This document shows, piece after piece, positions 1 to 64,000 of a stretch of DNA of 64,000 nucleotides (positions are counted from its first letter, which is position 1; each line of letters starts with the position of its first letter). This DNA is from Enterovibrio coralii (GTDB taxonomy: Bacteria; Pseudomonadota; Gammaproteobacteria; Enterobacterales; Vibrionaceae): contig NZ_LNTY01000006.1 in NCBI RefSeq assembly GCF_001559595.1, positions 62,001 to 126,000 on the forward strand, in the 5' to 3' direction. Below the pieces are notes generated by a model that was given only the letters and a program-made list of their open reading frames with translations, was not told the origin of the DNA and ran no database searches. The position numbers and the translations under genes are program-made.

Positions 1-64
1 GGAGCATTATTTTCATGTGCATTCAAATAGTCAAATGTCTGTTTGGTTACTGAGCCCATTGCGT

Positions 65-1839
65 TTAAGCGGTTTCTTTCTCTAATACCAGTTGACGACC
101 AAGTGCTTCAGGCGAAAATCCGCTTAACAAGCGCACGCATTCAATGTCGTTGTGGACGCCCAGTTTCTGGAAGATCCTTGTCTTGTAGGTGCTGACCGTT
201 TTGAAGCTGATGTCTAAATCGCGGGCTATTTTCTTGCACGCTTCCCCTTGGTAAATCTGGTTCAACACCACTTTCTCTTGCGAAGAGAGACGCGAGAGCA
301 CATCCAGCTCTTTTTCCAAACTGAGGTGGCTTTTTATGAGTCGCTTGATTTTCACTGCGCTGAGGTGAGAAGCATCCTGATAGTAGAGATTCTCAGGAAT
401 CCTTGGTTCGACATAGTTCTCATGAAGCACAAACAAGTGGGATGCGTTTGGGCTCTCTGCGATCAACCTTTCTACTTCACGGCGATGGCTCTCATCACAG
501 ATAACGAAGCTTATCGCCTTGTCAGAGAAAAGCTGCTTGGCTTTTTTACGCGTTGAAGCGGTGAGTACGGTGAAATCTGCACTTTGAAGCTCTAGCGACT
601 TCTTCAGGCTCGCAAGACGAGAAATGCGGGTATCGACCAGCAATACGGTCGTGCGCTTTTTGGCGCGTTTAGTTGGGCGGCGAGTCGTATTCGAGTTTGC
701 CATTAAGCGAGTGAGTTTAGTGATGGTCACCGGCTTTGATAGCAAACGGCCTTGCGCGTAATCGACCTTGTTTTGCTTGAGGTATTCCAAGGTGGCAATA
801 TCTTCCACACCTTCAGCAACGCAGCGAAGCCCCAGCGACTGCGCGACGGAAATGGCACCAAAGACAATTTGCTGACTGCCGTAGTGTTTCATCGCCTTTT
901 TTACATAGGAGCGGCTTACCTTTAACTCGGTAACAGGCAAGCTCGTGAGTTGGCCGTAGGGGTTGGTCCCATTGCCAAAATTTTCGATAGCGAAACCCAC
1001 GCCGAGTAACTTGAGGTTAGTGATGTTGATGAGTGCGTCGAGCACATCGAGACAGTCAGCGTGTTCGTTGATTTCGAGCGTCAGTTTTTTAGGGTTAAAA
1101 CGAAATTCATTAAGGACATCGGCGACTGACGAGCAAAACGCTTTATCACTAAGCGTGTTTTTCGAAACGTTGATAGAGAGGTTGATATCGAGAGACGACA
1201 AGGTCATATCGAGCATCGCCATTCTCAAAGAGGTAAAAAATAGCGTATGTTCCAACCCATTTCTTTCAATGAATGGCTGACGTTTGTTGGCATACACCAG
1301 CACGCCATCGAGGGTTCTTATTCTCGGTAGTACCTCTACAGCCGCCACTTTGTTGGTGCGAATGTCATATTGAGGTTGATAGTAATTAACCAAACCATGT
1401 TTAAACGCGGTGAGAAGCTGCTCATCTTCACTGTCGTCGAGGATGATGCGTCCTTTGCTTGCGCCAGGCGAAGGGCATGAGAGATGACGGTTTCTAACGC
1501 GTCAGCATTATAGGTGTTGTGAATTCGCTCAATGCTGTCCGCACCCGCAATGCGGCAAATTTGCGTCGTTACCCCAGTGAGGCGGTCATCTTGACGACAA
1601 GAAAGCACAACGGCAACGCAGTTATTGTTTGCTTTCAGAAGGGAAAGAGAAGCACTGACATCCGCTGCATTTTTGGCGACGTATTTGCTGTCATACAAAA
1701 TGACAACATCACTATTGCTGAGGGTTTCGAGCTCTGACAATTGAACAAACAAGCTGCCGTGGTAAAGCGATGAAAGCGTTAAGTTGCTTGTTATCTTGTT
1801 GCGCTTGTCTTCTTTTGTGTAAGCCACACACACTTTCAT
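65..1839 (-). pseudogene. Receiver-EAL-LuxR HTH regulator, frameshifted
   Basis: As read, this is two overlapping minus-strand frames. The first (from 1839) encodes a receiver-like domain of about 125 residues. The second (ending at 65) encodes an EAL domain, a second receiver-like stretch and a C-terminal LuxR/FixJ helix-turn-helix. One missing base near 1454-1457 (a run of T on the plus strand) joins them into about 591 aa and restores the usual EAL entry (LLTAFKHGLVNYYQPQ). The EAL site is degenerate: EVL replaces EAL, ENFGNG replaces DDFGTG, and KVSRS replaces KVDRS. Both metal-binding aspartates of the DDFG motif are therefore gone, and c-di-GMP hydrolysis is unlikely. By family, the protein would be a DNA-binding regulator that may sense c-di-GMP or a partner. 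The domain calls are solid; the role is unknown. Confidence 0.75.
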
Positions 1840-2198
1840 AGGACATCCTTGCTTGTCGATTTACTGCTGAATAGCACAACGTCCGTGTGGCTAGTCATTG
1901 ATAGCGTCAAAATTAAGGTAGTGATTGCGATGCTTGGCGTAAAGCGAGAAAAATTGAGTGTGAAAAATCGAGAATTCGATGATGGGGCGCAAAGGCAATC
2001 AATGGTGTTTCGGCTTCAGGGGTAGTGCACCACGTGTATCTACGAGGAGTCTGCGTTAGTATTTTCAAAAATATTTTAAAAATTTTCATCTTTTCTTCGT
2101 CTTTTCCTAACTCCCTGCGTCTTATAGGCAAAGAATTCAAAATGAGTCGCTCTCTACATGTAGTGCGACTCACGTAATACATTGCCTAATAAGAAAAA
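1840..2198. other. Intergenic gap upstream of gshA
   Basis: No convincing gene is present. The right half is AT-rich and would hold the gshA promoter. The only clear structure is the inverted repeat listed separately at 2144-2171. An 89-codon minus-strand frame across 1913-2182 has no recognisable family or ribosome binding site and was not called. Confidence 0.5.
2144..2171. promoter_or_regulatory. Inverted repeat upstream of gshA
   Basis: GAGTCGC at 2144-2150 and GCGACTC at 2165-2171 are perfect complements around a loop that itself contains the palindrome CTACATGTAG (2154-2163). The repeat ends 27 bases before the first candidate gshA start. It could be an operator or a 5'-leader hairpin; no T-run follows, so it does not look like a terminator. 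The structure is seen directly; any function is inferred. Confidence 0.45.
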
Positions 2199-3748
2199 AT
2201 GAACATTAAATCGATGAATACATTGGCAGCGACGCTAGGAGCATTCGCCGCGGGATCGAAAAGGAAACCATCCGCACCACCCCAAAAGGGGCGTTATCTC
2301 AACAGTCACATCCGAAAAAATTGGGCTCTGCATTGATGCATCCGTTTATCACCACGGACTTTGCAGAAGCGCAGCTAGAGTTGATCACACCTGCGTACAC
2401 AGACAAAAACGCCGTGTTTAACCACTTGGCAGGTTTGCATCACTTTGTCGCGAATAATTTGCCTGACAACGAAATGTTGTGGGCTGGCAGTTTGCCGCCT
2501 GTGTTGCCTGAAGAGCGCGACATCACCATTGCACAATATGGCCGCTCCAACGCGGCTGAGATGAAAATGCGTTATCGCCAAGGGCTGGCGAACCGTTATG
2601 GCAAGCGTATGCAGACCATCTCTGGCATTCACTACAACTTCTCTTTGCCAGAAAGCTTCTGGGTTGAACTGCACCAGCAAGAAAACAGCGAACTGCCGTT
2701 GCCAGACTTCATTTCTGAGCGTTACTTCCATCTGATCCGTAACGCGTTGCGTCATGGATGGATTGTTGCGTACCTTTTCGGTGCATCTCCGGCGTTGGAT
2801 AAAAGCTACCTGCAAGGTCGCGCGCACAGCTTGCTGCCAATGGGCGGGGTTGAAGACGCGGATTCGTTCTATCTGCCTTGGGCGACCTCTTTACGCCTGA
2901 GTAGTGTTGGCTATACCAACAGCGAGCAATCGCAGTATCCAATTAGCTACAACGACAAGAACACCTACCTGAAAGGTGTTTCAGATCTGCTGGCCAAGCC
3001 AAGCGAGAAGTACTTGTCGATTGAAGAAGGTCAGCAGCTCAATGCGGCAATCCTTCAATTGGAAGCGGAGCTTTATGGTGCTATTCGACCAAAAGTGGTG
3101 GCAAAGGACATGCGTCCGCTCGAAGCGCTGTGTCGTAAAGGCGTTGAGTATGTGGAGCTGCGCACGGTGGATAACAATCCGTATCTTCCGCTTGGTATTA
3201 ACGAAACACAAAGCCACTTCTTGGATATGTTCCTCGCTTACTGTGCGTTGTCGCCAAGCCCTGCATTAACGGTGGAAGAACAAGCGGTGATCAAGGCGCG
3301 TATGGAATTGGTTGCCACCACGGGGCGTAAACCAGATTTATTGTTACCGACGCTAGACGGTGAGCGTTCATTGACGGAAATGGGTGAAGCCTTGCTGACA
3401 GCAATGACAGACGTCGCTTCGCTGTTTGACCGTGCGTTTGACACCCACGAATACTCCCAAAGCTTGGTGCTAGAGAACCAAAAGCTGAACGATTCAACAC
3501 TGACGCCATCGGCTCAGGTGCTTGCAGACATGCAGCAAGAAGGATTGAGCTATGCAGAGCTGGTCAGCAAGCTTTCAACGGCGCACATGGTTCATCATCG
3601 TGCAGCAGGCATTGATGCTGACTTGCAAACTCAGCTTGAAAGTCTGGTTGAAGCATCTCTCGTCGAGCAAGCAACCCTCGAAGCCGAACATGCTTTGCCA
3701 TTCGACGACTTCCTGAACAAGAAAAACGCCATTACATGCGATTGCTGA
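2199..3748 (+). pseudogene. gshA: Glutamate-cysteine ligase GshA, N-terminal frameshift
   Basis: This enzyme makes gamma-glutamylcysteine from glutamate, cysteine and ATP, the first step of glutathione synthesis. Residues from 2321 onward align with E. coli GshA throughout (GSALMHPFITTDFAEAQLE, TISGIHYNFSLP, YLFGASPA, ATSLRLS, IRPK, VEYVELRTVD). The conserved N-terminal stretch (RRGIEKETIRTTPKG) is encoded at about 2248-2295 in the same frame as the body but is cut off from any start. An ATG at 2199 (or 2213) in another frame supplies the first residues. Restoring one base in the CC/CG run near 2247-2250 joins them into about 516 aa, against 518 in E. coli. The ribosome binding site is weak, so the start is uncertain. 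The C-terminus ends in CDC. It is the first gene of the block gshA-mdlA-mdlB-glutathione synthetase. Confidence 0.85.
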
Positions 3749-3765
3749 ACTGAGACAAACACTTC

Positions 3766-5499
3766 ATGGAACTAATTTGGAAAATGCGGGGGTACATGCG
3801 CTTGTGTACCCGCCGCTATCTTGTTGCTTTTGTAGCACTGCAAGTCGTTGCGCTACTCAATCTGGCACCGCCTTGGTTAATTGGTCGCATTGTTGATGCC
3901 ATCAGTTCAAGCACATTAACGCCGCGCTTCCTTGGCGTGCATTTGGCGGGCATTGTGGCGGCTGCCGTGGCGATGTATGGCCTTCGTTTTGTGTGGAATA
4001 GCCAGCTTTACGGTGCGGCCATCGAGATTTCACGTGCTGTGCGCACAGACCTGTTCGCGCACCTAACGCGTTTGTCTCCGTCGTTTTACCACAAGCACAG
4101 CACAGGCGATTTGATGGCTCATGCCACCAATGACTTGAACGCTGTTGAGCAAGCGGCGGGTGATGGCGTAATGACGCTGGTGGATTCTTTGATCGCTGGC
4201 TTTACCGTTATCTTCGGTATGATTTTCTTGGTCAGCGGTCAACTAACAGCGGTTGTCTTGCTGCCATTTCCACTGTTGGTACTGGTGACGCGTCGCTATG
4301 GCGCGGGCATGCAAAAGCGATTTGGTCGTGCTCAAGGCGCGTTCTCAAACCTTAATGAAGAAGTGCGTGAAACAGTCGCAGGGATTCGTGCCGTGCGCTC
4401 TCACGGTATCAATACGCGTCAACAACATCGCTTTGAAGAAAAGCTTGATGAAACCCTGGACGCCAATATTGAAGTAGCGAAAGTGGACTCCTTGTTTGGC
4501 CCAACCATTCAGCTGATTTACGGTTCATCGTTTGTGATCACGCTGGTTTATGGTGCTTACCTGATCAACACAGGTGCGCTTACGGTAGGTCTGTTCACGA
4601 GTTTTACCTTGTATCTTGCGCAGTTGTTGGGGCCGTTCCTGCAATTTGGTTGGCAGTTCAATGTGTTCCAACGTGGCAATACGTCTTGGAAGCGACTGGA
4701 AAAGGTCTTTGCTCAACAACCTGATGTTGTGGAAGGAACGAAAACACTACCGGCAGATGCGCCCTCAGACTTGGATGTGAACATCGGTAAGTTTGCCTAC
4801 CCGTCTTCTGCAACCAATGCGCTGGAAGCTATTCAATTCACGCTCAAGCAAGGTGGGTTTATCGGCATTACCGGGCCAACGGGTGGCGGTAAAAGTTCAA
4901 TCATCAGTTTGATTCTGCGCCAGTTCAGTCTGAGTGACAGTGAGTCAAGCATTACGCTGGGTGGGGAAAGCACTGCGTTGCTGACCTTTGATTCGCTCCG
5001 CAGCAAGATGGCGTGGGTGCCACAAAAACCGATGCTCTTTTCTGGCTCTATTGCAGACAACATTGCGTTGGGCAAACCGGACGCGACAGTAAAAGAGATT
5101 GAGTTCGTGGCGGAAGTTGCCGGTATTAAAGCTGAAATCGACGCAATGAAAGAAGGCTTTAATAGCGAACTGACCGAAAGCGGCGCAAATCTGTCAGGTG
5201 GTCAAAAGCAGCGTGTCGCGTTGGCTCGCGCCTTGTTAACCAATGCAGACATATTGCTGTTGGATGACCCGTTCAGTGCCTTGGACATGAAAACGGAAGC
5301 GCTGGTCAGACAGAACCTGAAAACGCACTTTGGTCATAAGGCCATGCTGCTGGTTACGCAGCGTCTGCCAAACCTTCGCTATGCCGACGATATCTTGGTG
5401 TTAGAGCAAGGCAAAGTCGCAGAGCGTGGAACCCATCAGCTGATGGCGAAGACGGTTGGTATGCGAAAGTGTATGACAGACAAGCTCATCAACCCTTAG
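3766..5499 (+). CDS. mdlA: ABC transporter MdlA/SmdA-like half-transporter
   Basis: This is a 577-aa exporter-type half-transporter: an N-terminal six-helix membrane domain (about residues 1-310) followed by a nucleotide-binding domain. Walker A is GPTGGGKSS, the signature is LSGGQKQR and Walker B is ILLLDDP. Similarity runs along E. coli MdlA, including FYHKHSTGDLMAHATNDL and the GVMTLVDSL stretch. It starts 17 bases after gshA and is followed by mdlB, with which it should form a heterodimer. D follows the Walker B aspartate where the catalytic Glu normally sits, so one of the two ATP sites may be weak, as in many heterodimeric exporters. The substrate is unknown; the glutathione context makes a thiol peptide or a conjugate a reasonable guess, nothing more. 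Confidence 0.85.
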   Translation: MELIWKMRGYMRLCTRRYLVAFVALQVVALLNLAPPWLIGRIVDAISSSTLTPRFLGVHLAGIVAAAVAMYGLRFVWNSQLYGAAIEISRAVRTDLFAHLTRLSPSFYHKHSTGDLMAHATNDLNAVEQAAGDGVMTLVDSLIAGFTVIFGMIFLVSGQLTAVVLLPFPLLVLVTRRYGAGMQKRFGRAQGAFSNLNEEVRETVAGIRAVRSHGINTRQQHRFEEKLDETLDANIEVAKVDSLFGPTIQLIYGSSFVITLVYGAYLINTGALTVGLFTSFTLYLAQLLGPFLQFGWQFNVFQRGNTSWKRLEKVFAQQPDVVEGTKTLPADAPSDLDVNIGKFAYPSSATNALEAIQFTLKQGGFIGITGPTGGGKSSIISLILRQFSLSDSESSITLGGESTALLTFDSLRSKMAWVPQKPMLFSGSIADNIALGKPDATVKEIEFVAEVAGIKAEIDAMKEGFNSELTESGANLSGGQKQRVALARALLTNADILLLDDPFSALDMKTEALVRQNLKTHFGHKAMLLVTQRLPNLRYADDILVLEQGKVAERGTHQLMAKTVGMRKCMTDKLINP

Positions 5500-5544
5500 A
5501 CACTATCAATCAGGTATCACGCCAAGATGATGTGGAGGTGGCTC

Positions 5545-7356
5545 ATGTCTAACGGTTTATTCAAACGCTCTGGGCAATCTTCCGCGTTAAAACGCCTACT
5601 GCGTTACACGCGTCCACATAAAATGCGTTTTGCTGTGGCATTTGCATTCCTGACCGTTGCGGTCTCGGCGGAAATGGCGATTCCGTGGCTAGCTAAAATC
5701 ATCATTGATGATGTGATTGTGCCGCAGACGTTCAATTGGGACCACTTGTTGATGCTGAGTGGCGCAGTGCTTGCCCTCTATATGGTGCAGTGCGGATTCC
5801 AGTATTTGCAGGCCGTATCGTTTCGCCATAGTGCGTTGCTGGTGGTGAATGACGTTCGCAAAGAACTGTTTAACCATGTGCTGAAATTGCCTATCGCCGC
5901 GTTTGACCGCACCGCCACAGGGCGAATGGTGTCTTATGTAACGAATGATACGGAGTCACTTCGCGACCTGTTTGTCTCGACTTTGCCTACCATCATTCAA
6001 GGCAGTTTGCGTATCACGGGTATCTTCATTGCTATCGCATTGCTGGATTGGCGTTTGATGGTACTGAGTTTGGTGTTGATCCCTGTGTTGCTGATGACAA
6101 TGCATTGGTATCGCAAACTTTCAACGCCAGTGCTTGATGGTATTCGCGTGCAAGTCAGTCATATCAATAACCGCATCAGTGAATCGCTTCAGGGCATGTC
6201 TTTGGTGCAGGCGTTTAGCCAAGAGAGAACATTCCGCGAGAAATTCAAGCAAGACAACGATGCATGGTTCGGATTCCGCACGCGTTCAATTGCTATCGAC
6301 AGCCTGATGTTGTTGCCATTTACCCGCTTAGTGGGAGCCTTGGCAGCATTGGCGATTGTGGCTTGGTTCGGCACAGCATCGCTTCAGAGCGTGGTTGAGA
6401 TTGGTACGCTGTATGCGTTTCTAAACTACATCGAACGCTTCTTCGAACCGTTCCGCCAATTGTCTATGGAGCTGCGTAAAATGCAGGTAGCGTTGGTGTC
6501 TTCCGCTCGCGTTTTCGAGTTGCTGGATGAACCAACCGATCATACCCACGACGAAAGCAAAGCGTCTGTACAACTGGCGAAGAGTAAGGATATTGAGTTT
6601 CGCAACGTACACATGGCCTATGAAGAGGGTGTAAACGCGCTGGATGATGTGAGTTTTGTTGCCAAAAGCGGCCAGTTTACGGCCATCGTTGGTCACAGCG
6701 GCAGTGGTAAAAGCTCAGTCGTGAACCTGTTGATGCGTTTTTATCAGCACCACAAAGGGGATGTCTTGATTGGCGGTGAGTCTATTGATGCCTTGCCTGA
6801 TGCCCAGGTTCGACAGCTCATTGGCCTTGTTTCCCAAGACCCGTATATGTTTTCTGGCTCAATCAAGGAAAACATCGACTTATCGGGAGTGAGCAATGAA
6901 ACCAATGCGGCGATGTTGGCTGCCAACGCGGTCAATGCGTCTGGTTTTATCGAACGACTGCCAGAGGGTTATGATCATCAACCTGGTCATGGTGGCAATT
7001 CTCTGTCAGTTGGCGAAAAGCAACTGATTGCGCTGGCTCGCGTGCTTGCCCACGGCCCAGAAATTTACCTGTTAGATGAGGCAACCGCTAATATTGATAG
7101 TGAAACGGAAGAAGCCGTAAAACACGCATTATCGAATATCCAACATGGACGCACCGTAATTGCCGTCGCGCACCGTCTATCAACGGTTAGAAATGCCGAC
7201 CAAATACTGGTTATGAGCAAAGGGAAGATTGTTCAACGCGGTACACATGATGAGCTGGTGTCTCAAGCTGGCGAGTACCGAGAGCTGTATTTAGCTCAGA
7301 AAGAAAAAGAAGAACATGAATCTGAAAATGCTCACCTTGGTCTGGCGACCGCTTGA
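5545..7356 (+). CDS. mdlB: ABC transporter MdlB/SmdB-like half-transporter
   Basis: This is a 603-aa partner of MdlA with the same layout: membrane domain to about residue 320, then an ATPase domain with Walker A GHSGSGKSS, a degenerate signature LSVGEKQ and Walker B IYLLDEA carrying the catalytic Glu. It resembles E. coli MdlB. The ATG at 5545 is chosen because GGAGGTGG lies just upstream; an earlier in-frame ATG at 5527 has no such site. The gene lies 45 bases after mdlA and 25 bases before the glutathione synthetase gene, so the four genes are probably one transcript. Confidence 0.85.
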   Translation: MSNGLFKRSGQSSALKRLLRYTRPHKMRFAVAFAFLTVAVSAEMAIPWLAKIIIDDVIVPQTFNWDHLLMLSGAVLALYMVQCGFQYLQAVSFRHSALLVVNDVRKELFNHVLKLPIAAFDRTATGRMVSYVTNDTESLRDLFVSTLPTIIQGSLRITGIFIAIALLDWRLMVLSLVLIPVLLMTMHWYRKLSTPVLDGIRVQVSHINNRISESLQGMSLVQAFSQERTFREKFKQDNDAWFGFRTRSIAIDSLMLLPFTRLVGALAALAIVAWFGTASLQSVVEIGTLYAFLNYIERFFEPFRQLSMELRKMQVALVSSARVFELLDEPTDHTHDESKASVQLAKSKDIEFRNVHMAYEEGVNALDDVSFVAKSGQFTAIVGHSGSGKSSVVNLLMRFYQHHKGDVLIGGESIDALPDAQVRQLIGLVSQDPYMFSGSIKENIDLSGVSNETNAAMLAANAVNASGFIERLPEGYDHQPGHGGNSLSVGEKQLIALARVLAHGPEIYLLDEATANIDSETEEAVKHALSNIQHGRTVIAVAHRLSTVRNADQILVMSKGKIVQRGTHDELVSQAGEYRELYLAQKEKEEHESENAHLGLATA

Positions 7357-7381
7357 AGCATTTAGCGAGTAAGGTAGTACG

Positions 7382-8841
7382 ATGAAAAATGTGAATACAC
7401 CACTGATTGATACCCAAGTTACCGACGAAGCTTTGCAGTGGGCAATCATGCACGGTGTGGCAATTAAAAATCCTGACGGTACTGCGCGTCATTGTCCATT
7501 TAGCATTGCGCCGATGACGATGAAACGACGCGTGTACGAGCACCTGCTGAAAGTGACACCAATCCTGACCAAACTGATCAGTGCCGTTTCGGAAGATCAT
7601 GCATTCCTGCGCGCGTCTCTCAGCAATATGTCAAAAGCCGATCCCTTCTTTGGTCGCCTGCTTTGGATGCATGAGCAAATTCATGGCACTGAAGAGGCAC
7701 CAAAAGCGTCGGTTCGTCAGCCTTTGCTATTAATGCGCACAGACTACATGGATGATCGCCAGCAAGGCGCGAAAGTGATCGAGTTTAACGGCATCGCCGC
7801 GGGTATGGGACCGTTCGGTCAACGTGCTAATCAGCTGCATGATTTTATGCGCCGCCAATGGCCAAAAACGTATCAGCAGTGGATTGAGTCGCCTACGGCC
7901 GTACCTGCGGATAACCAATGCCTAGAGCAGCTGGCTAACGCGATTGCAACGTCGGGTCAAAAAGTCCGTGACGAATTTGGTGAGGAAGGGAAGCCGACCT
8001 TCCTGATGGTGGTGCAAAAGAACGAAGACAATGTCTACGACCAACATTTGCTGGAAGTCGCATTGCAAGCGCGTGGCATTCGTACCGTGCGTCGCACCTT
8101 CCATCAGCTGTCTACTCAGCTTTCGTCAGGTGATAACCAACGCCTGATGCTGGAGAATGTGGGCGCATTGGATGTGGTGTATCTGCGTGCGGGCTACCAG
8201 TTCTCTGACTACTTTGCGCCAGAGCTAATGGAGCCAAACTGCTGTGCGACGTTGAGCCAGATCCGTGTATTCATCGAACAGCACAATGTGGCGGTGAATG
8301 CGACTGTGAGTCAGCAATTGGCAACCAGCAAAACCATGCAAATGCTGCTGACCATGATGGAAACACAAGCATTGACGCAATGGGGGCTGACTAATGACGA
8401 AGCCGTGTTAGTTAATAGTGTGCTGGCGGATATGCTGCCAATCTCTCTCGAACGTATTGAGTGGTTTGAAACAGACGCAGTAAAACAAGATTGGGTACTG
8501 AAAAACCAAGGTGAGGGCGGTGGCCATTGTGTGTTTGGCGAAGATATCTCGGGCAAACTGCAATCACTAAAACCTGAAGACTATGATGCATGGGCACTGA
8601 TGCAGCGTTTGTATCCACATGAGCGTGAGCGTCCGACGGTAGCGGTACGCAATGGTGAACAGACACAAGTTGACGACTTGGTGAGCGAGATTGGTCTGTT
8701 TACTGCCTTCTTTAACGGCAAACCAGTGACGGATTTGGGCGGCTATGCAGCTACCTTGTTCGAAGCAAACCAGCCAAAGAAAACGAAGGTGGTATTCATA
8801 GCGGTAAAGGAATATTGGATTCCATTACGCTTATCGACTGA
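7382..8841 (+). pseudogene. Eukaryotic-type glutathione synthetase, 3' frameshift
   Basis: This enzyme joins glycine to gamma-glutamylcysteine, the second step of glutathione synthesis. It is the eukaryotic ATP-grasp type, unrelated in sequence to E. coli GshB. It matches human GSS along its length: residues near LMRTDYMDD and KVIEFNGIAAGMG, then NVYDQHLLEVALQARGI, VLKNQGEGGG and VSEIGLF. The glycine-rich C-terminal loop GGIHSGKGILDS is encoded in another frame after one missing base near 8781-8789 and ends at the TGA at 8839-8841. The restored length is about 486 aa, against 474 in human. As read, the frame instead runs through the terminator into the next gene, which makes a false fusion. 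It is the last gene of the gshA block. Confidence 0.85.
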
Positions 8842-8864
8842 TATACTGCCAAGGTTGAAACAAC

Positions 8865-8889
8865 AAAAGCCGCGGTTTTCGCGGCTTTT
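8865..8889 (+). terminator. Rho-independent terminator of the gshA block
   Basis: A perfect 10-bp stem, AAAAGCCGCG and CGCGGCTTTT, with a five-base loop, lies 24 bases after the restored synthetase stop. It sits inside the apparent fused reading frame, which shows that the fusion is an artefact. Confidence 0.85.
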
Positions 8890-8905
8890 ACTTTTGAGAA
8901 AGACG

Positions 8906-9442
8906 ATGACAATAGAAACCGTTTGGGGCGAATACCAGTCCAGCGTAAAAGCTTTTTTGCATGCCAAAGTGTCCAATCCTGATGATGTGGACGACTTGCT
9001 GCAAGACATCGTTTTAAAAACCTACCTGCATCTAGAAGAAGTACGAGATAACACCAAGGTGAAATCTTGGCTTTTCCAAGTGGCAAACAACGCCATCATT
9101 GATTTCTACCGTCAGAAGGGAAAGGGCAAAAACCTCACTCAAGACGACCTGTGGTTTGAAAGCGAAAAAGATGACGTACGTGAAGAGTTATCAGAATGTC
9201 TTTTGCCGTTTATCCAAGCTCTGCCACAAGACGATGCCGAAATGCTCACTGCCATTGAACTTCACGGTCAGTCCCAAAAAGAGTATGCCGAAAAACACGG
9301 CATCAATTACTCAACATTGAAGTCTCGCCTGCAAAAAAGCCGCACCAAGATTAATTCGTTGTTCAATGAGTGTTGTGAGTTGAAGCTCGATAAAAACGGC
9401 AGCGTCATTGACTACGAAGAACGCAAAGATTGCGGTTGTTGA
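8906..9442 (+). CDS. sigZ: ECF sigma factor, SigZ family
   Basis: This is a 178-aa ECF sigma factor. Region 2 (PDDVDDLLQDIVLKTYLHL, then VKSWLFQVANNAIIDFYRQ) and region 4 (LHGQSQKEYAEKHGINYST, LKSRLQKSRTKI) are both clear. The C-terminus carries a cysteine-rich tail (CCEL near the end and a final CGC) typical of SigZ-like proteins. The ATG at 8906 is taken as the start because it follows the terminator. It happens to be in frame with the preceding synthetase frame only because that gene is frameshifted. No anti-sigma gene is adjacent. The target genes are unknown; the Cys tail suggests a metal or redox input, which is inference. Confidence 0.8.
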   Translation: MTIETVWGEYQSSVKAFLHAKVSNPDDVDDLLQDIVLKTYLHLEEVRDNTKVKSWLFQVANNAIIDFYRQKGKGKNLTQDDLWFESEKDDVREELSECLLPFIQALPQDDAEMLTAIELHGQSQKEYAEKHGINYSTLKSRLQKSRTKINSLFNECCELKLDKNGSVIDYEERKDCGC

Positions 9443-9625
9443 ATACTTAATCATCGACCTGACTGATATAAAAGCAGTAAAATCAGCCGTCTACAAAGGT
9501 TGTCACTCTTTGTTGTCGCATTTCCCTCTGACTCTCCCGTCGTGTGCGAATCGAAGAGATAAACATTCATAATTTACAATACGTTGTACGCACCCAGTGA
9601 GGTGCGATTTTTGTGAGTTCTTACA

Positions 9626-10759
9626 TTGAAGCGTCTATCCATCATCCTATTTATGGCTGCGACTATGCTGTCCGGCTGTTCCATGCTTGAAATACAAATT
9701 GAGAGCCAAACTGTTCCTTTAACCAAACAGGAGCTAAATGCTCGCGTTATGACCCGCGAATATGCACAGCAGTTCTTTTCGCAAGTGGAACAGGCTGCGG
9801 ACAAAATGCATCAGTATTATGAACCGCGGGATCAGGTCAATCAGAGCAATGTATTGCTCTGGAAAATAAACGCCATTGAGAGGATGCAATCGGCCGCTTA
9901 TCAAGTGTCACCAATGGCTGGGCTAATTGACGTCTGGGTCTTTTCCTATCAATTGGATGATTTTTTCTCCGTGGGCGAGGGTAAGGAGCTGTTTGTAGGC
10001 TCTGAAGCAAAGGATGTGTCTAAACACTTAGCAAATGAAATGGACAGGGTCGCACAATCTATCTTGAGTGCGAGCAACTACCCTAAGGCAAAAGCGTTTG
10101 TTCAGAAGCATGCGGAGCAATATCCATTTAGGGATCTTAGTTTCAATCGAACGCCGGCATATCGTTTGTGGGTTGAGAGCAATGGTGGGAACGAGCAAGA
10201 CGCGGTGACAACGTTGGGCACAATGCCAGAAGCGATCGGCGATATGTCTGACAAGATGAGCCTGTTTTCTGAGCAGACGCCTAAAATCATGACGTGGAAA
10301 GCTCAGTTGCTGGCACTCAACAGCATGAATAGCATTGACCAAGTCAATCAAGCGGTTGATAGCTTTAAAGTTGTTTCAGATTCGATGAATGACTTTATCA
10401 GGAACAACCCAGAGTACATGCGACACCTCGCCGAGGAAATGGCGGTTAAGTTACAACCTCTGGTCGATAACATTGACCAAAAAACCGCTGATCATTTGCT
10501 GACGCTCAGCACTGAGCGAATGCTGTTAGAGCAGATGATTGCGCGTGAACGCGTTGAAGTCGCGAGCATTATTACCTCGGAACGAGAGGCTCTAGTAGAG
10601 GATGTAAATACACTCTCCAAAGAGATTGTTGACGTTGTCATGAACAACCTTATTGAGATGATCCGCAGCCTGATTCTCTATTTCGTTCTGTTTATTGTTG
10701 TTATTTTCTTTGCGCCGCTGGGTCTTGGATACATGTTAGGACGCCGCTCAGCGAAGTAG
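9626..10759 (+). CDS. Lipoprotein with C-terminal membrane helix, unknown function
   Basis: The 377-aa product has an N-terminal signal with lipobox LSGC (Cys near residue 18). A mostly helical body follows, then a strongly hydrophobic segment near residues 345-370 ending in RRSAK. The region before the helix (LEQMIARERVEVASI to IVDVVMNN) looks like a coiled coil. The protein could therefore be lipid-anchored at one end and span the inner membrane at the other. The likely start is the TTG at 9626, since no ATG lies upstream in frame; the ribosome binding site is poor. I do not recognise a named family. The neighbours give no clue. Confidence 0.6.
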   Translation: MKRLSIILFMAATMLSGCSMLEIQIESQTVPLTKQELNARVMTREYAQQFFSQVEQAADKMHQYYEPRDQVNQSNVLLWKINAIERMQSAAYQVSPMAGLIDVWVFSYQLDDFFSVGEGKELFVGSEAKDVSKHLANEMDRVAQSILSASNYPKAKAFVQKHAEQYPFRDLSFNRTPAYRLWVESNGGNEQDAVTTLGTMPEAIGDMSDKMSLFSEQTPKIMTWKAQLLALNSMNSIDQVNQAVDSFKVVSDSMNDFIRNNPEYMRHLAEEMAVKLQPLVDNIDQKTADHLLTLSTERMLLEQMIARERVEVASIITSEREALVEDVNTLSKEIVDVVMNNLIEMIRSLILYFVLFIVVIFFAPLGLGYMLGRRSAK

Positions 10760-11175
10760 GGTAGTTCTGGCTTGAGAGATACTTAGTCAAATACCTAAAG
10801 TTGTATGCCAGAGTCGACAAGTCGCTCTGGCATTTTCTTTTTTCAAACTGCTTAGAAATATAACGATTCCCACCTGAAACGCCTCTTGATATTAACATCT
10901 CGTTACCTCCTGAAATGTCTAAAAATGCTTTCACATCGCTTTCGAAAAACAACGGAAAATCGACTTTAGAAAGCTCGCTGGGATAGGCTTAACAGTCTCT
11001 TTGAAAATAGCGAGTCGGTGTTGTTAATGTCGTAAGAGTGGCTCTCATTTTATGTCTAATATATTGTGCACTTTCAAGCGCCGATATATCACTTCCAAAC
11101 ATAAACAAGAAAGGTAGTGGCTCTTTGATTCGGGGCGACTTGTCAGGTTTTGGCTGGTTTGAAAGGTAGGACGAA
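10760..11175. other. Intergenic gap between lipoprotein and sulfotransferase genes
   Basis: Apart from the terminator at 10805-10840, I see no gene or repeat here. The right part is AT-rich and probably carries the sulfotransferase promoter. Confidence 0.4.
10805..10840 (+). terminator. Rho-independent terminator after lipoprotein gene
   Basis: ATGCCAGAG pairs with CTCTGGCAT around a nested CGAC-AA-GTCG, followed by TTTTCTTTTTT. Confidence 0.8.
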
Positions 11176-12324
11176 ATGCTGAAGTTAACATTCGTTATTG
11201 GTCTAATCGTAATCGTGTCTTATGTGCTCTATCTTGGGCGTTTTAGACGGTGGCATACCGAGAATACGGCAGGGAATGCGTATTTTGGAAAGTCGTTGAA
11301 AGAGCGACGAGAGATAAGAAAGAAAATAATAAGCAATGCGCCATTTATCATGCCGTTTATTCGATTTCTGGCATGCTTTGCAAATAACCCAGACAAGATG
11401 CCTAAGACCAATTATCAGGGTGTCACAGGCCCGATGAATATTTCTAGTGATGCCTCATTTAAGGTTGGCCATGAGTATCGGCCAACAGAAGACGACATTA
11501 TTGTCGCCACTCAGATGCGATGCGGAACAACGTGGATGCAACAAATCGTCTTTGAGATCTTGCATAAAGGTGAAGGGGACTTAACTGATTCAGGGTATGG
11601 TCATTTGAATGCGGCGAGTGCGTGGTTGGAGTGCAGTCAGCATATTGGAGTGCCATTGGCGCAATCGCCTAAACTGGGTGAAAGCCAAAAACGTCTGCTA
11701 AAAACCCATTTCCCGGCATCACTCTGTCCTTTCAATGAGAAAACGAAATACATCTATGTCACGCGGCATCCAGTGAGTTGCTATGCATCAGTCAAAGACT
11801 TCATTGGGACAGTTGCAGGGCCATTTGCACCGCCGCCAGAGCACTTTTTAAATTGGTATTGTAGCGATGACTTTTTCTGGACGAGTTGGCCTCATCATGT
11901 GGATGGCTGGTGGAATTGGGCGCAGAAACATGACAACGTCACTTTTATACATTTTGAAGAGCTAAAGAATAACCCTGCAAAAGTGATAAGAGATATCGCG
12001 GTCTTTTTGGATGTTCATCTCAGTGATGAAGAGTTGGAGAAGGTGATTTTGAAATCCGATTTCAGCTACATGCAAGAAAGGGAAGAGTACTTTGAGATGA
12101 TCCAACCAACGGTCAACACGGTGTCATCATCAACCCGTTTCCTTAATGGCGGTAAAGACGACCGACATCAGGATTCAAAAGAACATGACCGCGAGACCAT
12201 CAACAATTTCGTCTGCGATTATCTGGCGCAAAGTAGCTATCCGCTGCATTTCTATTATCCCGATGTTGAACGCTCAACGCCGAAATTAGACAAGGTAGAC
12301 AGTCAACCGCAGCCAGCGGTTTAG
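11176..12324 (+). CDS. Membrane-anchored PAPS-dependent sulfotransferase
   Basis: The 382-aa product has an N-terminal membrane helix (about residues 3-20) and then a cytosolic-type Sulfotransfer_1 domain. The 5'-phosphosulfate loop is recognisable in QMRCGTTWMQQIV, and the 3'-phosphate site in YVTRHPVSCYASVKDF. LKTHFPASL is the usual beta-strand after the loop. By family it would move sulfate from PAPS to a hydroxyl or amine acceptor. The acceptor cannot be told from sequence. It is alone between two terminators. Such eukaryote-like sulfotransferases are sporadic in bacteria. Confidence 0.8.
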   Translation: MLKLTFVIGLIVIVSYVLYLGRFRRWHTENTAGNAYFGKSLKERREIRKKIISNAPFIMPFIRFLACFANNPDKMPKTNYQGVTGPMNISSDASFKVGHEYRPTEDDIIVATQMRCGTTWMQQIVFEILHKGEGDLTDSGYGHLNAASAWLECSQHIGVPLAQSPKLGESQKRLLKTHFPASLCPFNEKTKYIYVTRHPVSCYASVKDFIGTVAGPFAPPPEHFLNWYCSDDFFWTSWPHHVDGWWNWAQKHDNVTFIHFEELKNNPAKVIRDIAVFLDVHLSDEELEKVILKSDFSYMQEREEYFEMIQPTVNTVSSSTRFLNGGKDDRHQDSKEHDRETINNFVCDYLAQSSYPLHFYYPDVERSTPKLDKVDSQPQPAV

Positions 12325-12340
12325 GTACAGAAAAAAGAAA

Positions 12341-12366
12341 AAGCGAGCCAATGGGCTCGCTTTTTT
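12341..12366. terminator. Bidirectional terminator between sulfotransferase and gcvP
   Basis: AAGCGAGCC and GGCTCGCTT form a stem with an AATG loop, with A-run and T-run on either side. It can therefore serve both converging genes. Confidence 0.85.
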
Positions 12367-12381
12367 ACAGCAGGAAGCGGA

Positions 12382-15246
12382 TTAATCTTCCATGTAGTTC
12401 TCGATGCTTGGGCAAGAACATACGAGGTTACGGTCACCGTAAACGTTGTCGACACGGTTAACCGTTGGCCAGTACTTGGCTTCTTTCGCTTGAACGCTAG
12501 GGAAGCAAGCTTGCTCGCGGCTGTAAGGACGATCCCACTCTACAAACATCAAATCTGCTTGGGTGTGAGGGGCTTTAACCAGTGGATTATTTTCCAGCGG
12601 CCATTCACCGTCTTGCACTTTCGCGATCTCTTCGCGAATGGCAATCATCGCGTCACAGAAGCGATCCAGCTCTGCCAAGTCTTCACTCTCTGTCGGCTCA
12701 ATCATCAGCGTGCCGGCAACAGGGAAAGACATGGTTGGTGCGTGGAAGCCAAAGTCCATCAAACGCTTGGCGATGTCTTCTTCAGAAATGCCAGACGCTT
12801 CTTTGATTGGACGGATATCGATGATGCACTCGTGCGCAATACGTCCGTGCGTACCACGGTACAGCACTGGGTAGTAAGGACGCAGACGCTCCATGACGTA
12901 GTTCGCGCTCAGAATCGCCACCTTGGTTGCTTCTGTCAGTCCTTGCTCGCCCATCATGGCAATGTATGCCCATGAAATTGGCAAGATAGATGCACTGCCG
13001 ATCTGCGCTGCAGACACTGCGTAATTTGAACCTTCAACTACGTGCCCCGGAAGGAATGGTGCAAGGTGCGATTTCACACCAATCGGACCCATACCTGGAC
13101 CACCACCGCCGTGCGGAATACAGAAGGTCTTATGCAGGTTCAAGTGAGACACGTCTGAGCCAATAAAACCTGGGCTAGTCAAACCGACTTGCGCGTTCAT
13201 GTTCGCGCCGTCAAGGTATACCTGACCGCCAGCTTCATGGACGAGTTCACACACTTCTTGAACTGCTTCTTCATAAACACCGTGGGTCGACGGGTAGGTG
13301 ATCATGATGCAAGACAAGTCGTTTCTGTGTTTCTCGATCTTGGCTTTGAGGTCATTGACATCAATGTTGCCGTTTTCATCACAGCCAACCACCACGACTT
13401 TCATTGAAACCATGGCAGCAGACGCAGGGTTAGTTCCGTGCGCAGAGCTTGGGATCAGACAGACGTTACGGTGACTGTCGCCACGGCTCTCGTGGTAGCG
13501 TTGAATTGCAATCAGACCAGCGTATTCGCCTTGCGCACCAGAGTTTGGCTGGAGTGACATCGCATCATAGCCAGTGATCTCACACAGCATTTTGCTTAGT
13601 GAGTCCGCAAGTTCGGTATAGCCTTGCGCTTGCTCGGCTGGCACGAACGGGTGCAGTGCACCGAATTCCGGCCAAGTCACTGGGATCATTTCTGCAGCGG
13701 CATTCAGCTTCATGGTACAGCTACCCAGCGGGATCATGCCGTGCGTCAGCGAGAAGTCTTTGTTTTCCAGCTTTTTCATGTAACGCATCAGCTGTGTTTC
13801 GCTCTGGTGCGTGTTGAAAACCGGATGTGTCAGGTACTCAGAGGTGCGGCGGCATGACTCTGGGATAGCGGCATATTCATCCGCTTCAACAGATGAAGCA
13901 AACTGGCTAACGTCTGATTCGCCAGTCAACGCAGCAACAAGTGCGTTTACTTCTGCCAAGGTGGTGGTTTCATCAAAGCTCACGCCAAGCTGACCGTCGA
14001 GTTTGCGAAGGTTGAACCCTGCATCGTCGGCTTTTTTCAGTAGCGCGTCTGTCTGATCACCAGTGTTCAGCGTGATAGTGTCAAAAAAGTCATGGAATGC
14101 GAGCGTAATGCCAGCGTGGTTAAACGCTGCGGCAGCCAGTGCAGTGAGGTGATGTACTCGACGTCCAATTTTCTTGAGACCTTCAGGACCATGGTAAACC
14201 GCATAGAAGGCGGCCATGTTTGCCAACAATGCCTGGGCGGTACAGATGTTAGATGTCGCTTTTTCACGGCGGATGTGCTGTTCACGCGTTTGCATTGCCA
14301 TGCGAAGTGCTTGATGGCCTTTCGCATCAACTGACACACCGATAACACGGCCTGGCATGGTGCGCTTCAGTTTGTCACGGGTTGCCATGAAAGCAGCATG
14401 AGGACCACCGTAGCCCATTGGAACACCGAAACGTTGTGCCGAACCAATAACAACATCAGCACCCATTTCCCCCGGTGACTTCAGCAGCGTGAGAGACAGC
14501 AGGTCGGCGGCGACAGTGACCAGCGTTTTGTTCGCTTGAGCTGCTGCGATGAGATCAGACAGGTCACGAACTTGGCCAGTGGTGCCAGGGTATTGCAACA
14601 GCGCACCGAATACATCTTCCGATGGCAGGCTGTCTGCAGGCCCTGTGATAACCTCGAAGCCCATGAACTTAGCGCGGGTGTTGATGACATCCAGCGTTTG
14701 TGGATGAACGTCGTCCGCAACGAAGAAGGTGTTGCTCTTGCTCTTACCGCCACGCTTACACAGCGTCATTGCTTCTGCGGCTGCTGTTGCTTCATCAAGC
14801 AACGATGCATTCGCAAGCTCCATGCCGGTCAAATCCATCACCATCTGTTGGAAGTTCAACAGAGACTCAAGACGACCTTGTGAGATTTCAGGTTGGTAAG
14901 GCGTGTACGCCGTATACCAGCCCGGATTTTCTAAAACGTTTCGAAGAATAGGGTGAGGCGTATGCGTGCCATAGTAGCCCTGACCAATGAAGCTGCGCTT
15001 GATAACGTTTTTGCTCGCCATCGCTTTCAGCGTCGCCAGCATGCCGACTTCACTTTGGGCAGCGTCCAGTTTCATTGGCTCCGGCAAGCGGATGGCCGCT
15101 GGTACGGTTTCCTCAATCAGGTGCTCAAGGCTGGTGGCCTTGATTGCATCTAGCATCGCCTGTTGTTCGGCTTCTCTCGGGCCGTTATGGCGCGTGACAA
15201 ACTCGTTGTCGGGTAGCAGTTGATCCAGTAAGCGTGATTCTGTCAT
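12382..15246 (-). CDS. gcvP: Glycine dehydrogenase (decarboxylating), P-protein
   Basis: This is the 954-aa P-protein of the glycine cleavage system. It decarboxylates glycine with PLP and passes the aminomethyl group to the lipoyl arm of GcvH. It is the full-length fused form with N- and C-terminal aminotransferase-fold halves. The PLP-lysine motif is [17 protein letters not shown] in the second half. The N-terminal FIGQGYYGT and GSCTMKLN are also typical. It starts 15 bases after gcvH, so the two are co-transcribed, with sdaA upstream on the same strand. Confidence 0.97.
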
Positions 15247-15261
15247 GACCTTCTTCCTGAA

Positions 15262-15639
15262 TTAGTCTTCGATAGTTTCTTGGTACGCGTCAGCACTCAT
15301 CAAGTGATCCAGATTGCTGTCATCTGCTAGTTTGATTTTCGCAATCCAGCCACCCTCGAACGGTTCTTCGTTCACCAGTTCTGGGCTTTCTTCGAGGTTT
15401 TCATTCACTTCTACCACTTCACCGTTTACCGGGCCGTAGATGTCAGATGCCGCTTTAACAGATTCTACGAGTGAGAACCCTTCGCCGATTTCTACGTCGC
15501 TGCCAACTTCTGGTAGGTCAACGAACACAACGTCGCCCAGCAGTGATTGCGCGTGGTCTGAAATACCTACAGTGACAGTACCGTCGCCGTTGTCTTTTAC
15601 CCACTCGTGGCTTTCAGTGAACTTCAAGCTTGCATCCAT
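15262..15639 (-). CDS. gcvH: Glycine cleavage system H protein
   Basis: This 125-aa lipoyl carrier shuttles the aminomethyl group between GcvP, GcvT and dihydrolipoamide dehydrogenase. The lipoylated lysine is in [16 protein letters not shown], the invariant H-protein motif. Length and the start [14 protein letters not shown] are normal. It lies between sdaA and gcvP on the minus strand. Confidence 0.97.
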
Positions 15640-15734
15640 TTTTACTTCTCCGTGTGAAACGTATCAATTTGTCCCCGCCATGCGGCAGGATGAATCAGAA
15701 AACGTAACGCTTTTGCGTCAAGTTTGTGTCCTTG

Positions 15735-17133
15735 TTAGCAAGCCACCACATTGATAGGAATGGCATTGGTCGCCAAGCCGCCTTGCGATGTTTCCTTGTA
15801 CTTGCTCATCATGTCGAGACCTGTCTCGTGCATGGTTTTAATCACGGTATCGAGCGATACATGGTGCTCTCCGTCGCCATTTAAGGCGAGACGGGTGGCA
15901 TTGATGGCTTTCACTGCACCCATCGTATTTCGCTCAATGCAAGGCACTTGGACGAGACCGTTTATCGGGTCACATGTCAGTCCTAAGTTGTGCTCCATGC
16001 CGATTTCTGCCGCGTTTTCAATTTGTGCAGGTGTCGCGCCCATGGCGGCTGCGAGTCCCGCGGCGGCCATTGAACATGCCACGCCAATTTCGCTTGGCAG
16101 CCGACTTCTGCGGCAGAAATCGATGCATTGGTTTTATACAGCGAACCAATTGCCGCAGCGGTCGCCAGAAAGATTCGAATACCGTTTGCGTTATCTGGCG
16201 CGACAAACTTGTCGTAATACGCCAGCACTGCGGGAATAACGCCTGCAGCACCATTGGTTGGTGCAGTGACCACACGGCCACCTGCAGCATTTTCCTCATT
16301 AACGGCCATGGCGAACATGTTGACCCAGTCATTCGAGTCGACAGGCAAACCATCCAAGTCTTTCTTCTTGATGCAATCGTGCAGTTTCTTTGCACGACGT
16401 TTGAGTTCTAAACCGCCGGGCAGCACGCCGTCTTGCTCAATGCCTCGTTCAATGCACGCTTTCATGACATGCCATATTGCATCAACATGTTCATCGACAC
16501 TTTTCTTTGTCGCTTGTTTGTCATTGTGTTTAGCTCTCGCTAACTCATTAACAAACATCAATTCTGCGATGGACTTATTCTCGTTTTTGCAGTGTTCAAG
16601 AAGCTCCGCTGCACTATTAAACGGGAAGGGGGGTGTAAAATCCGAGGCCAGCGCATCGGTTTCACCTTTTTCCACCACAAATCCACCACCTACAGAGAAA
16701 TATGTGCGACTGAGCAGTGGTTTTTCGTCATTATCAAACGCTGTTAGAGTCATGCCATTCGGGTGCTCGGGTAACACTTTATCGAAATGGAAAACGACGT
16801 CTTTGTCCCAATCAAAGGGAATGAAGCGATGACCATCTAATGGCAACTCTTTACTCCCTTTCACCATGTCACACATAGTCGGTATGTCGTCGGGGTTGAT
16901 ACTATCGGGCCATTCGCCCATCAATCCCATCACACACGCAACGTCTGTCGCATGGCCTTTTCCGGTTAACGCTAACGAACCGTAAGTTCGCATGTTGCGC
17001 TCTCCACTTGGTGAAGCAACGCAGTTTCACGTAATTCTGCAGCAAAGCGGGCACTGGCAACCATCGGACCCACGGTATGTGAGCTAGATGGGCCTACGCC
17101 AATCTTAAAAAGGTCAAACATGCTATGGCTCAT
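15735..17133 (-). pseudogene. sdaA: L-serine dehydratase SdaA, two frameshifts
   Basis: This is an Fe-S-type L-serine ammonia-lyase converting serine to pyruvate and ammonia. The N-terminus from the ATG at 17133, with a good AGGAG site, carries [16 protein letters not shown]. The body carries NEENAAGGRVVTAPTNGA, and the three cluster cysteines are visible in EVGCQ, GLTCDP and VPCIERN. Two breaks occur, near 16985-17000 and near 16090-16096 (a GG read as G). Restoring one base at each gives about 466 aa, the normal size. It sits in the glycine-cleavage block, so glycine can be routed through serine to pyruvate. It is probably controlled from the same divergent region as the XRE-cupin regulator. 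Confidence 0.85.
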
Positions 17134-17295
17134 CGCACGTCTCCTCGTTTTGTGGGTTACTCACCCCAGTCACTAAAGACTGAAATGGTACTGGTCGACC
17201 TCTCTGGCCTGTTCTTTGAAGTATTGGCTCTTTGAGAATTTCTGGGTCAACATTTGCGTAACATACAAAACGAATTTGCGACCTGCAAAAGAAAA

Positions 17296-17309
17296 TTTCC
17301 TATAGGAAA
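17296..17309. promoter_or_regulatory. Palindromic operator candidate, copy 1
   Basis: TTTCCTATAGGAAA is a perfect 14-bp palindrome 163 bases upstream of sdaA. It shares its sequence with copy 2 at 17577-17594, and both are in the sdaA/regulator gap, which fits autoregulation by the adjacent XRE-cupin protein. Binding itself is inferred. Confidence 0.6.
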
Positions 17310-17576
17310 CTCCTGATGTGATCGAGTCGTCATTTCCAAAAATAGGATGACATTGTGAAGGTCGTGAAACAAAGTCTTTGCGCAAACGTTTGCTTTTTAC
17401 TATCTTTGGGCTTTCATTTCAATTGCGGATTTTTCATGTAACAGTTTACTTATTGTTATATAAGAAAATATTTGTTTTTCATTTTATGGTGCAAAAAACG
17501 CGTGCTTCTTGAATGCGTTGAGGTTGAATTTTGAGCAGGCTGGGTGGGGCATTAGGTGCGGTGAAAAGTTGTGCTA

Positions 17577-17594
17577 AGTTTCTTATAGGAAACT
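17577..17594. promoter_or_regulatory. Palindromic operator candidate, copy 2
   Basis: AGTTTCTTATAGGAAACT is an 18-bp palindrome with one mismatch, 131 bases upstream of the regulator start. It matches copy 1 at 13 of its 14 core positions. Confidence 0.6.
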
Positions 17595-17725
17595 TTCTGT
17601 TAAAAATGTTAACTTGCGCTTATCCCATGACGCATTCTTCGTGTAAGAATGTCGCTCAATGTATCGCCAGCGGCAGTTGCGCAGCCTATAAGTAGTGTGC
17701 CAACAAGACAGAGTGAGAAGGAACT

Positions 17726-18358
17726 ATGTCAGACTCAGATGCACAGGATGTGTATCCATCAATCACTGTTGAAAGAGCAAGTATCCAAGCTGACGCGCCT
17801 ATTGCGCCGTTGAAGCTAGGAGAGCGCCTTAAAGAGATCAGAACCAACAGCGGATTAACCTTGGAAGAGGCAAGTAAACTTACAGGATTGGCGCGCTCAA
17901 CCTTATCCAAGATTGAAAATGAGCAGATCTCGCCAACGTTTCAGGCGATGCAAAAGCTTGCTGTCGGGTTGAAAATCGACATTCCCCAACTCTTTGCGCC
18001 ACCAAAACAAAGAAAAGCGACCGGGCGACGTGACATCACGCGAGTTGGCGAAGGGAAAGCACGGCCGACAGGCACCTATGAACATGAGTTGTTGGCAACG
18101 CAATTGACCAACAAAAAGATGTTCCCTTTTAAGTCTCGTGTTAGAGCGCGTTCATTTGAAGAATACGATGAGTGGATCCGCCATGATGGTGAGGAATTCC
18201 TGCTCGTGCTTGAAGGCAGCATTGCATTCTATTCCGAATTTTATGAAGTGATTGAGCTTGGCGAGGGAGACAGTGTTTATTATGACGCTGCAATGGGGCA
18301 TATGCTCACCTCGACAAGCGACGATGATGCCCTCATTTTGTGGGTGACGGCATCCTAA
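17726..18358 (+). CDS. XRE-family regulator with C-terminal cupin domain
   Basis: The 210-aa product has a helix-turn-helix of the XRE type at about residues 32-86 (LGERLKEIRTNSGLTLEEAS, then LARSTLSKIENEQISPTF). A flexible linker leads to a cupin_2 fold near residues 130-208 (EEFLLVLEGSIAFYSEFYEV, LGEGDSVYYDAAMGHML). Such proteins sense a small ligand through the cupin. Its place 69 bases upstream of gcvT, and opposite sdaA-gcvH-gcvP, fits a regulator of glycine/serine catabolism; V. cholerae has a similar gene next to gcvT. The ATG is preceded by GAAGGAAC. The ligand is unknown; glycine or serine is the obvious guess. Confidence 0.85.
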   Translation: MSDSDAQDVYPSITVERASIQADAPIAPLKLGERLKEIRTNSGLTLEEASKLTGLARSTLSKIENEQISPTFQAMQKLAVGLKIDIPQLFAPPKQRKATGRRDITRVGEGKARPTGTYEHELLATQLTNKKMFPFKSRVRARSFEEYDEWIRHDGEEFLLVLEGSIAFYSEFYEVIELGEGDSVYYDAAMGHMLTSTSDDDALILWVTAS

Positions 18359-18427
18359 AATACACGATTACCCGTCGGATGGCGGAGCACTTGAACCACG
18401 GCTTGTGCCGACATCATGGAGTGAAAC

Positions 18428-19546
18428 ATGTCACAAGATTTACTTAAAACCCCTCTACACGCGCTACACATCGAAATGGGCGCAAAAATGGTGCCGTTTG
18501 CGGGCTATGACATGCCAGTTCAATATGAGCTGGGTGTTAGAAAAGAGCACATTCACTGCCGTGAGCACGCGGGTTTGTTCGATGTTTCCCACATGGGTCA
18601 ACTGAAACTGCACGGTGAGAACGCCGCAAAAGCACTGGAAGCTTTGGTTCCTGTGGATATTGTTGACTTGCCGGAAGGTAAACAGCGTTATGCATTGTTC
18701 ACGAATGAACAAGGCGGATTGATGGACGATTTGATGGTGACTAACTTCGGCGATCATCTCTTTGTTGTTGTTAATGCAGCGTGTAAAGAGCAAGACATCG
18801 CACATTTGAAAGACAACCTGCCATCAGATGTGGAACTAGAAGAAATCGAAGACAGAGCATTGCTCGCACTCCAAGGCCCTAAAGCGGCGGACGTCCTATC
18901 GACGTTGAACCCTGTCGTTGCTGATATGGTGTTTATGGATGCTGCAAAGGTTGAGCTTGCAGGCATCGAGTGCTTGGTCAGCCGTTCAGGCTACACCGGT
19001 GAAGACGGTTACGAAATTTCTGTACCAGCGGACAAAGCAGAAGAATTTGCACGCCGCTTGTTGCTAAAAGAAGAAGTAGAGTGGATTGGCCTTGGCGCGC
19101 GTGACTCTCTGCGCCTTGAGTGTGGCCTTTGCCTTTACGGTCATGATATTGACCCAACTACCACGCCAGTTGAAGCAAGCTTACTTTGGGCAATCAGCAA
19201 ACCACGCCGTGCAGATGGTGAGCGCTCGGGCGGCTTCCCTGGTGCGGATATCATCCTTGACCAAATTGCTACCAAAGACGTTTCGCGCAAGCGTGTGGGA
19301 CTGGTTGGCAGCAGCAAAGCACCTGTCCGTGAAGGTGCTAAGTTGTTTGATGCAGATGACAACGAAATTGGCATTGTAACCAGCGGTACGTTTGGTCCAA
19401 CCAAAGGACAACCTGTTGCGATGGGTTATGTCAAAACTGAGCTTGCAGCGATGGGGACAGAAGTATTTGCAGAAGTACGTGGTAAGAAATTGCCGATGAC
19501 GGTCGAGAAAATGCCGTTTGTCCCTCAGCGTTATTATCGTGGCTAA
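18428..19546 (+). CDS. gcvT: Glycine cleavage system T protein (aminomethyltransferase)
   Basis: This 372-aa folate-dependent T-protein moves the methylene group from the aminomethyl-lipoyl arm of GcvH to tetrahydrofolate and releases ammonia. Typical stretches are VPFAGYDMPVQYE, LFDVSHMGQ, SRSGYTGEDGYEISVP and GLGARDSLRLE. Length is normal. It follows the XRE-cupin regulator and points away from gcvP/gcvH, a split layout known from vibrios. Confidence 0.97.
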   Translation: MSQDLLKTPLHALHIEMGAKMVPFAGYDMPVQYELGVRKEHIHCREHAGLFDVSHMGQLKLHGENAAKALEALVPVDIVDLPEGKQRYALFTNEQGGLMDDLMVTNFGDHLFVVVNAACKEQDIAHLKDNLPSDVELEEIEDRALLALQGPKAADVLSTLNPVVADMVFMDAAKVELAGIECLVSRSGYTGEDGYEISVPADKAEEFARRLLLKEEVEWIGLGARDSLRLECGLCLYGHDIDPTTTPVEASLLWAISKPRRADGERSGGFPGADIILDQIATKDVSRKRVGLVGSSKAPVREGAKLFDADDNEIGIVTSGTFGPTKGQPVAMGYVKTELAAMGTEVFAEVRGKKLPMTVEKMPFVPQRYYRG

Positions 19547-19636
19547 ACAGTCAATTATCTGACATCACACTATCGCGAGATGCAACATTCTGCCGAGTTG
19601 TTGTACGGTATAGATTGACACTGACTAAATATTCTC

Positions 19637-19668
19637 AAAGAGCTTATGCATCGACATAGGCTCTTTTT
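19637..19668 (+). terminator. Rho-independent terminator after gcvT
   Basis: AAAGAGC pairs with GCTCTTT, extended by TATG/CATA inside the arm, followed by a T-run. It lies about 90 bases after gcvT. Confidence 0.75.
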
Positions 19669-19918
19669 CTTTGTTATTCATTACGATAGACGCGAAGACT
19701 TTTCAGCCTTCTTCCTCATATTTGGCCAACCTGAATTTTTGGCATTCCTTATGCAATCGGTTTAATTGAGCTTTTTGTCAGTAGATGTTGATTCCACATT
19801 GAAGGTAGAAAGTAACAGCGTGAATTAGTGCATAAGAATGGAAATTCTCAGGCAGATCACGGAATTATGGATTAATGTCTTATATGTACGACATAGGGTC
19901 GAAAGGAGAAAAGGTTGT

Positions 19919-20527
19919 ATGCTAGCTGAACAACGCGACGAGATTGATAACCCTCTGATCTGGCCGATTTTAAGTGTGCTAGAAGCGTCAACCCAAAGCT
20001 GGAAAGTACACTACCTGATGGCCGAATTGCAGAAGAAGACCATCATGGACCATCTCGATGATGATCCCCAGTTAGACTTGTTCAAGCGTAATTTTCTCAT
20101 CATGAATGCGCTATACCAACTTCAAGAGACGCTGCTTCCACAGCAGTGGCTGCAAGTTGAGTCCATGGACATCAAATTGATGTATCGCGGTGCGGGCTCT
20201 GGTTTTGTTCAACATGAAGTGGATCGCGACGACCCCTTGCGCGAGTACTACATGGACTGGAAAAACTATGACGCACAGACTGAGGACGTGAGAGAGTTGC
20301 TGTCCTCATTTTGGAAACGCTACCAGCGTCATGTCGGTCATTGCAGCGAGACAACGGTCGAGCGAAGAAACGCATTGGCAGCACTCGGACTTTCAGAGAA
20401 AGCCTCAGACAATGAAATCCGTCGTCAATGGCGGAAAATGGCCTTGAAGTGGCACCCTGACCGTCCTGAAGGGGATGCCGCGAAATTCCGCACCATGTGC
20501 GAAGCGTGGCAAAGTCTTCGCCTCTAA
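19919..20527 (+). CDS. DnaJ-related co-chaperone-like protein
   Basis: The 202-aa product has an N-terminal DNAJ_related domain (starting NPLIWPILSVLEAS) and a C-terminal J domain with the HPD motif in KWHPDRPEGD. By family, the J domain would stimulate an Hsp70 ATPase; the N-terminal domain is of unknown role and is common in vibrios and relatives. The ATG at 19919 is chosen over an in-frame ATG at 19838 because GGAGAAAAGG lies just upstream and the product then has the family length. Confidence 0.8.
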   Translation: MLAEQRDEIDNPLIWPILSVLEASTQSWKVHYLMAELQKKTIMDHLDDDPQLDLFKRNFLIMNALYQLQETLLPQQWLQVESMDIKLMYRGAGSGFVQHEVDRDDPLREYYMDWKNYDAQTEDVRELLSSFWKRYQRHVGHCSETTVERRNALAALGLSEKASDNEIRRQWRKMALKWHPDRPEGDAAKFRTMCEAWQSLRL

Positions 20528-20532
20528 TTACT

Positions 20533-20558
20533 AAGCCCGGCAATTAGCCGGGCTTTTT
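20533..20558. terminator. Bidirectional terminator
   Basis: AAGCCCGGC and GCCGGGCTT pair around ATTA-type loop bases, with T-run on the plus side. The stop of the converging EamA gene lies inside the hairpin. Confidence 0.85.
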
Positions 20559-21422
20559 GTTAAATGCTCTTTTGCTTCGTGCTGCAGATAGCGTGAACAG
20601 CATAAGTGTCACGAGAATAATCCCTCCACCAATCAGCACATTTTGTGTAGGTACTTCGCCGATTACGGCCCAAACAAACAAGGGACCGAAAATAGCTTCC
20701 AACAACATAAAGAGATTGGCGTGAGCTGCGGGTAAGTATCGAGGCCCAGAAGAAATAAGAACAAAAGAAATGGGTACCACACCTACACAGAGAATCAACG
20801 TGTATATCCATTCCTGTTGGGTGAGACTTAGTGGTTCTGCGCCAGAAAACAACGAGACAGCAGCTGTACACAAACCGCCTAGCACGAGATAAAGCGGAGC
20901 ATTTTCGCTTTGGCTTTTTCGCAGCACCACAAAGTAGGTCGCCAACATAAAGGCGGTGATCAGTGCCATCAAATTACCGAAAGATGCTGAAGGCATCGCC
21001 TTTCCTGCAAACACAAACATCACGCCTGCTACCGCCGCCAAAATGGCAATAAGCGTTCGCGTTTCTAGCTTCTCTTTCAAAAATACATAAGCCAACGCAG
21101 CGCAGATCAAAGGACTGATATTAATGATGATCAGCGTGCTGGCGACTTGCGTGTGATCGATGGAAAGCACAAAACAGATCGTGGAGATAGAAAACGCCAC
21201 GGACCCCAAAATCAGTAGTGGGGAAGGCGATGTCAGTGAGCGTAGGGTTTGAGCGGGTTGTTTGATAAACATGACCAGCAAGATAACCAAAGCAGATAAC
21301 AAGCCGCGCCAAAAAAGCAACGTCCAACCCGACGCTTCAACCAATCTGATCAACAGGCCATCCACGCTGAGTATCGTGACCCCGATACTCATCATCAGGG
21401 TTCCTTTGTAAATTGGTGACAT
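20544..21422 (-). CDS. EamA/DMT-family transporter
   Basis: The 292-aa inner-membrane protein has ten predicted helices in two EamA repeats, the drug/metabolite transporter layout. Features include LLFWRGLLSALVILLVMF in the first repeat and RYLPAAHANLFMLLEAIFGP in the second, the usual conserved stretch before helix nine. It is probably an exporter of a metabolite or amino acid. The substrate cannot be deduced. It stands alone, convergent with the DnaJ-related gene. Confidence 0.8.
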   Translation of the reverse strand: MSPIYKGTLMMSIGVTILSVDGLLIRLVEASGWTLLFWRGLLSALVILLVMFIKQPAQTLRSLTSPSPLLILGSVAFSISTICFVLSIDHTQVASTLIIINISPLICAALAYVFLKEKLETRTLIAILAAVAGVMFVFAGKAMPSASFGNLMALITAFMLATYFVVLRKSQSENAPLYLVLGGLCTAAVSLFSGAEPLSLTQQEWIYTLILCVGVVPISFVLISSGPRYLPAAHANLFMLLEAIFGPLFVWAVIGEVPTQNVLIGGGIILVTLMLFTLSAARSKRAFNKKPG

Positions 21423-21674
21423 CCGTATCTCCCTGACTAAACGTCATTTTTCTATTAAGTCTTCGTATTCCCCGTCTTTGCGAGGTCAAATATCAAACGA
21501 CACGCGTTTTTCGCATTTCATACTTAAAAAAGAATAGGGCGGTGCAAGCCCCAATAGCAACGGATAGTGAGGTAAGTGCAAACAGGCTTTTGCTTTTTCT
21601 CACTTTATCAACGAGAACTACGGGTCTACGCTTAACTGATATAGGTGTCACCATTATGGGATCGTGGAGACAAA

Positions 21675-24614
21675 ATGAGATCAATTCGCCATGTCTTTTT
21701 TGCTTTGATGGGCTTCATCCTCGTTCTTGGCGTTTCAATCATCTTTGCAAATCTTCGTTCAAGCGCGTTAAGCGATGATATTAAAAATCTCTATGAGCAA
21801 CGTCAGCAACAGTATGCGTTAGCCATTGAGCTGAAGACGAGCTCAGATTTGCTGACGAGGTTTGCGAGAAATTATTCGATTACCACGAATAAGAAGTGGC
21901 GTTTCTTGTATGAGCGTGTGAAAGGTATTCGGGAAGGGCACCTGCCGCCACCAGACAGCTACAACTTCGACTACTGGTATGAAGTCGCAGACCCAAGCTT
22001 CGACGTGTTAGAGCCGGAGATCCCGATCCGTCCGGAATATCCATCCATTCTGAGCAGATTGAGAGATGCAGGCACCAGTGAATCCCAATTAGCATTTCTC
22101 ACTCAAGCGATAGCACGTTCGCAAGAGCTCAGCACTATTGAAGATACCGCGATGAACATCATTCAGGGCAAAAAAAGAACTGCCCGTGGTATGGAGCGCA
22201 TCATCCCTGACCCTAAATTGGCTCAGCAAATGCTGTTTGGCCCAGAGTACATCCATGAGAAAAACAAAATCATGGGACCCATCGGGGCTTTCTACGACAC
22301 CATAGACATTGATACCCAGTCCAAGCTCGACATGCTCATCCAACAAAAACGCAATATGGATGGCATCGCGATTTTTATGGCGTTTGCGCTGATCATCACC
22401 GTCGCCACAACCACCATTTTGCTGTGGTACCGCTTCCTCAAACCGCTCGACAATATTCGCCGAAACATTGTTAGCAAAGTGAGAGACAAGCAGTTCGAAT
22501 TTAAACTCGATGTTGAAAGCCAAGGCGAGTTGAAAGACCTCGCGGCTGCCCAGAATGAAGTCTTGGCTGAGATTGCGGAAAGATTTGAGTTTAGTCGCCA
22601 AATCAAAGCGTTCTCAGATCTTATTCGTGGTTGTAGTGATACCAAAGACTTGGGTCTTCAGGTCGCGAATTTCTTCTCGCAGCGCCTCGAACTTCCTTAT
22701 GTGGCAATTTACGTTAATCGCAATGACAAACTGTCGCTGGTGGGTGGGGTTGGCATTGATGAGCAAACCAAAGTGATGGAGGCGGAAACCGTCTCTTTCC
22801 ATCGCACCATCATGCTGACCAAAGAATTCCTTCGCATTCGCAACGAAGACGACAAATTTACGCTGTCTTTGCCTGTTGGTGATTTGAAACTAGGAGAGAT
22901 GTATTTCATCCCGCTTATCGTCAACAACGACATGGTTGGTGTGCTTGAGTTGGGCTCTGTTCGCTCCTTCTCAGACAAAGAAATCGACTGGCTGACAGAA
23001 ATCCGTGAAGACTTGGCGGTAGGTATCCAGCTTACTATCAACGCAGAACTTCAACTTGAAGCGGAACAACGCGTTTCCGAGCAGTTGAAACTCAATCAGC
23101 AAATTATCAATGCGATTCCAAACCCAACCTATTTCCGTGATACCCAAGGAACGTACATCGGCGTCAACGATGCCTTTACTGACTTCCTTGGCCTGTTCTA
23201 TGTCGATGTGGTGGATAAGACCCCAACGGAGCTGTTCCCTGAAGATGTCGCGACCATGTTCACCAACAAAGAGAATGAGTTACTCGAAAACCCAGGCTCT
23301 CAGGTGTACGACATCGAACTGAACAATGCCAATGGTGAGACGAGAATCATCACTGTCTATGAGGCAACGTATTACGGTGGTGATGGTGACCCACTCGGTA
23401 TTGTGGGCTTGTTTGTTGATGTGACGACGCAAAAACGCCTCGAATCTGACCTTATTTCTGCCAAAGATCAGGCAACTGAAGCGAGTAAGGCAAAAGGCGA
23501 GTTCCTTGCCAACATGAGCCATGAGATCCGCACGCCAATGAATGCGATCCTGGGGATGTCTCACCTTGCTTTGCTGACCGATTTGAATGACAAGCAACGC
23601 AACTACGTGTCCAACATCGAAAAAGCCGGTAAGTCGTTGCTTGGTATCATCAATGACATCCTCGACTTCTCGAAAATTGAAGCGGGCAAACTCACCGTTG
23701 AACACATTGAATTCAAGTTCAGCGAAGTGCTCGACAACATCAGTAACATCATCTCGGTTAAAGCTAAAGAGAAAGAACTCGAACTTATCTTCGACATCGA
23801 CCCTGATCTGCCTGACGACTTGGTGGGTGATCCACTTCGTTTGGGGCAGATCATTATCAACCTCACGGGTAACTCGGTGAAATTCACCGAAAGCGGTGAA
23901 ATCATCATTCGTGCTCGTAAGGTTACCGACGGCAAAGACATTGTTGAGATTCAGTTTGATATCCAAGATACCGGTATCGGTATGTCGGAAGAACAACTGA
24001 GCCGCCTGTTCCAATCGTTCTCGCAAGCGGATGGTTCTATCACCCGTAAATACGGCGGTACTGGCCTTGGTCTGACGATTTCTAAGAGCTTTGTCGAGCT
24101 CATGGGTGGTCGAATCTGGGTGGAAAGTGAACCTGGTCAAGGCTCTACCTTCTCCTTCACCATTCGTTGTGGCCGAAGCGAGTCGAGCATCAAAGAACAA
24201 GTGGCGAAATCCACGGTCCTTAACAATAAGCGTGTGCTTGTGGTGGACGATAACCAAGCGTCTCGCGACATCATGTATGCGCTGCTCGACAACCTAGATT
24301 TGCGCGTCGCCGCTGTGTCTAACGGTGAAGAAGCGGTTTACGAAGTGGAGAGTGCCGACAAGAGCAGCGACGGCTTTGATGTGGTTGTCATGGATTGGAA
24401 GATGCCAGGCATTAATGGCGATGAAGCCACCATGCAAATCCAAGCTCTCACACTCAACAAGATGCCGAAAGTCATTCTTGCCAGTGCGTATGGCGAAGAT
24501 GCGGGTTTGATAAACGACGATATTCAGAAGCTCTTTGATGCATCGCTCGTCAAACCTATCAACCCATCATCTCTGTTTGATGCGCTGATGGAACCTTCGG
24601 CCAAGAAGAGTTGA
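21675..24614 (+). CDS. Hybrid sensor histidine kinase (HAMP-GAF-PAS-HisKA-HATPase-REC)
   Basis: The 979-aa inner-membrane sensor has helices near residues 7-27 and 230-255 flanking a periplasmic sensor region. HAMP, GAF and PAS segments follow (INAIPNPTYFRDTQGTYIGV). The phosphorylated His is about residue 616 in MSHEIRTPMNAILG. The ATP lid shows GGTGLGLTISK, and a receiver domain lies near the end (RVLVVDDNQ, VVVMDWKMPGINGDEA). The ATG at 21675 has GGAG upstream; a GTG at 21645 does not. The stop overlaps the TTG start of the next gene. Since REC-REC-HPt chains usually lie in one protein, the two may really be one gene with a missing base near 24600-24612. The signal is unknown. Confidence 0.85.
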   Translation: MRSIRHVFFALMGFILVLGVSIIFANLRSSALSDDIKNLYEQRQQQYALAIELKTSSDLLTRFARNYSITTNKKWRFLYERVKGIREGHLPPPDSYNFDYWYEVADPSFDVLEPEIPIRPEYPSILSRLRDAGTSESQLAFLTQAIARSQELSTIEDTAMNIIQGKKRTARGMERIIPDPKLAQQMLFGPEYIHEKNKIMGPIGAFYDTIDIDTQSKLDMLIQQKRNMDGIAIFMAFALIITVATTTILLWYRFLKPLDNIRRNIVSKVRDKQFEFKLDVESQGELKDLAAAQNEVLAEIAERFEFSRQIKAFSDLIRGCSDTKDLGLQVANFFSQRLELPYVAIYVNRNDKLSLVGGVGIDEQTKVMEAETVSFHRTIMLTKEFLRIRNEDDKFTLSLPVGDLKLGEMYFIPLIVNNDMVGVLELGSVRSFSDKEIDWLTEIREDLAVGIQLTINAELQLEAEQRVSEQLKLNQQIINAIPNPTYFRDTQGTYIGVNDAFTDFLGLFYVDVVDKTPTELFPEDVATMFTNKENELLENPGSQVYDIELNNANGETRIITVYEATYYGGDGDPLGIVGLFVDVTTQKRLESDLISAKDQATEASKAKGEFLANMSHEIRTPMNAILGMSHLALLTDLNDKQRNYVSNIEKAGKSLLGIINDILDFSKIEAGKLTVEHIEFKFSEVLDNISNIISVKAKEKELELIFDIDPDLPDDLVGDPLRLGQIIINLTGNSVKFTESGEIIIRARKVTDGKDIVEIQFDIQDTGIGMSEEQLSRLFQSFSQADGSITRKYGGTGLGLTISKSFVELMGGRIWVESEPGQGSTFSFTIRCGRSESSIKEQVAKSTVLNNKRVLVVDDNQASRDIMYALLDNLDLRVAAVSNGEEAVYEVESADKSSDGFDVVVMDWKMPGINGDEATMQIQALTLNKMPKVILASAYGEDAGLINDDIQKLFDASLVKPINPSSLFDALMEPSAKKS

Positions 24615-25735
24615 AACTGGTTAACAGTCGCGACATAGAGGAAGTTGACCAGCAAGAAAACCATGACTTCACAGGACTCAGAATCCTTCTGGTTGAAGAC
24701 AACATGATCAACCAAGAAGTCGCAAAAGGCATACTTGAGCAGTTCAATCCAACGATTGAGGTCGCCGACAATGGCCAGATTGCATTGGATATGGTGCAAG
24801 AACAAGAATTCGATATCGTCCTGATGGATATGCAGATGCCTGTCATGGATGGTGTGACAGCGACGAAGAAAATTCGCGAAATCGAGTCTTTGTCGGGCAT
24901 GCCAATCGTCGCTATGACTGCGAACGCCATGGAGCGGGACGTTAAGCAATGTAAAGAAGCGGGCATGAATGACCACGTTTCAAAACCGATTGATGTCGAC
25001 GAGTTGATTTCTGCCATTTCGCGTTGGACGAATGCGTCGAAAGAATCGGTGAAATCGTCCGTGGTGCTAAATGGACAGAAGGCCGCGGAGTCAAAAGCAA
25101 ACAATGTCATCGACATCGACCCACTGGTCTTGGATGCCAATGAGGGTATCGGTCGTATAGGCGGTAACTCAGAAGCATATTGGAAGGTCATTACTGCGTT
25201 CACGGAAACCAAGCTTGCCGTCATCGACAAGATGAAAAAAGCCCTCGCGAATGATGAGCGTGATGACGTTGAACTCTTCGCTCACTCATTGAAAGGCGCG
25301 GCGGCGAATGTGTCGGCGAAAGGTTTGGCGGTATTGGCAGGTAACTTGGAAGACCAAGCGGGCAGCGCAGAAATGAAGATGGAAGCGAGCCTGCTAGATA
25401 AGATCAAAGAATGTTTAGAGGAAATCCAAGGTTATATTCCTACAAAAGAGCCTGAGGCTGCGAAGCCGAAAGAAGAAACAGGCTTTGTCGGCTACACGCC
25501 GCGTGAGTTCAGAATTGAACTGGAACAATTGAAGATTCTGCTAAGCAACTTTGATACGCAAGCCGTCGACTTTATTACGGGCATAAAAGAGAGTTCGAAG
25601 AGTATGGATGTGGATCTGTCAGAAGTGGAAGATGCTATCCGTAAATTTGAATACGAAATTGCCGGTAAGAAATTAGAAATTGTCTTGGAGTCATTGGGTG
25701 TGGATGAGGAAGAAAACTCGCCAACCTTATTCTAA
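24611..25735 (+). CDS. Receiver-HPt phosphorelay protein, probable C-terminus of the hybrid kinase
   Basis: The 374-aa product has a receiver domain at about residues 24-140 (RILLVEDNMINQEV, phosphoacceptor Asp in IVLMDMQMPVMDG, Lys in VSKPIDV). An HPt domain follows with its His in LFAHSLKGAAANVSAKGL. A C-terminal helical tail completes it. It would complete a His-Asp-His relay. It begins with TTG overlapping the TGA of the kinase gene and has no ribosome binding site of its own. Either translation is coupled or, more likely, a single base is missing and the two parts form a protein of about 1,350 aa. No output regulator is adjacent. Confidence 0.75.
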   Translation: MKLVNSRDIEEVDQQENHDFTGLRILLVEDNMINQEVAKGILEQFNPTIEVADNGQIALDMVQEQEFDIVLMDMQMPVMDGVTATKKIREIESLSGMPIVAMTANAMERDVKQCKEAGMNDHVSKPIDVDELISAISRWTNASKESVKSSVVLNGQKAAESKANNVIDIDPLVLDANEGIGRIGGNSEAYWKVITAFTETKLAVIDKMKKALANDERDDVELFAHSLKGAAANVSAKGLAVLAGNLEDQAGSAEMKMEASLLDKIKECLEEIQGYIPTKEPEAAKPKEETGFVGYTPREFRIELEQLKILLSNFDTQAVDFITGIKESSKSMDVDLSEVEDAIRKFEYEIAGKKLEIVLESLGVDEEENSPTLF

Positions 25736-25750
25736 AGAGAGATAAAAACA

Positions 25751-25776
25751 AAAAAGGCCGCATTCGCGGCCTTTTT
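25751..25776. terminator. Bidirectional terminator
   Basis: AAAAAGGCCGC and GCGGCCTTTTT form an 11-bp perfect stem with loop ATTC, between the kinase genes and the converging DUF406 gene. Confidence 0.9.
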
Positions 25777-25779
25777 CAA

Positions 25780-26076
25780 TTACTTAGCCAGGGAGCGGCT
25801 ACGCAATTCGAAAATCAGTTTTTCTGCACTGCACTCGAACTTTAAACGAACTGTCAGTGGGTCAAAAGAAACGTCTGCACACTCGTTCAGATCGTGTAGT
25901 ACGTTTTCGTTCACTTCTTTAGCCAGTGCGAGGTAGTTTTTGAATTCAGCGATAGCAGCATCTTTGTCTGATGCGAAGATGCTTACTTCAGCAACATCAT
26001 CACCTTCACTGATCACAAAGCCCATTTCAGCGGTAACGCCGCAAGCATCACAAACTTGGTATTCTTCTTGGCTCAT
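25780..26076 (-). CDS. YfcZ/YiiS family protein (DUF406)
   Basis: The 98-aa small cytosolic protein matches the DUF406 family: an N-terminal CDACG motif, a central ASDKDAAIAEFKNYLALA helix and the C-terminal LKFECSAEKLIFELRSR, which corresponds to the end of E. coli YfcZ. The biochemical role of this family is not established. It stands alone between two terminators. Confidence 0.8.
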   Translation of the reverse strand: MSQEEYQVCDACGVTAEMGFVISEGDDVAEVSIFASDKDAAIAEFKNYLALAKEVNENVLHDLNECADVSFDPLTVRLKFECSAEKLIFELRSRSLAK

Positions 26077-26237
26077 AACTTACTCTCTTTGTCCCCAGCC
26101 TCGTTGGGAATACAGGCTGGATTTGTAGGAATTGTTTGTAATATTACTACAAATAATGGTGCAAAAAGTAGGACTACTTAGCAAGCTGAAAATGACGAAA
26201 TGGCTAATTTTCCTTTGTGACTAGAAACAGCCAATAA

Positions 26238-26262
26238 AAAAGCGGGCATAAAGCCCGCTTTT
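26238..26262 (-). terminator. Terminator of the acyl-CoA synthetase gene
   Basis: AAAAGCGGGC and GCCCGCTTTT form a perfect 10-bp stem with loop ATAAA, 15 bases beyond the stop of the minus-strand gene. Confidence 0.85.
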
Positions 26263-26277
26263 GGAAAGAAGGAATGC

Positions 26278-27922
26278 TTAATCTTCCCATTGCACCAAGG
26301 TACCAGACGGCCAGTTCACGCCGATGTCGTGATACTTCTTCTCTAGAAGGTGACGACGGATCTTCAGCGTTGGTGTCAGCAAACCGTTTTCGATGCTCCA
26401 AGGTTCTTTGATCATGTAAACGCCTTTGATCTTAGCGTGAGATTCGAGTTCACCGTTGATGGTGTCGATGACGTGTTTTACACGCTTCTCATAACGTGCA
26501 CGGTCAAAGTTAGGGAAGTGGTGAGGCAAGGCCAGCAGAATAGGGCCAGGCAAACCAGAACCCACCAGACACATCATCTCAATATTGCTCAGCTCAAATA
26601 GACGTTTTTCAATCGGCACAGGGCTAACAAACTTACCTTTCGCTGTTTTGAACGTGTCGTTTTTGCGCCCTTGAATGGTGAGGTAGCCATCACTGTCTAA
26701 GTCGCCGATATCACCAGTGTGAAGCCAACCATCAACAACCGTCTCTGCTGATGCTTCAGGGTTCTTGTAGTAACCATCGAATAGGCCACCACCCGCAACC
26801 AAGATTTCGCCATCGGCTGCGATTTTAATCTCAATACCTGGGCCAGCATTACCAACAGTACCAATCTTGTCGCTTCGGAATGGATAATTGAGCGTGCTGT
26901 ATGCGAATGATTCCGTCATCCCCCAAGCTTCGGTAATGTTCAGTCCCAGTCTCTCATACCAGCGCAGCAAGGCAGCAGAAACCGGTGCCGAACCACAACC
27001 CAAGACTCTTGCTTGGTCTAAGCCCAAGTTTTGCGCCACTTTCTTCTTAATCAAGCCCGACACAAAAGGAATGCTGAGCAAGATATTGAGCTTTCTGTCT
27101 GGCAGCTTCTCTTGAATGCGTTGCTGGAACAAGGTCCACAGACGCGGAACCGAAATAAACAGAGTAGGGCGATGCATTTTCACATCATCAATGAAGGTTT
27201 CCAGAGATTCTGGGAAAGCAGTGCAAATCCCGGCCATCATGGCAGAGCCCATGATGTAAACACGCTCTGTGATGTGTGCAAGTGGCAGGTAAGAGAACAA
27301 ACGCTCACCGTCTTTCATTCCGATATGGTCGATGAGACGCTGCGCAGACCACGCGTAAGCACCATAAGTCAGCATTGCACCTTTCGGCAGGCCAGATGTG
27401 CCTGATGTGTACACAATCGACATCAAATCGCCGTCTTGATGCTCAGGGTTAACCTCTGCACGGGAGTTTTGATTAACTAAGTCAGCCCAATCGTAACCAC
27501 AATTGATGGTTGGATAAGAAGGCAATCGTCGGAATCGCATCGCGTGTTTCGAGCGACGCTTTCAGTGCTTTGGTGTCGTCCAGTTTACCGATAAACAGGG
27601 CCTTAGATTCACTGTGGTCGAGAACGTGACCGATAGTGTCATCACCAGCCGTTGGGAAAATCGGCACGCTGATGTAGCTACCAAGCATCATTGCCAAATC
27701 TGCAATGAACCATTCTGCACAATTTTTTGAAATGAGAGCGACCTTGTCACCAGGCTCTAAACCCATGCCTCTTAGGGCAGTGACGATTCGAAGGGCTTGG
27801 TCTACGACATCTGAATAAGTGAAATCTTGGAACTGTCGGTTGATGATTTGTCGAAGAAAAATCTCGTTCGGACGCTCTTTCGCCCAGCGAAGCATTTGTT
27901 GGTATGGTTTTGGTTGAGTCAT
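26278..27922 (-). pseudogene. Long-chain acyl-CoA synthetase (AMP-forming), frameshifted
   Basis: This enzyme activates fatty acids to acyl-CoA through an acyl-adenylate. The N-terminal part from the ATG at 27922 has GDKVALISKNCAEWFIADLA. The rest has the AMP-binding P-loop YTSGTSGLPKGAM, the LPLAHITERV stretch, ITEAWGMTE, HTGDIGDLDSDGYL and GRKNDTFKTAKGKFV. The frame changes near 27515-27530 (net one base gained or two lost), between RDAIPTIA and PSYPTINCGYDW. The joined product is about 547 aa, in the range of FadD15-type ligases. It is divergent from luxT across a 470-base gap. Whether the break is real or a sequencing error cannot be told. Confidence 0.85.
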
Positions 27923-28392
27923 GTAGGACCCCGTAATAGCTGTAGGGAAAAGGTCGATGAAATCTCGAATGTTATTAAAGTGTTAAATTAGGTGTTGAAA
28001 CGGGTATGGGTCAAGATAAATATTCAAACACTTGTTCAAATTTTGATGTCGGTAACGACATGCCTCATTTATACCACTTAAAAAAATACAGGATAACATG
28101 CTGTATTCATTGAATTACTGCGCAAGATAACAAAGTTTTTTTAACAAACCGAACCCTGTTCACGGTTCTTACAATTTTGATCAACAGCCGCTCGAAATAT
28201 GCACACTTGTACTATCTTTAAGATTGCTGAATTAAGGGAGAGGCGGTCGGTAAAACCCATCAGTTTATCAGCACCCCGAATCGCTGAATCAGTAGTAAAA
28301 AAACGAGTGAGCAAACTCCAGAAAAGATCAGCGTGTTAAATCACTAAACTTGCAGTTGCAGGTTAAGGAAGCCAGGAACCAGGGATATTGTT
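27923..28392. other. Divergent gap between acyl-CoA synthetase and luxT
   Basis: This is 470 AT-rich bases with no supported gene. It should carry the promoters of both flanking genes. I see no clear palindrome of a known operator. Confidence 0.4.
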
Positions 28393-28854
28393 ATGCCAAA
28401 GAGAAGCAAAGAAGATACAGAAGTTACGATTCGGTTGATTCTTGACGCTGTGGTCGATCAATTAGTGACACTCGGTTACGACAGAATGTCGTACACCACG
28501 CTGAGCCAACAAACAGGAATTTCGCGTACAGGCATAAGCCACCATTTTCCGAAGAAAACGGATTTCATCACACGCTTGGATGACCGCTTATTGGGAATCC
28601 TCATTGAGAAGCTTGATCTAGAAGGTGACAAACGCACCTTCATCGAAAGCTGGTTAACTGCATTGCGTTCTGACAACCGTTTTACGGCAGTACTACGACT
28701 GTTTTTCTTGCACACTGTGACATCAGAAAACGCTGCAGATTTCACCAGTCATGCAAGCAGAAAACTGCATGACGTATGCTGTGATAGGTATGGGCAGGAC
28801 TTTGAAAAAGACCTAGAGTGGTTGGTTGGAAAATCCCTACTCACAATGGCATAA
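28393..28854 (+). CDS. luxT: TetR-family regulator LuxT/SwrT
   Basis: This 153-aa TetR-type regulator starts MPKRSKEDTE and carries the helix-turn-helix MSYTTLSQQTGISRTGISHH followed by FPKKTDF. Length and the whole N-terminal domain agree with Vibrio LuxT/SwrT, which represses qrr1 and the swarming regulator SwrZ and affects virulence and luminescence genes. Recognition is from memory of the family. It is the best taxon marker in the window. It is monocistronic, ending at a terminator. Confidence 0.8.
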   Translation: MPKRSKEDTEVTIRLILDAVVDQLVTLGYDRMSYTTLSQQTGISRTGISHHFPKKTDFITRLDDRLLGILIEKLDLEGDKRTFIESWLTALRSDNRFTAVLRLFFLHTVTSENAADFTSHASRKLHDVCCDRYGQDFEKDLEWLVGKSLLTMA

Positions 28855-28881
28855 AGACGTGCTACAATCCCGCACCGAAAG

Positions 28882-28903
28882 AAGCGCCCAATGGGCGCTT
28901 TTT
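28882..28903 (+). terminator. Rho-independent terminator after luxT
   Basis: AAGCGCCC pairs with GGGCGCTT around an AAT loop, followed by TTT. Confidence 0.8.
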
Positions 28904-29088
28904 GCTCCCCAAAATTGACCCAACCGCCAAAGCCGCTCAACCCTTGAGCAAACCGTTTTTGATCTGAAACAGTAAAACGCTAAAAACTGTTTAATCCTTC
29001 AATTATATGTTGAATTATTCAAAAATAATTTAATAATGAACCCCTGAAACATAAGCCGTACATTTACCCTTTGCCAACGAGATTTTTC

Positions 29089-30282
29089 ATGAGCAATTCA
29101 CTAGTACTTGTCCTTAACGCGGGCAGTTCCTCTCTTAAATTCGCATTGATGGATGCACAAACGGGCGAAGCCATTCTTTCTGGTCTTGGCGAGTGCTTCG
29201 GTCTTGAAGATGCGCGCATTAGTTGGAAACGCGATGGCGAGAAGCAAGAGCTGATGCTGGAAGAAGGTGGCAACCACCACGAGAAAGCAGTAGGCATCAT
29301 TGTTGAGCTGGTTGAAAGCATGAACGTTGGCGAGCAATTGGTTGCTATCGGTCACCGTGTTGTACACGGCGGCGAGAAATTTGCTGACGCAACCCTGTTG
29401 AACGACGACGTTATCGCAGAAATCGAAGCGTTGAGTGACTTGGCTCCTTTGCACAACCCAGCAAACGTAATGGGTATCCGTGCTGCTATGAACGCTTTCC
29501 CAAGTCTGCCTCAAGTTGCTGTATTCGACACTGCATTCCACCAAACCATGCCTCAGAAGGCGTTTACCGGTGCAATCTCTAGCGAGCTTTACACTGACTA
29601 CGGTATCCGTCGTTACGGCTTCCACGGTACTAGCCACTACTTCGTGACTCGTGAAGCAGCAAAACAGCTGAACAAGAACATCGACGAAGCAAACTTCATC
29701 TCTGTTCACCTAGGTAACGGTGCGTCTGTTTGTGCAGTAAGCAACGGTAAGTCTGTTGATACTTCTATGGGCTTCACGCCGCTGTCTGGCCTGATGATGG
29801 GCACACGCTGTGGTGACTTGGACCCAGGTATCATTGAATTCCTGCTGAAAAAAGGCTGGAGCCAAGAGCAAGTATTTGAAGCACTGAACAAGAAATCTGG
29901 TTTCTTGGGTGTTTCTGGCCTGACGTCAGATGCACGTGGCATTCTTGAAGCGATGGAAGCTGGTCATGAAGGCGCGAAACTGGCGTTTGAAGTGTTCACC
30001 TACCGTGTTGCTAAGTACATCGGTTCTTACCTGATCCCTCTGGATGGTCTGGATGCGATTATCTTCACTGGTGGTATCGGTGAAAACTCGCTGCCAATCC
30101 GTCGTCAAATCCTGAGCAACCTGAAACTGCTGGGCTTTGTTGAAGATGAAGCAGGCAATGAAGCAGCGCGCTTTGGTAACGGTGGCATCATTGCGAAATC
30201 ACAAATGATGGATGCAGTCGCTATCGTTGTACCGACTAACGAAGAGTTCGTTATCGCGTCACAAGCTGCAAGCTTTGCTTAA
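29089..30282 (+). CDS. ackA: Acetate kinase
   Basis: This 397-aa enzyme interconverts acetyl phosphate + ADP and acetate + ATP. Motifs are the N-terminal LVLNAGSSSLKF, GHRVVHGGE, FHGTSHYFVT, HLGNGAS and FTGGIGENS. The ATG at 29089 gives the standard start MSNS; a TTG six codons upstream is ignored. A pta gene usually follows ackA in vibrios but is absent here. Instead the terminator beyond the stop is cut (AGCCGCTGACGAAAGT, then foreign DNA), and diverged copies of this gene's tail recur at 37644 and, more weakly, near 57013. This marks the 3' end as an insertion site. AckA could use acetyl phosphate from Xsc. Confidence 0.96.
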   Translation: MSNSLVLVLNAGSSSLKFALMDAQTGEAILSGLGECFGLEDARISWKRDGEKQELMLEEGGNHHEKAVGIIVELVESMNVGEQLVAIGHRVVHGGEKFADATLLNDDVIAEIEALSDLAPLHNPANVMGIRAAMNAFPSLPQVAVFDTAFHQTMPQKAFTGAISSELYTDYGIRRYGFHGTSHYFVTREAAKQLNKNIDEANFISVHLGNGASVCAVSNGKSVDTSMGFTPLSGLMMGTRCGDLDPGIIEFLLKKGWSQEQVFEALNKKSGFLGVSGLTSDARGILEAMEAGHEGAKLAFEVFTYRVAKYIGSYLIPLDGLDAIIFTGGIGENSLPIRRQILSNLKLLGFVEDEAGNEAARFGNGGIIAKSQMMDAVAIVVPTNEEFVIASQAASFA

Positions 30283-30333
30283 TTAGCCCGTACTTAAGTA
30301 AGACGAGCAAATAGAAGAAGCCGCTGACGAAAG

Positions 30334-30870
30334 TGAAGTGACCCCGTAAAGTTGGACATTTCAGTTTAGCTGCTTTCAAGGCCTGATTTCGAAAACCCAT
30401 CGGAATCAGGCTTTTTAGTTTCGTCTTAACACGTTTGGTATTGTAGTACTCGATATACGCTTTGATTTGCGTTACCAAGTCATCAGCATCTTCAATGCGT
30501 CGGTTATGGTGCATATCTGTTTTAAGTAGTACGATGAAGTTTTAGGCAACAGCGTTGTCTAGGTAATTACTTTTTCTCGACATACTTTGTGTTAGTCCAT
30601 TGTCGATTGGCTCGGTGCCGATACTGCCAACCTTGGCCGCTGTGAATAATGGGCTTCGATTTCGGATTTAGGGTTGAGATGCCGCGTTCAAGCATACCGA
30701 TGAGCAGTGGTAGAACAGCGTGTTTCTCAACTATATAAGTAACTACGTCTCGCTTGAATAGGCTGATCATGAGAGGCAGATATGCCTTCTGCCCTTTGAC
30801 TCTAAACTCAGTGACATCCGTTTCCAGTGCGGATTTTTTCTCGGAAAAACAATATCTTCATTGCCAATTA
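30334..30870 (-). mobile_element. IS3-family insertion sequence remnant
   Basis: Pieces of one OrfB transposase are spread over different minus-strand frames. In 5'-3' order they are TDVTEFRVKGQKAYLP (about 30825-30777), an IIHSGQGWQYRHRA piece near 30640 and a C-terminal YNTKRVKTKLKSLIPMGFR near 30430. The second DDE Asp has become Gly in HSGQGWQY, and the N-terminal half and OrfA are missing. The element is therefore dead. Its right end, around TGACCCCGTAAAGTTGGACA (30339-30358), resembles IS3-family termini and abuts the broken ackA terminator. Confidence 0.75.
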
Positions 30871-30915
30871 AGTTGAATGGCCAAAATCTCTCCGTACTTA
30901 GATAAAGCTAATTAT

Positions 30916-31293
30916 CTAATTCTGAGCGAAGACACTGCAACCACTTGAATTTCCCCACTGTCCTCCATTAGTTACGGTACAAGTAGCATGGAGCAAGTTT
31001 TGCGGCGTAGCGCAGGGAGAAGCTAAATTTACAACCCTGTTGAGTTCGCTGTCGTCGCCAATGGTCATCAAAAGATATGCTCTTGCTAATTCCTGAACGC
31101 GTTGAGGTGAGATGCAGGTAGATTGTCCTGCATGTGCATCCAGACTCGGGATTTCAGGTGCCGGATTGGTTAGACAGCTTAGAGGGAAGTTTTCGACTGT
31201 ACACCGCGGGGCCAGACCAAAACCAATGCCTCCAGACACTCCAGATAATGTACACAGAAACAAAAGAGCAATCACCAAAGCCAAAGTTTTCAT
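30916..31293 (-). CDS. Small exported Cys-containing protein, last gene of motor-like operon
   Basis: This 125-aa protein has a signal peptide (residues 1-21, LALVIALLFLCTLSGVSGG). The mature part carries six cysteines (PRCTVE, LSCLTN, STCIS, SPCATP, ATCTV, SGCSVF), suggesting disulfides in the periplasm. AAAGGAAAAC precedes the ATG, 27 bases after the channel gene stop. I do not recognise a family. It is placed with the operon by spacing and strand. Confidence 0.6.
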   Translation of the reverse strand: MKTLALVIALLFLCTLSGVSGGIGFGLAPRCTVENFPLSCLTNPAPEIPSLDAHAGQSTCISPQRVQELARAYLLMTIGDDSELNRVVNLASPCATPQNLLHATCTVTNGGQWGNSSGCSVFAQN

Positions 31294-31320
31294 TGAGTTT
31301 TCCTTTCAGTTGACTACGAT

Positions 31321-32799
31321 TTACCACGGTAAACTGGGAAGGGTAGCTAACAGCTCTTTCCTAAATAACACAAAATAGCTGCCAATGATCAGCAGTATGA
31401 TTACCCCACCACCGATTGTCAGTAGCGCACGTAGCAATAGGTTGCCTCCTCGCCCTGCACTTAGTATCGGAGCAGGCTTAATGAAAGAAGCTAGGATTGT
31501 TTTGCGCTTTGTCTGTTCGAGAGTCGCAACACTGTCGGCAAGTGCTATGGCATACTCATAGCTGCGTTCCATTCGGCTAGACCAACTGCTGGAGACGGCT
31601 TGTAGAATGACTGACAAAAGCATCGACAAAATAACGCCTAACAAGGTTGTTCCAAAGGCTGTACCAATTCCGCCAAACATCTCAGCCTTGACCAGCACCT
31701 TTCCCACTGGATCTGCCACATCCAGATTCCGTGCTGCAAAGAGTGCATCTCCAATACCTAATATGGTGCCAGCGAAAGCTAGCTTTAGCATTACCTCGTT
31801 GGTGGTGTGCAGACTCTCCAAAGTGGATTCCGATTCTTGGCGCATAAAAGATAAATAATCCGCGAGACTGGTGCGTGCAGCATTTGAAAAAGCTAGACGG
31901 TCTGGCGGCTCTGTAGTCCCTAGCTTTTCGCTAGTACTTACTCTAGCTTCAGTCGCCAAAGCTCTATATATCAATCTGTCTTCTATCGCCCGCACTCGTG
32001 ATTCACGATAGTTTCTTAGCTCATTTTCGTCATAGTGGATCTCTGACTCACCAACTTTGCCTGTGCGTACCGCTTGCTCAGAAACCAATGTGGGTTTCGG
32101 AGCGACCCAACGCAGATAGCGCCCTGCAGCTTCAAGAATAGCTAGAAGGAAAATCGTTATTGTCAGAAACTGGATCGAGCCCACAAACAGCGTGGCCATC
32201 CGGTAACCACCGATGATATTTTTTTGCAAAATAATTGCTAAATGGGTCTCTATCTCGTCACTAACCCCGCACTGAGCATCAGTAAGTTTGCGGGCAGTCC
32301 CCGCACACAACTCAGCTTTCGATGAGGGCTTTATTTTGCTCTGCGGGACGAGTGCATGCCCCTCAATGGTTCGCATAACTGAATGTAACGAATGTTCAAC
32401 TGAAGGATTAGCGACTCCGGGTGGCAAGAAGTAATGCTTAGACAGGATTGAACTAAATTCCCGCTCTTTTTCTCCATCTTTTTGCACTCTGAAGCCAACT
32501 ACAGTCAATGAAGACCCTATAAGCGTACAAGCCGGGAATTCGGTAGTTCCATCAGAATTTGGTTGTGTTTCAACGCAAAATTCTAGTCTCGAACCAAAGG
32601 GGGCTAAAAGGGCATTTGCAGCTTTCTGTTTCTCGGCTAGTTCGACCAAATAGTCAGAGTTTATGCGTGTCAGATACACTGTCAGCTGATCGTGCAGTAA
32701 AAAAGCAACCATCATACAAATGATAAACTTCACTAACCTACGAAACAGCTTTTGGATACCGTCTAACGGCCCAAAGATGATATCAATAATTTTCGCCAT
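31321..32799 (-). CDS. MotA/TolQ/ExbB-like proton-channel protein
   Basis: The 492-aa inner-membrane protein has one helix near residues 22-37 and a large periplasmic loop (about 45-195) with cysteines at 75, 91, 165 and 177. Further helices lie at about 200-222, 337-356, 374-401 and 457-479. Residues 337-401 carry the MotA/TolQ/ExbB pattern: MLKLAFAGTILGIGDALF, then MFGGIGTAFGTTLLGVILS, with Gly/Thr placement like the pore helices of ExbB. The cytosolic segment 228-335 is charged and helical. By family it would form a pentameric ion channel that drives partner proteins with proton or sodium flow. It is much longer than ExbB (about 240 aa), and the periplasmic insert is unusual. It is probably coupled to the two single-pass proteins upstream in the operon. 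Confidence 0.75.
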   Translation of the reverse strand: MAKIIDIIFGPLDGIQKLFRRLVKFIICMMVAFLLHDQLTVYLTRINSDYLVELAEKQKAANALLAPFGSRLEFCVETQPNSDGTTEFPACTLIGSSLTVVGFRVQKDGEKEREFSSILSKHYFLPPGVANPSVEHSLHSVMRTIEGHALVPQSKIKPSSKAELCAGTARKLTDAQCGVSDEIETHLAIILQKNIIGGYRMATLFVGSIQFLTITIFLLAILEAAGRYLRWVAPKPTLVSEQAVRTGKVGESEIHYDENELRNYRESRVRAIEDRLIYRALATEARVSTSEKLGTTEPPDRLAFSNAARTSLADYLSFMRQESESTLESLHTTNEVMLKLAFAGTILGIGDALFAARNLDVADPVGKVLVKAEMFGGIGTAFGTTLLGVILSMLLSVILQAVSSSWSSRMERSYEYAIALADSVATLEQTKRKTILASFIKPAPILSAGRGGNLLLRALLTIGGGVIILLIIGSYFVLFRKELLATLPSLPW

Positions 32800-32814
32800 A
32801 TGATTTTCCTTGAT

Positions 32815-33812
32815 TCAGTCAAGGGCGATTTCAGCTCGAAAATGTAATTCGGGGCGGGGTGGTTCTTGGTTTAATGCCTGTGTGGCTAACCAATCGCGCA
32901 GCTCCGAGTTGCGCTCAGTAGTTTGACTAGGTGGTGGTTCTAGCCGGCTGAAGGCGGCAGCAAGCCAATGCAACAGAACTTGGACGGGTGTGGTAGCTGA
33001 CAGCTCTGGAAGTGGGTCTCGCTCATCTTTGGTTAAACTGAATGCTTCGGTAGGACTGGTAATCTCAGCAAGCCAGCCAGAAATGTAGGTCTTGTTAAAA
33101 GACCCCAACACCAATCCATTACCTGAGGGTGTGAGTACTCCACTTTCTTCGATAAGGCCTTGCGCAATTATGCCAATATTACCTTCCGCGATGACTAAAG
33201 GCTGGGAAGCCGACTTCAGGGCCTGATAAGTCCTTGTCATAGGCGCTGAACAATTTGATGTAAATACCAAGCCCGCTTCTTTTCCTCCACTTGGAGCCAA
33301 TAAGCTGAGGCATCCGTCAGTGCTTTTTACCGATAGTATCAATGTAGAGCCTATCCCCTCAGAGCTTACAAATCGGCCCTGAAGATTCTCTGCACCCACA
33401 GCTTTAGAAAGTGTACCGCTACCTCCAAACGCTGAAATTAATAACTTAGACATTCGATCAGTGAAAGCGTCAGCTACTGGATCATCTACACAGAGGCTGA
33501 CCGTCTCGTCGAGGTATTTACGGTACCCTTTCAGCTCACAGTCCCAACTTCCTAGCCAAGTTGGTGGACCTAAAGAGGGGGCTTTAATGTACCAAGTGTA
33601 ACCAGCCATAGTAAGACAGATACTTTGCGGGTGTTTACCGTTTGCAGCTCCGGCAAACCAAATTTCACGAACACCGTTGCTGTGGGTGCGTAAAAGTCGT
33701 TCTGGTAAATCACCTGTAAAGCACTGTGCCAATAAAAATGTGCCGACGTCGGAACGGACAGGGCACTCCCCAAAAAAGTTGCTATGAGTAAGAACGCGAA
33801 GATGCCTTTCAT
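32815..33812 (-). pseudogene. Exported protein of motor-like operon, frameshifted
   Basis: The ATG at 33812 overlaps the previous stop as ATGA and has AAGGAG upstream. It opens a clear signal peptide (FAFLLIATFLGSALSVPTSA). The frame then slips at an A-run on the plus strand near 33733-33737. One restored base links it to the long downstream frame that starts LAQCFTGDLPERLL, giving about 332 aa. The mature part has a domain with GYTWYIKAPS and WLGSWDCELKGY, several cysteines and no further membrane helix. No family is recognised. It lies between the two small membrane proteins and the channel gene. Confidence 0.6.
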
Positions 33813-34261
33813 TTGCATTCTCCTTCAGCTGAGCAAAGGAACTCTGTTTGGTTGTACAGAACTCTTATCGAAGAAGGCTCTAAATCCTCTGAACCTGGGT
33901 ATTCAACAATGAGGATCAGCGGTTCTCGGGGAGCGGTAGCAATGGGGACATTCAAAAAGAGTCCCCGTACAATACAATTTGAACCTTCTGCTACTGCTGT
34001 GACAGCGGCTTCCCCGCTTAAGCTGTGTTGATAGACTCCGTCATCGTCAAGAAAACTGAAGGCAATAGCAATATCATTCCTTTCACACGGAATACTTCCC
34101 CTTTCGCTGTCAAGTAAGGGGTAATTGAGTTCAAAATAAGAATCACTGGGTTCGACAAAGAGCTCTTTGGGCGAGGCCGCGTCGATAATAAGTATTGCAG
34201 CAAACGAGGCCGCAAATAAGTCCGTCGCAACAATGGTGAACCACTCGCCACGATTAGTCAC
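33809..34261 (-). CDS. Small single-pass ExbD/MotB-like protein 2
   Basis: This 150-aa protein is best started at the GTG at 34261, which overlaps the upstream TGA as GTGA and has GGAGAG six bases before it. One helix spans about residues 8-26 and begins IVATDLFAASFAAILII. The Asp at residue 14 sits at the membrane entry, as in the plug-and-stator partners ExbD, TolR and MotB. The remaining 120 residues would be periplasmic, with three cysteines. There is no OmpA-like peptidoglycan motif. Assignment as a channel partner rests on the Asp, the topology and the neighbouring MotA/ExbB-like gene. Confidence 0.6.
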   Translation of the reverse strand: MTNRGEWFTIVATDLFAASFAAILIIDAASPKELFVEPSDSYFELNYPLLDSERGSIPCERNDIAIAFSFLDDDGVYQHSLSGEAAVTAVAEGSNCIVRGLFLNVPIATAPREPLILIVEYPGSEDLEPSSIRVLYNQTEFLCSAEGECK

Positions 34262-35142
34262 GCTTCGCTCTCCGGTACAAAATTCAATTCTGCGTTTGGC
34301 GCCCATTCGGTACTTGCTTTATAACAAATCGCCTCACCGTCTTTATGCAGGCACAGCCTAGCCCGCAAAATCGCAGAATTACTTAATTGGATAGAATATA
34401 TAGGATATTGTTGCGTAATATCCTGATATGCATGAAAATATCTCGGGAGTGCCTTGTTGGAATTTTGTTCAATAGCAGATGTCGGCAATTGCGATATAAA
34501 ATTAAAATATCGAGTTGCAACGGCCAATCTACCTGACGCTATCCAGTCATAAACCTCTTTCGAGGTAATAAAAACAGAAACTGCGGCACCATGAGATAAA
34601 GTGATATTGCAGCGGTATAAATCAACCAAATTGTCAATTGTGACGTCATCTATTCTCTTAAACTGTGTAGTTCCCAAAGGGACAAAAACGGATTTTGGTA
34701 AATTTATATCTACACCATATAGCATTAATGCACTGCCTTTCCATGATAAATCTGATGTGCTGTCAGAGCCAAAATCCTGGTTAGCTATACGGCAGAGTGT
34801 GGCGAGGTCATCTCGCTGCCGTAGATGAAAATCAATCCAATTCACATCATTTATTATTTTTGTCTGACAAGGGGCCAATGATGGTAAAGTTAAGGCCAAT
34901 TCCTTGACGATGCTTTCTGGCGCACACACTGGGCGTTCAGCAATTGAACGGGGCAGCAAGTTAATATGTCTTTGGCCGGTGTCCGCCTCAAGCTCTAATT
35001 CTAATGTAGCAAACACCAGTTGCGTAGAAGCCACTGTGCTTTCCGTTTCTCTGGTTGTGGCAAGCCAAGTTATCATAAACCCGCCAAACAGTGCCGCTAT
35101 AAGATCGACTTGATAAATATTGTCGCTGCGTCTAACTTTCAA
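34258..35142 (-). CDS. Single-pass ExbD/MotB-like protein 1
   Basis: The 294-aa protein starts at a TTG (35142) overlapping the TGA of the upstream gene. A short basic N-terminus (KVRRSDN) precedes one helix, YQVDLIAALFGGFMITWLA, with an Asp at residue 13, the position expected for the ion-binding Asp of ExbD/MotB. The periplasmic part, about residues 30-294, has five cysteines and mixed alpha/beta predictions but no motif I can name. It ends in a four-base overlap with the next gene, which has the same N-terminal plan. The pair may form a heterodimeric shaft in the channel. Confidence 0.6.
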   Translation of the reverse strand: MKVRRSDNIYQVDLIAALFGGFMITWLATTRETESTVASTQLVFATLELELEADTGQRHINLLPRSIAERPVCAPESIVKELALTLPSLAPCQTKIINDVNWIDFHLRQRDDLATLCRIANQDFGSDSTSDLSWKGSALMLYGVDINLPKSVFVPLGTTQFKRIDDVTIDNLVDLYRCNITLSHGAAVSVFITSKEVYDWIASGRLAVATRYFNFISQLPTSAIEQNSNKALPRYFHAYQDITQQYPIYSIQLSNSAILRARLCLHKDGEAICYKASTEWAPNAELNFVPESEA

Positions 35143-36554
35143 CTGGCACCATCCAAGTCATTAACATTAGAGCAATGACCCTCTAGCTCAGAGATGCTTT
35201 GGGAGGCTCTCCCTGTGATTGCTTTTAGGTTCACATTCAAAAGCAACTTGTATTCCTCGGGTTGCAAGTTTTCGCTGATGACAGGCACAGGCAAATATCG
35301 ACCATCGGGCTGGTAGATAATAATTCCACCGATCATGTCACTGGCATCAGTTGCACCGCACAACGCAACAGCATATCCATTCTGACGTTTTGCCATGTTC
35401 GCAAAATGGTAAAGGATGTTGCTGTTGGTTCCTTGGTACCGATTTGATGCAAGCGAGAATCTTTTCGTGCTGTCTGTCTTATCCGTACAGTTTATCGTTT
35501 GAATGTTGCCCGAAATTACTGGCGTGCACTGCCAATTGCCTCCGGTACCTGTGATAGTATTCCCGTTTTCCATATTGCCATTAGCTTGACTATCGGCTTT
35601 ATGTCCTTTGGGCGAGCCACTTGGTCCCGGAGCTGTTCCCGTCCCTGGGACGTTCGAACCATCACCTCGCTCACCAGTACCGTCCGAGTTTCCATCCCCA
35701 TCCCCATCGCCGCCACCGTCCGAGAACAAGCTGGACAAAATGGCAATAAAGAACGCTCCACCGCATACGTAGGGATTGCCACCCGATGCCGAACAGACTG
35801 TGGCGACCATGTTCATCGCCATCGCTATGGCTGCGGCCCCATCTTCTTGGTTGCGCATTTGATCGTAGAGCTCGCCTAGTTGGCTACCACATTCTTTAAG
35901 CTCTGATCCAAGAGAGTTAGTTTGCTCAGCGATAACTTTTAAGTTTTTGGTCAATTGCTTGTTTCCCTCGCTGTCATCGCGCGCAATGCCTGAAGGGGTG
36001 AGGGGAATGTCGGAATTTGTGATGGCATCAGCTCTAAGCAATGTCTCGCGGCATTCTTCCCAAGCCTTGAGTGTGTGTTGTTTGCGCTGCTCTAGCTCAT
36101 TGAGAATTGCCTTGAATTCAGCCTGGTCACAAGTCAAGGCAGTTTGGCTAACATCTGGAAGTTGGCCGGATTTGATAGCATCAACAGCTGGAGAAAGTTC
36201 GACCTTTACCGATTTGGTACATTTCAACATCTTATCTTTCAGTTCCAATGGAACAGCGTTTTCAGGAAGATTTTCAATCGTTTGTATGACGCTATCCATC
36301 TTGCTGTTCAATATAACGGCCTGCTGGCCAGCGTCCTTCTTTCCTTGATCGCCTTCATATCGGCGGGCTGTTCGATCTGCCAGTGTTTGCGCCAATAAGG
36401 TGTCGAGTTTGGCATTTAGTTGGCTCAGTGCCTCATCCTGTGCGGTAAGTGTGCGGGCATTACGAGCGAGATCGTCTCGGCTGTTACCATCGGACTTGTA
36501 AAGGATATGCTTGCACAACATAGCATTGAAATTGATTTCAAAATTGATCGCATT
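35139..36554 (-). CDS. Coiled-coil, Cys-rich protein, first gene of motor-like operon
   Basis: This is 471 aa from the ATG at 36554, which has a strong GGGGG ribosome site. Residues about 25-75 and 140-230 are helical and probably coiled coil. A hydrophobic Ala/Met-rich stretch follows near 240-270 (IAMAMNMVATVCSAS). A Gly/Asp/Ser-rich linker about 55 long (GGGDGDGDGNSDGTG) leads to a C-terminal domain with paired cysteines. Many cysteines suggest export, yet no signal peptide is in frame. Another frame at 36526-36480 does encode a signal-like sequence (MLCCASISFTSPMVTA), so a base error at the T-run 36540-36544 and a second near 36480 could hide it. No family is recognised. Confidence 0.5.
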   Translation of the reverse strand, partial: NAINFEINFNAMLCKHILYKSDGNSRDDLARNARTLTAQDEALSQLNAKLDTLLAQTLADRTARRYEGDQGKKDAGQQAVILNSKMDSVIQTIENLPENAVPLELKDKMLKCTKSVKVELSPAVDAIKSGQLPDVSQTALTCDQAEFKAILNELEQRKQHTLKAWEECRETLLRADAITNSDIPLTPSGIARDDSEGNKQLTKNLKVIAEQTNSLGSELKECGSQLGELYDQMRNQEDGAAAIAMAMNMVATVCSASGGNPYVCGGAFFIAILSSLFSDGGGDGDGDGNSDGTGERGDGSNVPGTGTAPGPSGSPKGHKADSQANGNMENGNTITGTGGNWQCTPVISGNIQTINCTDKTDSTKRFSLASNRYQGTNSNILYHFANMAKRQNGYAVALCGATDASDMIGGIIIYQPDGRYLPVPVISENLQPEEYKLLLNVNLKAITGRASQSISELEGHCSNVNDLDGAS

Positions 36555-36660
36555 TCGCCCCCTTTCTTATTGATGTGTTGGACGACTCTTGAACTAGAGT
36601 CAGTCAGATTTTTATTACATCGTCAAAGACACATTGATAACGACAGAATGAGTTTTCATG

Positions 36661-37200
36661 CTAATTTCCGTAATGAAATACTGTAGAGGGGACTTTAATT
36701 TCCATTGGGTCCGCTAAACTAGTAATCGTTGTCTGATCGAATTTATAAACTGGTTTATTGTTTATATTTACATAGTATGTTGGGTATCCATCATGTTCAC
36801 CTGCTAAAGTAACGGTTTCATTCTTTGTGTCCACGTAGAAACTAAACGCATAATCAATTGAAGGTCCAATACCAAGAGTGACAATAGTTGCAGTAGTTCC
36901 AACTGCTTCGAATTTGATACTGTCGACAGTTTGGTAATGTCCTACTGTTTTAAAGCTGTCATTTATAGAACCAAATTCACACCCAAGTATATTAGTAGTA
37001 CCAGTTGAATGTTGACTGTCATTGATGGTTCTAGTTTTTGTATTAACTACAATGGTTTGCGTGCTCTTTGTTCCCGCTTGACAATCTGGTTGTTCGATTG
37101 CGGTGCGAATTTCAATGCTCAGTCTCTTAGCAATGGCGTTGTTTGGATGAATTGTTAATAACAGAAATAATAACGTTATGTTCAATTTAATAATATCCAT
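36661..37200 (-). CDS. Exported protein with HDGYPTYY motif, unknown function
   Basis: The 179-aa product has a signal peptide (LNITLLFLLLTIHPNNAIA) when started at the ATG at 37200; a longer frame opens at 37251. The mature part is beta-rich and contains a GEHDGYPTYYVNI stretch that reminds me of the DUF3238-type 'SHDGFPAYE' motif, a tentative likeness only. It lies 106 bases upstream of the motor-like operon on the same strand and is more AT-rich than its neighbours, so it may be the operon's leader gene or separate cargo. Confidence 0.5.
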   Translation of the reverse strand: MDIIKLNITLLFLLLTIHPNNAIAKRLSIEIRTAIEQPDCQAGTKSTQTIVVNTKTRTINDSQHSTGTTNILGCEFGSINDSFKTVGHYQTVDSIKFEAVGTTATIVTLGIGPSIDYAFSFYVDTKNETVTLAGEHDGYPTYYVNINNKPVYKFDQTTITSLADPMEIKVPSTVFHYGN

Positions 37201-37643
37201 AATTTTAACTTCTTGGTCACTTAAGAATTCATGTGGCGTTAATGGTTTCAAATTTCTGAGTGTGCTTTAAATGATTGGTTTTAATTTTTTCACTCCTGTT
37301 TCAATTGTGACATTTTTGGAGTTGTGCGGTACTAATCAATTTGAAAACAACCTAACAATTTGTCTTGTGGTTTAGTGGAAATTTATGTTCTGTATCCAAC
37401 TATCCGTTTAATATCTGGTATTTATACTGCTGAAATTTATCTTAGCCAACTTCAAAGGCTGAGTTTGTACAGGTTTTGAGGCAAAAGAAGATTTGTGAAG
37501 GTGAGTCGCCAATTGTTTAGCTAAATATAAGATTTTTATGAAATCTCCAAAAAGTATTTATTGGAGTTTCGTATTGTTACTTTTTATATGAAGGTGTAAT
37601 GCCTAATTAAGGAAAAACTTATTTGCGTAGCGCGAATAGAAAC

Positions 37644-37697
37644 CCTACAAACGAAGAATTCGTTATCGCCTCACAAGCTGCTGAGTTTGCTAAGTAA
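37644..37697 (+). repeat. Diverged duplicate of the ackA 3' end (copy B)
   Basis: These bases read PTNEEFVIASQAAEFAK then stop. The ackA end at 30232-30282 reads PTNEEFVIASQAASFA then stop. The DNA agrees at most positions but differs at synonymous sites (for example GAAGAATTC against GAAGAGTTC), so it is not a recent copy. The ackA-type terminator follows, intact here but cut at ackA itself. This is the pattern left when an element inserts in a gene's 3' end and brings or displaces a tail. Confidence 0.8.
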
Positions 37698-37720
37698 GCG
37701 ACCAACGCTGAACTGAATTG

Positions 37721-37752
37721 AAAAAGCCGCTGATGAAAATCAGCGGCTTTTT
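37721..37752 (+). terminator. ackA-type terminator, intact copy
   Basis: AAAAAGCCGCTGA and TCAGCGGCTTTTT form a 13-bp perfect stem with loop TGAAAA, directly after the duplicated ackA tail. At ackA (30315-30333) only the left arm remains. Confidence 0.85.
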
Positions 37753-38009
37753 TGTGGGAGAAACATAGTTAAGAACAACAAAAAGCACCTTGTTGTCGAG
37801 ATGCCAAAGGGTTGGGGGCATGAGTGACAACGGTCTTTCATTACACTTGATTGCCACTAAACAATACGATTGGTTGATATTCAGGACTCAATGTCTCAAT
37901 TATTGGGAGTGAGTTGGCGAATGTCGTTGAAGCTTAATAAAATCAAGATAATTTGATGTTTCATTTCTCATGTTCCCAATAAAGAACAAACGACAAACGG
38001 AAGGGCAGA

Positions 38010-38777
38010 ATGAAAGAAACACAGTCAACGCTTATTCGTGGCTTCCATATCCTTGAAAAAATTGTGAAAGCTGAAAAGCCACTCTCCAGTGTTTATCTAG
38101 CGGAAGAGCTGGATCTCCCAAAACAAACTGTTCACCGTATCGCGCAACAACTCGAAGAAGAGGGATTACTTCAGCGCGAACCTGACGGCAAACGCTTTAC
38201 GGCGGGGGCTCGCTTGCTGGATCTGGCGAGAGGCACACTCAAAAACTCTTCTATCAATGCACATCGCTATACCATTTTGAAAGAGCTTTCTGACGAAATA
38301 GGTGAAACGTGTAATCTGACCATCTTAGACGGCTATCAAATTCTCTATCTTGAACGGGTAGAAACCAACTGGCCTTATCGCATTCATTTACCCGTTGGTG
38401 CGAATTTCCCTCTACATTGCACTGCCTCGGGCAAACTGTTCCTTGCTGATATGAAAGCGACAACGCGTAAGCGTCTGCTAAAAAGTATGAGCCTCACCCG
38501 AGAAACCTCACAAACCATCACAGATACCGTTCAGTTGGAAGCGCATTTGGCGAAGATCGCTGAAGATGGTGTTGGTACAGACTCTGGCGAGTTTCTTGAT
38601 GACATGGTGGCTATTGCGGTTCCGGTGATTAACAACGAAAACCGCGTCGTTTTTACGGTTGCTGTTCACGCGCCCTCTGCACGTAAGACAACGGAAGAGC
38701 TAAGACAATATTTGCCCCTACTTCGCCGTGCAGCACAGCGTTTAGCCGTGGCGGAATTCGGCATTGAAGACGAGTAA
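38010..38777 (+). CDS. IclR-family regulator (IseR-like)
   Basis: The 255-aa product has an N-terminal winged helix (LIRGFHILEKIV, YLAEELDLPKQTVHRIAQQL) and an IclR effector domain (NLTILDGYQILYLERVE, LPLHCTASGKLFLA-type stretch, DDMVAIAVPV). It converges on a GMC oxidoreductase, with a TRAP system beyond. IclR regulators of this kind (iseR) accompany isethionate genes in other bacteria, which makes that the leading guess; the effector is not known. Confidence 0.8.
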   Translation: MKETQSTLIRGFHILEKIVKAEKPLSSVYLAEELDLPKQTVHRIAQQLEEEGLLQREPDGKRFTAGARLLDLARGTLKNSSINAHRYTILKELSDEIGETCNLTILDGYQILYLERVETNWPYRIHLPVGANFPLHCTASGKLFLADMKATTRKRLLKSMSLTRETSQTITDTVQLEAHLAKIAEDGVGTDSGEFLDDMVAIAVPVINNENRVVFTVAVHAPSARKTTEELRQYLPLLRRAAQRLAVAEFGIEDE

Positions 38778-38810
38778 CGTGAGCTGATTTTCTTGGGAGT
38801 GGGTCGCCCA

Positions 38811-40423
38811 TTAGAGAGTGAACCCATTGTCTTCCAGAATCATGTCAGAAGCCTTTTCTGCAATCATGATGGTCGGTGCATTTGTGTTGCCAGAAGCGAT
38901 TTCTGGCATGATCGACGCATCGACGACGCGTAAATTCTCTACGCCATAAACTTGTAACCTTGCGTTTACCACTGCCATTTCATCAACGCCCATTTTGCAG
39001 GTGCTTGTTGGGTGATAAATGGTTTGGCTGAACTCCCTCGCTGCCGTTAACAACTCTTCGTCCGTCTGGAACTTTTCGCCGGGTACATATTCGCTCAATA
39101 CATGCTCAGAAAGCGGAGGTGTATTCGCAATCTTTCTTGCGACTTTGATGGCATTGATGATGACTGTTTGGTCGCGCTCGTCAGACAAATAGCAGGGTTG
39201 AATGGCCGGATGCTTTAAGGGATCTGTCGATGTGATTTTTACTGTCCCGCGACTGTAGGGACGAAGTTGACACACTGACGCAGTAAACGCAGAGAAGGGG
39301 TGTACGCCATCCCCCGGCTTGTCTGCACTCAGTGGTTGCATGTGAAACTGAATATCAGGGCGCGTTAAAGCGGGATCGGATTGTGTGAATATGGTGACTT
39401 GGCTTGCTGCCAGAGTCAGTGGGCCAGTGCGGTTAAAGAGGTATTGCAATGCCACCAGTGCTCGTTTCGTGAGGCTATTCAACTCGTCATTCAGCGTGCG
39501 TTCGCTGGTTTTAAAAACCAATCGGACTTGCAGATGATCCTGTAGATTTTCGCCAACGCCGGGTAAGTCATGTACCACTGGAATGTTGAGAGAGTTAAGC
39601 AGGGAGGCGGGGCCTATTCCTGAAAGCTGGAGCAACTGCGGCGACCCAATTGCACCTGCGCTCAAGATCACTTCTCGACTTGCCGCAATTCGCTTTTTTA
39701 TGCCGTCCTTTAACACTTCCACACCGACAGCGGTTTTGTTCTCAAACAGCACTTTCGATACATGATGCTTGGTTAAAATATCGAGATTTTTTCTTTGTTT
39801 AGCGGGGCGTAAGAAGGATTTTGCGGTACTCCAGCGAAAGCCTTTGTATGCGGTTTGTTGGAAGTAGCCGACACCTTCTTGAACCGCACCATTGCAATCC
39901 GGGTTATAGGGAATGCCAAGCTTGATTGCTGCGTTGATAAAATGATCCGCAATCGGGCGACGCAAACGCAAGTCGCTGACTTTTTGTGGACCATTTACGC
40001 CATGAAAATCATCTGAACCACGCTCCTGATCTTCGGATTTTTTGAAGTAGGGCAACACATCTTGATAAGACCAACCTTGGTTTCCAAGTGCCGCCCACTG
40101 GTCATAATCCTCCGCTTGCCCACGAACATACAATAAGCATTTAGTGCACTTGACCCTCCAAGCACTTTTCCCCTTGGCCATTGCAATTGGCGTGAATTAA
40201 TACCGGGATCAGGCTCAGTGACATAGCACCAATCCGTTTTTGGGTTATGCATGGTTTTGAAATACCCCACAGGGATATGCAACCAGGGATTGTTATCTTT
40301 ACCGCCTGCTTCTATCAAAAGCACGCGAATAGAAGGGTTTTTAGACAGACGATTGGCGAGTACACACCCCGCTGAACCAGCACCAACCACGATAAAATCG
40401 TAATGATTTGAAGATAATCCCAT
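38811..40423 (-). pseudogene. GMC-family FAD alcohol dehydrogenase (IseJ-like), frameshifted
   Basis: This is an FAD-dependent glucose-methanol-choline oxidoreductase. The N-terminus from 40423 has the dinucleotide fold YDFIVVGAGSAGCVLANRL and the GMC signature WPRGKVLGGSSALNA. After a missing base near 40135-40150, the frame resumes at LLYVRGQAEDYDQW. GMC signature 2 is GAIGSPQLLQLSGIGP, and the catalytic His region near the end is FSQTIYHPTSTCKMG. The restored length is about 537 aa, normal for the family. With an IclR regulator and a TRAP transporter beside it, and xsc in the same segment, it fits isethionate dehydrogenase (isethionate to sulfoacetaldehyde). Choline or another alcohol remains possible on sequence alone. 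Confidence 0.75.
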
Positions 40424-40790
40424 CTTTTCCCTTCTCCCTGTTCGCGAGGAAATGTCGTGTATTCAAGACGGCATCCTCTCAATGCAATGTGAAATCCAAA
40501 ATTCTCAAACATTAAAATATGAGACTAGTTATCTCGATTTTTATAGTCAAGGCTTGAATTTTGGTTTTTCTATGCCATAAATGGAATGTTCCGGTTCAAA
40601 ATTTAACCATTCGTTAACATGGGGTGATTGAAGCTTTGATAGATATTCGGAGCAAAAATTTTCCGCTGAACGTTGGATTGCTTGAATTTCAGAGCGTGAT
40701 GAATGAATCCAGAATGCTCTGTTCAAAAACGTCAAGGTGGGCATGCCAGCGTAAATGTTTGAGCGACAGCCAACACAAAGGAGTGCGAGC

Positions 40791-42015
40791 ATGAGCAAAA
40801 ATCGGGAGAAATTAACGCGGCGAGACTTTATGAAGGTGTCTGCCCATTTTGGGATGACCTCAACCCTCATCGCAGCAGGGACATTGGGAGCAGGTGCCAC
40901 CGTATCTTCGCTGGCAAGAGCAGCCGAAAGTACCCAAAAGGAACGTTATTCTACACAGCCGAAATTCCAGCTTAAATTTGGTGCTGCGGGGTTCAACGAG
41001 AAGAACCTCGATATCCAAAAATCAGCCCAACTTTTCTTTGCCAGAGATCTGGAAGAGCGAACAAACGGCGCAATTCGTGTTGAGTTTATTGGCAGCAACC
41101 AGATTTGCGGGCAAACCAACTGTGTGAAGAAAACACAGCAGGGCATCATCGACATTTATTCTGCCTCAACCCAAAATTCTGCGGGTGGTGCGCCGTATCT
41201 CAATGTGCTGGACTATGCTACATGTTCCCCTCCCGCGCGTCTCAATTTCACTTTTTCTACAGCAAGAAAAGTGAACCTCTCTTTAGGGAGCCATTACGTC
41301 AACGTCACAAAATGCAGTTCTTGTTTACCCATTGCGAGCTGCGAGGTATCCAGCTGGGGTTGAAATGGAAAGACAAGCCGCTTGTCACCTCCGTTGATCA
41401 GTTGGCGGGTACGAAGAACCGTGTCACGGGGACGCAATTAGGACGTATCGCCATGCAATTGATGAACCTCAATCCCGTCCCGATAGCATGGGAAGAAACC
41501 TTAGATGGATTGAAGCAAGGTTGATCGACGGCGCAGAAACTTGGATGGGGGCAGTGGCTTATGCAGGTATGGCACCTGTGGTGTCGCAGTGTGTCGACCT
41601 CAAGTTTTTCTGCGGTACAGAGCACACTGCAATGAGCTTACCTGTTTTCGATAAGTTGGGCTCTGATCTCCAAGACGATGTCATGGAATCCGCGTATGTC
41701 GCGCAGATATTCACACAAGGCATGAATGAAGCTGCACTGACGGACGTTATCGGCGCAACGAATCCACCTCGTGCGGGGACTATCTTCGCCGAAAACAACA
41801 CCCGCGTCGCTACCTTGTCGGATGCTGAACTGCGTAAAGCGGAAGAAATGTGTTCTCCAGAATTCAACCCAGAACCTTGGGAGCAGTGGCGTGAGCGTTT
41901 GAATAAATGGTCAGGTGGTTACGACACATACCAAGAAATCTACGATATTGCGCGAGAAATCCCGCGCGATACTTCCACTGTCAATGTGCCACCACAACGT
42001 TGGTGGACGAGCTAA
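40791..42015 (+). pseudogene. TRAP transporter substrate-binding protein (first system), two frameshifts
   Basis: This is a periplasmic DctP-type receptor. The ATG at 40791, after AAAGGAG, opens a twin-arginine signal (TRRDFMKVS). The body then runs in three frames, with breaks near 41218-41224 and 41520-41522 (GGTTTG read as GGTTG). Restored, it is about 408 aa with the family stretches EERTNGAIRVEFIGSNQI and NPVPIAWEETLDGLKQG. The Tat signal and length suggest the large DctP7-like subgroup. It begins a dctP-dctQ-dctM set divergent from the GMC gene. Isethionate is the likely substrate from context (IseK-like). Confidence 0.75.
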
Positions 42016-42105
42016 ATAGGGTCGTACAGTGCCTGCTTGTGGATGTGAAATTACATCCTCAAACAGGCCTGTTCGTGTCTTTACTGCAAAGCATGTGAGG
42101 TCAGG

Positions 42106-42633
42106 ATGAAACCGCTACAAACCTTGCTCAAATGGTTAGATGAAAACACGGAAAAGGTCATCATCTTGATCACTTATTCAAGTATGGCTGGAATTATATT
42201 TGTAGAGGTCGTTCGGCGGTTTCTGTTCAACCAACAAGTTCCATGGAGTACCACGGTACCGGTACTGCTTTTCTTATGGGTGACCTGGTTTGGCGCTTCA
42301 TACAATATCAAGAAACGCACACATCTTGCCTTAACCGAGATTCGTTCCCGGCTCTCGTACAAGTTTCAATTTTACTGTTTAGTGCTAGATGCGGTGCTTT
42401 GGATTGTCTTCGCCATCATCGTTATTTACCACGCAACGAATCAAACTTATATCGCCTACGACAACTTCGCCATTGTCGGCGGAACCGATGACGTCATGGA
42501 ATGGTGGTTTTATCTTGCTACGCCTCTCGCGTGGGGATTGATCGTGATCCGCGTACTGCAAAACTTGGCGCAAGACATAAAGCAATATCAGCGTAAAGAG
42601 CCCTTTGTGCTCCAAGCGTCATTACTGGATTAG
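42106..42633 (+). CDS. TRAP transporter small permease DctQ (first system)
   Basis: The 175-aa inner-membrane protein has four helices and the DctQ pattern (FVEVVRRFLFNQQVPWSTTV, LFLWVTWFGASYNIKKRTHL). It lies between the binding-protein gene and the large permease, nine bases before the latter, and forms the transport complex with it. It is IseL-like by context. Confidence 0.85.
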   Translation: MKPLQTLLKWLDENTEKVIILITYSSMAGIIFVEVVRRFLFNQQVPWSTTVPVLLFLWVTWFGASYNIKKRTHLALTEIRSRLSYKFQFYCLVLDAVLWIVFAIIVIYHATNQTYIAYDNFAIVGGTDDVMEWWFYLATPLAWGLIVIRVLQNLAQDIKQYQRKEPFVLQASLLD

Positions 42634-42642
42634 GAGCAGGAT

Positions 42643-43931
42643 ATGGAAGACGGCACACTGATCACGCTGATTTCTCTCGGAGTCACACTGCTATTTATCA
42701 TCGGCGTCCCTATTTTTCTTGTGATTGGTTTTTGGGTTGTCGGTTGTAGTCTCGTGATCGATTTTACCCTTGCCAATATTGGCGTGACCTTGTTTGAAGG
42801 TTTGAATTTCTTTGGCCTGTTGGCTTTGCCGCTGTTCATCATGACCGGTGATTTAATCAATGCAGCGGGTATCGCTAAGCGCATGTCTGACTTCGCATAT
42901 TCCATACTCGGATGGGTGAGAGGGGGCTTAGGAATGGCCACCATTGGGGCGTGCGGTATGTTCGCCGCCATATCAGGCTCCAATGCCGGCACAACAGCGA
43001 CCATCGGTTCAATCATGCAGCCTGAAATGGCAAAGAGTAATTATGATGAACGTTTTGCTGCGGCCACGGCGGCTGCAGGTGGCACAGTCGGAATCATCAT
43101 TCCACCGAGTATCATCTTCATTGTTTATGGCTTCTTGCTCGATCTTTCGATCAGCGATTTGTTCGTGGGTGGGATGCTGCCGGGTTTATTGATGGTGATT
43201 GCCATGCAGTTGGCGTGCTACATCGTTTGTAAGAAGAACGGATGGGGCAACTTAATCAAGTTCGAGCTAAGCGCATTTTTCAGACTGGTTTAAAAGCCTA
43301 TCTTGGCTTAATTGCCATCGGCATTGTGATATACGGTATCTATTCTGGCGCCTTTTCTCCGACGGAAGCTGCCGGTGTTACGGTGGGTTTTTGTTTGATT
43401 GCGGGCGTCCTGATCACGCGACAAATTAAGCTACGTGAGTTGCCGAACATCTTACTGCGTTCAGGACAAATCACGGGCATGCTGGCACCATTGATTGCCA
43501 TTTCAGTCGTGATGCAACAGTTGTTGTCTTTGTTGGGGGCAGGTGAAGTGGTGCGCGGATGGATGTCTGCTATTGGGGATCCAACATTTGTGTTGATTGC
43601 CTGCATGATGTTGGTGCTGTTGGCGGGAACCGTGTTAGAAAGCCTTCCAAACACCATCATTCTTGCGCCTATACTCGCGCCTATTGCATACAGCGTGGGG
43701 GTGGACCCGATCCATTTCGCTGTGATCTTTTTGGTCGGAGATGCCATTGGCTTTATCACGCCACCATATGGCTTGAATCTGTACGTTGCCAGTGGAATCA
43801 CAGGAATACCGTATTTCACCATTGTGAAATACGTAATGCCTTACCTGTTTGCACTGATGGTGGCATGGATGATCATCGCTTTCTGGCCGCCGCTGTCGAC
43901 CTATTTAGTACAGTTTTCAGCAGTGGGTTAG
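42643..43931 (+). pseudogene. TRAP transporter large permease DctM (first system), frameshifted
   Basis: This sodium-coupled transport subunit has about 12 helices. The first frame carries GLNFFGLLALPLFIMTGDLI and the invariant GAISGS-like AAISGSNAGTTATIGS, then TVGIIIPPSIIFIVYG. One base is missing between about 43240 and 43262. The second frame carries FSPTEAAGVTVGF, LAGTVLESLPNTIILAPIL and IGFITPPYGLNLYV. Together they give about 429 aa, the family norm. It is IseM-like by context. Confidence 0.85.
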
Positions 43932-43959
43932 CTTTCACCACAAAAGTAAGAAGTAATCG

Positions 43960-43993
43960 AAAACGGCACTGGTTGACAGTGCCGTTTTAATTT
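43960..43993 (+). terminator. Terminator after the first TRAP operon
   Basis: AAAACGGCACT and AGTGCCGTTTT form an 11-bp perfect stem with loop GGTTGAC, about 28 bases after the dctM stop. Confidence 0.85.
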
Positions 43994-44053
43994 CTGACCA
44001 AGAATAAAGATTGGGATCTAGTGCTTGACCTATCTTTCAATTGCTCAGGGGAA

Positions 44054-44854
44054 TCAGTCTTCGCCCCAGCTTTCGTCCTCGATCTTCGAAAACGCCAGAG
44101 ATGCCCTTTGTAGTGCAGGCAGGAAATGTAACGCTTGGTCGGCTTTCAGTCGCATGATAGGTGCCTGAATGGCGACTGCAAGATTGGACTTGCCGCGTTT
44201 GGAAGGCACAAGAATGGCTACACACAACAGGCCCGGGAGAAATTCCTCATTGTCGATGGCGTAACCACAGGCTCGAACGTTTTCCAGCTCTTTTTCAAGA
44301 GAGCCCATATCGGTTATCGTTTTCTCAGTAAACGCCGTCAATTCCGAGTTACCAAGCAGTCTTCGACGCTGAGAAGGCGTCATATTTGCCAGAAACAGCT
44401 TACCTGTTGCTGAACAGTGCACGGGCACTCTCGAACCTGGATGCAAATGGAAACGCAGCGGTGCTTCGGTTTCAACACGGTCGACGTAGATTACTTCTCC
44501 GCCGGATAACGAGGTCAGGTTACAGCTTTCACCCACTTCATCCCTCAATTGGCTCAACAGGTTGTGTCGTGCACTGTGCGTGGTGGAGTTGAGCAAGACA
44601 TTCTCTGCCATATGACGCAGTCTCGCGCCTTTTCCGTAATGTCTTTCGTCACCGTCACGCTGGATGATGCCGGCACTTTCTAGCTGTTGAAGCATCCGAT
44701 GCAGCGAAGGCTTTGGGATGTTGGTTTCTTCGGTGAGATCTTGTAGTGAGAAAAACTCATCTTTTTGGGCAATGAGTTCCAGCAATGAAAATAGACGTAA
44801 CGTTGGTGTGTCGCCGTCCACAACGGCTAAGTCAGGTTTGTTCTTCGTTTTCAT
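44054..44854 (-). CDS. IclR-family regulator (second, taurine branch)
   Basis: The 266-aa IclR protein has a winged helix (LFSLLELIAQKDEFFSLQDL, IPKPSLHRMLQQL) and an effector domain (NLTSLSGGEVIYVDRVE, VHCSATGKLFLANM). The ATG at 44854 has GGGAG just upstream; a longer frame to 44956 lacks one. It resembles the first IclR protein in several stretches, so the two may be paralogues. It lies downstream of the CobT-like gene on the same strand and is the best candidate to bind the repeated sites upstream of xsc. Confidence 0.8.
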   Translation of the reverse strand: MKTKNKPDLAVVDGDTPTLRLFSLLELIAQKDEFFSLQDLTEETNIPKPSLHRMLQQLESAGIIQRDGDERHYGKGARLRHMAENVLLNSTTHSARHNLLSQLRDEVGESCNLTSLSGGEVIYVDRVETEAPLRFHLHPGSRVPVHCSATGKLFLANMTPSQRRRLLGNSELTAFTEKTITDMGSLEKELENVRACGYAIDNEEFLPGLLCVAILVPSKRGKSNLAVAIQAPIMRLKADQALHFLPALQRASLAFSKIEDESWGED

Positions 44855-45026
44855 GATTCTCCCTTTCTCTATACCCAAACAACTTGAATCCTGCATTTTC
44901 AGGTCGTTTAGGTGTCGACTCGCCATGTATATCAAAAATCTGAAAAATGACAACAAAGCATCTTGAAAAATGAAATTTGGCGATGGCTAATCTTTTTCGG
45001 TATTTCTGAGTAAACCACGGCGTTTA

Positions 45027-46771
45027 TCACCTCTTGTTGCCAATGGGTCGCCTCACAGATTCTGCAATCAGAGTCACGACATCGTTTAACGTTGCACTAT
45101 CAGGCTGGAAGTCGATATCTAACGTTAAATTAAGGGGATAAAAGCGGCTGAGGTCGACACCAACGCCGATCGCAGTGATGATATCTCCCTGTTTTTCTCT
45201 GCTTGCAACGACGTGTTTGAGGTGATTATCCAAATAGAAGTCGTCGTTTGTCAGGTTGGTGGCAGTATCCATCGGGCTACCATCAGATATCACCAGAAAA
45301 ACGTGTTTTGAGGCGGCTATTTGATGCGATCTTGTGCAGGCCCATTCGATCGCTTCTCCATCAATACCTTCGCGGAAAATATCTCCTTTCATCAGTGCAG
45401 CAAGGTTTTTAGAGCCTTGACGCCAATGCGTTCCTGCATCTTTAAAAACCAAATGGCAGACTTCATTCATTCTTCCGGGCATTGCTTGCTTGCCTGTCAT
45501 TAGCCACTTTTTGTATGGCCTGCCGCCATTCCAAGTCTGGGTTGTATATCCGAGAACCTCTGTAGGCACGCCTCCAATACCGAGTGCCCTGACAAGACCA
45601 TCAACAAGATGGATAATGTTTTCCATGTGCTGTCTCATGGAGCCAGAGCAATCAATCAATATGGTGACAGTGCTATCAGGCGTTCAACAAAGTGCTCTTT
45701 GATAAATACACGCCTTTCCATTGGGGATGAGACAACTTGTGGAAGGCGACTTCCGTCGATGTATCCTTCTTCCTCTTCGAACTGCCAGCCATCGCGTGTT
45801 TTTTGGTTTAGACAAAGCAGCAGTCGTCTGGCAATTTCCCGAAGATTCAGTCCCAATTGATGAAAGCGTTTATCGAGGTGAGAACGAAATTCTGCAAGCT
45901 GTGCTTTTCTCACCAAGCTGGATGCGTCTACCTCGACATCGAATTCCCGGTTGAAAACGCGATATTGAAGACGGTGCATTTCAAATGACTTGCTGTTTCC
46001 CCCAGAGACAGAGGAGTAGGTGTTGTCTGCGTCGGTATCCGTGCTGAGTAGCAGAGGAAAAGCACTGAGGATCTGCTCACTTCTTTCATTGTCATCATCA
46101 TTGTTCTCGCATTTACTCACCATGTCGGACACTTTCTCTGCCAGTGACAACGCGTGTTGACCGTAAAGGGTTTGATGATTTCTATGACGACGAAGCCCTG
46201 CCAGTTCAGGACCTAAAATCGGTGTGATGCCCGCGCGGGTAGCCTCGATTAAGTCTTCAATTTCCGAGTCGATGGGCGTTGAAAACAGGCGTGAACGGGC
46301 AACTTGTATCACAGTAAAAATCAAGATACCGAGCTTTGTTTCCAGCAAGTTCGCGTGCAAGGCAAGCCTGCTCCAAACGTTAAACCGATGGCGAATATTT
46401 TGTCGAGTGCCTGGCTGGTGGTTGCTGCTGAGAAGGGCTTCAGTACGAAACTGTTCCAGCAGGTCGAACAGCATACCAGCAACAGGATCTGAAGGCATGA
46501 TTGAGCGGTGTATCTCAGCATCGCTGAATAAGAGGCGTGCTGAAATTGCATCTGCGCGCCCGCGCTGTGCTTGTGCATCGTGGGAAAGATCATAAGCCTG
46601 TAAGTGAGCGGCGGAAATCGGTACATACACAGTCCCTTTGTATAGGTGCTCACCACGAAGCTTGAGCTCGGGGTTGCCCGTTTCCGAGCGGATAGTTGCC
46701 AAAGTGAGTTCTCGCCTCCGCTGTTGGGCTCGGGTAAAAGGTGCGGGCTCAGAGTGGTGAGTGCGACTCAT
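45027..46771 (-). pseudogene. CobT-like VWA-domain protein, frameshifted
   Basis: This relative of the aerobic cobaltochelatase subunit CobT has an N-terminal CobT domain and a C-terminal von Willebrand A domain with an intact MIDAS motif (IDCSGSM). The CobT hallmarks DGEAIEWA and VISDGSPMD are present. The frame breaks near 45668-45680; one restored C gives ERPDSTVTILIDCSGS and a protein of about 581 aa. It overlaps the CobS-like ATPase gene by four bases, so the two are translated together. No CobN or other cobalamin gene is near. A role as a chaperone-type activator of an island enzyme is inferred. Confidence 0.7.
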
Positions 46772-47751
46772 CTTTCAGTCCCTGTAAAAGTGGAGTGACG
46801 CTCTAATATGTCCTCATTAAAACAGCGTTGATAAAGCTCGTTGATGATTGGCCATTCGGCTTCATCACATTTATTGAGGAAGGTGAGACGAAAAGCCGTC
46901 TTAGGGTCACTGAATATTTCGCAATTCTCCGCCCATGTAATCACGGTTCGTGGTGACATTAGCGTTGATGTTTCACCGGTTGAAAACGCTTTACGCGTCA
47001 GGTTGGCGACCTCGACCATTTGCGCCACCAGCTTTCGTCCGCGTTCTGTGTTTTTTGATGGGACACGGGCAAGAACAATGTTGGCCTCGGTTTCTGGCTC
47101 AAGGTAGTTGAGTGTGGCAACCAGATTCCATCGGTCGATCTGTGCCTGATTTAACACCTGAGTGCCATGATAAAGGCCCTGTAAATTGCCTAAACCGACG
47201 GTGTTGGCTGTGGCAAAAAGGCGGAATGAAGGATGAGGTTCTATCACGCGGTTTTTGTCTGTCAGGACAAGCTTTCCCTCTTTCTCAAGCAAGCGCTGAA
47301 TAACAAACATGACATCGGGTCTGCCAGCGTCATATTCATCGAGGATCAGCGCGATGGGTCGGGTTGCAGACCAAGGCAGAATGCCGTCTTGGAACTCGGT
47401 GACCTGCTTTTCGTCTCTGATTACTAGGGTATCTTTTCCTACCAAGTCCAATCGACTGATATGCCCATCAAGATTAATCCTCAAGCAAGGCCAGTTAAGC
47501 CGGGCGGCAACTTGCTCAATGTGGGTGGATTTACCCGTGCCATGTAGCCCCTGAATCAGTGTCCTTCGGTTGTGAGCGAAGCCCGCGAGAATCGCGGTGG
47601 TCACTTCTGGGTTGAAGACATAGTCAGGGTCGATTTTAGGGACCAACTCGCTGGTGCAGGAAAAAGCGGGTACAAGTATGCGTGTATCAATATTGAATAC
47701 TTCGTTGGCCGACACCTGGATATCGGGTCCTTGCAACATCGCCCTCTCCAT
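46768..47751 (-). CDS. CobS-like AAA+ ATPase
   Basis: This 327-aa MoxR-class AAA+ protein is close to CobS (332 aa in the aerobic cobalamin pathway). Walker A is GLHGTGKST, Walker B is IALILDEYDAG, the sensor region is LFATANTVGLGN and a CobS-typical stretch is DLVGKDTL. A strong AAAGGAGG precedes the ATG. It pairs with the overlapping CobT-like gene. In cobaltochelatase, CobS and CobT form the ATP-driven part that acts on CobN. With no CobN here, the pair probably serves another client, perhaps a metal enzyme of sulfonate use. It is divergent from xsc. Confidence 0.8.
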   Translation of the reverse strand: MERAMLQGPDIQVSANEVFNIDTRILVPAFSCTSELVPKIDPDYVFNPEVTTAILAGFAHNRRTLIQGLHGTGKSTHIEQVAARLNWPCLRINLDGHISRLDLVGKDTLVIRDEKQVTEFQDGILPWSATRPIALILDEYDAGRPDVMFVIQRLLEKEGKLVLTDKNRVIEPHPSFRLFATANTVGLGNLQGLYHGTQVLNQAQIDRWNLVATLNYLEPETEANIVLARVPSKNTERGRKLVAQMVEVANLTRKAFSTGETSTLMSPRTVITWAENCEIFSDPKTAFRLTFLNKCDEAEWPIINELYQRCFNEDILERHSTFTGTER

Positions 47752-47956
47752 TTTTCCTCCTTTATTAGACCTTTAGCGAGCCTTCTTTTGTTTTTTACCA
47801 ACGAGGCAATTTCTCGCTGGTGAGAATTTCGATACCAATAATTCCGTTATTTAAATTTAGGGTTGACCAATCCCGGAACATGGCATTAACTAAATTTCAA
47901 ATTCCGCATAACGAAACATTTAATTCCATAATATGAAATTTAGCAAGGAGAACATA
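47752..47956. promoter_or_regulatory. Divergent control region between cobS-like gene and xsc
   Basis: This 205-base gap must hold both promoters. Three copies of an ATTCC-N7-AAA type element lie at 47841-47856, 47901-47916 and 47923-47938; the last two are spaced 22 bases apart, start to start, about two helical turns. An AAATTTCA (47892-47899) and TGAAATTT (47934-47941) pair also brackets the two right-hand copies. These look like sites for an IclR-type regulator. Binding is inferred. Confidence 0.55.
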
Positions 47957-49767
47957 ATGAGTGAATCATCGATGCGCACTGTTGTTGAAGGTCCAACCAA
48001 GATGACGCCATCAGAAGCTTTTGTGGAAACATTGGTCGCAAACAACGTCACAACGATGTTTGGCATCATGGGTTCTGCATTCATGGATGCGATGGATATC
48101 TTCGCGCCTGCGGGCATTCAAATGATCCCGGTCGTTCACGAGCAAGGTGCGGCGCACATGGCAGATGGTTACTCACGTGTTTCAGGGAATCATGGGGTGG
48201 TGATTGGTCAGAATGGCCCAGGGATCAGTAACTGTGTGACTGCGATAGCGGCGGCTTACTGGGCACACAGTCCAGTGGTGATGATTACACCGGAAACAGG
48301 AACCATGACCATGGGCTTGGGCGGATTCCAAGAGTGTAATCAGCTCCCAATGTTCCAAGAATTCACTAAATACCAAGGACATGTCACCCATCCAGCAAGA
48401 ATGGCTGAGTACACAGGACGTTGCTTTGACAGAGCCATGAGCGAAATGGGCCCAACGCAACTGAACATTCCGCGCGACTACTTTTATGGCGAAATCACCT
48501 GTGAAATTCCAAAACCTGCTCGTTTAGATCGTGGTCCTGGTGGCGAGAATAGTTTGAATGAGGCCGCTGATATCCTTGCTGAGGCCAAGTTCCCTGTAAT
48601 CATTTCTGGCGGTGGCGTGGTGATGGCCGACGCCGTTGAAGAGTGTAAAGCACTGGCAGAGCGCTTAGGTGCGCCAGTGGTAAACAGCTACCTGCACAAT
48701 GACTCTTTCCCGGCTTCACATCCACAATGGTGTGGGCCTCTTGGCTACCAAGGCTCTAAAGCGGCGATGAAACTGCTCGCGCAAGCAGACGTTGTTGTTG
48801 CCTTGGGTTCCCGCCTGGGTCCATTTGGCACCTTGCCACAACACGGTCTCGATTATTGGCCGAAGAACGCCAAAATCATCCAGATTGACGCTGACAACAA
48901 AATGCTGGGACTGGTGAAGAAAATTTCAGTCGGTATTTGTGGCGATGCGAAAGCGGCGGCGGTGGCGTTGACTGAACGGTTAAGCAGCGAGAACTGGCAT
49001 GTGATAGCAATAAAGAAGAGCGTCTTGGAATCATGAAACAGGAGCAAGATGCTTGGGAAAAAGAGCTGGATGAGTGGACGCATGAAAAAGACGCTTTCAG
49101 CCTCGACATGATTGAGCACAACGCGAATGAAACGCCATTTTCTGGTGGCGAATACCTCCACCCGCGCCAAGTCCTGCGTGAGCTTGAAAAAGCCATGCCT
49201 GAGGATGTCATGGTTTCTACCGACATTGGCAACATCAACTCCATTGCCAACAGCTACCTAAGATTCGAAAAGCCCCGCAGCTTCTTTGCGGCAATGAGTT
49301 TCGGTAACTGTGGTTACGCTTTCCCAACCATTATTGGGGCCAAAATGGCAGCACCAGACAGACCCGCTATTTCTTACGCCGGCGATGGTGCGTGGGGAAT
49401 GAGTCTGGTTGAAACCATGACCTGTGTACGACACAACATCCCAGTCACCGCCGTGGTATTCCATAACCGCCAATGGGGCGCGGAGAAAAAGAACCAAGTT
49501 GATTTTTATAACCGTCGATTTGTGGCGGGCGAGCTGGATAACCAAAGCTTCGCAGAAATTGCACGCGCTATGGGCGCAGAAGGCGTCACTGTAGATCGTT
49601 TGGAAGATGTTGGCCCAACACTCAAAGCCGCCATCGACAAACAGATGAACGAAGGGAAAACCACGGTGATTGAAATCATGTGTACTCAGGAGCTGGGAGA
49701 CCCATTCCGCCGTGATGCGCTTTCTACACCTGTTCGCTTCCTAGAAAAGTATCAGGATTACGTTTAA
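47957..49767 (+). pseudogene. xsc: Sulfoacetaldehyde acetyltransferase Xsc, frameshifted
   Basis: This ThDP enzyme converts sulfoacetaldehyde and phosphate to acetyl phosphate and sulfite, the shared step of taurine and isethionate catabolism. N-terminal motifs are FGIMGSAFMDAMDIF, VVHEQGAAHMADGYSR and the IGQNGPGISN loop. After a missing base near 48990-49010, the ThDP-binding part follows (ISYAGDGAWGMSLVE, ending HNRQWGAEKKNQ). The restored length is about 603 aa, typical for Xsc. The ATG at 47957 is chosen because AAGGAG sits before it. It heads the operon xsc-tauX-tauY-TRAP-pta. Confidence 0.88.
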
Positions 49768-49937
49768 CCGGATGTCGCGAAGTCGACAGCACCGAGAGTG
49801 GAAATTCATTAAATAAAGAGTGAGCGTTTGGCCGGGGGCGTCCGGCCAGACCTCTCTTAGATATTGACCCGAGACAGATTTCAAAAATAACAAGGTTAAG
49901 CGTAAAGCACTGACCGCGGATGAAAAGGAGTTTTAAC

Positions 49938-50350
49938 GTGAACAACCCTATGACTCAGGCAAACCCAGATGCCATCACCACCGACTTTTTGGACGCGTTT
50001 TCGAAAGCATGGAATGACCATGATGTTGAAGCACTGATGACATTTATGACTGAGGACTGTGTTTTTCTAACGGCTGCCGGTAGTGAATTGCAAGGCACCA
50101 CTATTTCGGGGTTTGATGCCGTCCGCAATGCATTTGAACAAGTGTGGAAAACCTTTCCTGATGTGTGTTGGAAAGACGCAGAACACACGATTTTATCTGG
50201 GGAAAAAGCCATCACTGATCTACTTTTTGTGCGACAAAGCCCGATGGTAGCCGGATAGAAGCGCGCATGGTGGATGTGTTTACGCTCCGCGGCGGCAAGA
50301 TTGCGGTGAAAAATGCCTTCCGCAAAGACAGACCTGCCTTAGTGGTTTGA
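49938..50350 (+). pseudogene. tauX: NTF2/SnoaL-like protein, probable TauX subunit, frameshifted
   Basis: The small NTF2-fold protein (LDAFSKAWNDHDVEALMTFM, TEDCVF) starts at GTG 49938, with AAGGAG seven bases upstream. One base is missing in the CCC near 50239-50242. Restored, it continues DGSRIEARMVDVFTLRGGKI and ends at 50350, about 137 aa. It lies immediately before a DAO-type FAD oxidoreductase, as the small taurine dehydrogenase subunit TauX precedes TauY in taurine clusters of alphaproteobacteria such as Rhodobacter. The assignment rests on context plus size and fold, so moderate confidence only. Confidence 0.6.
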
Positions 50351-50379
50351 TTGTTCAGTAATTGATATCGGAGCAAGCA

Positions 50380-51831
50380 ATGGAATCAGCCACTCAAAAG
50401 ATATCTGAAGTCGAAAATGAGCTATCCCGTTCCTCGACGTCAGCAATGGATGCTTATGACCCAGCCTACGATCCCCTTGTGGATGCGACGCCAGGAAAGG
50501 GTAGGGATTATTCTCCATCATATTGGATTGGTACGGCGGGTACGCCACCGGAAGACGACGGCCCGCTGCCCGGAGATACTGACGCAGATGTAGTGATCGT
50601 CGGTTCGGGGTTTACCGGACTGACCGCCGCTATTTTTCTAGCAGAAAACTATGGCATTAAAGCGACTGTTTTAGAGGCGAACCGCACCAGTTGGGGATGC
50701 AGTACCAGAAATGGCGGTCAGGCCCAATGTACTTCTGGTCGGTTAAAGCGTTCACAGTGGATTGAGCGATGGGGGTTGGACACTGCACTTCGCATGCATC
50801 AAGAATGTGTCGATGGCATGGAAACCTTTAAATCGCTGATCAAAGACATCGATTGTGATCCCCAGCCAGGCGGACATCTTTATATTGCTCACCGTGCGAA
50901 GGTGATGCCTGGCCTCGTCAAAGAGGCGCAACTGCTTCGTAAAACGTTCAATTATGATGCTCAAATTTTTGATGCCAAGACCGTCAAAGAACAATATGTC
51001 AACGATGTGGAAGCAGCAGGGGCGCTGCATGAGCCTGAGGGGATTGGCATACATGCGGGCAAACTGGCCTTTGGATATTTAAAAAAGGCACGCGCTTTAG
51101 GTGTCAAAGTGCATCCCGCTAGCCCAGTGACCGGATGGGAAACGCGAAAAGGCATCCACTATCTGCAAACACCACATGGCACGGTAAAAGCGCAAAGCGT
51201 AGGCATCGCAACGGGGGGCTATACTTCTCAATCCCTGCATCCACAGCTAAAAAACCGCCTGTTGCCGATACTGTCTAATTCCATGGTAACCCGGCCTTTA
51301 ACACCCTCAGAAATTGAGGCGTGCAATTTTAGAACAACACAGATCCTCACAGACACCCGTGTCCTTCGGCATTACTACCGGTTGCTTCCGGATAACCGGT
51401 TACAGATTGGCTCGCGTAGTGCCATTACCGGTTTTGACGCGCCAAAACAAAAGTACGAGGACAAGCTGTACGCGGACATGGTTCGAAAATTCCCCGCTCT
51501 GCAGGGCATCAGTATCGACTATTCCTGGTGGGGGTGGGTGGATGTGAGCCATGACATGATGCCAAGAATCTTCCAACCCAACGAGTCTGAGACCCTTTAT
51601 TACGCATTGGGTTATGGCGGCAATGGCGTGATGTACTCCGCGCAGGCTGGTAAGCGGTTAGCGCAGTGGATTGCGGGTGATACGAAAGATCTCAACCTTC
51701 CCATTTTCCAGTCAAGGTTGCCTTATCCAAATGTCAGAGAGCTTGTTGAGTCTGAACATTTTGCGCCGTTTCGACGGCTAGGACAGCGATTCCTATATCG
51801 TTGGTACCACTTAAAAGACGAAGTGCTCTAA
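50380..51831 (+). CDS. tauY: DAO-type FAD oxidoreductase, probable taurine dehydrogenase TauY
   Basis: The 483-aa D-amino-acid-oxidase-like flavoprotein has an FAD-binding fold with DADVVIVGSGFTGLTAAIFL, then LEANRTSWGCSTRNGGQ and a C-terminal ALGYGGNGVMYSAQAGKRLA. The ATG at 50380 follows GGAGC. Position after the NTF2-like gene and before TRAP genes, with xsc upstream and pta downstream, matches the large subunit of taurine dehydrogenase, which oxidises taurine to sulfoacetaldehyde and ammonia. By sequence alone it could be another amine oxidase of the gamma-glutamylputrescine oxidase group. Confidence 0.72.
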   Translation: MESATQKISEVENELSRSSTSAMDAYDPAYDPLVDATPGKGRDYSPSYWIGTAGTPPEDDGPLPGDTDADVVIVGSGFTGLTAAIFLAENYGIKATVLEANRTSWGCSTRNGGQAQCTSGRLKRSQWIERWGLDTALRMHQECVDGMETFKSLIKDIDCDPQPGGHLYIAHRAKVMPGLVKEAQLLRKTFNYDAQIFDAKTVKEQYVNDVEAAGALHEPEGIGIHAGKLAFGYLKKARALGVKVHPASPVTGWETRKGIHYLQTPHGTVKAQSVGIATGGYTSQSLHPQLKNRLLPILSNSMVTRPLTPSEIEACNFRTTQILTDTRVLRHYYRLLPDNRLQIGSRSAITGFDAPKQKYEDKLYADMVRKFPALQGISIDYSWWGWVDVSHDMMPRIFQPNESETLYYALGYGGNGVMYSAQAGKRLAQWIAGDTKDLNLPIFQSRLPYPNVRELVESEHFAPFRRLGQRFLYRWYHLKDEVL

Positions 51832-52042
51832 GCACAATCATTCGAATTGCACGTTGATAAGCACTTGCTGTCACGCACCTGCTTGATGGAGCCAAGCATG
51901 ACGCCAAACCAGCTGTAAACCGAGAAATCAGGTGGTTTGGGACAATAACACCGAAATCTAAAGCAATGTTTTGCCACCTGTATTGGGTGGCTAGCACCCG
52001 AGGAAAGTCAGAACCAATACATTAATTAAAGAGGTTAAGATC

Positions 52043-53041
52043 ATGAAATTAATTCGTTGTAACGTCCTCGCTATTATCACCGCTTTCAGCATGGCGCTGA
52101 CCGCTCCGCAGTTATCCGCTCAAACATTCAAAATGGCGCTGGGTGATGCTGCTGGTGGTACGCAGTGGGAGCTGGGCAAAACATTTGCTGAAAAACTCAG
52201 TGATAAAACAGGTGGTAAAGCTAAGGTTGACCTCTTTCCAAATGGCCAGCTAGGTACCGAGCAAGACACAGTCAACAATGCCGCTATTGGCTTGCTTGAT
52301 TTCTCTGTTTTGGCAATCAACAACGTGACCCCTTTTTCTCCCACTGTTGGCTTGTTGACGATGCCTTATGTGATTCAGTCAGCCGAAGAGGCGAGAGTGC
52401 TGACACAAGGCGATATCGGCAAAGAGCTTGTTGAGAACACCATACGTGATGCAGGCGTCAGGATTATTGGTTGGGCTTATTCTGGTTTCCGCGTTCTCAC
52501 TAACTCTAAACGCCCTGTAAAAACGCCAGAAGATCTCAAAGGTCTGGTAATCCGTGTTCCCCGCAATGAAATCATGATTGCTTCCTATCAGGCACTGGGT
52601 ATCAACCCAACTCCCATGGCATGGTCAGAAACCTTCACCGGCCTTCAGCAAGGTGTGGTTGATGGTCAAGACAACCCTTATATCACTATTTCTGCCATGA
52701 AATTCAATGAAGTACAGAAGTATGTAACCAATATCCGTTACATCTTCTCGATGGAGCCTCTCATCATCAGTGAGTCGGTTTTCCAGGAGCAGTCACCTGA
52801 AATGCAAAAGGCCATTTTGGAGGCCGGTCAGGAAGCGACCGTGCACAGCTTTGAGTTTCTTCAAAATACGGAAGATCGCATCAAGAAGGAGCTGGTAGCA
52901 AAAGGCATGGAGATTTCCGAGCCAGCAGATAATGAAAAAGCATGGATTGAGAGTGTGACGACGGTTGTCTGGCCGAAGTTCTACAACAGCATCGGTGGCA
53001 AGGAGAAACTGGATAACGCACTAGAACAACTTGGTCGATAG
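52043..53041 (+). CDS. TRAP transporter substrate-binding protein (second system)
   Basis: This 332-aa periplasmic DctP-type receptor has a Sec signal peptide (ending LSAQ), the LFPNGQLGTEQD stretch, the conserved Arg region KGLVIRVPRN and NPTPMAWSETFTGLQQGVVD, standard for the family. It is intact, unlike the first system's receptor. It is the TauK-like member by its place after tauY, so taurine is the probable ligand. A stable hairpin separates it from the small permease. Confidence 0.85.
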   Translation: MKLIRCNVLAIITAFSMALTAPQLSAQTFKMALGDAAGGTQWELGKTFAEKLSDKTGGKAKVDLFPNGQLGTEQDTVNNAAIGLLDFSVLAINNVTPFSPTVGLLTMPYVIQSAEEARVLTQGDIGKELVENTIRDAGVRIIGWAYSGFRVLTNSKRPVKTPEDLKGLVIRVPRNEIMIASYQALGINPTPMAWSETFTGLQQGVVDGQDNPYITISAMKFNEVQKYVTNIRYIFSMEPLIISESVFQEQSPEMQKAILEAGQEATVHSFEFLQNTEDRIKKELVAKGMEISEPADNEKAWIESVTTVVWPKFYNSIGGKEKLDNALEQLGR

Positions 53042-53051
53042 CCAATAGCTT

Positions 53052-53076
53052 CACCGGACACAAAAGGTGTCCGGTG
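53052..53076 (+). other. Intercistronic hairpin between dctP and dctQ (second system)
   Basis: CACCGGACAC and GTGTCCGGTG form a perfect 10-bp stem with loop AAAAG, 11 bases after the dctP stop, without a T-run. Such hairpins after binding-protein genes usually protect the upstream mRNA and lower expression of the permease genes. Confidence 0.7.
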
Positions 53077-53125
53077 AGCTTCACATTGAACCGAGCATTA
53101 AAGCCCGAATGTTGAGAGTAAGAGC

Positions 53126-53677
53126 ATGTCGACAATGTTAACCGTGCGTCGTCACTTAAACCGAATTGAAGAATACATTTGCTGCTTGTTTTTGGCGGTG
53201 TTTGTCACGTTGTTGTTTACACAGATCTTAGTTAGGCAGTTTTTTCAATACTCCATCCCTTGGGGAGACGAAGTCGCGACCTATTTGTTCGTTTGGTTTA
53301 CCTATTTAGGTGCCGTTGTTGCAGCGAAAATGTCCGCGCATAACCGAGTTTCTTTTCACTTCAACTATTTTCCTCCCGTTGTGAAAACTGTCTGTGAAAC
53401 GATCGCTGACCTGCTTTGGATTGCCTTCAATCTTTACTTTGTTTACCTGAGTTATGACTTTGTTTTCAACAAGATGAACTTGTTTTGGAAATCTCAGACG
53501 ACCGGGATTCCGATGAAGTATATCTACATGATTCTGCCTGTTGCGTTTTTGCTGATGTCGATACGGATTTTATGGAACGTAATCGATCGTTTAAAAGGCA
53601 TTGAGCATGATGACCCTGAGGCAGAGGAGATCCGCAAACTTAGTGAAAAAAAGACGGATACTCCCAAGCAGCCATAG
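53126..53677 (+). CDS. TRAP transporter small permease DctQ (second system)
   Basis: This 183-aa four-helix membrane protein has the DctQ pattern FTQILVRQFFQYSIPWGDEV and TYLFVWFTYLGAVVAAKMSAH. It is TauL-like by context and is followed 39 bases later by the large permease. Confidence 0.85.
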   Translation: MSTMLTVRRHLNRIEEYICCLFLAVFVTLLFTQILVRQFFQYSIPWGDEVATYLFVWFTYLGAVVAAKMSAHNRVSFHFNYFPPVVKTVCETIADLLWIAFNLYFVYLSYDFVFNKMNLFWKSQTTGIPMKYIYMILPVAFLLMSIRILWNVIDRLKGIEHDDPEAEEIRKLSEKKTDTPKQP

Positions 53678-53716
53678 GCCCGGTGGTAACAAGATAGCGA
53701 GAAGGGATTCAAGTTT

Positions 53717-55054
53717 ATGGAAGCCTATTTAACACTCATCTTATTTGGTGGCTTTTTAGTTCTGCTGGTGCTTGGTGCACCCATCACCGTTTCATTGGCC
53801 GGCGCATCGATGGCGGCTTACCTGATTTTGGACAAAAACCCGATTGCATTGGTGCAAATCGCATTCACCTCTGTCGGGAACTTTCCACTGATGCTTTGCC
53901 ATCTTTTGTCTTGGCGGGAGCCTTGATGGAAGCGTCTGGCATATCACGCCGGTTGGTCGATATCGCGGAGAACATGGCGGGTCCGGTAACCGGAGGGCTG
54001 GGTGCAGCAACGGTTTTTGCCTGTCTTTTCTTTGGCGCGATATCCGGTTCAGGGCCAGCAACCACGGCAGCGTGGGGATGTTGATGATCCCTGCAATGGT
54101 AAAACGTGAATACGAAGCAAGCTATGCGTCAGCAGTGACAGCCGCAAGTGGCGGTTTGGGGATAATCATTCCTCCCTCCATTCCGATTGTCATCTTCGGT
54201 ATCTCTGCGATGGGGTTAATGGCACCTCCAGAAGCGATATCCCTGCATGGCGAGTTCGCCACGGTATCCATTCCCAAATTGTTTATTGCAGGTGTTATTC
54301 CCGGATTCATCATGGCGACAACCTTGATATTGACCAACTACTACATCTCAAAACGTCGCGGCTACAAAGGGTTGATGGAGTCTTGGTCTCTTCCTGATAT
54401 CAACACTCGTTGCGTCGGGGTGTATGGTCGATTCTCGCGCCATTTCTGATATTGGGCGGCATCTATAGTGGTATTTTCACGCCAACCGAGTCGGCAGTGG
54501 TGGCGATTTTCTACTCGCTGTTTGTGGGGTTCTTTTTACATAAAGAGCTGAAATTTAAGAATGTGCTTAAGTCGCTGACCACCACAACATGGATAACCGG
54601 CCGGGTTCTGTTGATTCTTTTCGCTGCCACGGTTTTTGGGCGTCTTCTTATCGAGCAGCGAATTCCGGTTCATGTGGCTGATGCGTTATTGAGCGTGACA
54701 GACAACATGTATCTGGTTTGGGCGTTGACCATCATGCTGCTGCTATTTATCGGCATGTTTATGGAAACGCTAGCGGCAATCATGATCATTGTGCCTGTGC
54801 TTCTGCCCATCATGTACATGCTAGGTGCAGACCCTACGCATGTTGGTATCGTGGTGATTTGTACCTTATCCATTGGCTTTGCGACGCCGCCATTGGGAGA
54901 GAACATTTTTGTCGCGTCCGGTATCGGCGGATCCAGCGTCGAGCAAATTACTTCAAGAATCCATCCCTTCGTTTTCGCCTCGGTGCTTGGTGTGTTTGTT
55001 ATTGCTTTCTTCCCACAACTCACTCTATGGCTTCCTTCGCTGGTGGGTTCATAA
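53717..55054 (+). pseudogene. TRAP transporter large permease DctM (second system), three frameshifts
   Basis: The 12-helix transport subunit is split over four pieces, with breaks near 53890-53893, 54074-54078 and 54405-54412. Each is repaired by one added base (for example GCGTGGGGATG to GCGGTGGGGATG). The order of motifs is normal: LPSFVLAGALMEASG, FGAISGSGPATTAAVG, LGIIIPPSIPIVIFG, FTPTESAVVAIFY, METLAAIMIIVPVLLP and IGFATPPLGENIFVA. The restored length is about 446 aa. It is TauM-like by context. Confidence 0.82.
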
Positions 55055-55151
55055 AAGGAATCAGACTTACGGAATCTTTGAATAGAGGTAGTTGGGAAAA
55101 TCCCACAGGGATATTGGGTTTGGAACAGAGACGTTAAGAGAGCGGTTAGCG

Positions 55152-56183
55152 ATGAAAGCGTTAAACAACATTATTGAGAAAGCGAAGAAGTTGGACTCAA
55201 AAATTGTGCTGTGTGAAGGCGATGACCAACGGATTCTTATCGCCGCCGCTCAGGCTCAACAAAACGGAATTGCAAAGATCGTACTGGTTGGTGAAAGAGA
55301 AAAGCTACAAATGGCCGCTGAGGAAGCCAATGTTCAACTGGGTGATTTTGAGGTGATTGAACCGCAATCCAGCCCGCTCACTGCCTCTTTATCAGAGTTG
55401 TATCTTGATCTGCGGGCAAAGAAAGGCGTCACGCCTCAGCAAGCGTTGCAAGAAACGCTTAAGCCACTCAATTTTGCCAACCTTATGGTGGCCAAAGGGC
55501 TCGCTGACGGCTCAGTCGCTGGGGCAGTGCACACAACGAAAGATGTCGTTCGCAGTGCAATACAAATCATTGGTTTGGATGGAACCAGCACGATTGTGTC
55601 CAGCTTCTTTCTCATGATGCTGTGCCAACCGTTCCACACCCTTAAAGGCGGGATGATTTTTTCAGATTGTGGGCTGGTGATTGACCCCTCCGACGAAGAG
55701 CTTGCGAGCATAGCTATTGCAGCGGCGAAGAATGCAGAAACCTTACTCATGGAAGAACCGAAAGTTGCGATGCTGTCTTTTTCAACCAGCGGCAGCGCAG
55801 AGCACGAATCGGTTAGCAAAGTCGTTAGGGCATCTCAACGGGTAAAGCAGCAGTTGCCCGACATTGCTATCGATGAAGATATCCAATTGGATGCGGCGAT
55901 TGTCGCGGATATCGCGAAGAAGAAACTGCCTAACTCCAATGTAAAAGGGAAATCTAATGTCCTCATTTTTCCAAACCTAGAGGCGGGCAATATTTGCTAC
56001 AAGCTGGCAGAGCGTGTCGGAGGAGCGATTGCGATTGGTCCTTTATTGCAAGGCTTGGCAAAACCAGCGAATGATTTATCGAGGGGCTGTAGCGTGGATG
56101 ACATTGTTAACGTTATCGCGGTGACGGTCGTGCAAAAAGAGCTAAACAACTCTGTTGGCTACTCCAATGCGAGGGAATTATGA
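55152..56183 (+). CDS. pta: Phosphate acetyltransferase, short form
   Basis: This 343-aa enzyme converts acetyl phosphate and CoA to acetyl-CoA. It is the short PTA type, without the N-terminal regulatory domains of the approximately 700-aa housekeeping Pta. Motifs are KIVLCEGDDQRILIAAA, MVAKGLADGSVAGAVHTT, MLSFSTSGSAEHESV and FPNLEAGNICYKLAERVGGA. Its place at the end of the xsc operon matches the pta of taurine clusters, where it takes the acetyl phosphate made by Xsc. The ATG at 55152 gives the family start. Its stop overlaps the next gene as ATGA. Confidence 0.92.
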   Translation: MKALNNIIEKAKKLDSKIVLCEGDDQRILIAAAQAQQNGIAKIVLVGEREKLQMAAEEANVQLGDFEVIEPQSSPLTASLSELYLDLRAKKGVTPQQALQETLKPLNFANLMVAKGLADGSVAGAVHTTKDVVRSAIQIIGLDGTSTIVSSFFLMMLCQPFHTLKGGMIFSDCGLVIDPSDEELASIAIAAAKNAETLLMEEPKVAMLSFSTSGSAEHESVSKVVRASQRVKQQLPDIAIDEDIQLDAAIVADIAKKKLPNSNVKGKSNVLIFPNLEAGNICYKLAERVGGAIAIGPLLQGLAKPANDLSRGCSVDDIVNVIAVTVVQKELNNSVGYSNAREL

Positions 56184-56977
56184 ATCAGTTTAACTATATA
56201 GACTCACTGTCTGCCTTTACGACTGCAATTGAAAAGATCACCGACACTCATAAAACAGTGCTGTTTCGAGGTCAGCCTAACATACGTTGCAAATTGCTCC
56301 CTCAAGCGGCTCGCGGTCACACCAAATCCGTCGAAACAGAAGCCAAGATGTTAGCGCACATCGCTGAATATGGCCTAGGCTATATCGATGTTGAGAATCC
56401 ATCTACATGCCACCTGCTTATGAAAGCCCATAACGCTGGCTTGGAAACACGTTTGTTAGACTGGTCGATTAATCCTTATGAAGCACTATGGTATGCCTGC
56501 CACAGCTCAGGCTCACAGCCACTTGTCTATGTGTTGAACACAGAAGATATTCCCCAGCTGGGTATGGATGATGACCCCTTTGCGATTACACAAACGCACA
56601 TCATGCCTGTTTACGGGAAAGCCGTAGACAAAAACAAACGGCTAACTGTGCACGCTTCCACCCTTGTTCAGGGGCGTCCTCAATTCACAGCATTGGAGGA
56701 GGAAGCGGGAATGAATGTGGCGTTGACTCAACTCCCGATCATGCCGGATCTCAAAGTCAAAATTATTCAAGAGCTCAATGAGTTCGGTATCAATGAACAC
56801 TCTATTTACAACAACTTGTTTGGGTTGTGTCGTCACGTGAATTTAATGTACGACAATAACCCATACGGTTGGTTGCCTCTGGACAGTCGTTCCACTGGTG
56901 CTGAGATGCAGGGCGAGGCAGGCGAGAGCTTGCAGCAATTTAAGCAAAAGTATGTGTCTGATTTTGACTTTGATTGA
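56180..56977 (+). CDS. FRG-domain protein coupled to pta
   Basis: The 265-aa protein contains an FRG domain: the name-giving LFRGQ (residues 28-32), then KLLPQAAR and AHNAGLETRLLDWSINPYEALWYA. The ATG lies inside the pta stop (ATGA), so translation is coupled. FRG proteins are often found near mobile elements and in some defence or toxin contexts; their biochemistry is largely unknown. A link to acetyl-phosphate or sulfonate metabolism has no precedent I know of. It may be cargo at the island edge, since the decayed ackA-tail copy begins about 35 bases downstream. Confidence 0.8.
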   Translation: MNQFNYIDSLSAFTTAIEKITDTHKTVLFRGQPNIRCKLLPQAARGHTKSVETEAKMLAHIAEYGLGYIDVENPSTCHLLMKAHNAGLETRLLDWSINPYEALWYACHSSGSQPLVYVLNTEDIPQLGMDDDPFAITQTHIMPVYGKAVDKNKRLTVHASTLVQGRPQFTALEEEAGMNVALTQLPIMPDLKVKIIQELNEFGINEHSIYNNLFGLCRHVNLMYDNNPYGWLPLDSRSTGAEMQGEAGESLQQFKQKYVSDFDFD

Positions 56978-57012
56978 TGGGCAATACTAAGCCTTCAAGA
57001 GTTGAGTCTTAC

Positions 57013-57083
57013 GAGTAGAAACCCAACAACGTGGATTTCGTTGTCGAGTGACAAGCCGTTGATGAAAATCAGCGGTTTTTTTT
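57013..57083 (+). repeat. Decayed copy of the ackA-tail/terminator region (copy C)
   Basis: The stretch from GAGTAGAAACCC through GATTTCGTTGTCGAGTGACAAG parallels copy B at 37636-37678 (GAATAGAAACCCT, then GAATTCGTTATCGCCTCACAAG). It runs on, after a deletion, into GATGAAAATCAGCGG plus a T-run, the same terminator as at 37732-37752. The likeness extends upstream of the ackA homology (GARTAGAAACCC), so B and C may be the two ends of one inserted segment. Many mismatches; moderate confidence. Confidence 0.55.
57052..57083 (+). terminator. Terminator after the taurine/FRG operon
   Basis: GCCGTTGA pairs with TCAGCGG (one wobble pair) around TGAAAA, followed by eight T. It closes the xsc-to-FRG transcript. 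Confidence 0.7.
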
Positions 57084-57221
57084 GTATTTAAATCCTGTCT
57101 CTGACGCGTCCGTTAGTTGGAACTCACGCTTTTGAATGGAGCGGGTACTGGCGTTTGATATCCGTACTACTTACCATGCAGTCAATCAGTATGTGCACTA
57201 TTAAACGCAAAGGTTAGGGAC

Positions 57222-57569
57222 GTGAGAAAAACAGATAAGAAAATCGATAACGCGCTGAGATTAGCACTCACACAAGTCTGCGACATTGCTCAGTCTGAGC
57301 AAGAGGGTTTTGAGTGGCTAACCCACTTTGCAAACTATGACCGCTTCCCTCATTCACTCGCCATTGTTTGCGTTTTCGACACGCAATTGAACCTATCAAA
57401 AGCGAATCAAAGTGCCATGCGTTGCCTTATCAAAGAAAGGTTGGCGTCTATTGATATCAAAGTGAAAGATATTGGTAAGCAGGTGACGTTTGATTCAGTA
57501 GAAAATTGTGAAAATGAAAACGACGGCAAATGGAACACGCGTTTTCAAAAGCAGGGTTTTCAGCACTAA
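57222..57569 (+). CDS. Conserved hypothetical protein
   Basis: This 115-aa cytosolic protein starts at GTG 57222. Features are a basic N-terminus, the segment GFEWLTHFANYDRFPHSLAI and a C-terminal charged tail. I recall similar small proteins in vibrios, sometimes labelled Fis-like, but see no helix-turn-helix that would support that label. No function is assigned. Confidence 0.65.
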   Translation: MRKTDKKIDNALRLALTQVCDIAQSEQEGFEWLTHFANYDRFPHSLAIVCVFDTQLNLSKANQSAMRCLIKERLASIDIKVKDIGKQVTFDSVENCENENDGKWNTRFQKQGFQH

Positions 57570-57653
57570 TGCGCTAAACCAACATCGGATTCATCGTGGT
57601 GAGGTCAAAACCCAAAACAGTTTTCGATTTACAGCAGCGGGGAAGGAAAGGAT

Positions 57654-58565
57654 ATGGTCATAGATAACCTTTACATCTACCTAGGCACGGTCAGCGTGGT
57701 TGGGATTGCTGTTATATGGTGGGCGACATCTGCCTTATTAAAGTCAAAATCGAGCAGAGAAAGACGTTTAAGACGTTTAAAAAACTTCAACAGTGTTCAG
57801 ACCTCATTGCCTAAAACAGAAGGTCAGGTTGGGGAGATCGACGCAGCGGTAGAGAAAATTGAGGACCGTTTTTCAATTATCCGCAAGATCACCTTTTTCT
57901 TCATTTTCATTGTGTTGGGTCTTGCTCTCTCGTTGCCATTTCTGAACTCGATGCCTGCAGCGATGGTTTCCCTCATGGTTGCTGTTGCTACCACTGTTCT
58001 TGGTTTCGCCGCTAAACCTGTTATCGAAAATATTATCGCGGGCGTTGTGCTTTCGCTGTCTAAGGCGATCCGAGTGGGAGATACGGTCGTGATTGAAAAC
58101 CAATATGGGACGGTGGAAGACATCAGCTTAAATCACACTATCATTAAGCTTTGGAATTGGAAGCGACTGATCATCCCGAGCAGCAAAATGCTGTCTTTAG
58201 AGTTGGAGAGCTTGACCTATCACGACACCTACATTTGGGTGCATGCTGAGTTTTATATCTCTTACGAAAATGATTTAGCGTTGGTTCGGAAAATGGCGAT
58301 TGAGTCGGTAGAGGACAGTAAGCACTTTATCTCACAAGACCCGCCAGACTTTTGGGTGATGGAACTCGATAAAGATTCTTACAAATGCTGGGTCGCGGGG
58401 TGGACTAACTCGGCATCCAGAGCTTGGAGCCTAGGAAGCGACATTCGCACTGGCATCGCCATGCGTTTTCAAGAAGCAGGGATTCGAACCCATAATGTTC
58501 AGGTTCGCATGGAACCACAACAAGAAATCGCTGACAGCATTATGAGATCAGCTTCAGCCATTTAA
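57654..58565 (+). CDS. MscS-family mechanosensitive channel
   Basis: The 303-aa membrane protein has a first helix near residues 8-28, then two more near 80-130. The pore-lining helix and MscS beta domain follow (VLGFAAKPVIENIIAGVVLS, IRVGDTVVIENQYGTVEDI, LIIPSSKML). By family it opens when membrane tension rises and releases solutes after osmotic downshift. The C-terminal cytosolic cage is present. It is a single gene ending at a hairpin. Confidence 0.85.
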   Translation: MVIDNLYIYLGTVSVVGIAVIWWATSALLKSKSSRERRLRRLKNFNSVQTSLPKTEGQVGEIDAAVEKIEDRFSIIRKITFFFIFIVLGLALSLPFLNSMPAAMVSLMVAVATTVLGFAAKPVIENIIAGVVLSLSKAIRVGDTVVIENQYGTVEDISLNHTIIKLWNWKRLIIPSSKMLSLELESLTYHDTYIWVHAEFYISYENDLALVRKMAIESVEDSKHFISQDPPDFWVMELDKDSYKCWVAGWTNSASRAWSLGSDIRTGIAMRFQEAGIRTHNVQVRMEPQQEIADSIMRSASAI

Positions 58566-58578
58566 GCCCGATTTTATT

Positions 58579-58622
58579 GCTCCTGCTTACGGGATTTATC
58601 GGTATGAGCAGGAGCAGTTTTC
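58579..58622 (+). terminator. Hairpin terminator after the MscS gene
   Basis: GCTCCTGCT and AGCAGGAGC pair over a 19-base loop, followed by AGTTTT. The arm sequence is similar to that after melB. Confidence 0.6.
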
Positions 58623-58674
58623 TGTATTAGTTTCTCTTTTTGCCGCATGGAAAAAGATTCTTAAGGCAAAGAGA

Positions 58675-59619
58675 TTAACTTGTGCAAGCAAGCTCTGTCC
58701 TGTTGTGGTTGTTGCGACTCAAGTTTCGATACTGCTTTGGGGTTACACCTAAGTAGGTTTGAAACGTTTGATAAAATCGGCTCGATGAATTGAATCCCAC
58801 TGTCAACGATATATCTAAAATTGACCGTTCAGTCTCACTCAGCAACGCTCTAGCGTGGTTCACACGCATTGCGGTGATGTATTGCTTAATCGTCATCTGC
58901 ATGACGCGTTGGAATAAACCCATGGCGTAGTTAGCATGCAAACCGACATGTGATGCAATCTGATTAACGGTTAACGCTGTGTCATGGTGAGAGGCAATAT
59001 ACTCAAGCATTTGGCTGACATAGAACTGTGAGTGTTTTGATACGCCATTTTGATTGGCGCGCTCAACATGACTACTCAGTAATGACGTCCAACCGTCAAA
59101 GCAAATTCTTTTCAACATCAGACAAATTTCATCGGATGACAATTGTCTTCTGTTTGCATCTGGATGCTTTGTTTCTAGCTCCCAACGGTTAATCTCGAAC
59201 TCACTCACGATATCAATTGCTTTTGATTGCAGCACGACACCATGTGTCACCTGATTAATGAGTTCTTTGCTGAGAGGCCAAGAAAGAAATAAATGGATGG
59301 GGATGTTGATAATACCCATGTTGTGGCTTTGGCCTGCATTGGTTAGACGATGGGGAACGGATGCCCAAAACAAGCCAACATGTCCTCTTTGTATGGTCAC
59401 ATCTTCGCCATTGATGACGTAATCGATGTCATCACCAAACGGAATATTCATTTCGATCTGCCCGTGCCAGTGGGCGGTGGGCATGCTGTGAGGTTTACGC
59501 AACTCTATATCAATTTGTTCATACGACGAGAAAAGAGAGAGGGGACTTACAGATATGTTGTCGTCCGTATAGTGCATTTGAGGTGGAGCACCAATCTTTG
59601 ACGTCTTTTCTAGTACCAC
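58675..59619 (-). CDS. melR: AraC-family regulator MelR
   Basis: The 314-aa product has an N-terminal cupin-like sensor domain (HWHGQIEMNIPFGDDIDYVI) and a C-terminal pair of AraC helix-turn-helix motifs (LTVNQIASHVGLHANYAMGLF and ISLTVGFNSSSRFYQTFQ). It is divergent from melA and melB, the arrangement of the melibiose operon, and of MelR length. By family it activates melAB when melibiose is bound, usually with CRP. Confidence 0.87.
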   Translation of the reverse strand: MVLEKTSKIGAPPQMHYTDDNISVSPLSLFSSYEQIDIELRKPHSMPTAHWHGQIEMNIPFGDDIDYVINGEDVTIQRGHVGLFWASVPHRLTNAGQSHNMGIINIPIHLFLSWPLSKELINQVTHGVVLQSKAIDIVSEFEINRWELETKHPDANRRQLSSDEICLMLKRICFDGWTSLLSSHVERANQNGVSKHSQFYVSQMLEYIASHHDTALTVNQIASHVGLHANYAMGLFQRVMQMTIKQYITAMRVNHARALLSETERSILDISLTVGFNSSSRFYQTFQTYLGVTPKQYRNLSRNNHNRTELACTS

Positions 59620-59958
59620 AATAGATCCTTAGGAAACAGCACACTTAAGCTGAAAAAACTCGTCTCTTTATTATCAGTGAACTTATTCAATATCTATGCG
59701 GAGTGTCATACTCTCAATTTTACGTGTTGATTAATTAGTTATTAATGAGAAGGCCGTTAACTTTTCTTGGAGAAAGGCAAGTGAGGCATGAAAACATCAG
59801 GAAAATCATCGATTTTGTCCTGTTTTATAAGATTTTTTAGGTTGCGACGATAAAACTGAGAAAATGGGAATTTCATTACAGGAAGCGTGAAGATTAAAGA
59901 ATTCATTTAGGGGTAATGTTCTTAGCAGACAACACATCTGTTAATAGGAACAACGAAA
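59620..59958. promoter_or_regulatory. melR-melA divergent control region
   Basis: This 339-base AT-rich gap holds both promoters. An interrupted palindrome at 59798-59822 has CAGGA and TCCTG arms with AAATC/GATTT inside, a plausible MelR site. I see no strong CRP match. The melA ribosome site is weak (AGGAAC). Confidence 0.45.
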
Positions 59959-61311
59959 ATGAGAAACCCTAAAATAACGTTTATTGGTGCCGGCTCTACG
60001 ATCTTCGTAAAAAATATTCTTGGCGATGTTTTTCACAAGTCAGCCTTAAAAAATGCAGATATTGCGTTGATGGATATCGACGCTACGCGTTTGGAAGAAT
60101 CACAAATCGTTGTCAGTAAGCTGATGCAATCAGCCAATGCCAATGGTGTTATCTCTTGTTACATGGATCAAAAGGAAGCATTGAAAGGTGCTGACTTCGT
60201 GGTTGTCGCCTTCCAAATCGGCGGATACGAGCCATGTACCGTTACTGACTTTGAGGTATGTAAGCGCCATGGTCTTGAGCAGACCATTGCAGATACCTTG
60301 GGTCCTGGCGGCATCATGCGTTCTTTGCGCACAATCCCTCATCTATGGCAGATTTGTGAAGACATGACGGAAGTTTGTCCAAATGCCACCATGCTGAATT
60401 ACGTAAACCCAATGGCAATGAACACGTGGGCGATGTATGAAAAGTATCCTCATATCAAGCAAGTGGGTCTTTGTCACTCCGTTCAAGGTACTGCTGAGGA
60501 GCTAGCAAGAGATTTAGATATCGATTACAGCGAGCTTCGTTATACCTGTGCGGGTATCAACCACATGGCGTATTACTTAACCTTCGAAAAGAAAAACGAG
60601 ACTGGCGAATACAAAGATATATACCCAGATCTTCTTGCGGCTTTTGAAAGTGGAAAAGCACCGAAACCTTCTACAAGCCATGGCGGGCGTTGTCAAAACC
60701 TCGTGCGCTACGAAATGTTTAAAAAGTTGGGATACTTTGTCACAGAGTCTTCCGAACACTTCTCTGAATATACGCCTTACTTCATCAAACCGAATCGTCC
60801 TGATCTGATTGAACGCTACAGCGTGCCGTTGGATGAATATCCAAAACGCTGTGTTGAACAGATAGCAGCATGGAAACAAGATCTTGAAGACTTTAAAAAT
60901 GCAGAAAGGATCGATGTAAAAGACTCTCATGAGTATGCCAGCACCATTATGAATTCAATTTGGACAGGTACTCCAAGCGTTATTTACGGCAACGTTAAAA
61001 ATGACGGACTCATCGACAACCTACCTCAAGGCTGTTGTGTTGAGGTTGCCTGCCTTGTTGATGCTAATGGTGTGCAGCCAACCAAAGTGGGCAAATTGCC
61101 AAGCCATCTTGCGGCATTAATGCAAACCAATGTGAACGTCCAAACCCTGCTGACGGAAGCCATTTTGACCGAGAACCGAGACCGTGTTTATCACGCCGCT
61201 ATGTTGGATCCTCACACAGCAGCCGTGTTAGGGATTGAAGAAATATACGCGCTGGTGGATGACTTAATCGAGTCTCATGGCGATTGGTTGCCAGCTTGGG
61301 TTCGAAAGTAA
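59959..61311 (+). CDS. melA: Alpha-galactosidase MelA (GH4)
   Basis: The 450-aa glycoside hydrolase family 4 enzyme uses NAD and Mn to cleave melibiose to galactose and glucose. The N-terminal NAD fold is KITFIGAGSTIFVKNIL. The metal-ligand Cys is in VGLCHSVQGT and the His in CAGINHMAYY. Length is as in E. coli MelA (451 aa). It is followed by melB. Confidence 0.95.
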   Translation: MRNPKITFIGAGSTIFVKNILGDVFHKSALKNADIALMDIDATRLEESQIVVSKLMQSANANGVISCYMDQKEALKGADFVVVAFQIGGYEPCTVTDFEVCKRHGLEQTIADTLGPGGIMRSLRTIPHLWQICEDMTEVCPNATMLNYVNPMAMNTWAMYEKYPHIKQVGLCHSVQGTAEELARDLDIDYSELRYTCAGINHMAYYLTFEKKNETGEYKDIYPDLLAAFESGKAPKPSTSHGGRCQNLVRYEMFKKLGYFVTESSEHFSEYTPYFIKPNRPDLIERYSVPLDEYPKRCVEQIAAWKQDLEDFKNAERIDVKDSHEYASTIMNSIWTGTPSVIYGNVKNDGLIDNLPQGCCVEVACLVDANGVQPTKVGKLPSHLAALMQTNVNVQTLLTEAILTENRDRVYHAAMLDPHTAAVLGIEEIYALVDDLIESHGDWLPAWVRK

Positions 61312-61465
61312 TCCTGCTTTAGCCGAACACTTAAAACAAATGAAAGAATACCAATAACGAATGCCCTGGCGGAAAAACCTTCTTTATTGGAAGAAGGCTC
61401 CGTCACGGGTAACCCTACGATCTACATCATTCCGCCTCCCAAAATATGGAGGCAAAGGAGTCCAA

Positions 61466-62890
61466 ATGAGCGTGTCAATGAACACCAAACTAAGCTACGG
61501 CTTTGGTGCTTTCGGTAAAGATTTTGCCATTGTGATCGTCTATATGTACTTGATGTACTATTACACGGATGTAATAGGTGTTTCAGCCGGTATTGTTGGA
61601 ACAATATTCCTCATTGCGAGGATTTGGGATGCGGTAAATGACCCAATTATGGGTTGGATAGTAAACAATACTCGCTCCCGTTGGGGTAAGTTCAAACCTT
61701 GGATTCTCATCGGTACAATCGCTAATTCCGTGGTGTTATTCATGCTTTTCAGTGCCCACCATTTTGAAGGCACCACGTTGATTGTTTATATTGCGGTCAC
61801 CTATATCCTCTGGGGCATGACATATACCCTCATGGATATCCCTTTTTGGTCATTAGTCCCTACGCTCACCTTGGATAAAAGAGAGCGTGAAGAACTGGTT
61901 CCATATCCTCGTTTCTTTGCAAGTCTTGCCGGTTTTGTAACAGGTGCGATTGCGCTACCGTTCGTAGACAAGGTGGGTGGGGATGACAAAGGGTTAGGCT
62001 TTCAAATGTTCACACTTGTGTTGATTGCCTTCTTTGTTGCCTCAACATTTATTACGTTACGCAACGTTAATGAACGCTACTCTTCGAGTTCGACTGAGGA
62101 TTATGCGCAAGACGAAAAAGTATCGTTCAAAGACATGGTGTCCCTCATTTATAAGAACTCGCAACTGTCTTGTCTTCTTGGTATGGCGTTGTCATACAAT
62201 CTTGCAACTAACATTATCACTGCGTTCGCCATCTACTACTTTACCTATGTTATTGGTGACCCAGACCTATTCCCTTACTACATGGCGTATGCGGGTATAG
62301 CTAACTTGATAACGCTTGTCCTGTTTCCTAAGCTGGCCAAATTCTTCTCTCGAAGAGTATTGTGGGCATGTGCGTCAAGCTTCCCAATTTTAGGCAGTCT
62401 TGTGCTGATTTATATCGGAGCAACAGGTCAACCAAGCGTGTTCTTAATTTCAGCTGCGGGTGTGCTGCTGCAAATTGGTACCGCACTATTTTGGGTACTG
62501 AATGTCATCATGGTTGCGGACACCGTGGACTACGGTGAATACAAGCTGGGCGTGCGTTGTGAAAGTATCGCATACGCTGTTCAAACCATGGTGGTGAAGG
62601 CAGGTTCAGCGTTTGCCGCATTCTTCATCGGTATTGCATTGACCGCGGTTGATTATGTACCCAATGTTGAGCAAAGCGCAGACACAATCTTTGGCATGCA
62701 ATGTGTGATGATTGGTTTGCCAAGTTTCTTCTTTGCTATCGCGTTGGCAATCTACTTTAAGTACTACAAGCTAAACGGTGCTTATCATCAGAAAATTCAG
62801 GATCACCTGACTGCGAAATACGACCGTATCTCAGATGACCCTCAGCAAGATGCCACCGATTGTACTGTTAAACCTGCTCCGGCCGTTTAA
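61466..62890 (+). CDS. melB: Melibiose/sodium symporter MelB
   Basis: The 474-aa GPH-family symporter has 12 helices. Typical stretches are [36 protein letters not shown] (with Asp residues of the cation site), [15 protein letters not shown] and [20 protein letters not shown]. The ATG at 61466 has AAAGGAG upstream; an in-frame ATG at 61361 adds 35 residues unlike the family. It is co-transcribed with melA. Confidence 0.93.
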
Positions 62891-62903
62891 TCGTTAACCT
62901 TCC

Positions 62904-62955
62904 GCTCCTGTTCAAAGCCTTTGAGTAAATTATCGGTTTGAACAGGAGCAATTCA
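62904..62955 (+). terminator. Hairpin terminator after melB
   Basis: GCTCCTGTTCAAA and TTTGAACAGGAGC form a perfect 13-bp stem over a 20-base loop. The T-run is weak. Confidence 0.65.
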
Positions 62956-62956
62956 T

Positions 62957-63130
62957 TTAATTCGTGCTGTTATTCTCAGTCGCCTTTGCTCGTCGACATC
63001 GTTCGGAGCAGTACTTCACTTCCTCCCAACATCGTTCCCACTTTTTCCGCCAAGAGAAAGGGCGTTCGCAAACTACACAAACTTTGCTTGGTAGCTGGGA
63101 CTTATTGCCTTTGTAGCTGTACCTTGGCAT
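62957..63130 (-). CDS. DUF2256 small Cys-rich protein
   Basis: The 57-aa protein carries a probable zinc-binding pattern VCVVCERPF with YCSERCRR, around SWRKKWERCW, the whole DUF2256 consensus. AAGGG precedes the ATG. It lies 11 bases after the TIGR03643 gene, with which it often pairs. No function is known for the family. Confidence 0.85.
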   Translation of the reverse strand: MPRYSYKGNKSQLPSKVCVVCERPFSWRKKWERCWEEVKYCSERCRRAKATENNSTN

Positions 63131-63141
63131 TCAGAAGCCCT

Positions 63142-63393
63142 TTATCTCTGTTTGTATTGGGTTGGACAATATCCACGTGATATATCCGGATGTCTTAGCT
63201 TTAGATGCTTTGTTGCTCGTCCGCTGACGCGTTTACGCCACAGCTTAAAGCTAGAACGCTTGAGTTCTCTGCGCATTAAGGTAATGACCTCTGACTCGCT
63301 TAATCCATAAAGACCTTCGATTGCTTCAAAGGGCGTTCTATCTTCCCACGCCATTTCGATGATTCTTGATGTGTCTTCGTCACTAAAGTGCAT
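63142..63393 (-). CDS. TIGR03643 family small protein
   Basis: This 83-aa protein matches the TIGR03643 consensus almost throughout: IIEMAWEDRTPFEAIEGLYG, then EVITLMRRELKRSSFKLWRK and RVSGRATKH. It looks like a small helix-turn-helix-type protein. It is co-transcribed with the DUF2256 gene. In other bacteria such pairs lie near photolyase/cryptochrome genes, not seen here. Confidence 0.88.
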   Translation of the reverse strand: MHFSDEDTSRIIEMAWEDRTPFEAIEGLYGLSESEVITLMRRELKRSSFKLWRKRVSGRATKHLKLRHPDISRGYCPTQYKQR

Positions 63394-63465
63394 AGCTGCT
63401 GATAGTTTGTTGATTGTCAGAGTATTACGGCCGGGTGTGCGTTTTAGATTGGTTGGTTTTTCCCG

Positions 63466-63496
63466 AAAAAAGAGAGCCGCTGCATAGGCAACGGCT
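63466..63496 (-). terminator. Terminator of the edge TRAP operon
   Basis: On the minus strand, AGCCGTTGC and GCAGCGGCT (one mismatch) pair over CTAT, followed by CTCTTTTTTC, 29 bases after the dctM stop. Confidence 0.75.
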
Positions 63497-63525
63497 TTGG
63501 TTCTTTCGACGCAAAGCGGTATGAG

Positions 63526-64000
63526 TCAGTACCCCAAGAACACCTCGGGCAAGATTAAAGAAATCCCTGGTACAAAGGTGATGATCAGTAATGCGCCAAT
63601 CAACACGAACACCCAAGGCAATATTCGCCTTGCTATTCGTTCAAAGGGTATCTCGCCAACCTGCGCAGCCATAAAGAGGTTGGCACCGAGTGGTGGTGTC
63701 ACAAAGCCGATTGCTAACGCCACAATCATCACAATGCCAAAGTGCACCAAATCGACATCGAGCTTGGTGAGCACGGGCAGGAGCACGGGAGTGAGAATAA
63801 CAATCGAGGCTAACGTTTCGAGAAAGGTGCCGATAATCAGCAAGAGCACGATAATGGCAACCAATACCAAGTACTTGTTCTCCGTGATGGAAAGAACAAA
63901 CTGCGCAAGTTCTGTCGGGATTTTCTCCAACGCGATTATGCGCCCAAAGGCTACCGATGCGCCGATGATGACCAAAACTGCAGAGACCAACATGGCGGAT
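63526..64000 (-). CDS. TRAP transporter large permease DctM, 3' part (runs off window)
   Basis: This is the C-terminal 157 or so residues of a third DctM protein: IGTFLETLASIVILTPVLLP and IGFVTPPLGANLFMAAQVGE are standard. The start and the other TRAP subunits lie beyond the window. The substrate is unknown. Confidence 0.88.
   Translation of the reverse strand, partial: SAMLVSAVLVIIGASVAFGRIIALEKIPTELAQFVLSITENKYLVLVAIIVLLLIIGTFLETLASIVILTPVLLPVLTKLDVDLVHFGIVMIVALAIGFVTPPLGANLFMAAQVGEIPFERIARRILPWVFVLIGALLIITFVPGISLILPEVFLGY

Follow-up and report, generated by a model that had tools for sequence, protein, structure and literature searches.

The minus-strand gene cluster described here probably encodes a rare, orphan member of the class of ion-driven motors that includes TolQR, ExbBD and AglRQS, one that acts on the periplasm or the outer membrane. 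It is located in a window of 64,000 nucleotides of Enterovibrio coralii DNA, which belongs to contig C6 of a 5.5-Mb host genome available in 72 contigs. The channel subunit of this operon carries a periplasmic domain of its own and is accompanied by two unlike candidates for the axle of the motor. Taking the evidence together, we lean, with modest confidence, towards an envelope force-transducer of this class, driven by ion flow and probably acquired horizontally. To our knowledge, few forms of the Tol/Exb/Mot class are understood beyond those of Tol, Ton, flagella, gliding and Zorya.

Gene organisation and broken reading frames

Reading of the open frames placed six genes (Table 1) on the minus strand in the order F-E-D-C-B-A, spanning positions 36553 to 30916. 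They are as tightly packed as the preliminary description had reported: four-base overlaps join F to E (TTGA), E to D (GTGA) and D to C (ATGA), and gaps of 15 and 27 bases separate C from B and B from A, respectively. Judged by these overlapping or abutting frames, genes F to A are one operon. Shine-Dalgarno-like sequences were recognised by eye before five of the six starts (the exception is E), and gene D most likely begins at GTG 34261 (150 aa), not at ATG 34306. Gene G, found 107 bases from F and AT-rich (GC 0.352 vs 0.42-0.49 for the other genes), is probably outside the operon. Promoter-like sites were uninformative (9 found vs 12.5 expected).

Table 1. Coordinates of the operon genes and of the features flanking them in the window
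Feature	Position	Strand	Description
ackA	29071-30282	+	left copy includes its 3' end
Left copy of ackA 3' end with terminator-like sequence	30232..30332	+	left boundary of the probably acquired segment
Gene A	30916..31293	-	125 aa; signal peptide by eye, then 6 Cys
Gene B	31321..32799	-	492-aa putative channel of the MotA/TolQ/ExbB family (Pfam, model, hydropathy)
Gene C	32815..33812	-	probably exported; signal peptide and 305-aa body in other frame
Gene D	33809..34261	-	150 aa; GTG start; helix with Asp; proposed second axle subunit
Gene E	34258..35142	-	294 aa; TTG start; N-terminal helix with Asp; proposed axle subunit
Gene F	35139..36553	-	probably exported; signal peptide frame and 460-aa open frame, broken once
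Gene G	36661..37251	-	196 aa; N-terminal hydrophobic segment; upstream of F
Right copy of ackA 3' end with terminator	37644..37756	+	right boundary of the segment

When the three same-strand frames were compared by codon usage, the gene's own frame was the best for F, E, C, B and G, and not for D and A. All seven genes (F to A and G) had codon scores below the mean of 18 window genes, the same genes on which the score had been trained.

Two members of the operon are broken in frame, a feature absent from the preliminary description. The signal peptide of F is read from ATG 36553 in one frame and the body of the protein (35139-36521) in another, and the signal peptide of C, read from ATG 33812, likewise precedes a body in a different frame (32815-33732; 305 aa, 6 Cys). 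Each break looks as though one base were missing. Comparison of window positions 38806-43931 (5.1 kb, mostly open frames) with the relative L041 revealed four one-base losses and no gain, and three of these four sites were also short in comparison with L042. With losses of this kind in the DNA close by, the interruptions of F and C fit assembly error, and may be of this origin. The ackA gene had no one-base loss vs three relatives; an assembly error, if assumed, is therefore not uniform.

These breaks bear on the possibility that the cluster is what is left of a mobile island, decaying and without function, which we consider unlikely. The interrupted frames of F and C would suit decay, as would the ackA gene without base loss, the remnant of an IS3 transposase that adjoins the operon, and the fact that no relatives of the operon were found. 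However, the run of losses without gain in the neighbouring 5.1 kb fits assembly error, as does a motB-like gene elsewhere in the host genome that, on inspection, reads as split. Moreover, genes B, D, E and A are open, and three of these four are preceded by Shine-Dalgarno-like sequences.

Insertion site and distribution

The operon is located in a segment bracketed by ackA and by a second copy of the 3' end of this gene with its terminator, an insertion site at which relatives have other cargo. The right-hand copy shares 91% identity with the end of ackA in the relative G002. A second copy of this end within the stretch was present in two of the eight ackA loci fetched from relatives (L041 and L042), in which different cargo stands ahead of the same IclR and GMC genes. 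To judge by eye from the open frames listed for six of these loci (all except L044 and L046), the cargo resembles sugar-uptake genes and a porin in L041, exported Cys proteins and a 2318-aa protein in L042, NRPS genes in L039 and L043, phenylacetate-type genes in L040 and, in L045, regulators and transporters together with type VI secretion-like genes.

It had been suggested from the insertion site that the operon is related to defence. The ten proteins around it belong to ordinary Pfam families, and their comparison with PADLOC produced no convincing defence match; the proteins matched, at E 1.5e-6 for the best, were a response regulator and IclR regulators, whose Pfam domains explain the matches. 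The cargo of the six relatives, read by eye, looks metabolic, regulatory, secretory or surface-related. With no clear defence genes among the ten neighbours, the defence idea is thus without support. In PADLOC, D, E and F matched KwaB, CARF and PbeC with E values between 0.011 and 0.04; these matches were taken as chance, as were the weak PHROGs matches of B and F (best E 0.013).

The distribution of the operon proteins was examined in overlapping samples of genomes, with the window's own genome included in all counts. Relatives of B were confined to the own genome among 41 genomes and, again, among 247 genomes of the family. Nine of 369 genomes of the class gave a match (the own genome and eight with short, generic-looking channels), as did two of 394 genomes of the order (the own genome and G1062, with one short channel). 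The nearest channels to B are short proteins of other operons. Of two motif scans for B in genome contigs, one yielded 57 stretches, none of them confirmed, and the other 322 stretches and nine loci, all of which represent a different, short-channel operon. No B was found in viral contigs, plasmids or phages. Protein E occurred only in the own genome among 398 of the phylum, with none in plasmids, phages or viral contigs, and C only in the own genome among 257 of the order, with none in plasmids or viral contigs. For F, two of 239 genomes matched, the own genome and one with a 58-residue match in the Gly-rich part that contains a stop, and none was found in plasmids, phages or viral contigs. 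The two proteins searched least, D and A, were not found in viral contigs and in plasmids, respectively. When the whole island was compared as DNA with plasmids, the IS3 remnant was the only match among the matches listed.

The window's own genome, or genomes very close to it, may be absent from the collections and, because the scans of genome and viral contigs require short peptide motifs, distant relatives may be missed by them. Within the samples and collections searched, the six-gene cluster is apparently very rare, which so far agrees with the earlier statement that it is not of a known type. With the operon found only once, it is not possible to show that the six genes are conserved together. 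The 246 other genomes of the family without B, together with the poor fit to host codon usage, indicate that the cluster was probably acquired horizontally.

The channel protein and its partners

On its sequence, B is an outlying member of the MotA/ExbB family: its score against PF01618 equals the curated cut-off (22.9 bits at 22.9) and was slightly above it in the genome search (25.3 bits). Hydropathy predicts helices at about residues 18-43, 204-229, 336-354, 381-399 and 454-484, and the positions that are invariant between B and eight relatives include K339, G344, T345, I346, G348, G377, G379, T380, A381, T384, T385 and G388. From hydropathy and the structural model, we describe B as a predicted three-helix TolQ-type core (~195-437), preceded by an anchored periplasmic domain (helix ~18-43, then residues ~44-200 with 4 Cys) and followed by an extra C-terminal helix (~454-484). 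The length of 492 aa and the channel family given in the preliminary description stand, whereas the large periplasmic insert reads rather as a domain in front of the three-helix TolQ/ExbB core.

The AlphaFold model of B, for which the alignment input consisted of eight distant relatives, was weak (mean pLDDT 50.8; 260 of 492 residues below 50), with residues 331-400 as its best part (pLDDT 77-83 in ten-residue blocks). In a Foldseek search with this model, TolQ/ExbB chains took up all of the first 35 rows, the best of them with E 1.7e-4 and probability 1.00. Chains of stators (Pom/Mot) and of ZorA appeared lower among the best 50 rows, together with two unrelated helical proteins. VIA-align of the model with A. 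baumannii TolQ gave Z 12.9 and an rmsd of 3.9 over 204 residues (model 195-430), values to be read against the Z of up to ~13 that is possible for helical bundles and the 11.1-11.2 reached vs the B model by the unrelated helical CorA and ClyA chains. Neither phmmer with B nor the profile of A2 matched a solved channel among PDB sequences. We assign B to the TolQ/ExbB group because Pfam, the conserved motif and the top structure ranks agree, and its core reads as TolQ/ExbB in this low-confidence model. The PF01618 match and the comparison with solved TolQ/ExbB structures support the motor-like channel proposed earlier.

Both D and E have a single N-terminal hydrophobic helix, as had been noted, and this helix contains an Asp. 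According to hydropathy, the helix of E (VDLIAALFGGFMITWLATT) is followed by a part with 6 Cys and that of D (FTIVATDLFAASFAAILII) by a part with 4 Cys. In a control set drawn from the window proteins and the eight relatives' loci, 34 different hydrophobic segments at N-termini were examined; Asp was present in two, of which one belongs to gene G. Each of the two proteins therefore has the form of a single-pass partner with a helix Asp. No family match was found for them in Pfam, NCBIfam, PHROGs or PDB sequences at the limits used, including the ExbD/MotB/TolR families; topology and the helix Asp speak for their previous designation as ExbD-like, whereas homology to these families was not detectable. 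The single-sequence model of E was unusable (mean pLDDT 33.5). A likeness seen by eye had first suggested kinship of D and E with the MotB-like protein that accompanies the closest of the short channels. This kinship was not supported: hhalign gave probabilities of 0.1 and 0.2, and hmmsearch with its filters off gave no score for D or E and 2.1 and 5.0 bits for shuffled copies.

To the eye, A, C and F each begin with a signal-peptide-like sequence, in line with the preliminary description of exported proteins, and all three appear to be exported. They had no Pfam match above the cut-off, and searches of PDB sequences with B, A2, E, D, F and C returned nothing believable. In protein F, the first half is rich in helix (G+P 7%) and is followed by a short hydrophobic segment, a Gly-rich linker and a Cys-containing C-terminal part. 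It had been called a coiled-coil Cys-rich protein; the cysteines are present, but the coiled coil is weak, its 3.5-residue periodicity being equalled in 132 of 2000 shuffles for residues 16-235 and in 20 of 2000 for the best of seven stretches (181-235). The cysteine counts of the exported parts are all even (B 4, D 4, E 6, C 6, A 6 and F 10), with Cys28 of B (first helix), Cys14 of A (signal peptide) and Cys3 of F (before the frame break) omitted from the count. These even numbers, and the lack of Cys in B after residue 177, fit disulfide-bonded periplasmic parts.

Relation to known motors and proposed mechanism

The operon resembles TolQ-TolR and ExbB-ExbD in its three-helix channel core with very long helices and in the single-pass partners with a helix Asp. 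Unlike TolQR and ExbBD, it has a channel protein with an additional anchored periplasmic domain and C-terminal helix, two different partners, and larger Cys-containing parts, and no TolA/TonB, TolB or Pal match above the cut-off was found in the other operon proteins. Compared by description, it is also like AglR-AglQ-AglS of Myxococcus gliding: according to PMC9389320, AglRQS combines a single channel protein with two proteins of the MotB type, both of which have an Asp in the helix, in an unsettled stoichiometry. One channel and two Asp-bearing single-pass proteins are likewise what the operon encodes.

Three other functional readings were weighed. The cluster might encode a motor that exports proteins or displays them at the surface, in which case F, C and A would be substrates and not parts of it, following a logic like that of GldLM and type IX systems. 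Three of the six proteins have both a signal peptide at the start and Cys, and the same site in the relative G011 contains, by eye, exported-looking Cys proteins and a 2318-aa protein; however, no outer-membrane channel family was matched in the operon, and we regard this reading as improbable.

A TonB2/TtpC-like energiser of outer-membrane import is rather doubtful, even though it provides the closest known architecture to B met in this analysis. The TonB2-type operon of the same genome contains a 448-aa protein of the channel family (L052:553-1899), in which an ExbB-type domain stands behind a large exported N-terminal region led by a signal peptide. We take this protein to be the TtpC of Vibrio TonB2 systems, which fits the neighbouring ExbB-, ExbD- and TonB-like frames. 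TtpC is described, in the relevant portion of PMC6957404, as one of six proteins of the TonB2 system, which has its own ExbB, ExbD and TonB. In contrast to this likeness of layout, B shows no significant similarity to the TtpC-like protein (BLASTP 22.7 bits, E 0.023), no TonB, ExbD or receptor family was matched in the operon, and TonB, ExbD and TtpC homologues were not found together in it.

In Zorya, ZorA has a long cytosolic tail, ZorB has an OmpA-like peptidoglycan-binding domain, and the partners are ZorC/ZorD or ZorE. B is like ZorA-ZorB in its channel core, with six weak PADLOC matches to ZorA (E from 9e-5, for ZorA2, to 0.049) that are confined to the shared channel region, and ZorA structures appear in the lower Foldseek rows and, in VIA-align, at Z 10.1-12.5. 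Unlike Zorya, the operon has no long tail (B ends shortly after the hydrophobic helix 454-484), no OmpA-like match in D or E, and no nuclease, helicase, ZorC, ZorD or ZorE match in the seven proteins scanned, as the preliminary description had also stated for ZorC/D-like partners and OmpA-like binding. With the PADLOC matches of the ten neighbours falling on regulators as well, a Zorya-like defence system, in which a motor that detects phage would set an effector free, is highly improbable.

For the ion-driven envelope motor that we favour, the mechanism would follow that of the class, in which, according to PMC9389320, two helices with an ion-carrying Asp sit inside a pentameric wheel. A pentamer of B would surround an axle formed by the helices of D and E, probably one of each, and the Asp residues of these helices would carry the ion. 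Ion flow would shift the D/E axle relative to the B ring, and B, D and E, through their periplasmic parts, presumably held by disulfides, would pass the motion to F, C and A, which may act in the periplasm, in the outer membrane or at the surface. F, as a helix-rich protein with a C-terminal domain, might play a TolA-like role.

We only tentatively suggest that the operon represents an undescribed motor class, defined by a channel with its own periplasmic domain, a 5:1:1 axle, three disulfide-bonded exported proteins and new work at the outer membrane or surface. Non-flagellar channel proteins have varied N- and C-terminal extensions, some with very large periplasmic domains, according to the portion of PMC12505986 (Puente-Lelievre et al. 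2025) that deals with them, so that the extensions of B are not new by themselves. The A subunits of the generic ion transporters (GIT) described there bear such extensions, as B does; set apart by that description, as far as its available text goes, the operon differs in its two B subunits (in the sense of that scheme) and three exported partners. If an operon of this kind holds, mixed (5:1:1) axles become testable, a question that the available text of PMC9389320 leaves open for AglQ and AglS.

The ackA 3' end and its cargo

The ackA 3' end can be regarded as an insertion hotspot, since duplicate copies of this end border dissimilar cargo in three genomes, i.e. that carrying the window and those of the relatives represented by loci L041 and L042. 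No integrase was noticed by eye at the ackA-end loci of these three genomes.

Several other features were observed at or near this site. The L042 cargo includes a 2318-aa protein and three Cys proteins of 223-228 aa, which are related to one another and appear to be exported. Downstream of ackA in relative G009 lie genes that by eye resemble those for type VI secretion components. In the window, the remnant of an IS3-family transposase adjoins the island edge.

Comparison of part of the window with L041 revealed four one-base losses and no gains. The assembly therefore seems to have dropped bases, and split genes in the window should be treated with caution.

Positions of the features (rc, reverse complement)
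Feature	Position	Description
ackA 3'-end copies	window 30232-30332, 37644-37756
ackA 3'-end copies	L041:1455-1526, 9828-9936
ackA 3'-end copies	L042 (rc) 1340-1480, 11043-11128
L042 cargo	L042 (rc) 1494-10754
Type VI-like genes	L045:12894-17120
IS3-family remnant	window 30251-30605
One-base losses	window 38806-43931
Gene G	window 36661-37251
Short-channel operon	L012:8607-11839 (example)
Channel gene		~245 aa, MotA/ExbB-like
Partner gene		~200 aa, single-pass, SDPF.DLLFN.LLGFTFLF
Third gene		~172 aa, membrane protein
Channel and VWA genes	L050:5253-9285

Gene G upstream of the operon

Gene G is AT-rich and its product has a hydrophobic segment at the N-terminus. Relatives are present on plasmids of Sinorhizobium (36%, E 4e-19), within a cluster containing a DotA/TraY-family gene, and of Yoonia (27%, E 7e-7).

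Channel operons at other loci

The operon encoding the nearest short channels is conserved in all nine loci (L012-L020) of uncultured gammaproteobacterial or proteobacterial genomes, and the partner motif is invariant in the eight aligned proteins (L016 was not in the alignment). By eye, an L,D-transpeptidase-like gene accompanies it in eight of the nine loci and a DUF302-like gene in six; the Pfam scan covered L012. This operon looks like another motor, tied to cell-wall work.

In L050, a channel gene is followed by that of a VWA-domain protein, and the pair is preceded by a gene whose 800-aa product is rich in Cys at one end. Helix VAAIDLFASAMGAF of the VWA-domain protein resembles, by eye, that of D, the proposed second axle subunit.
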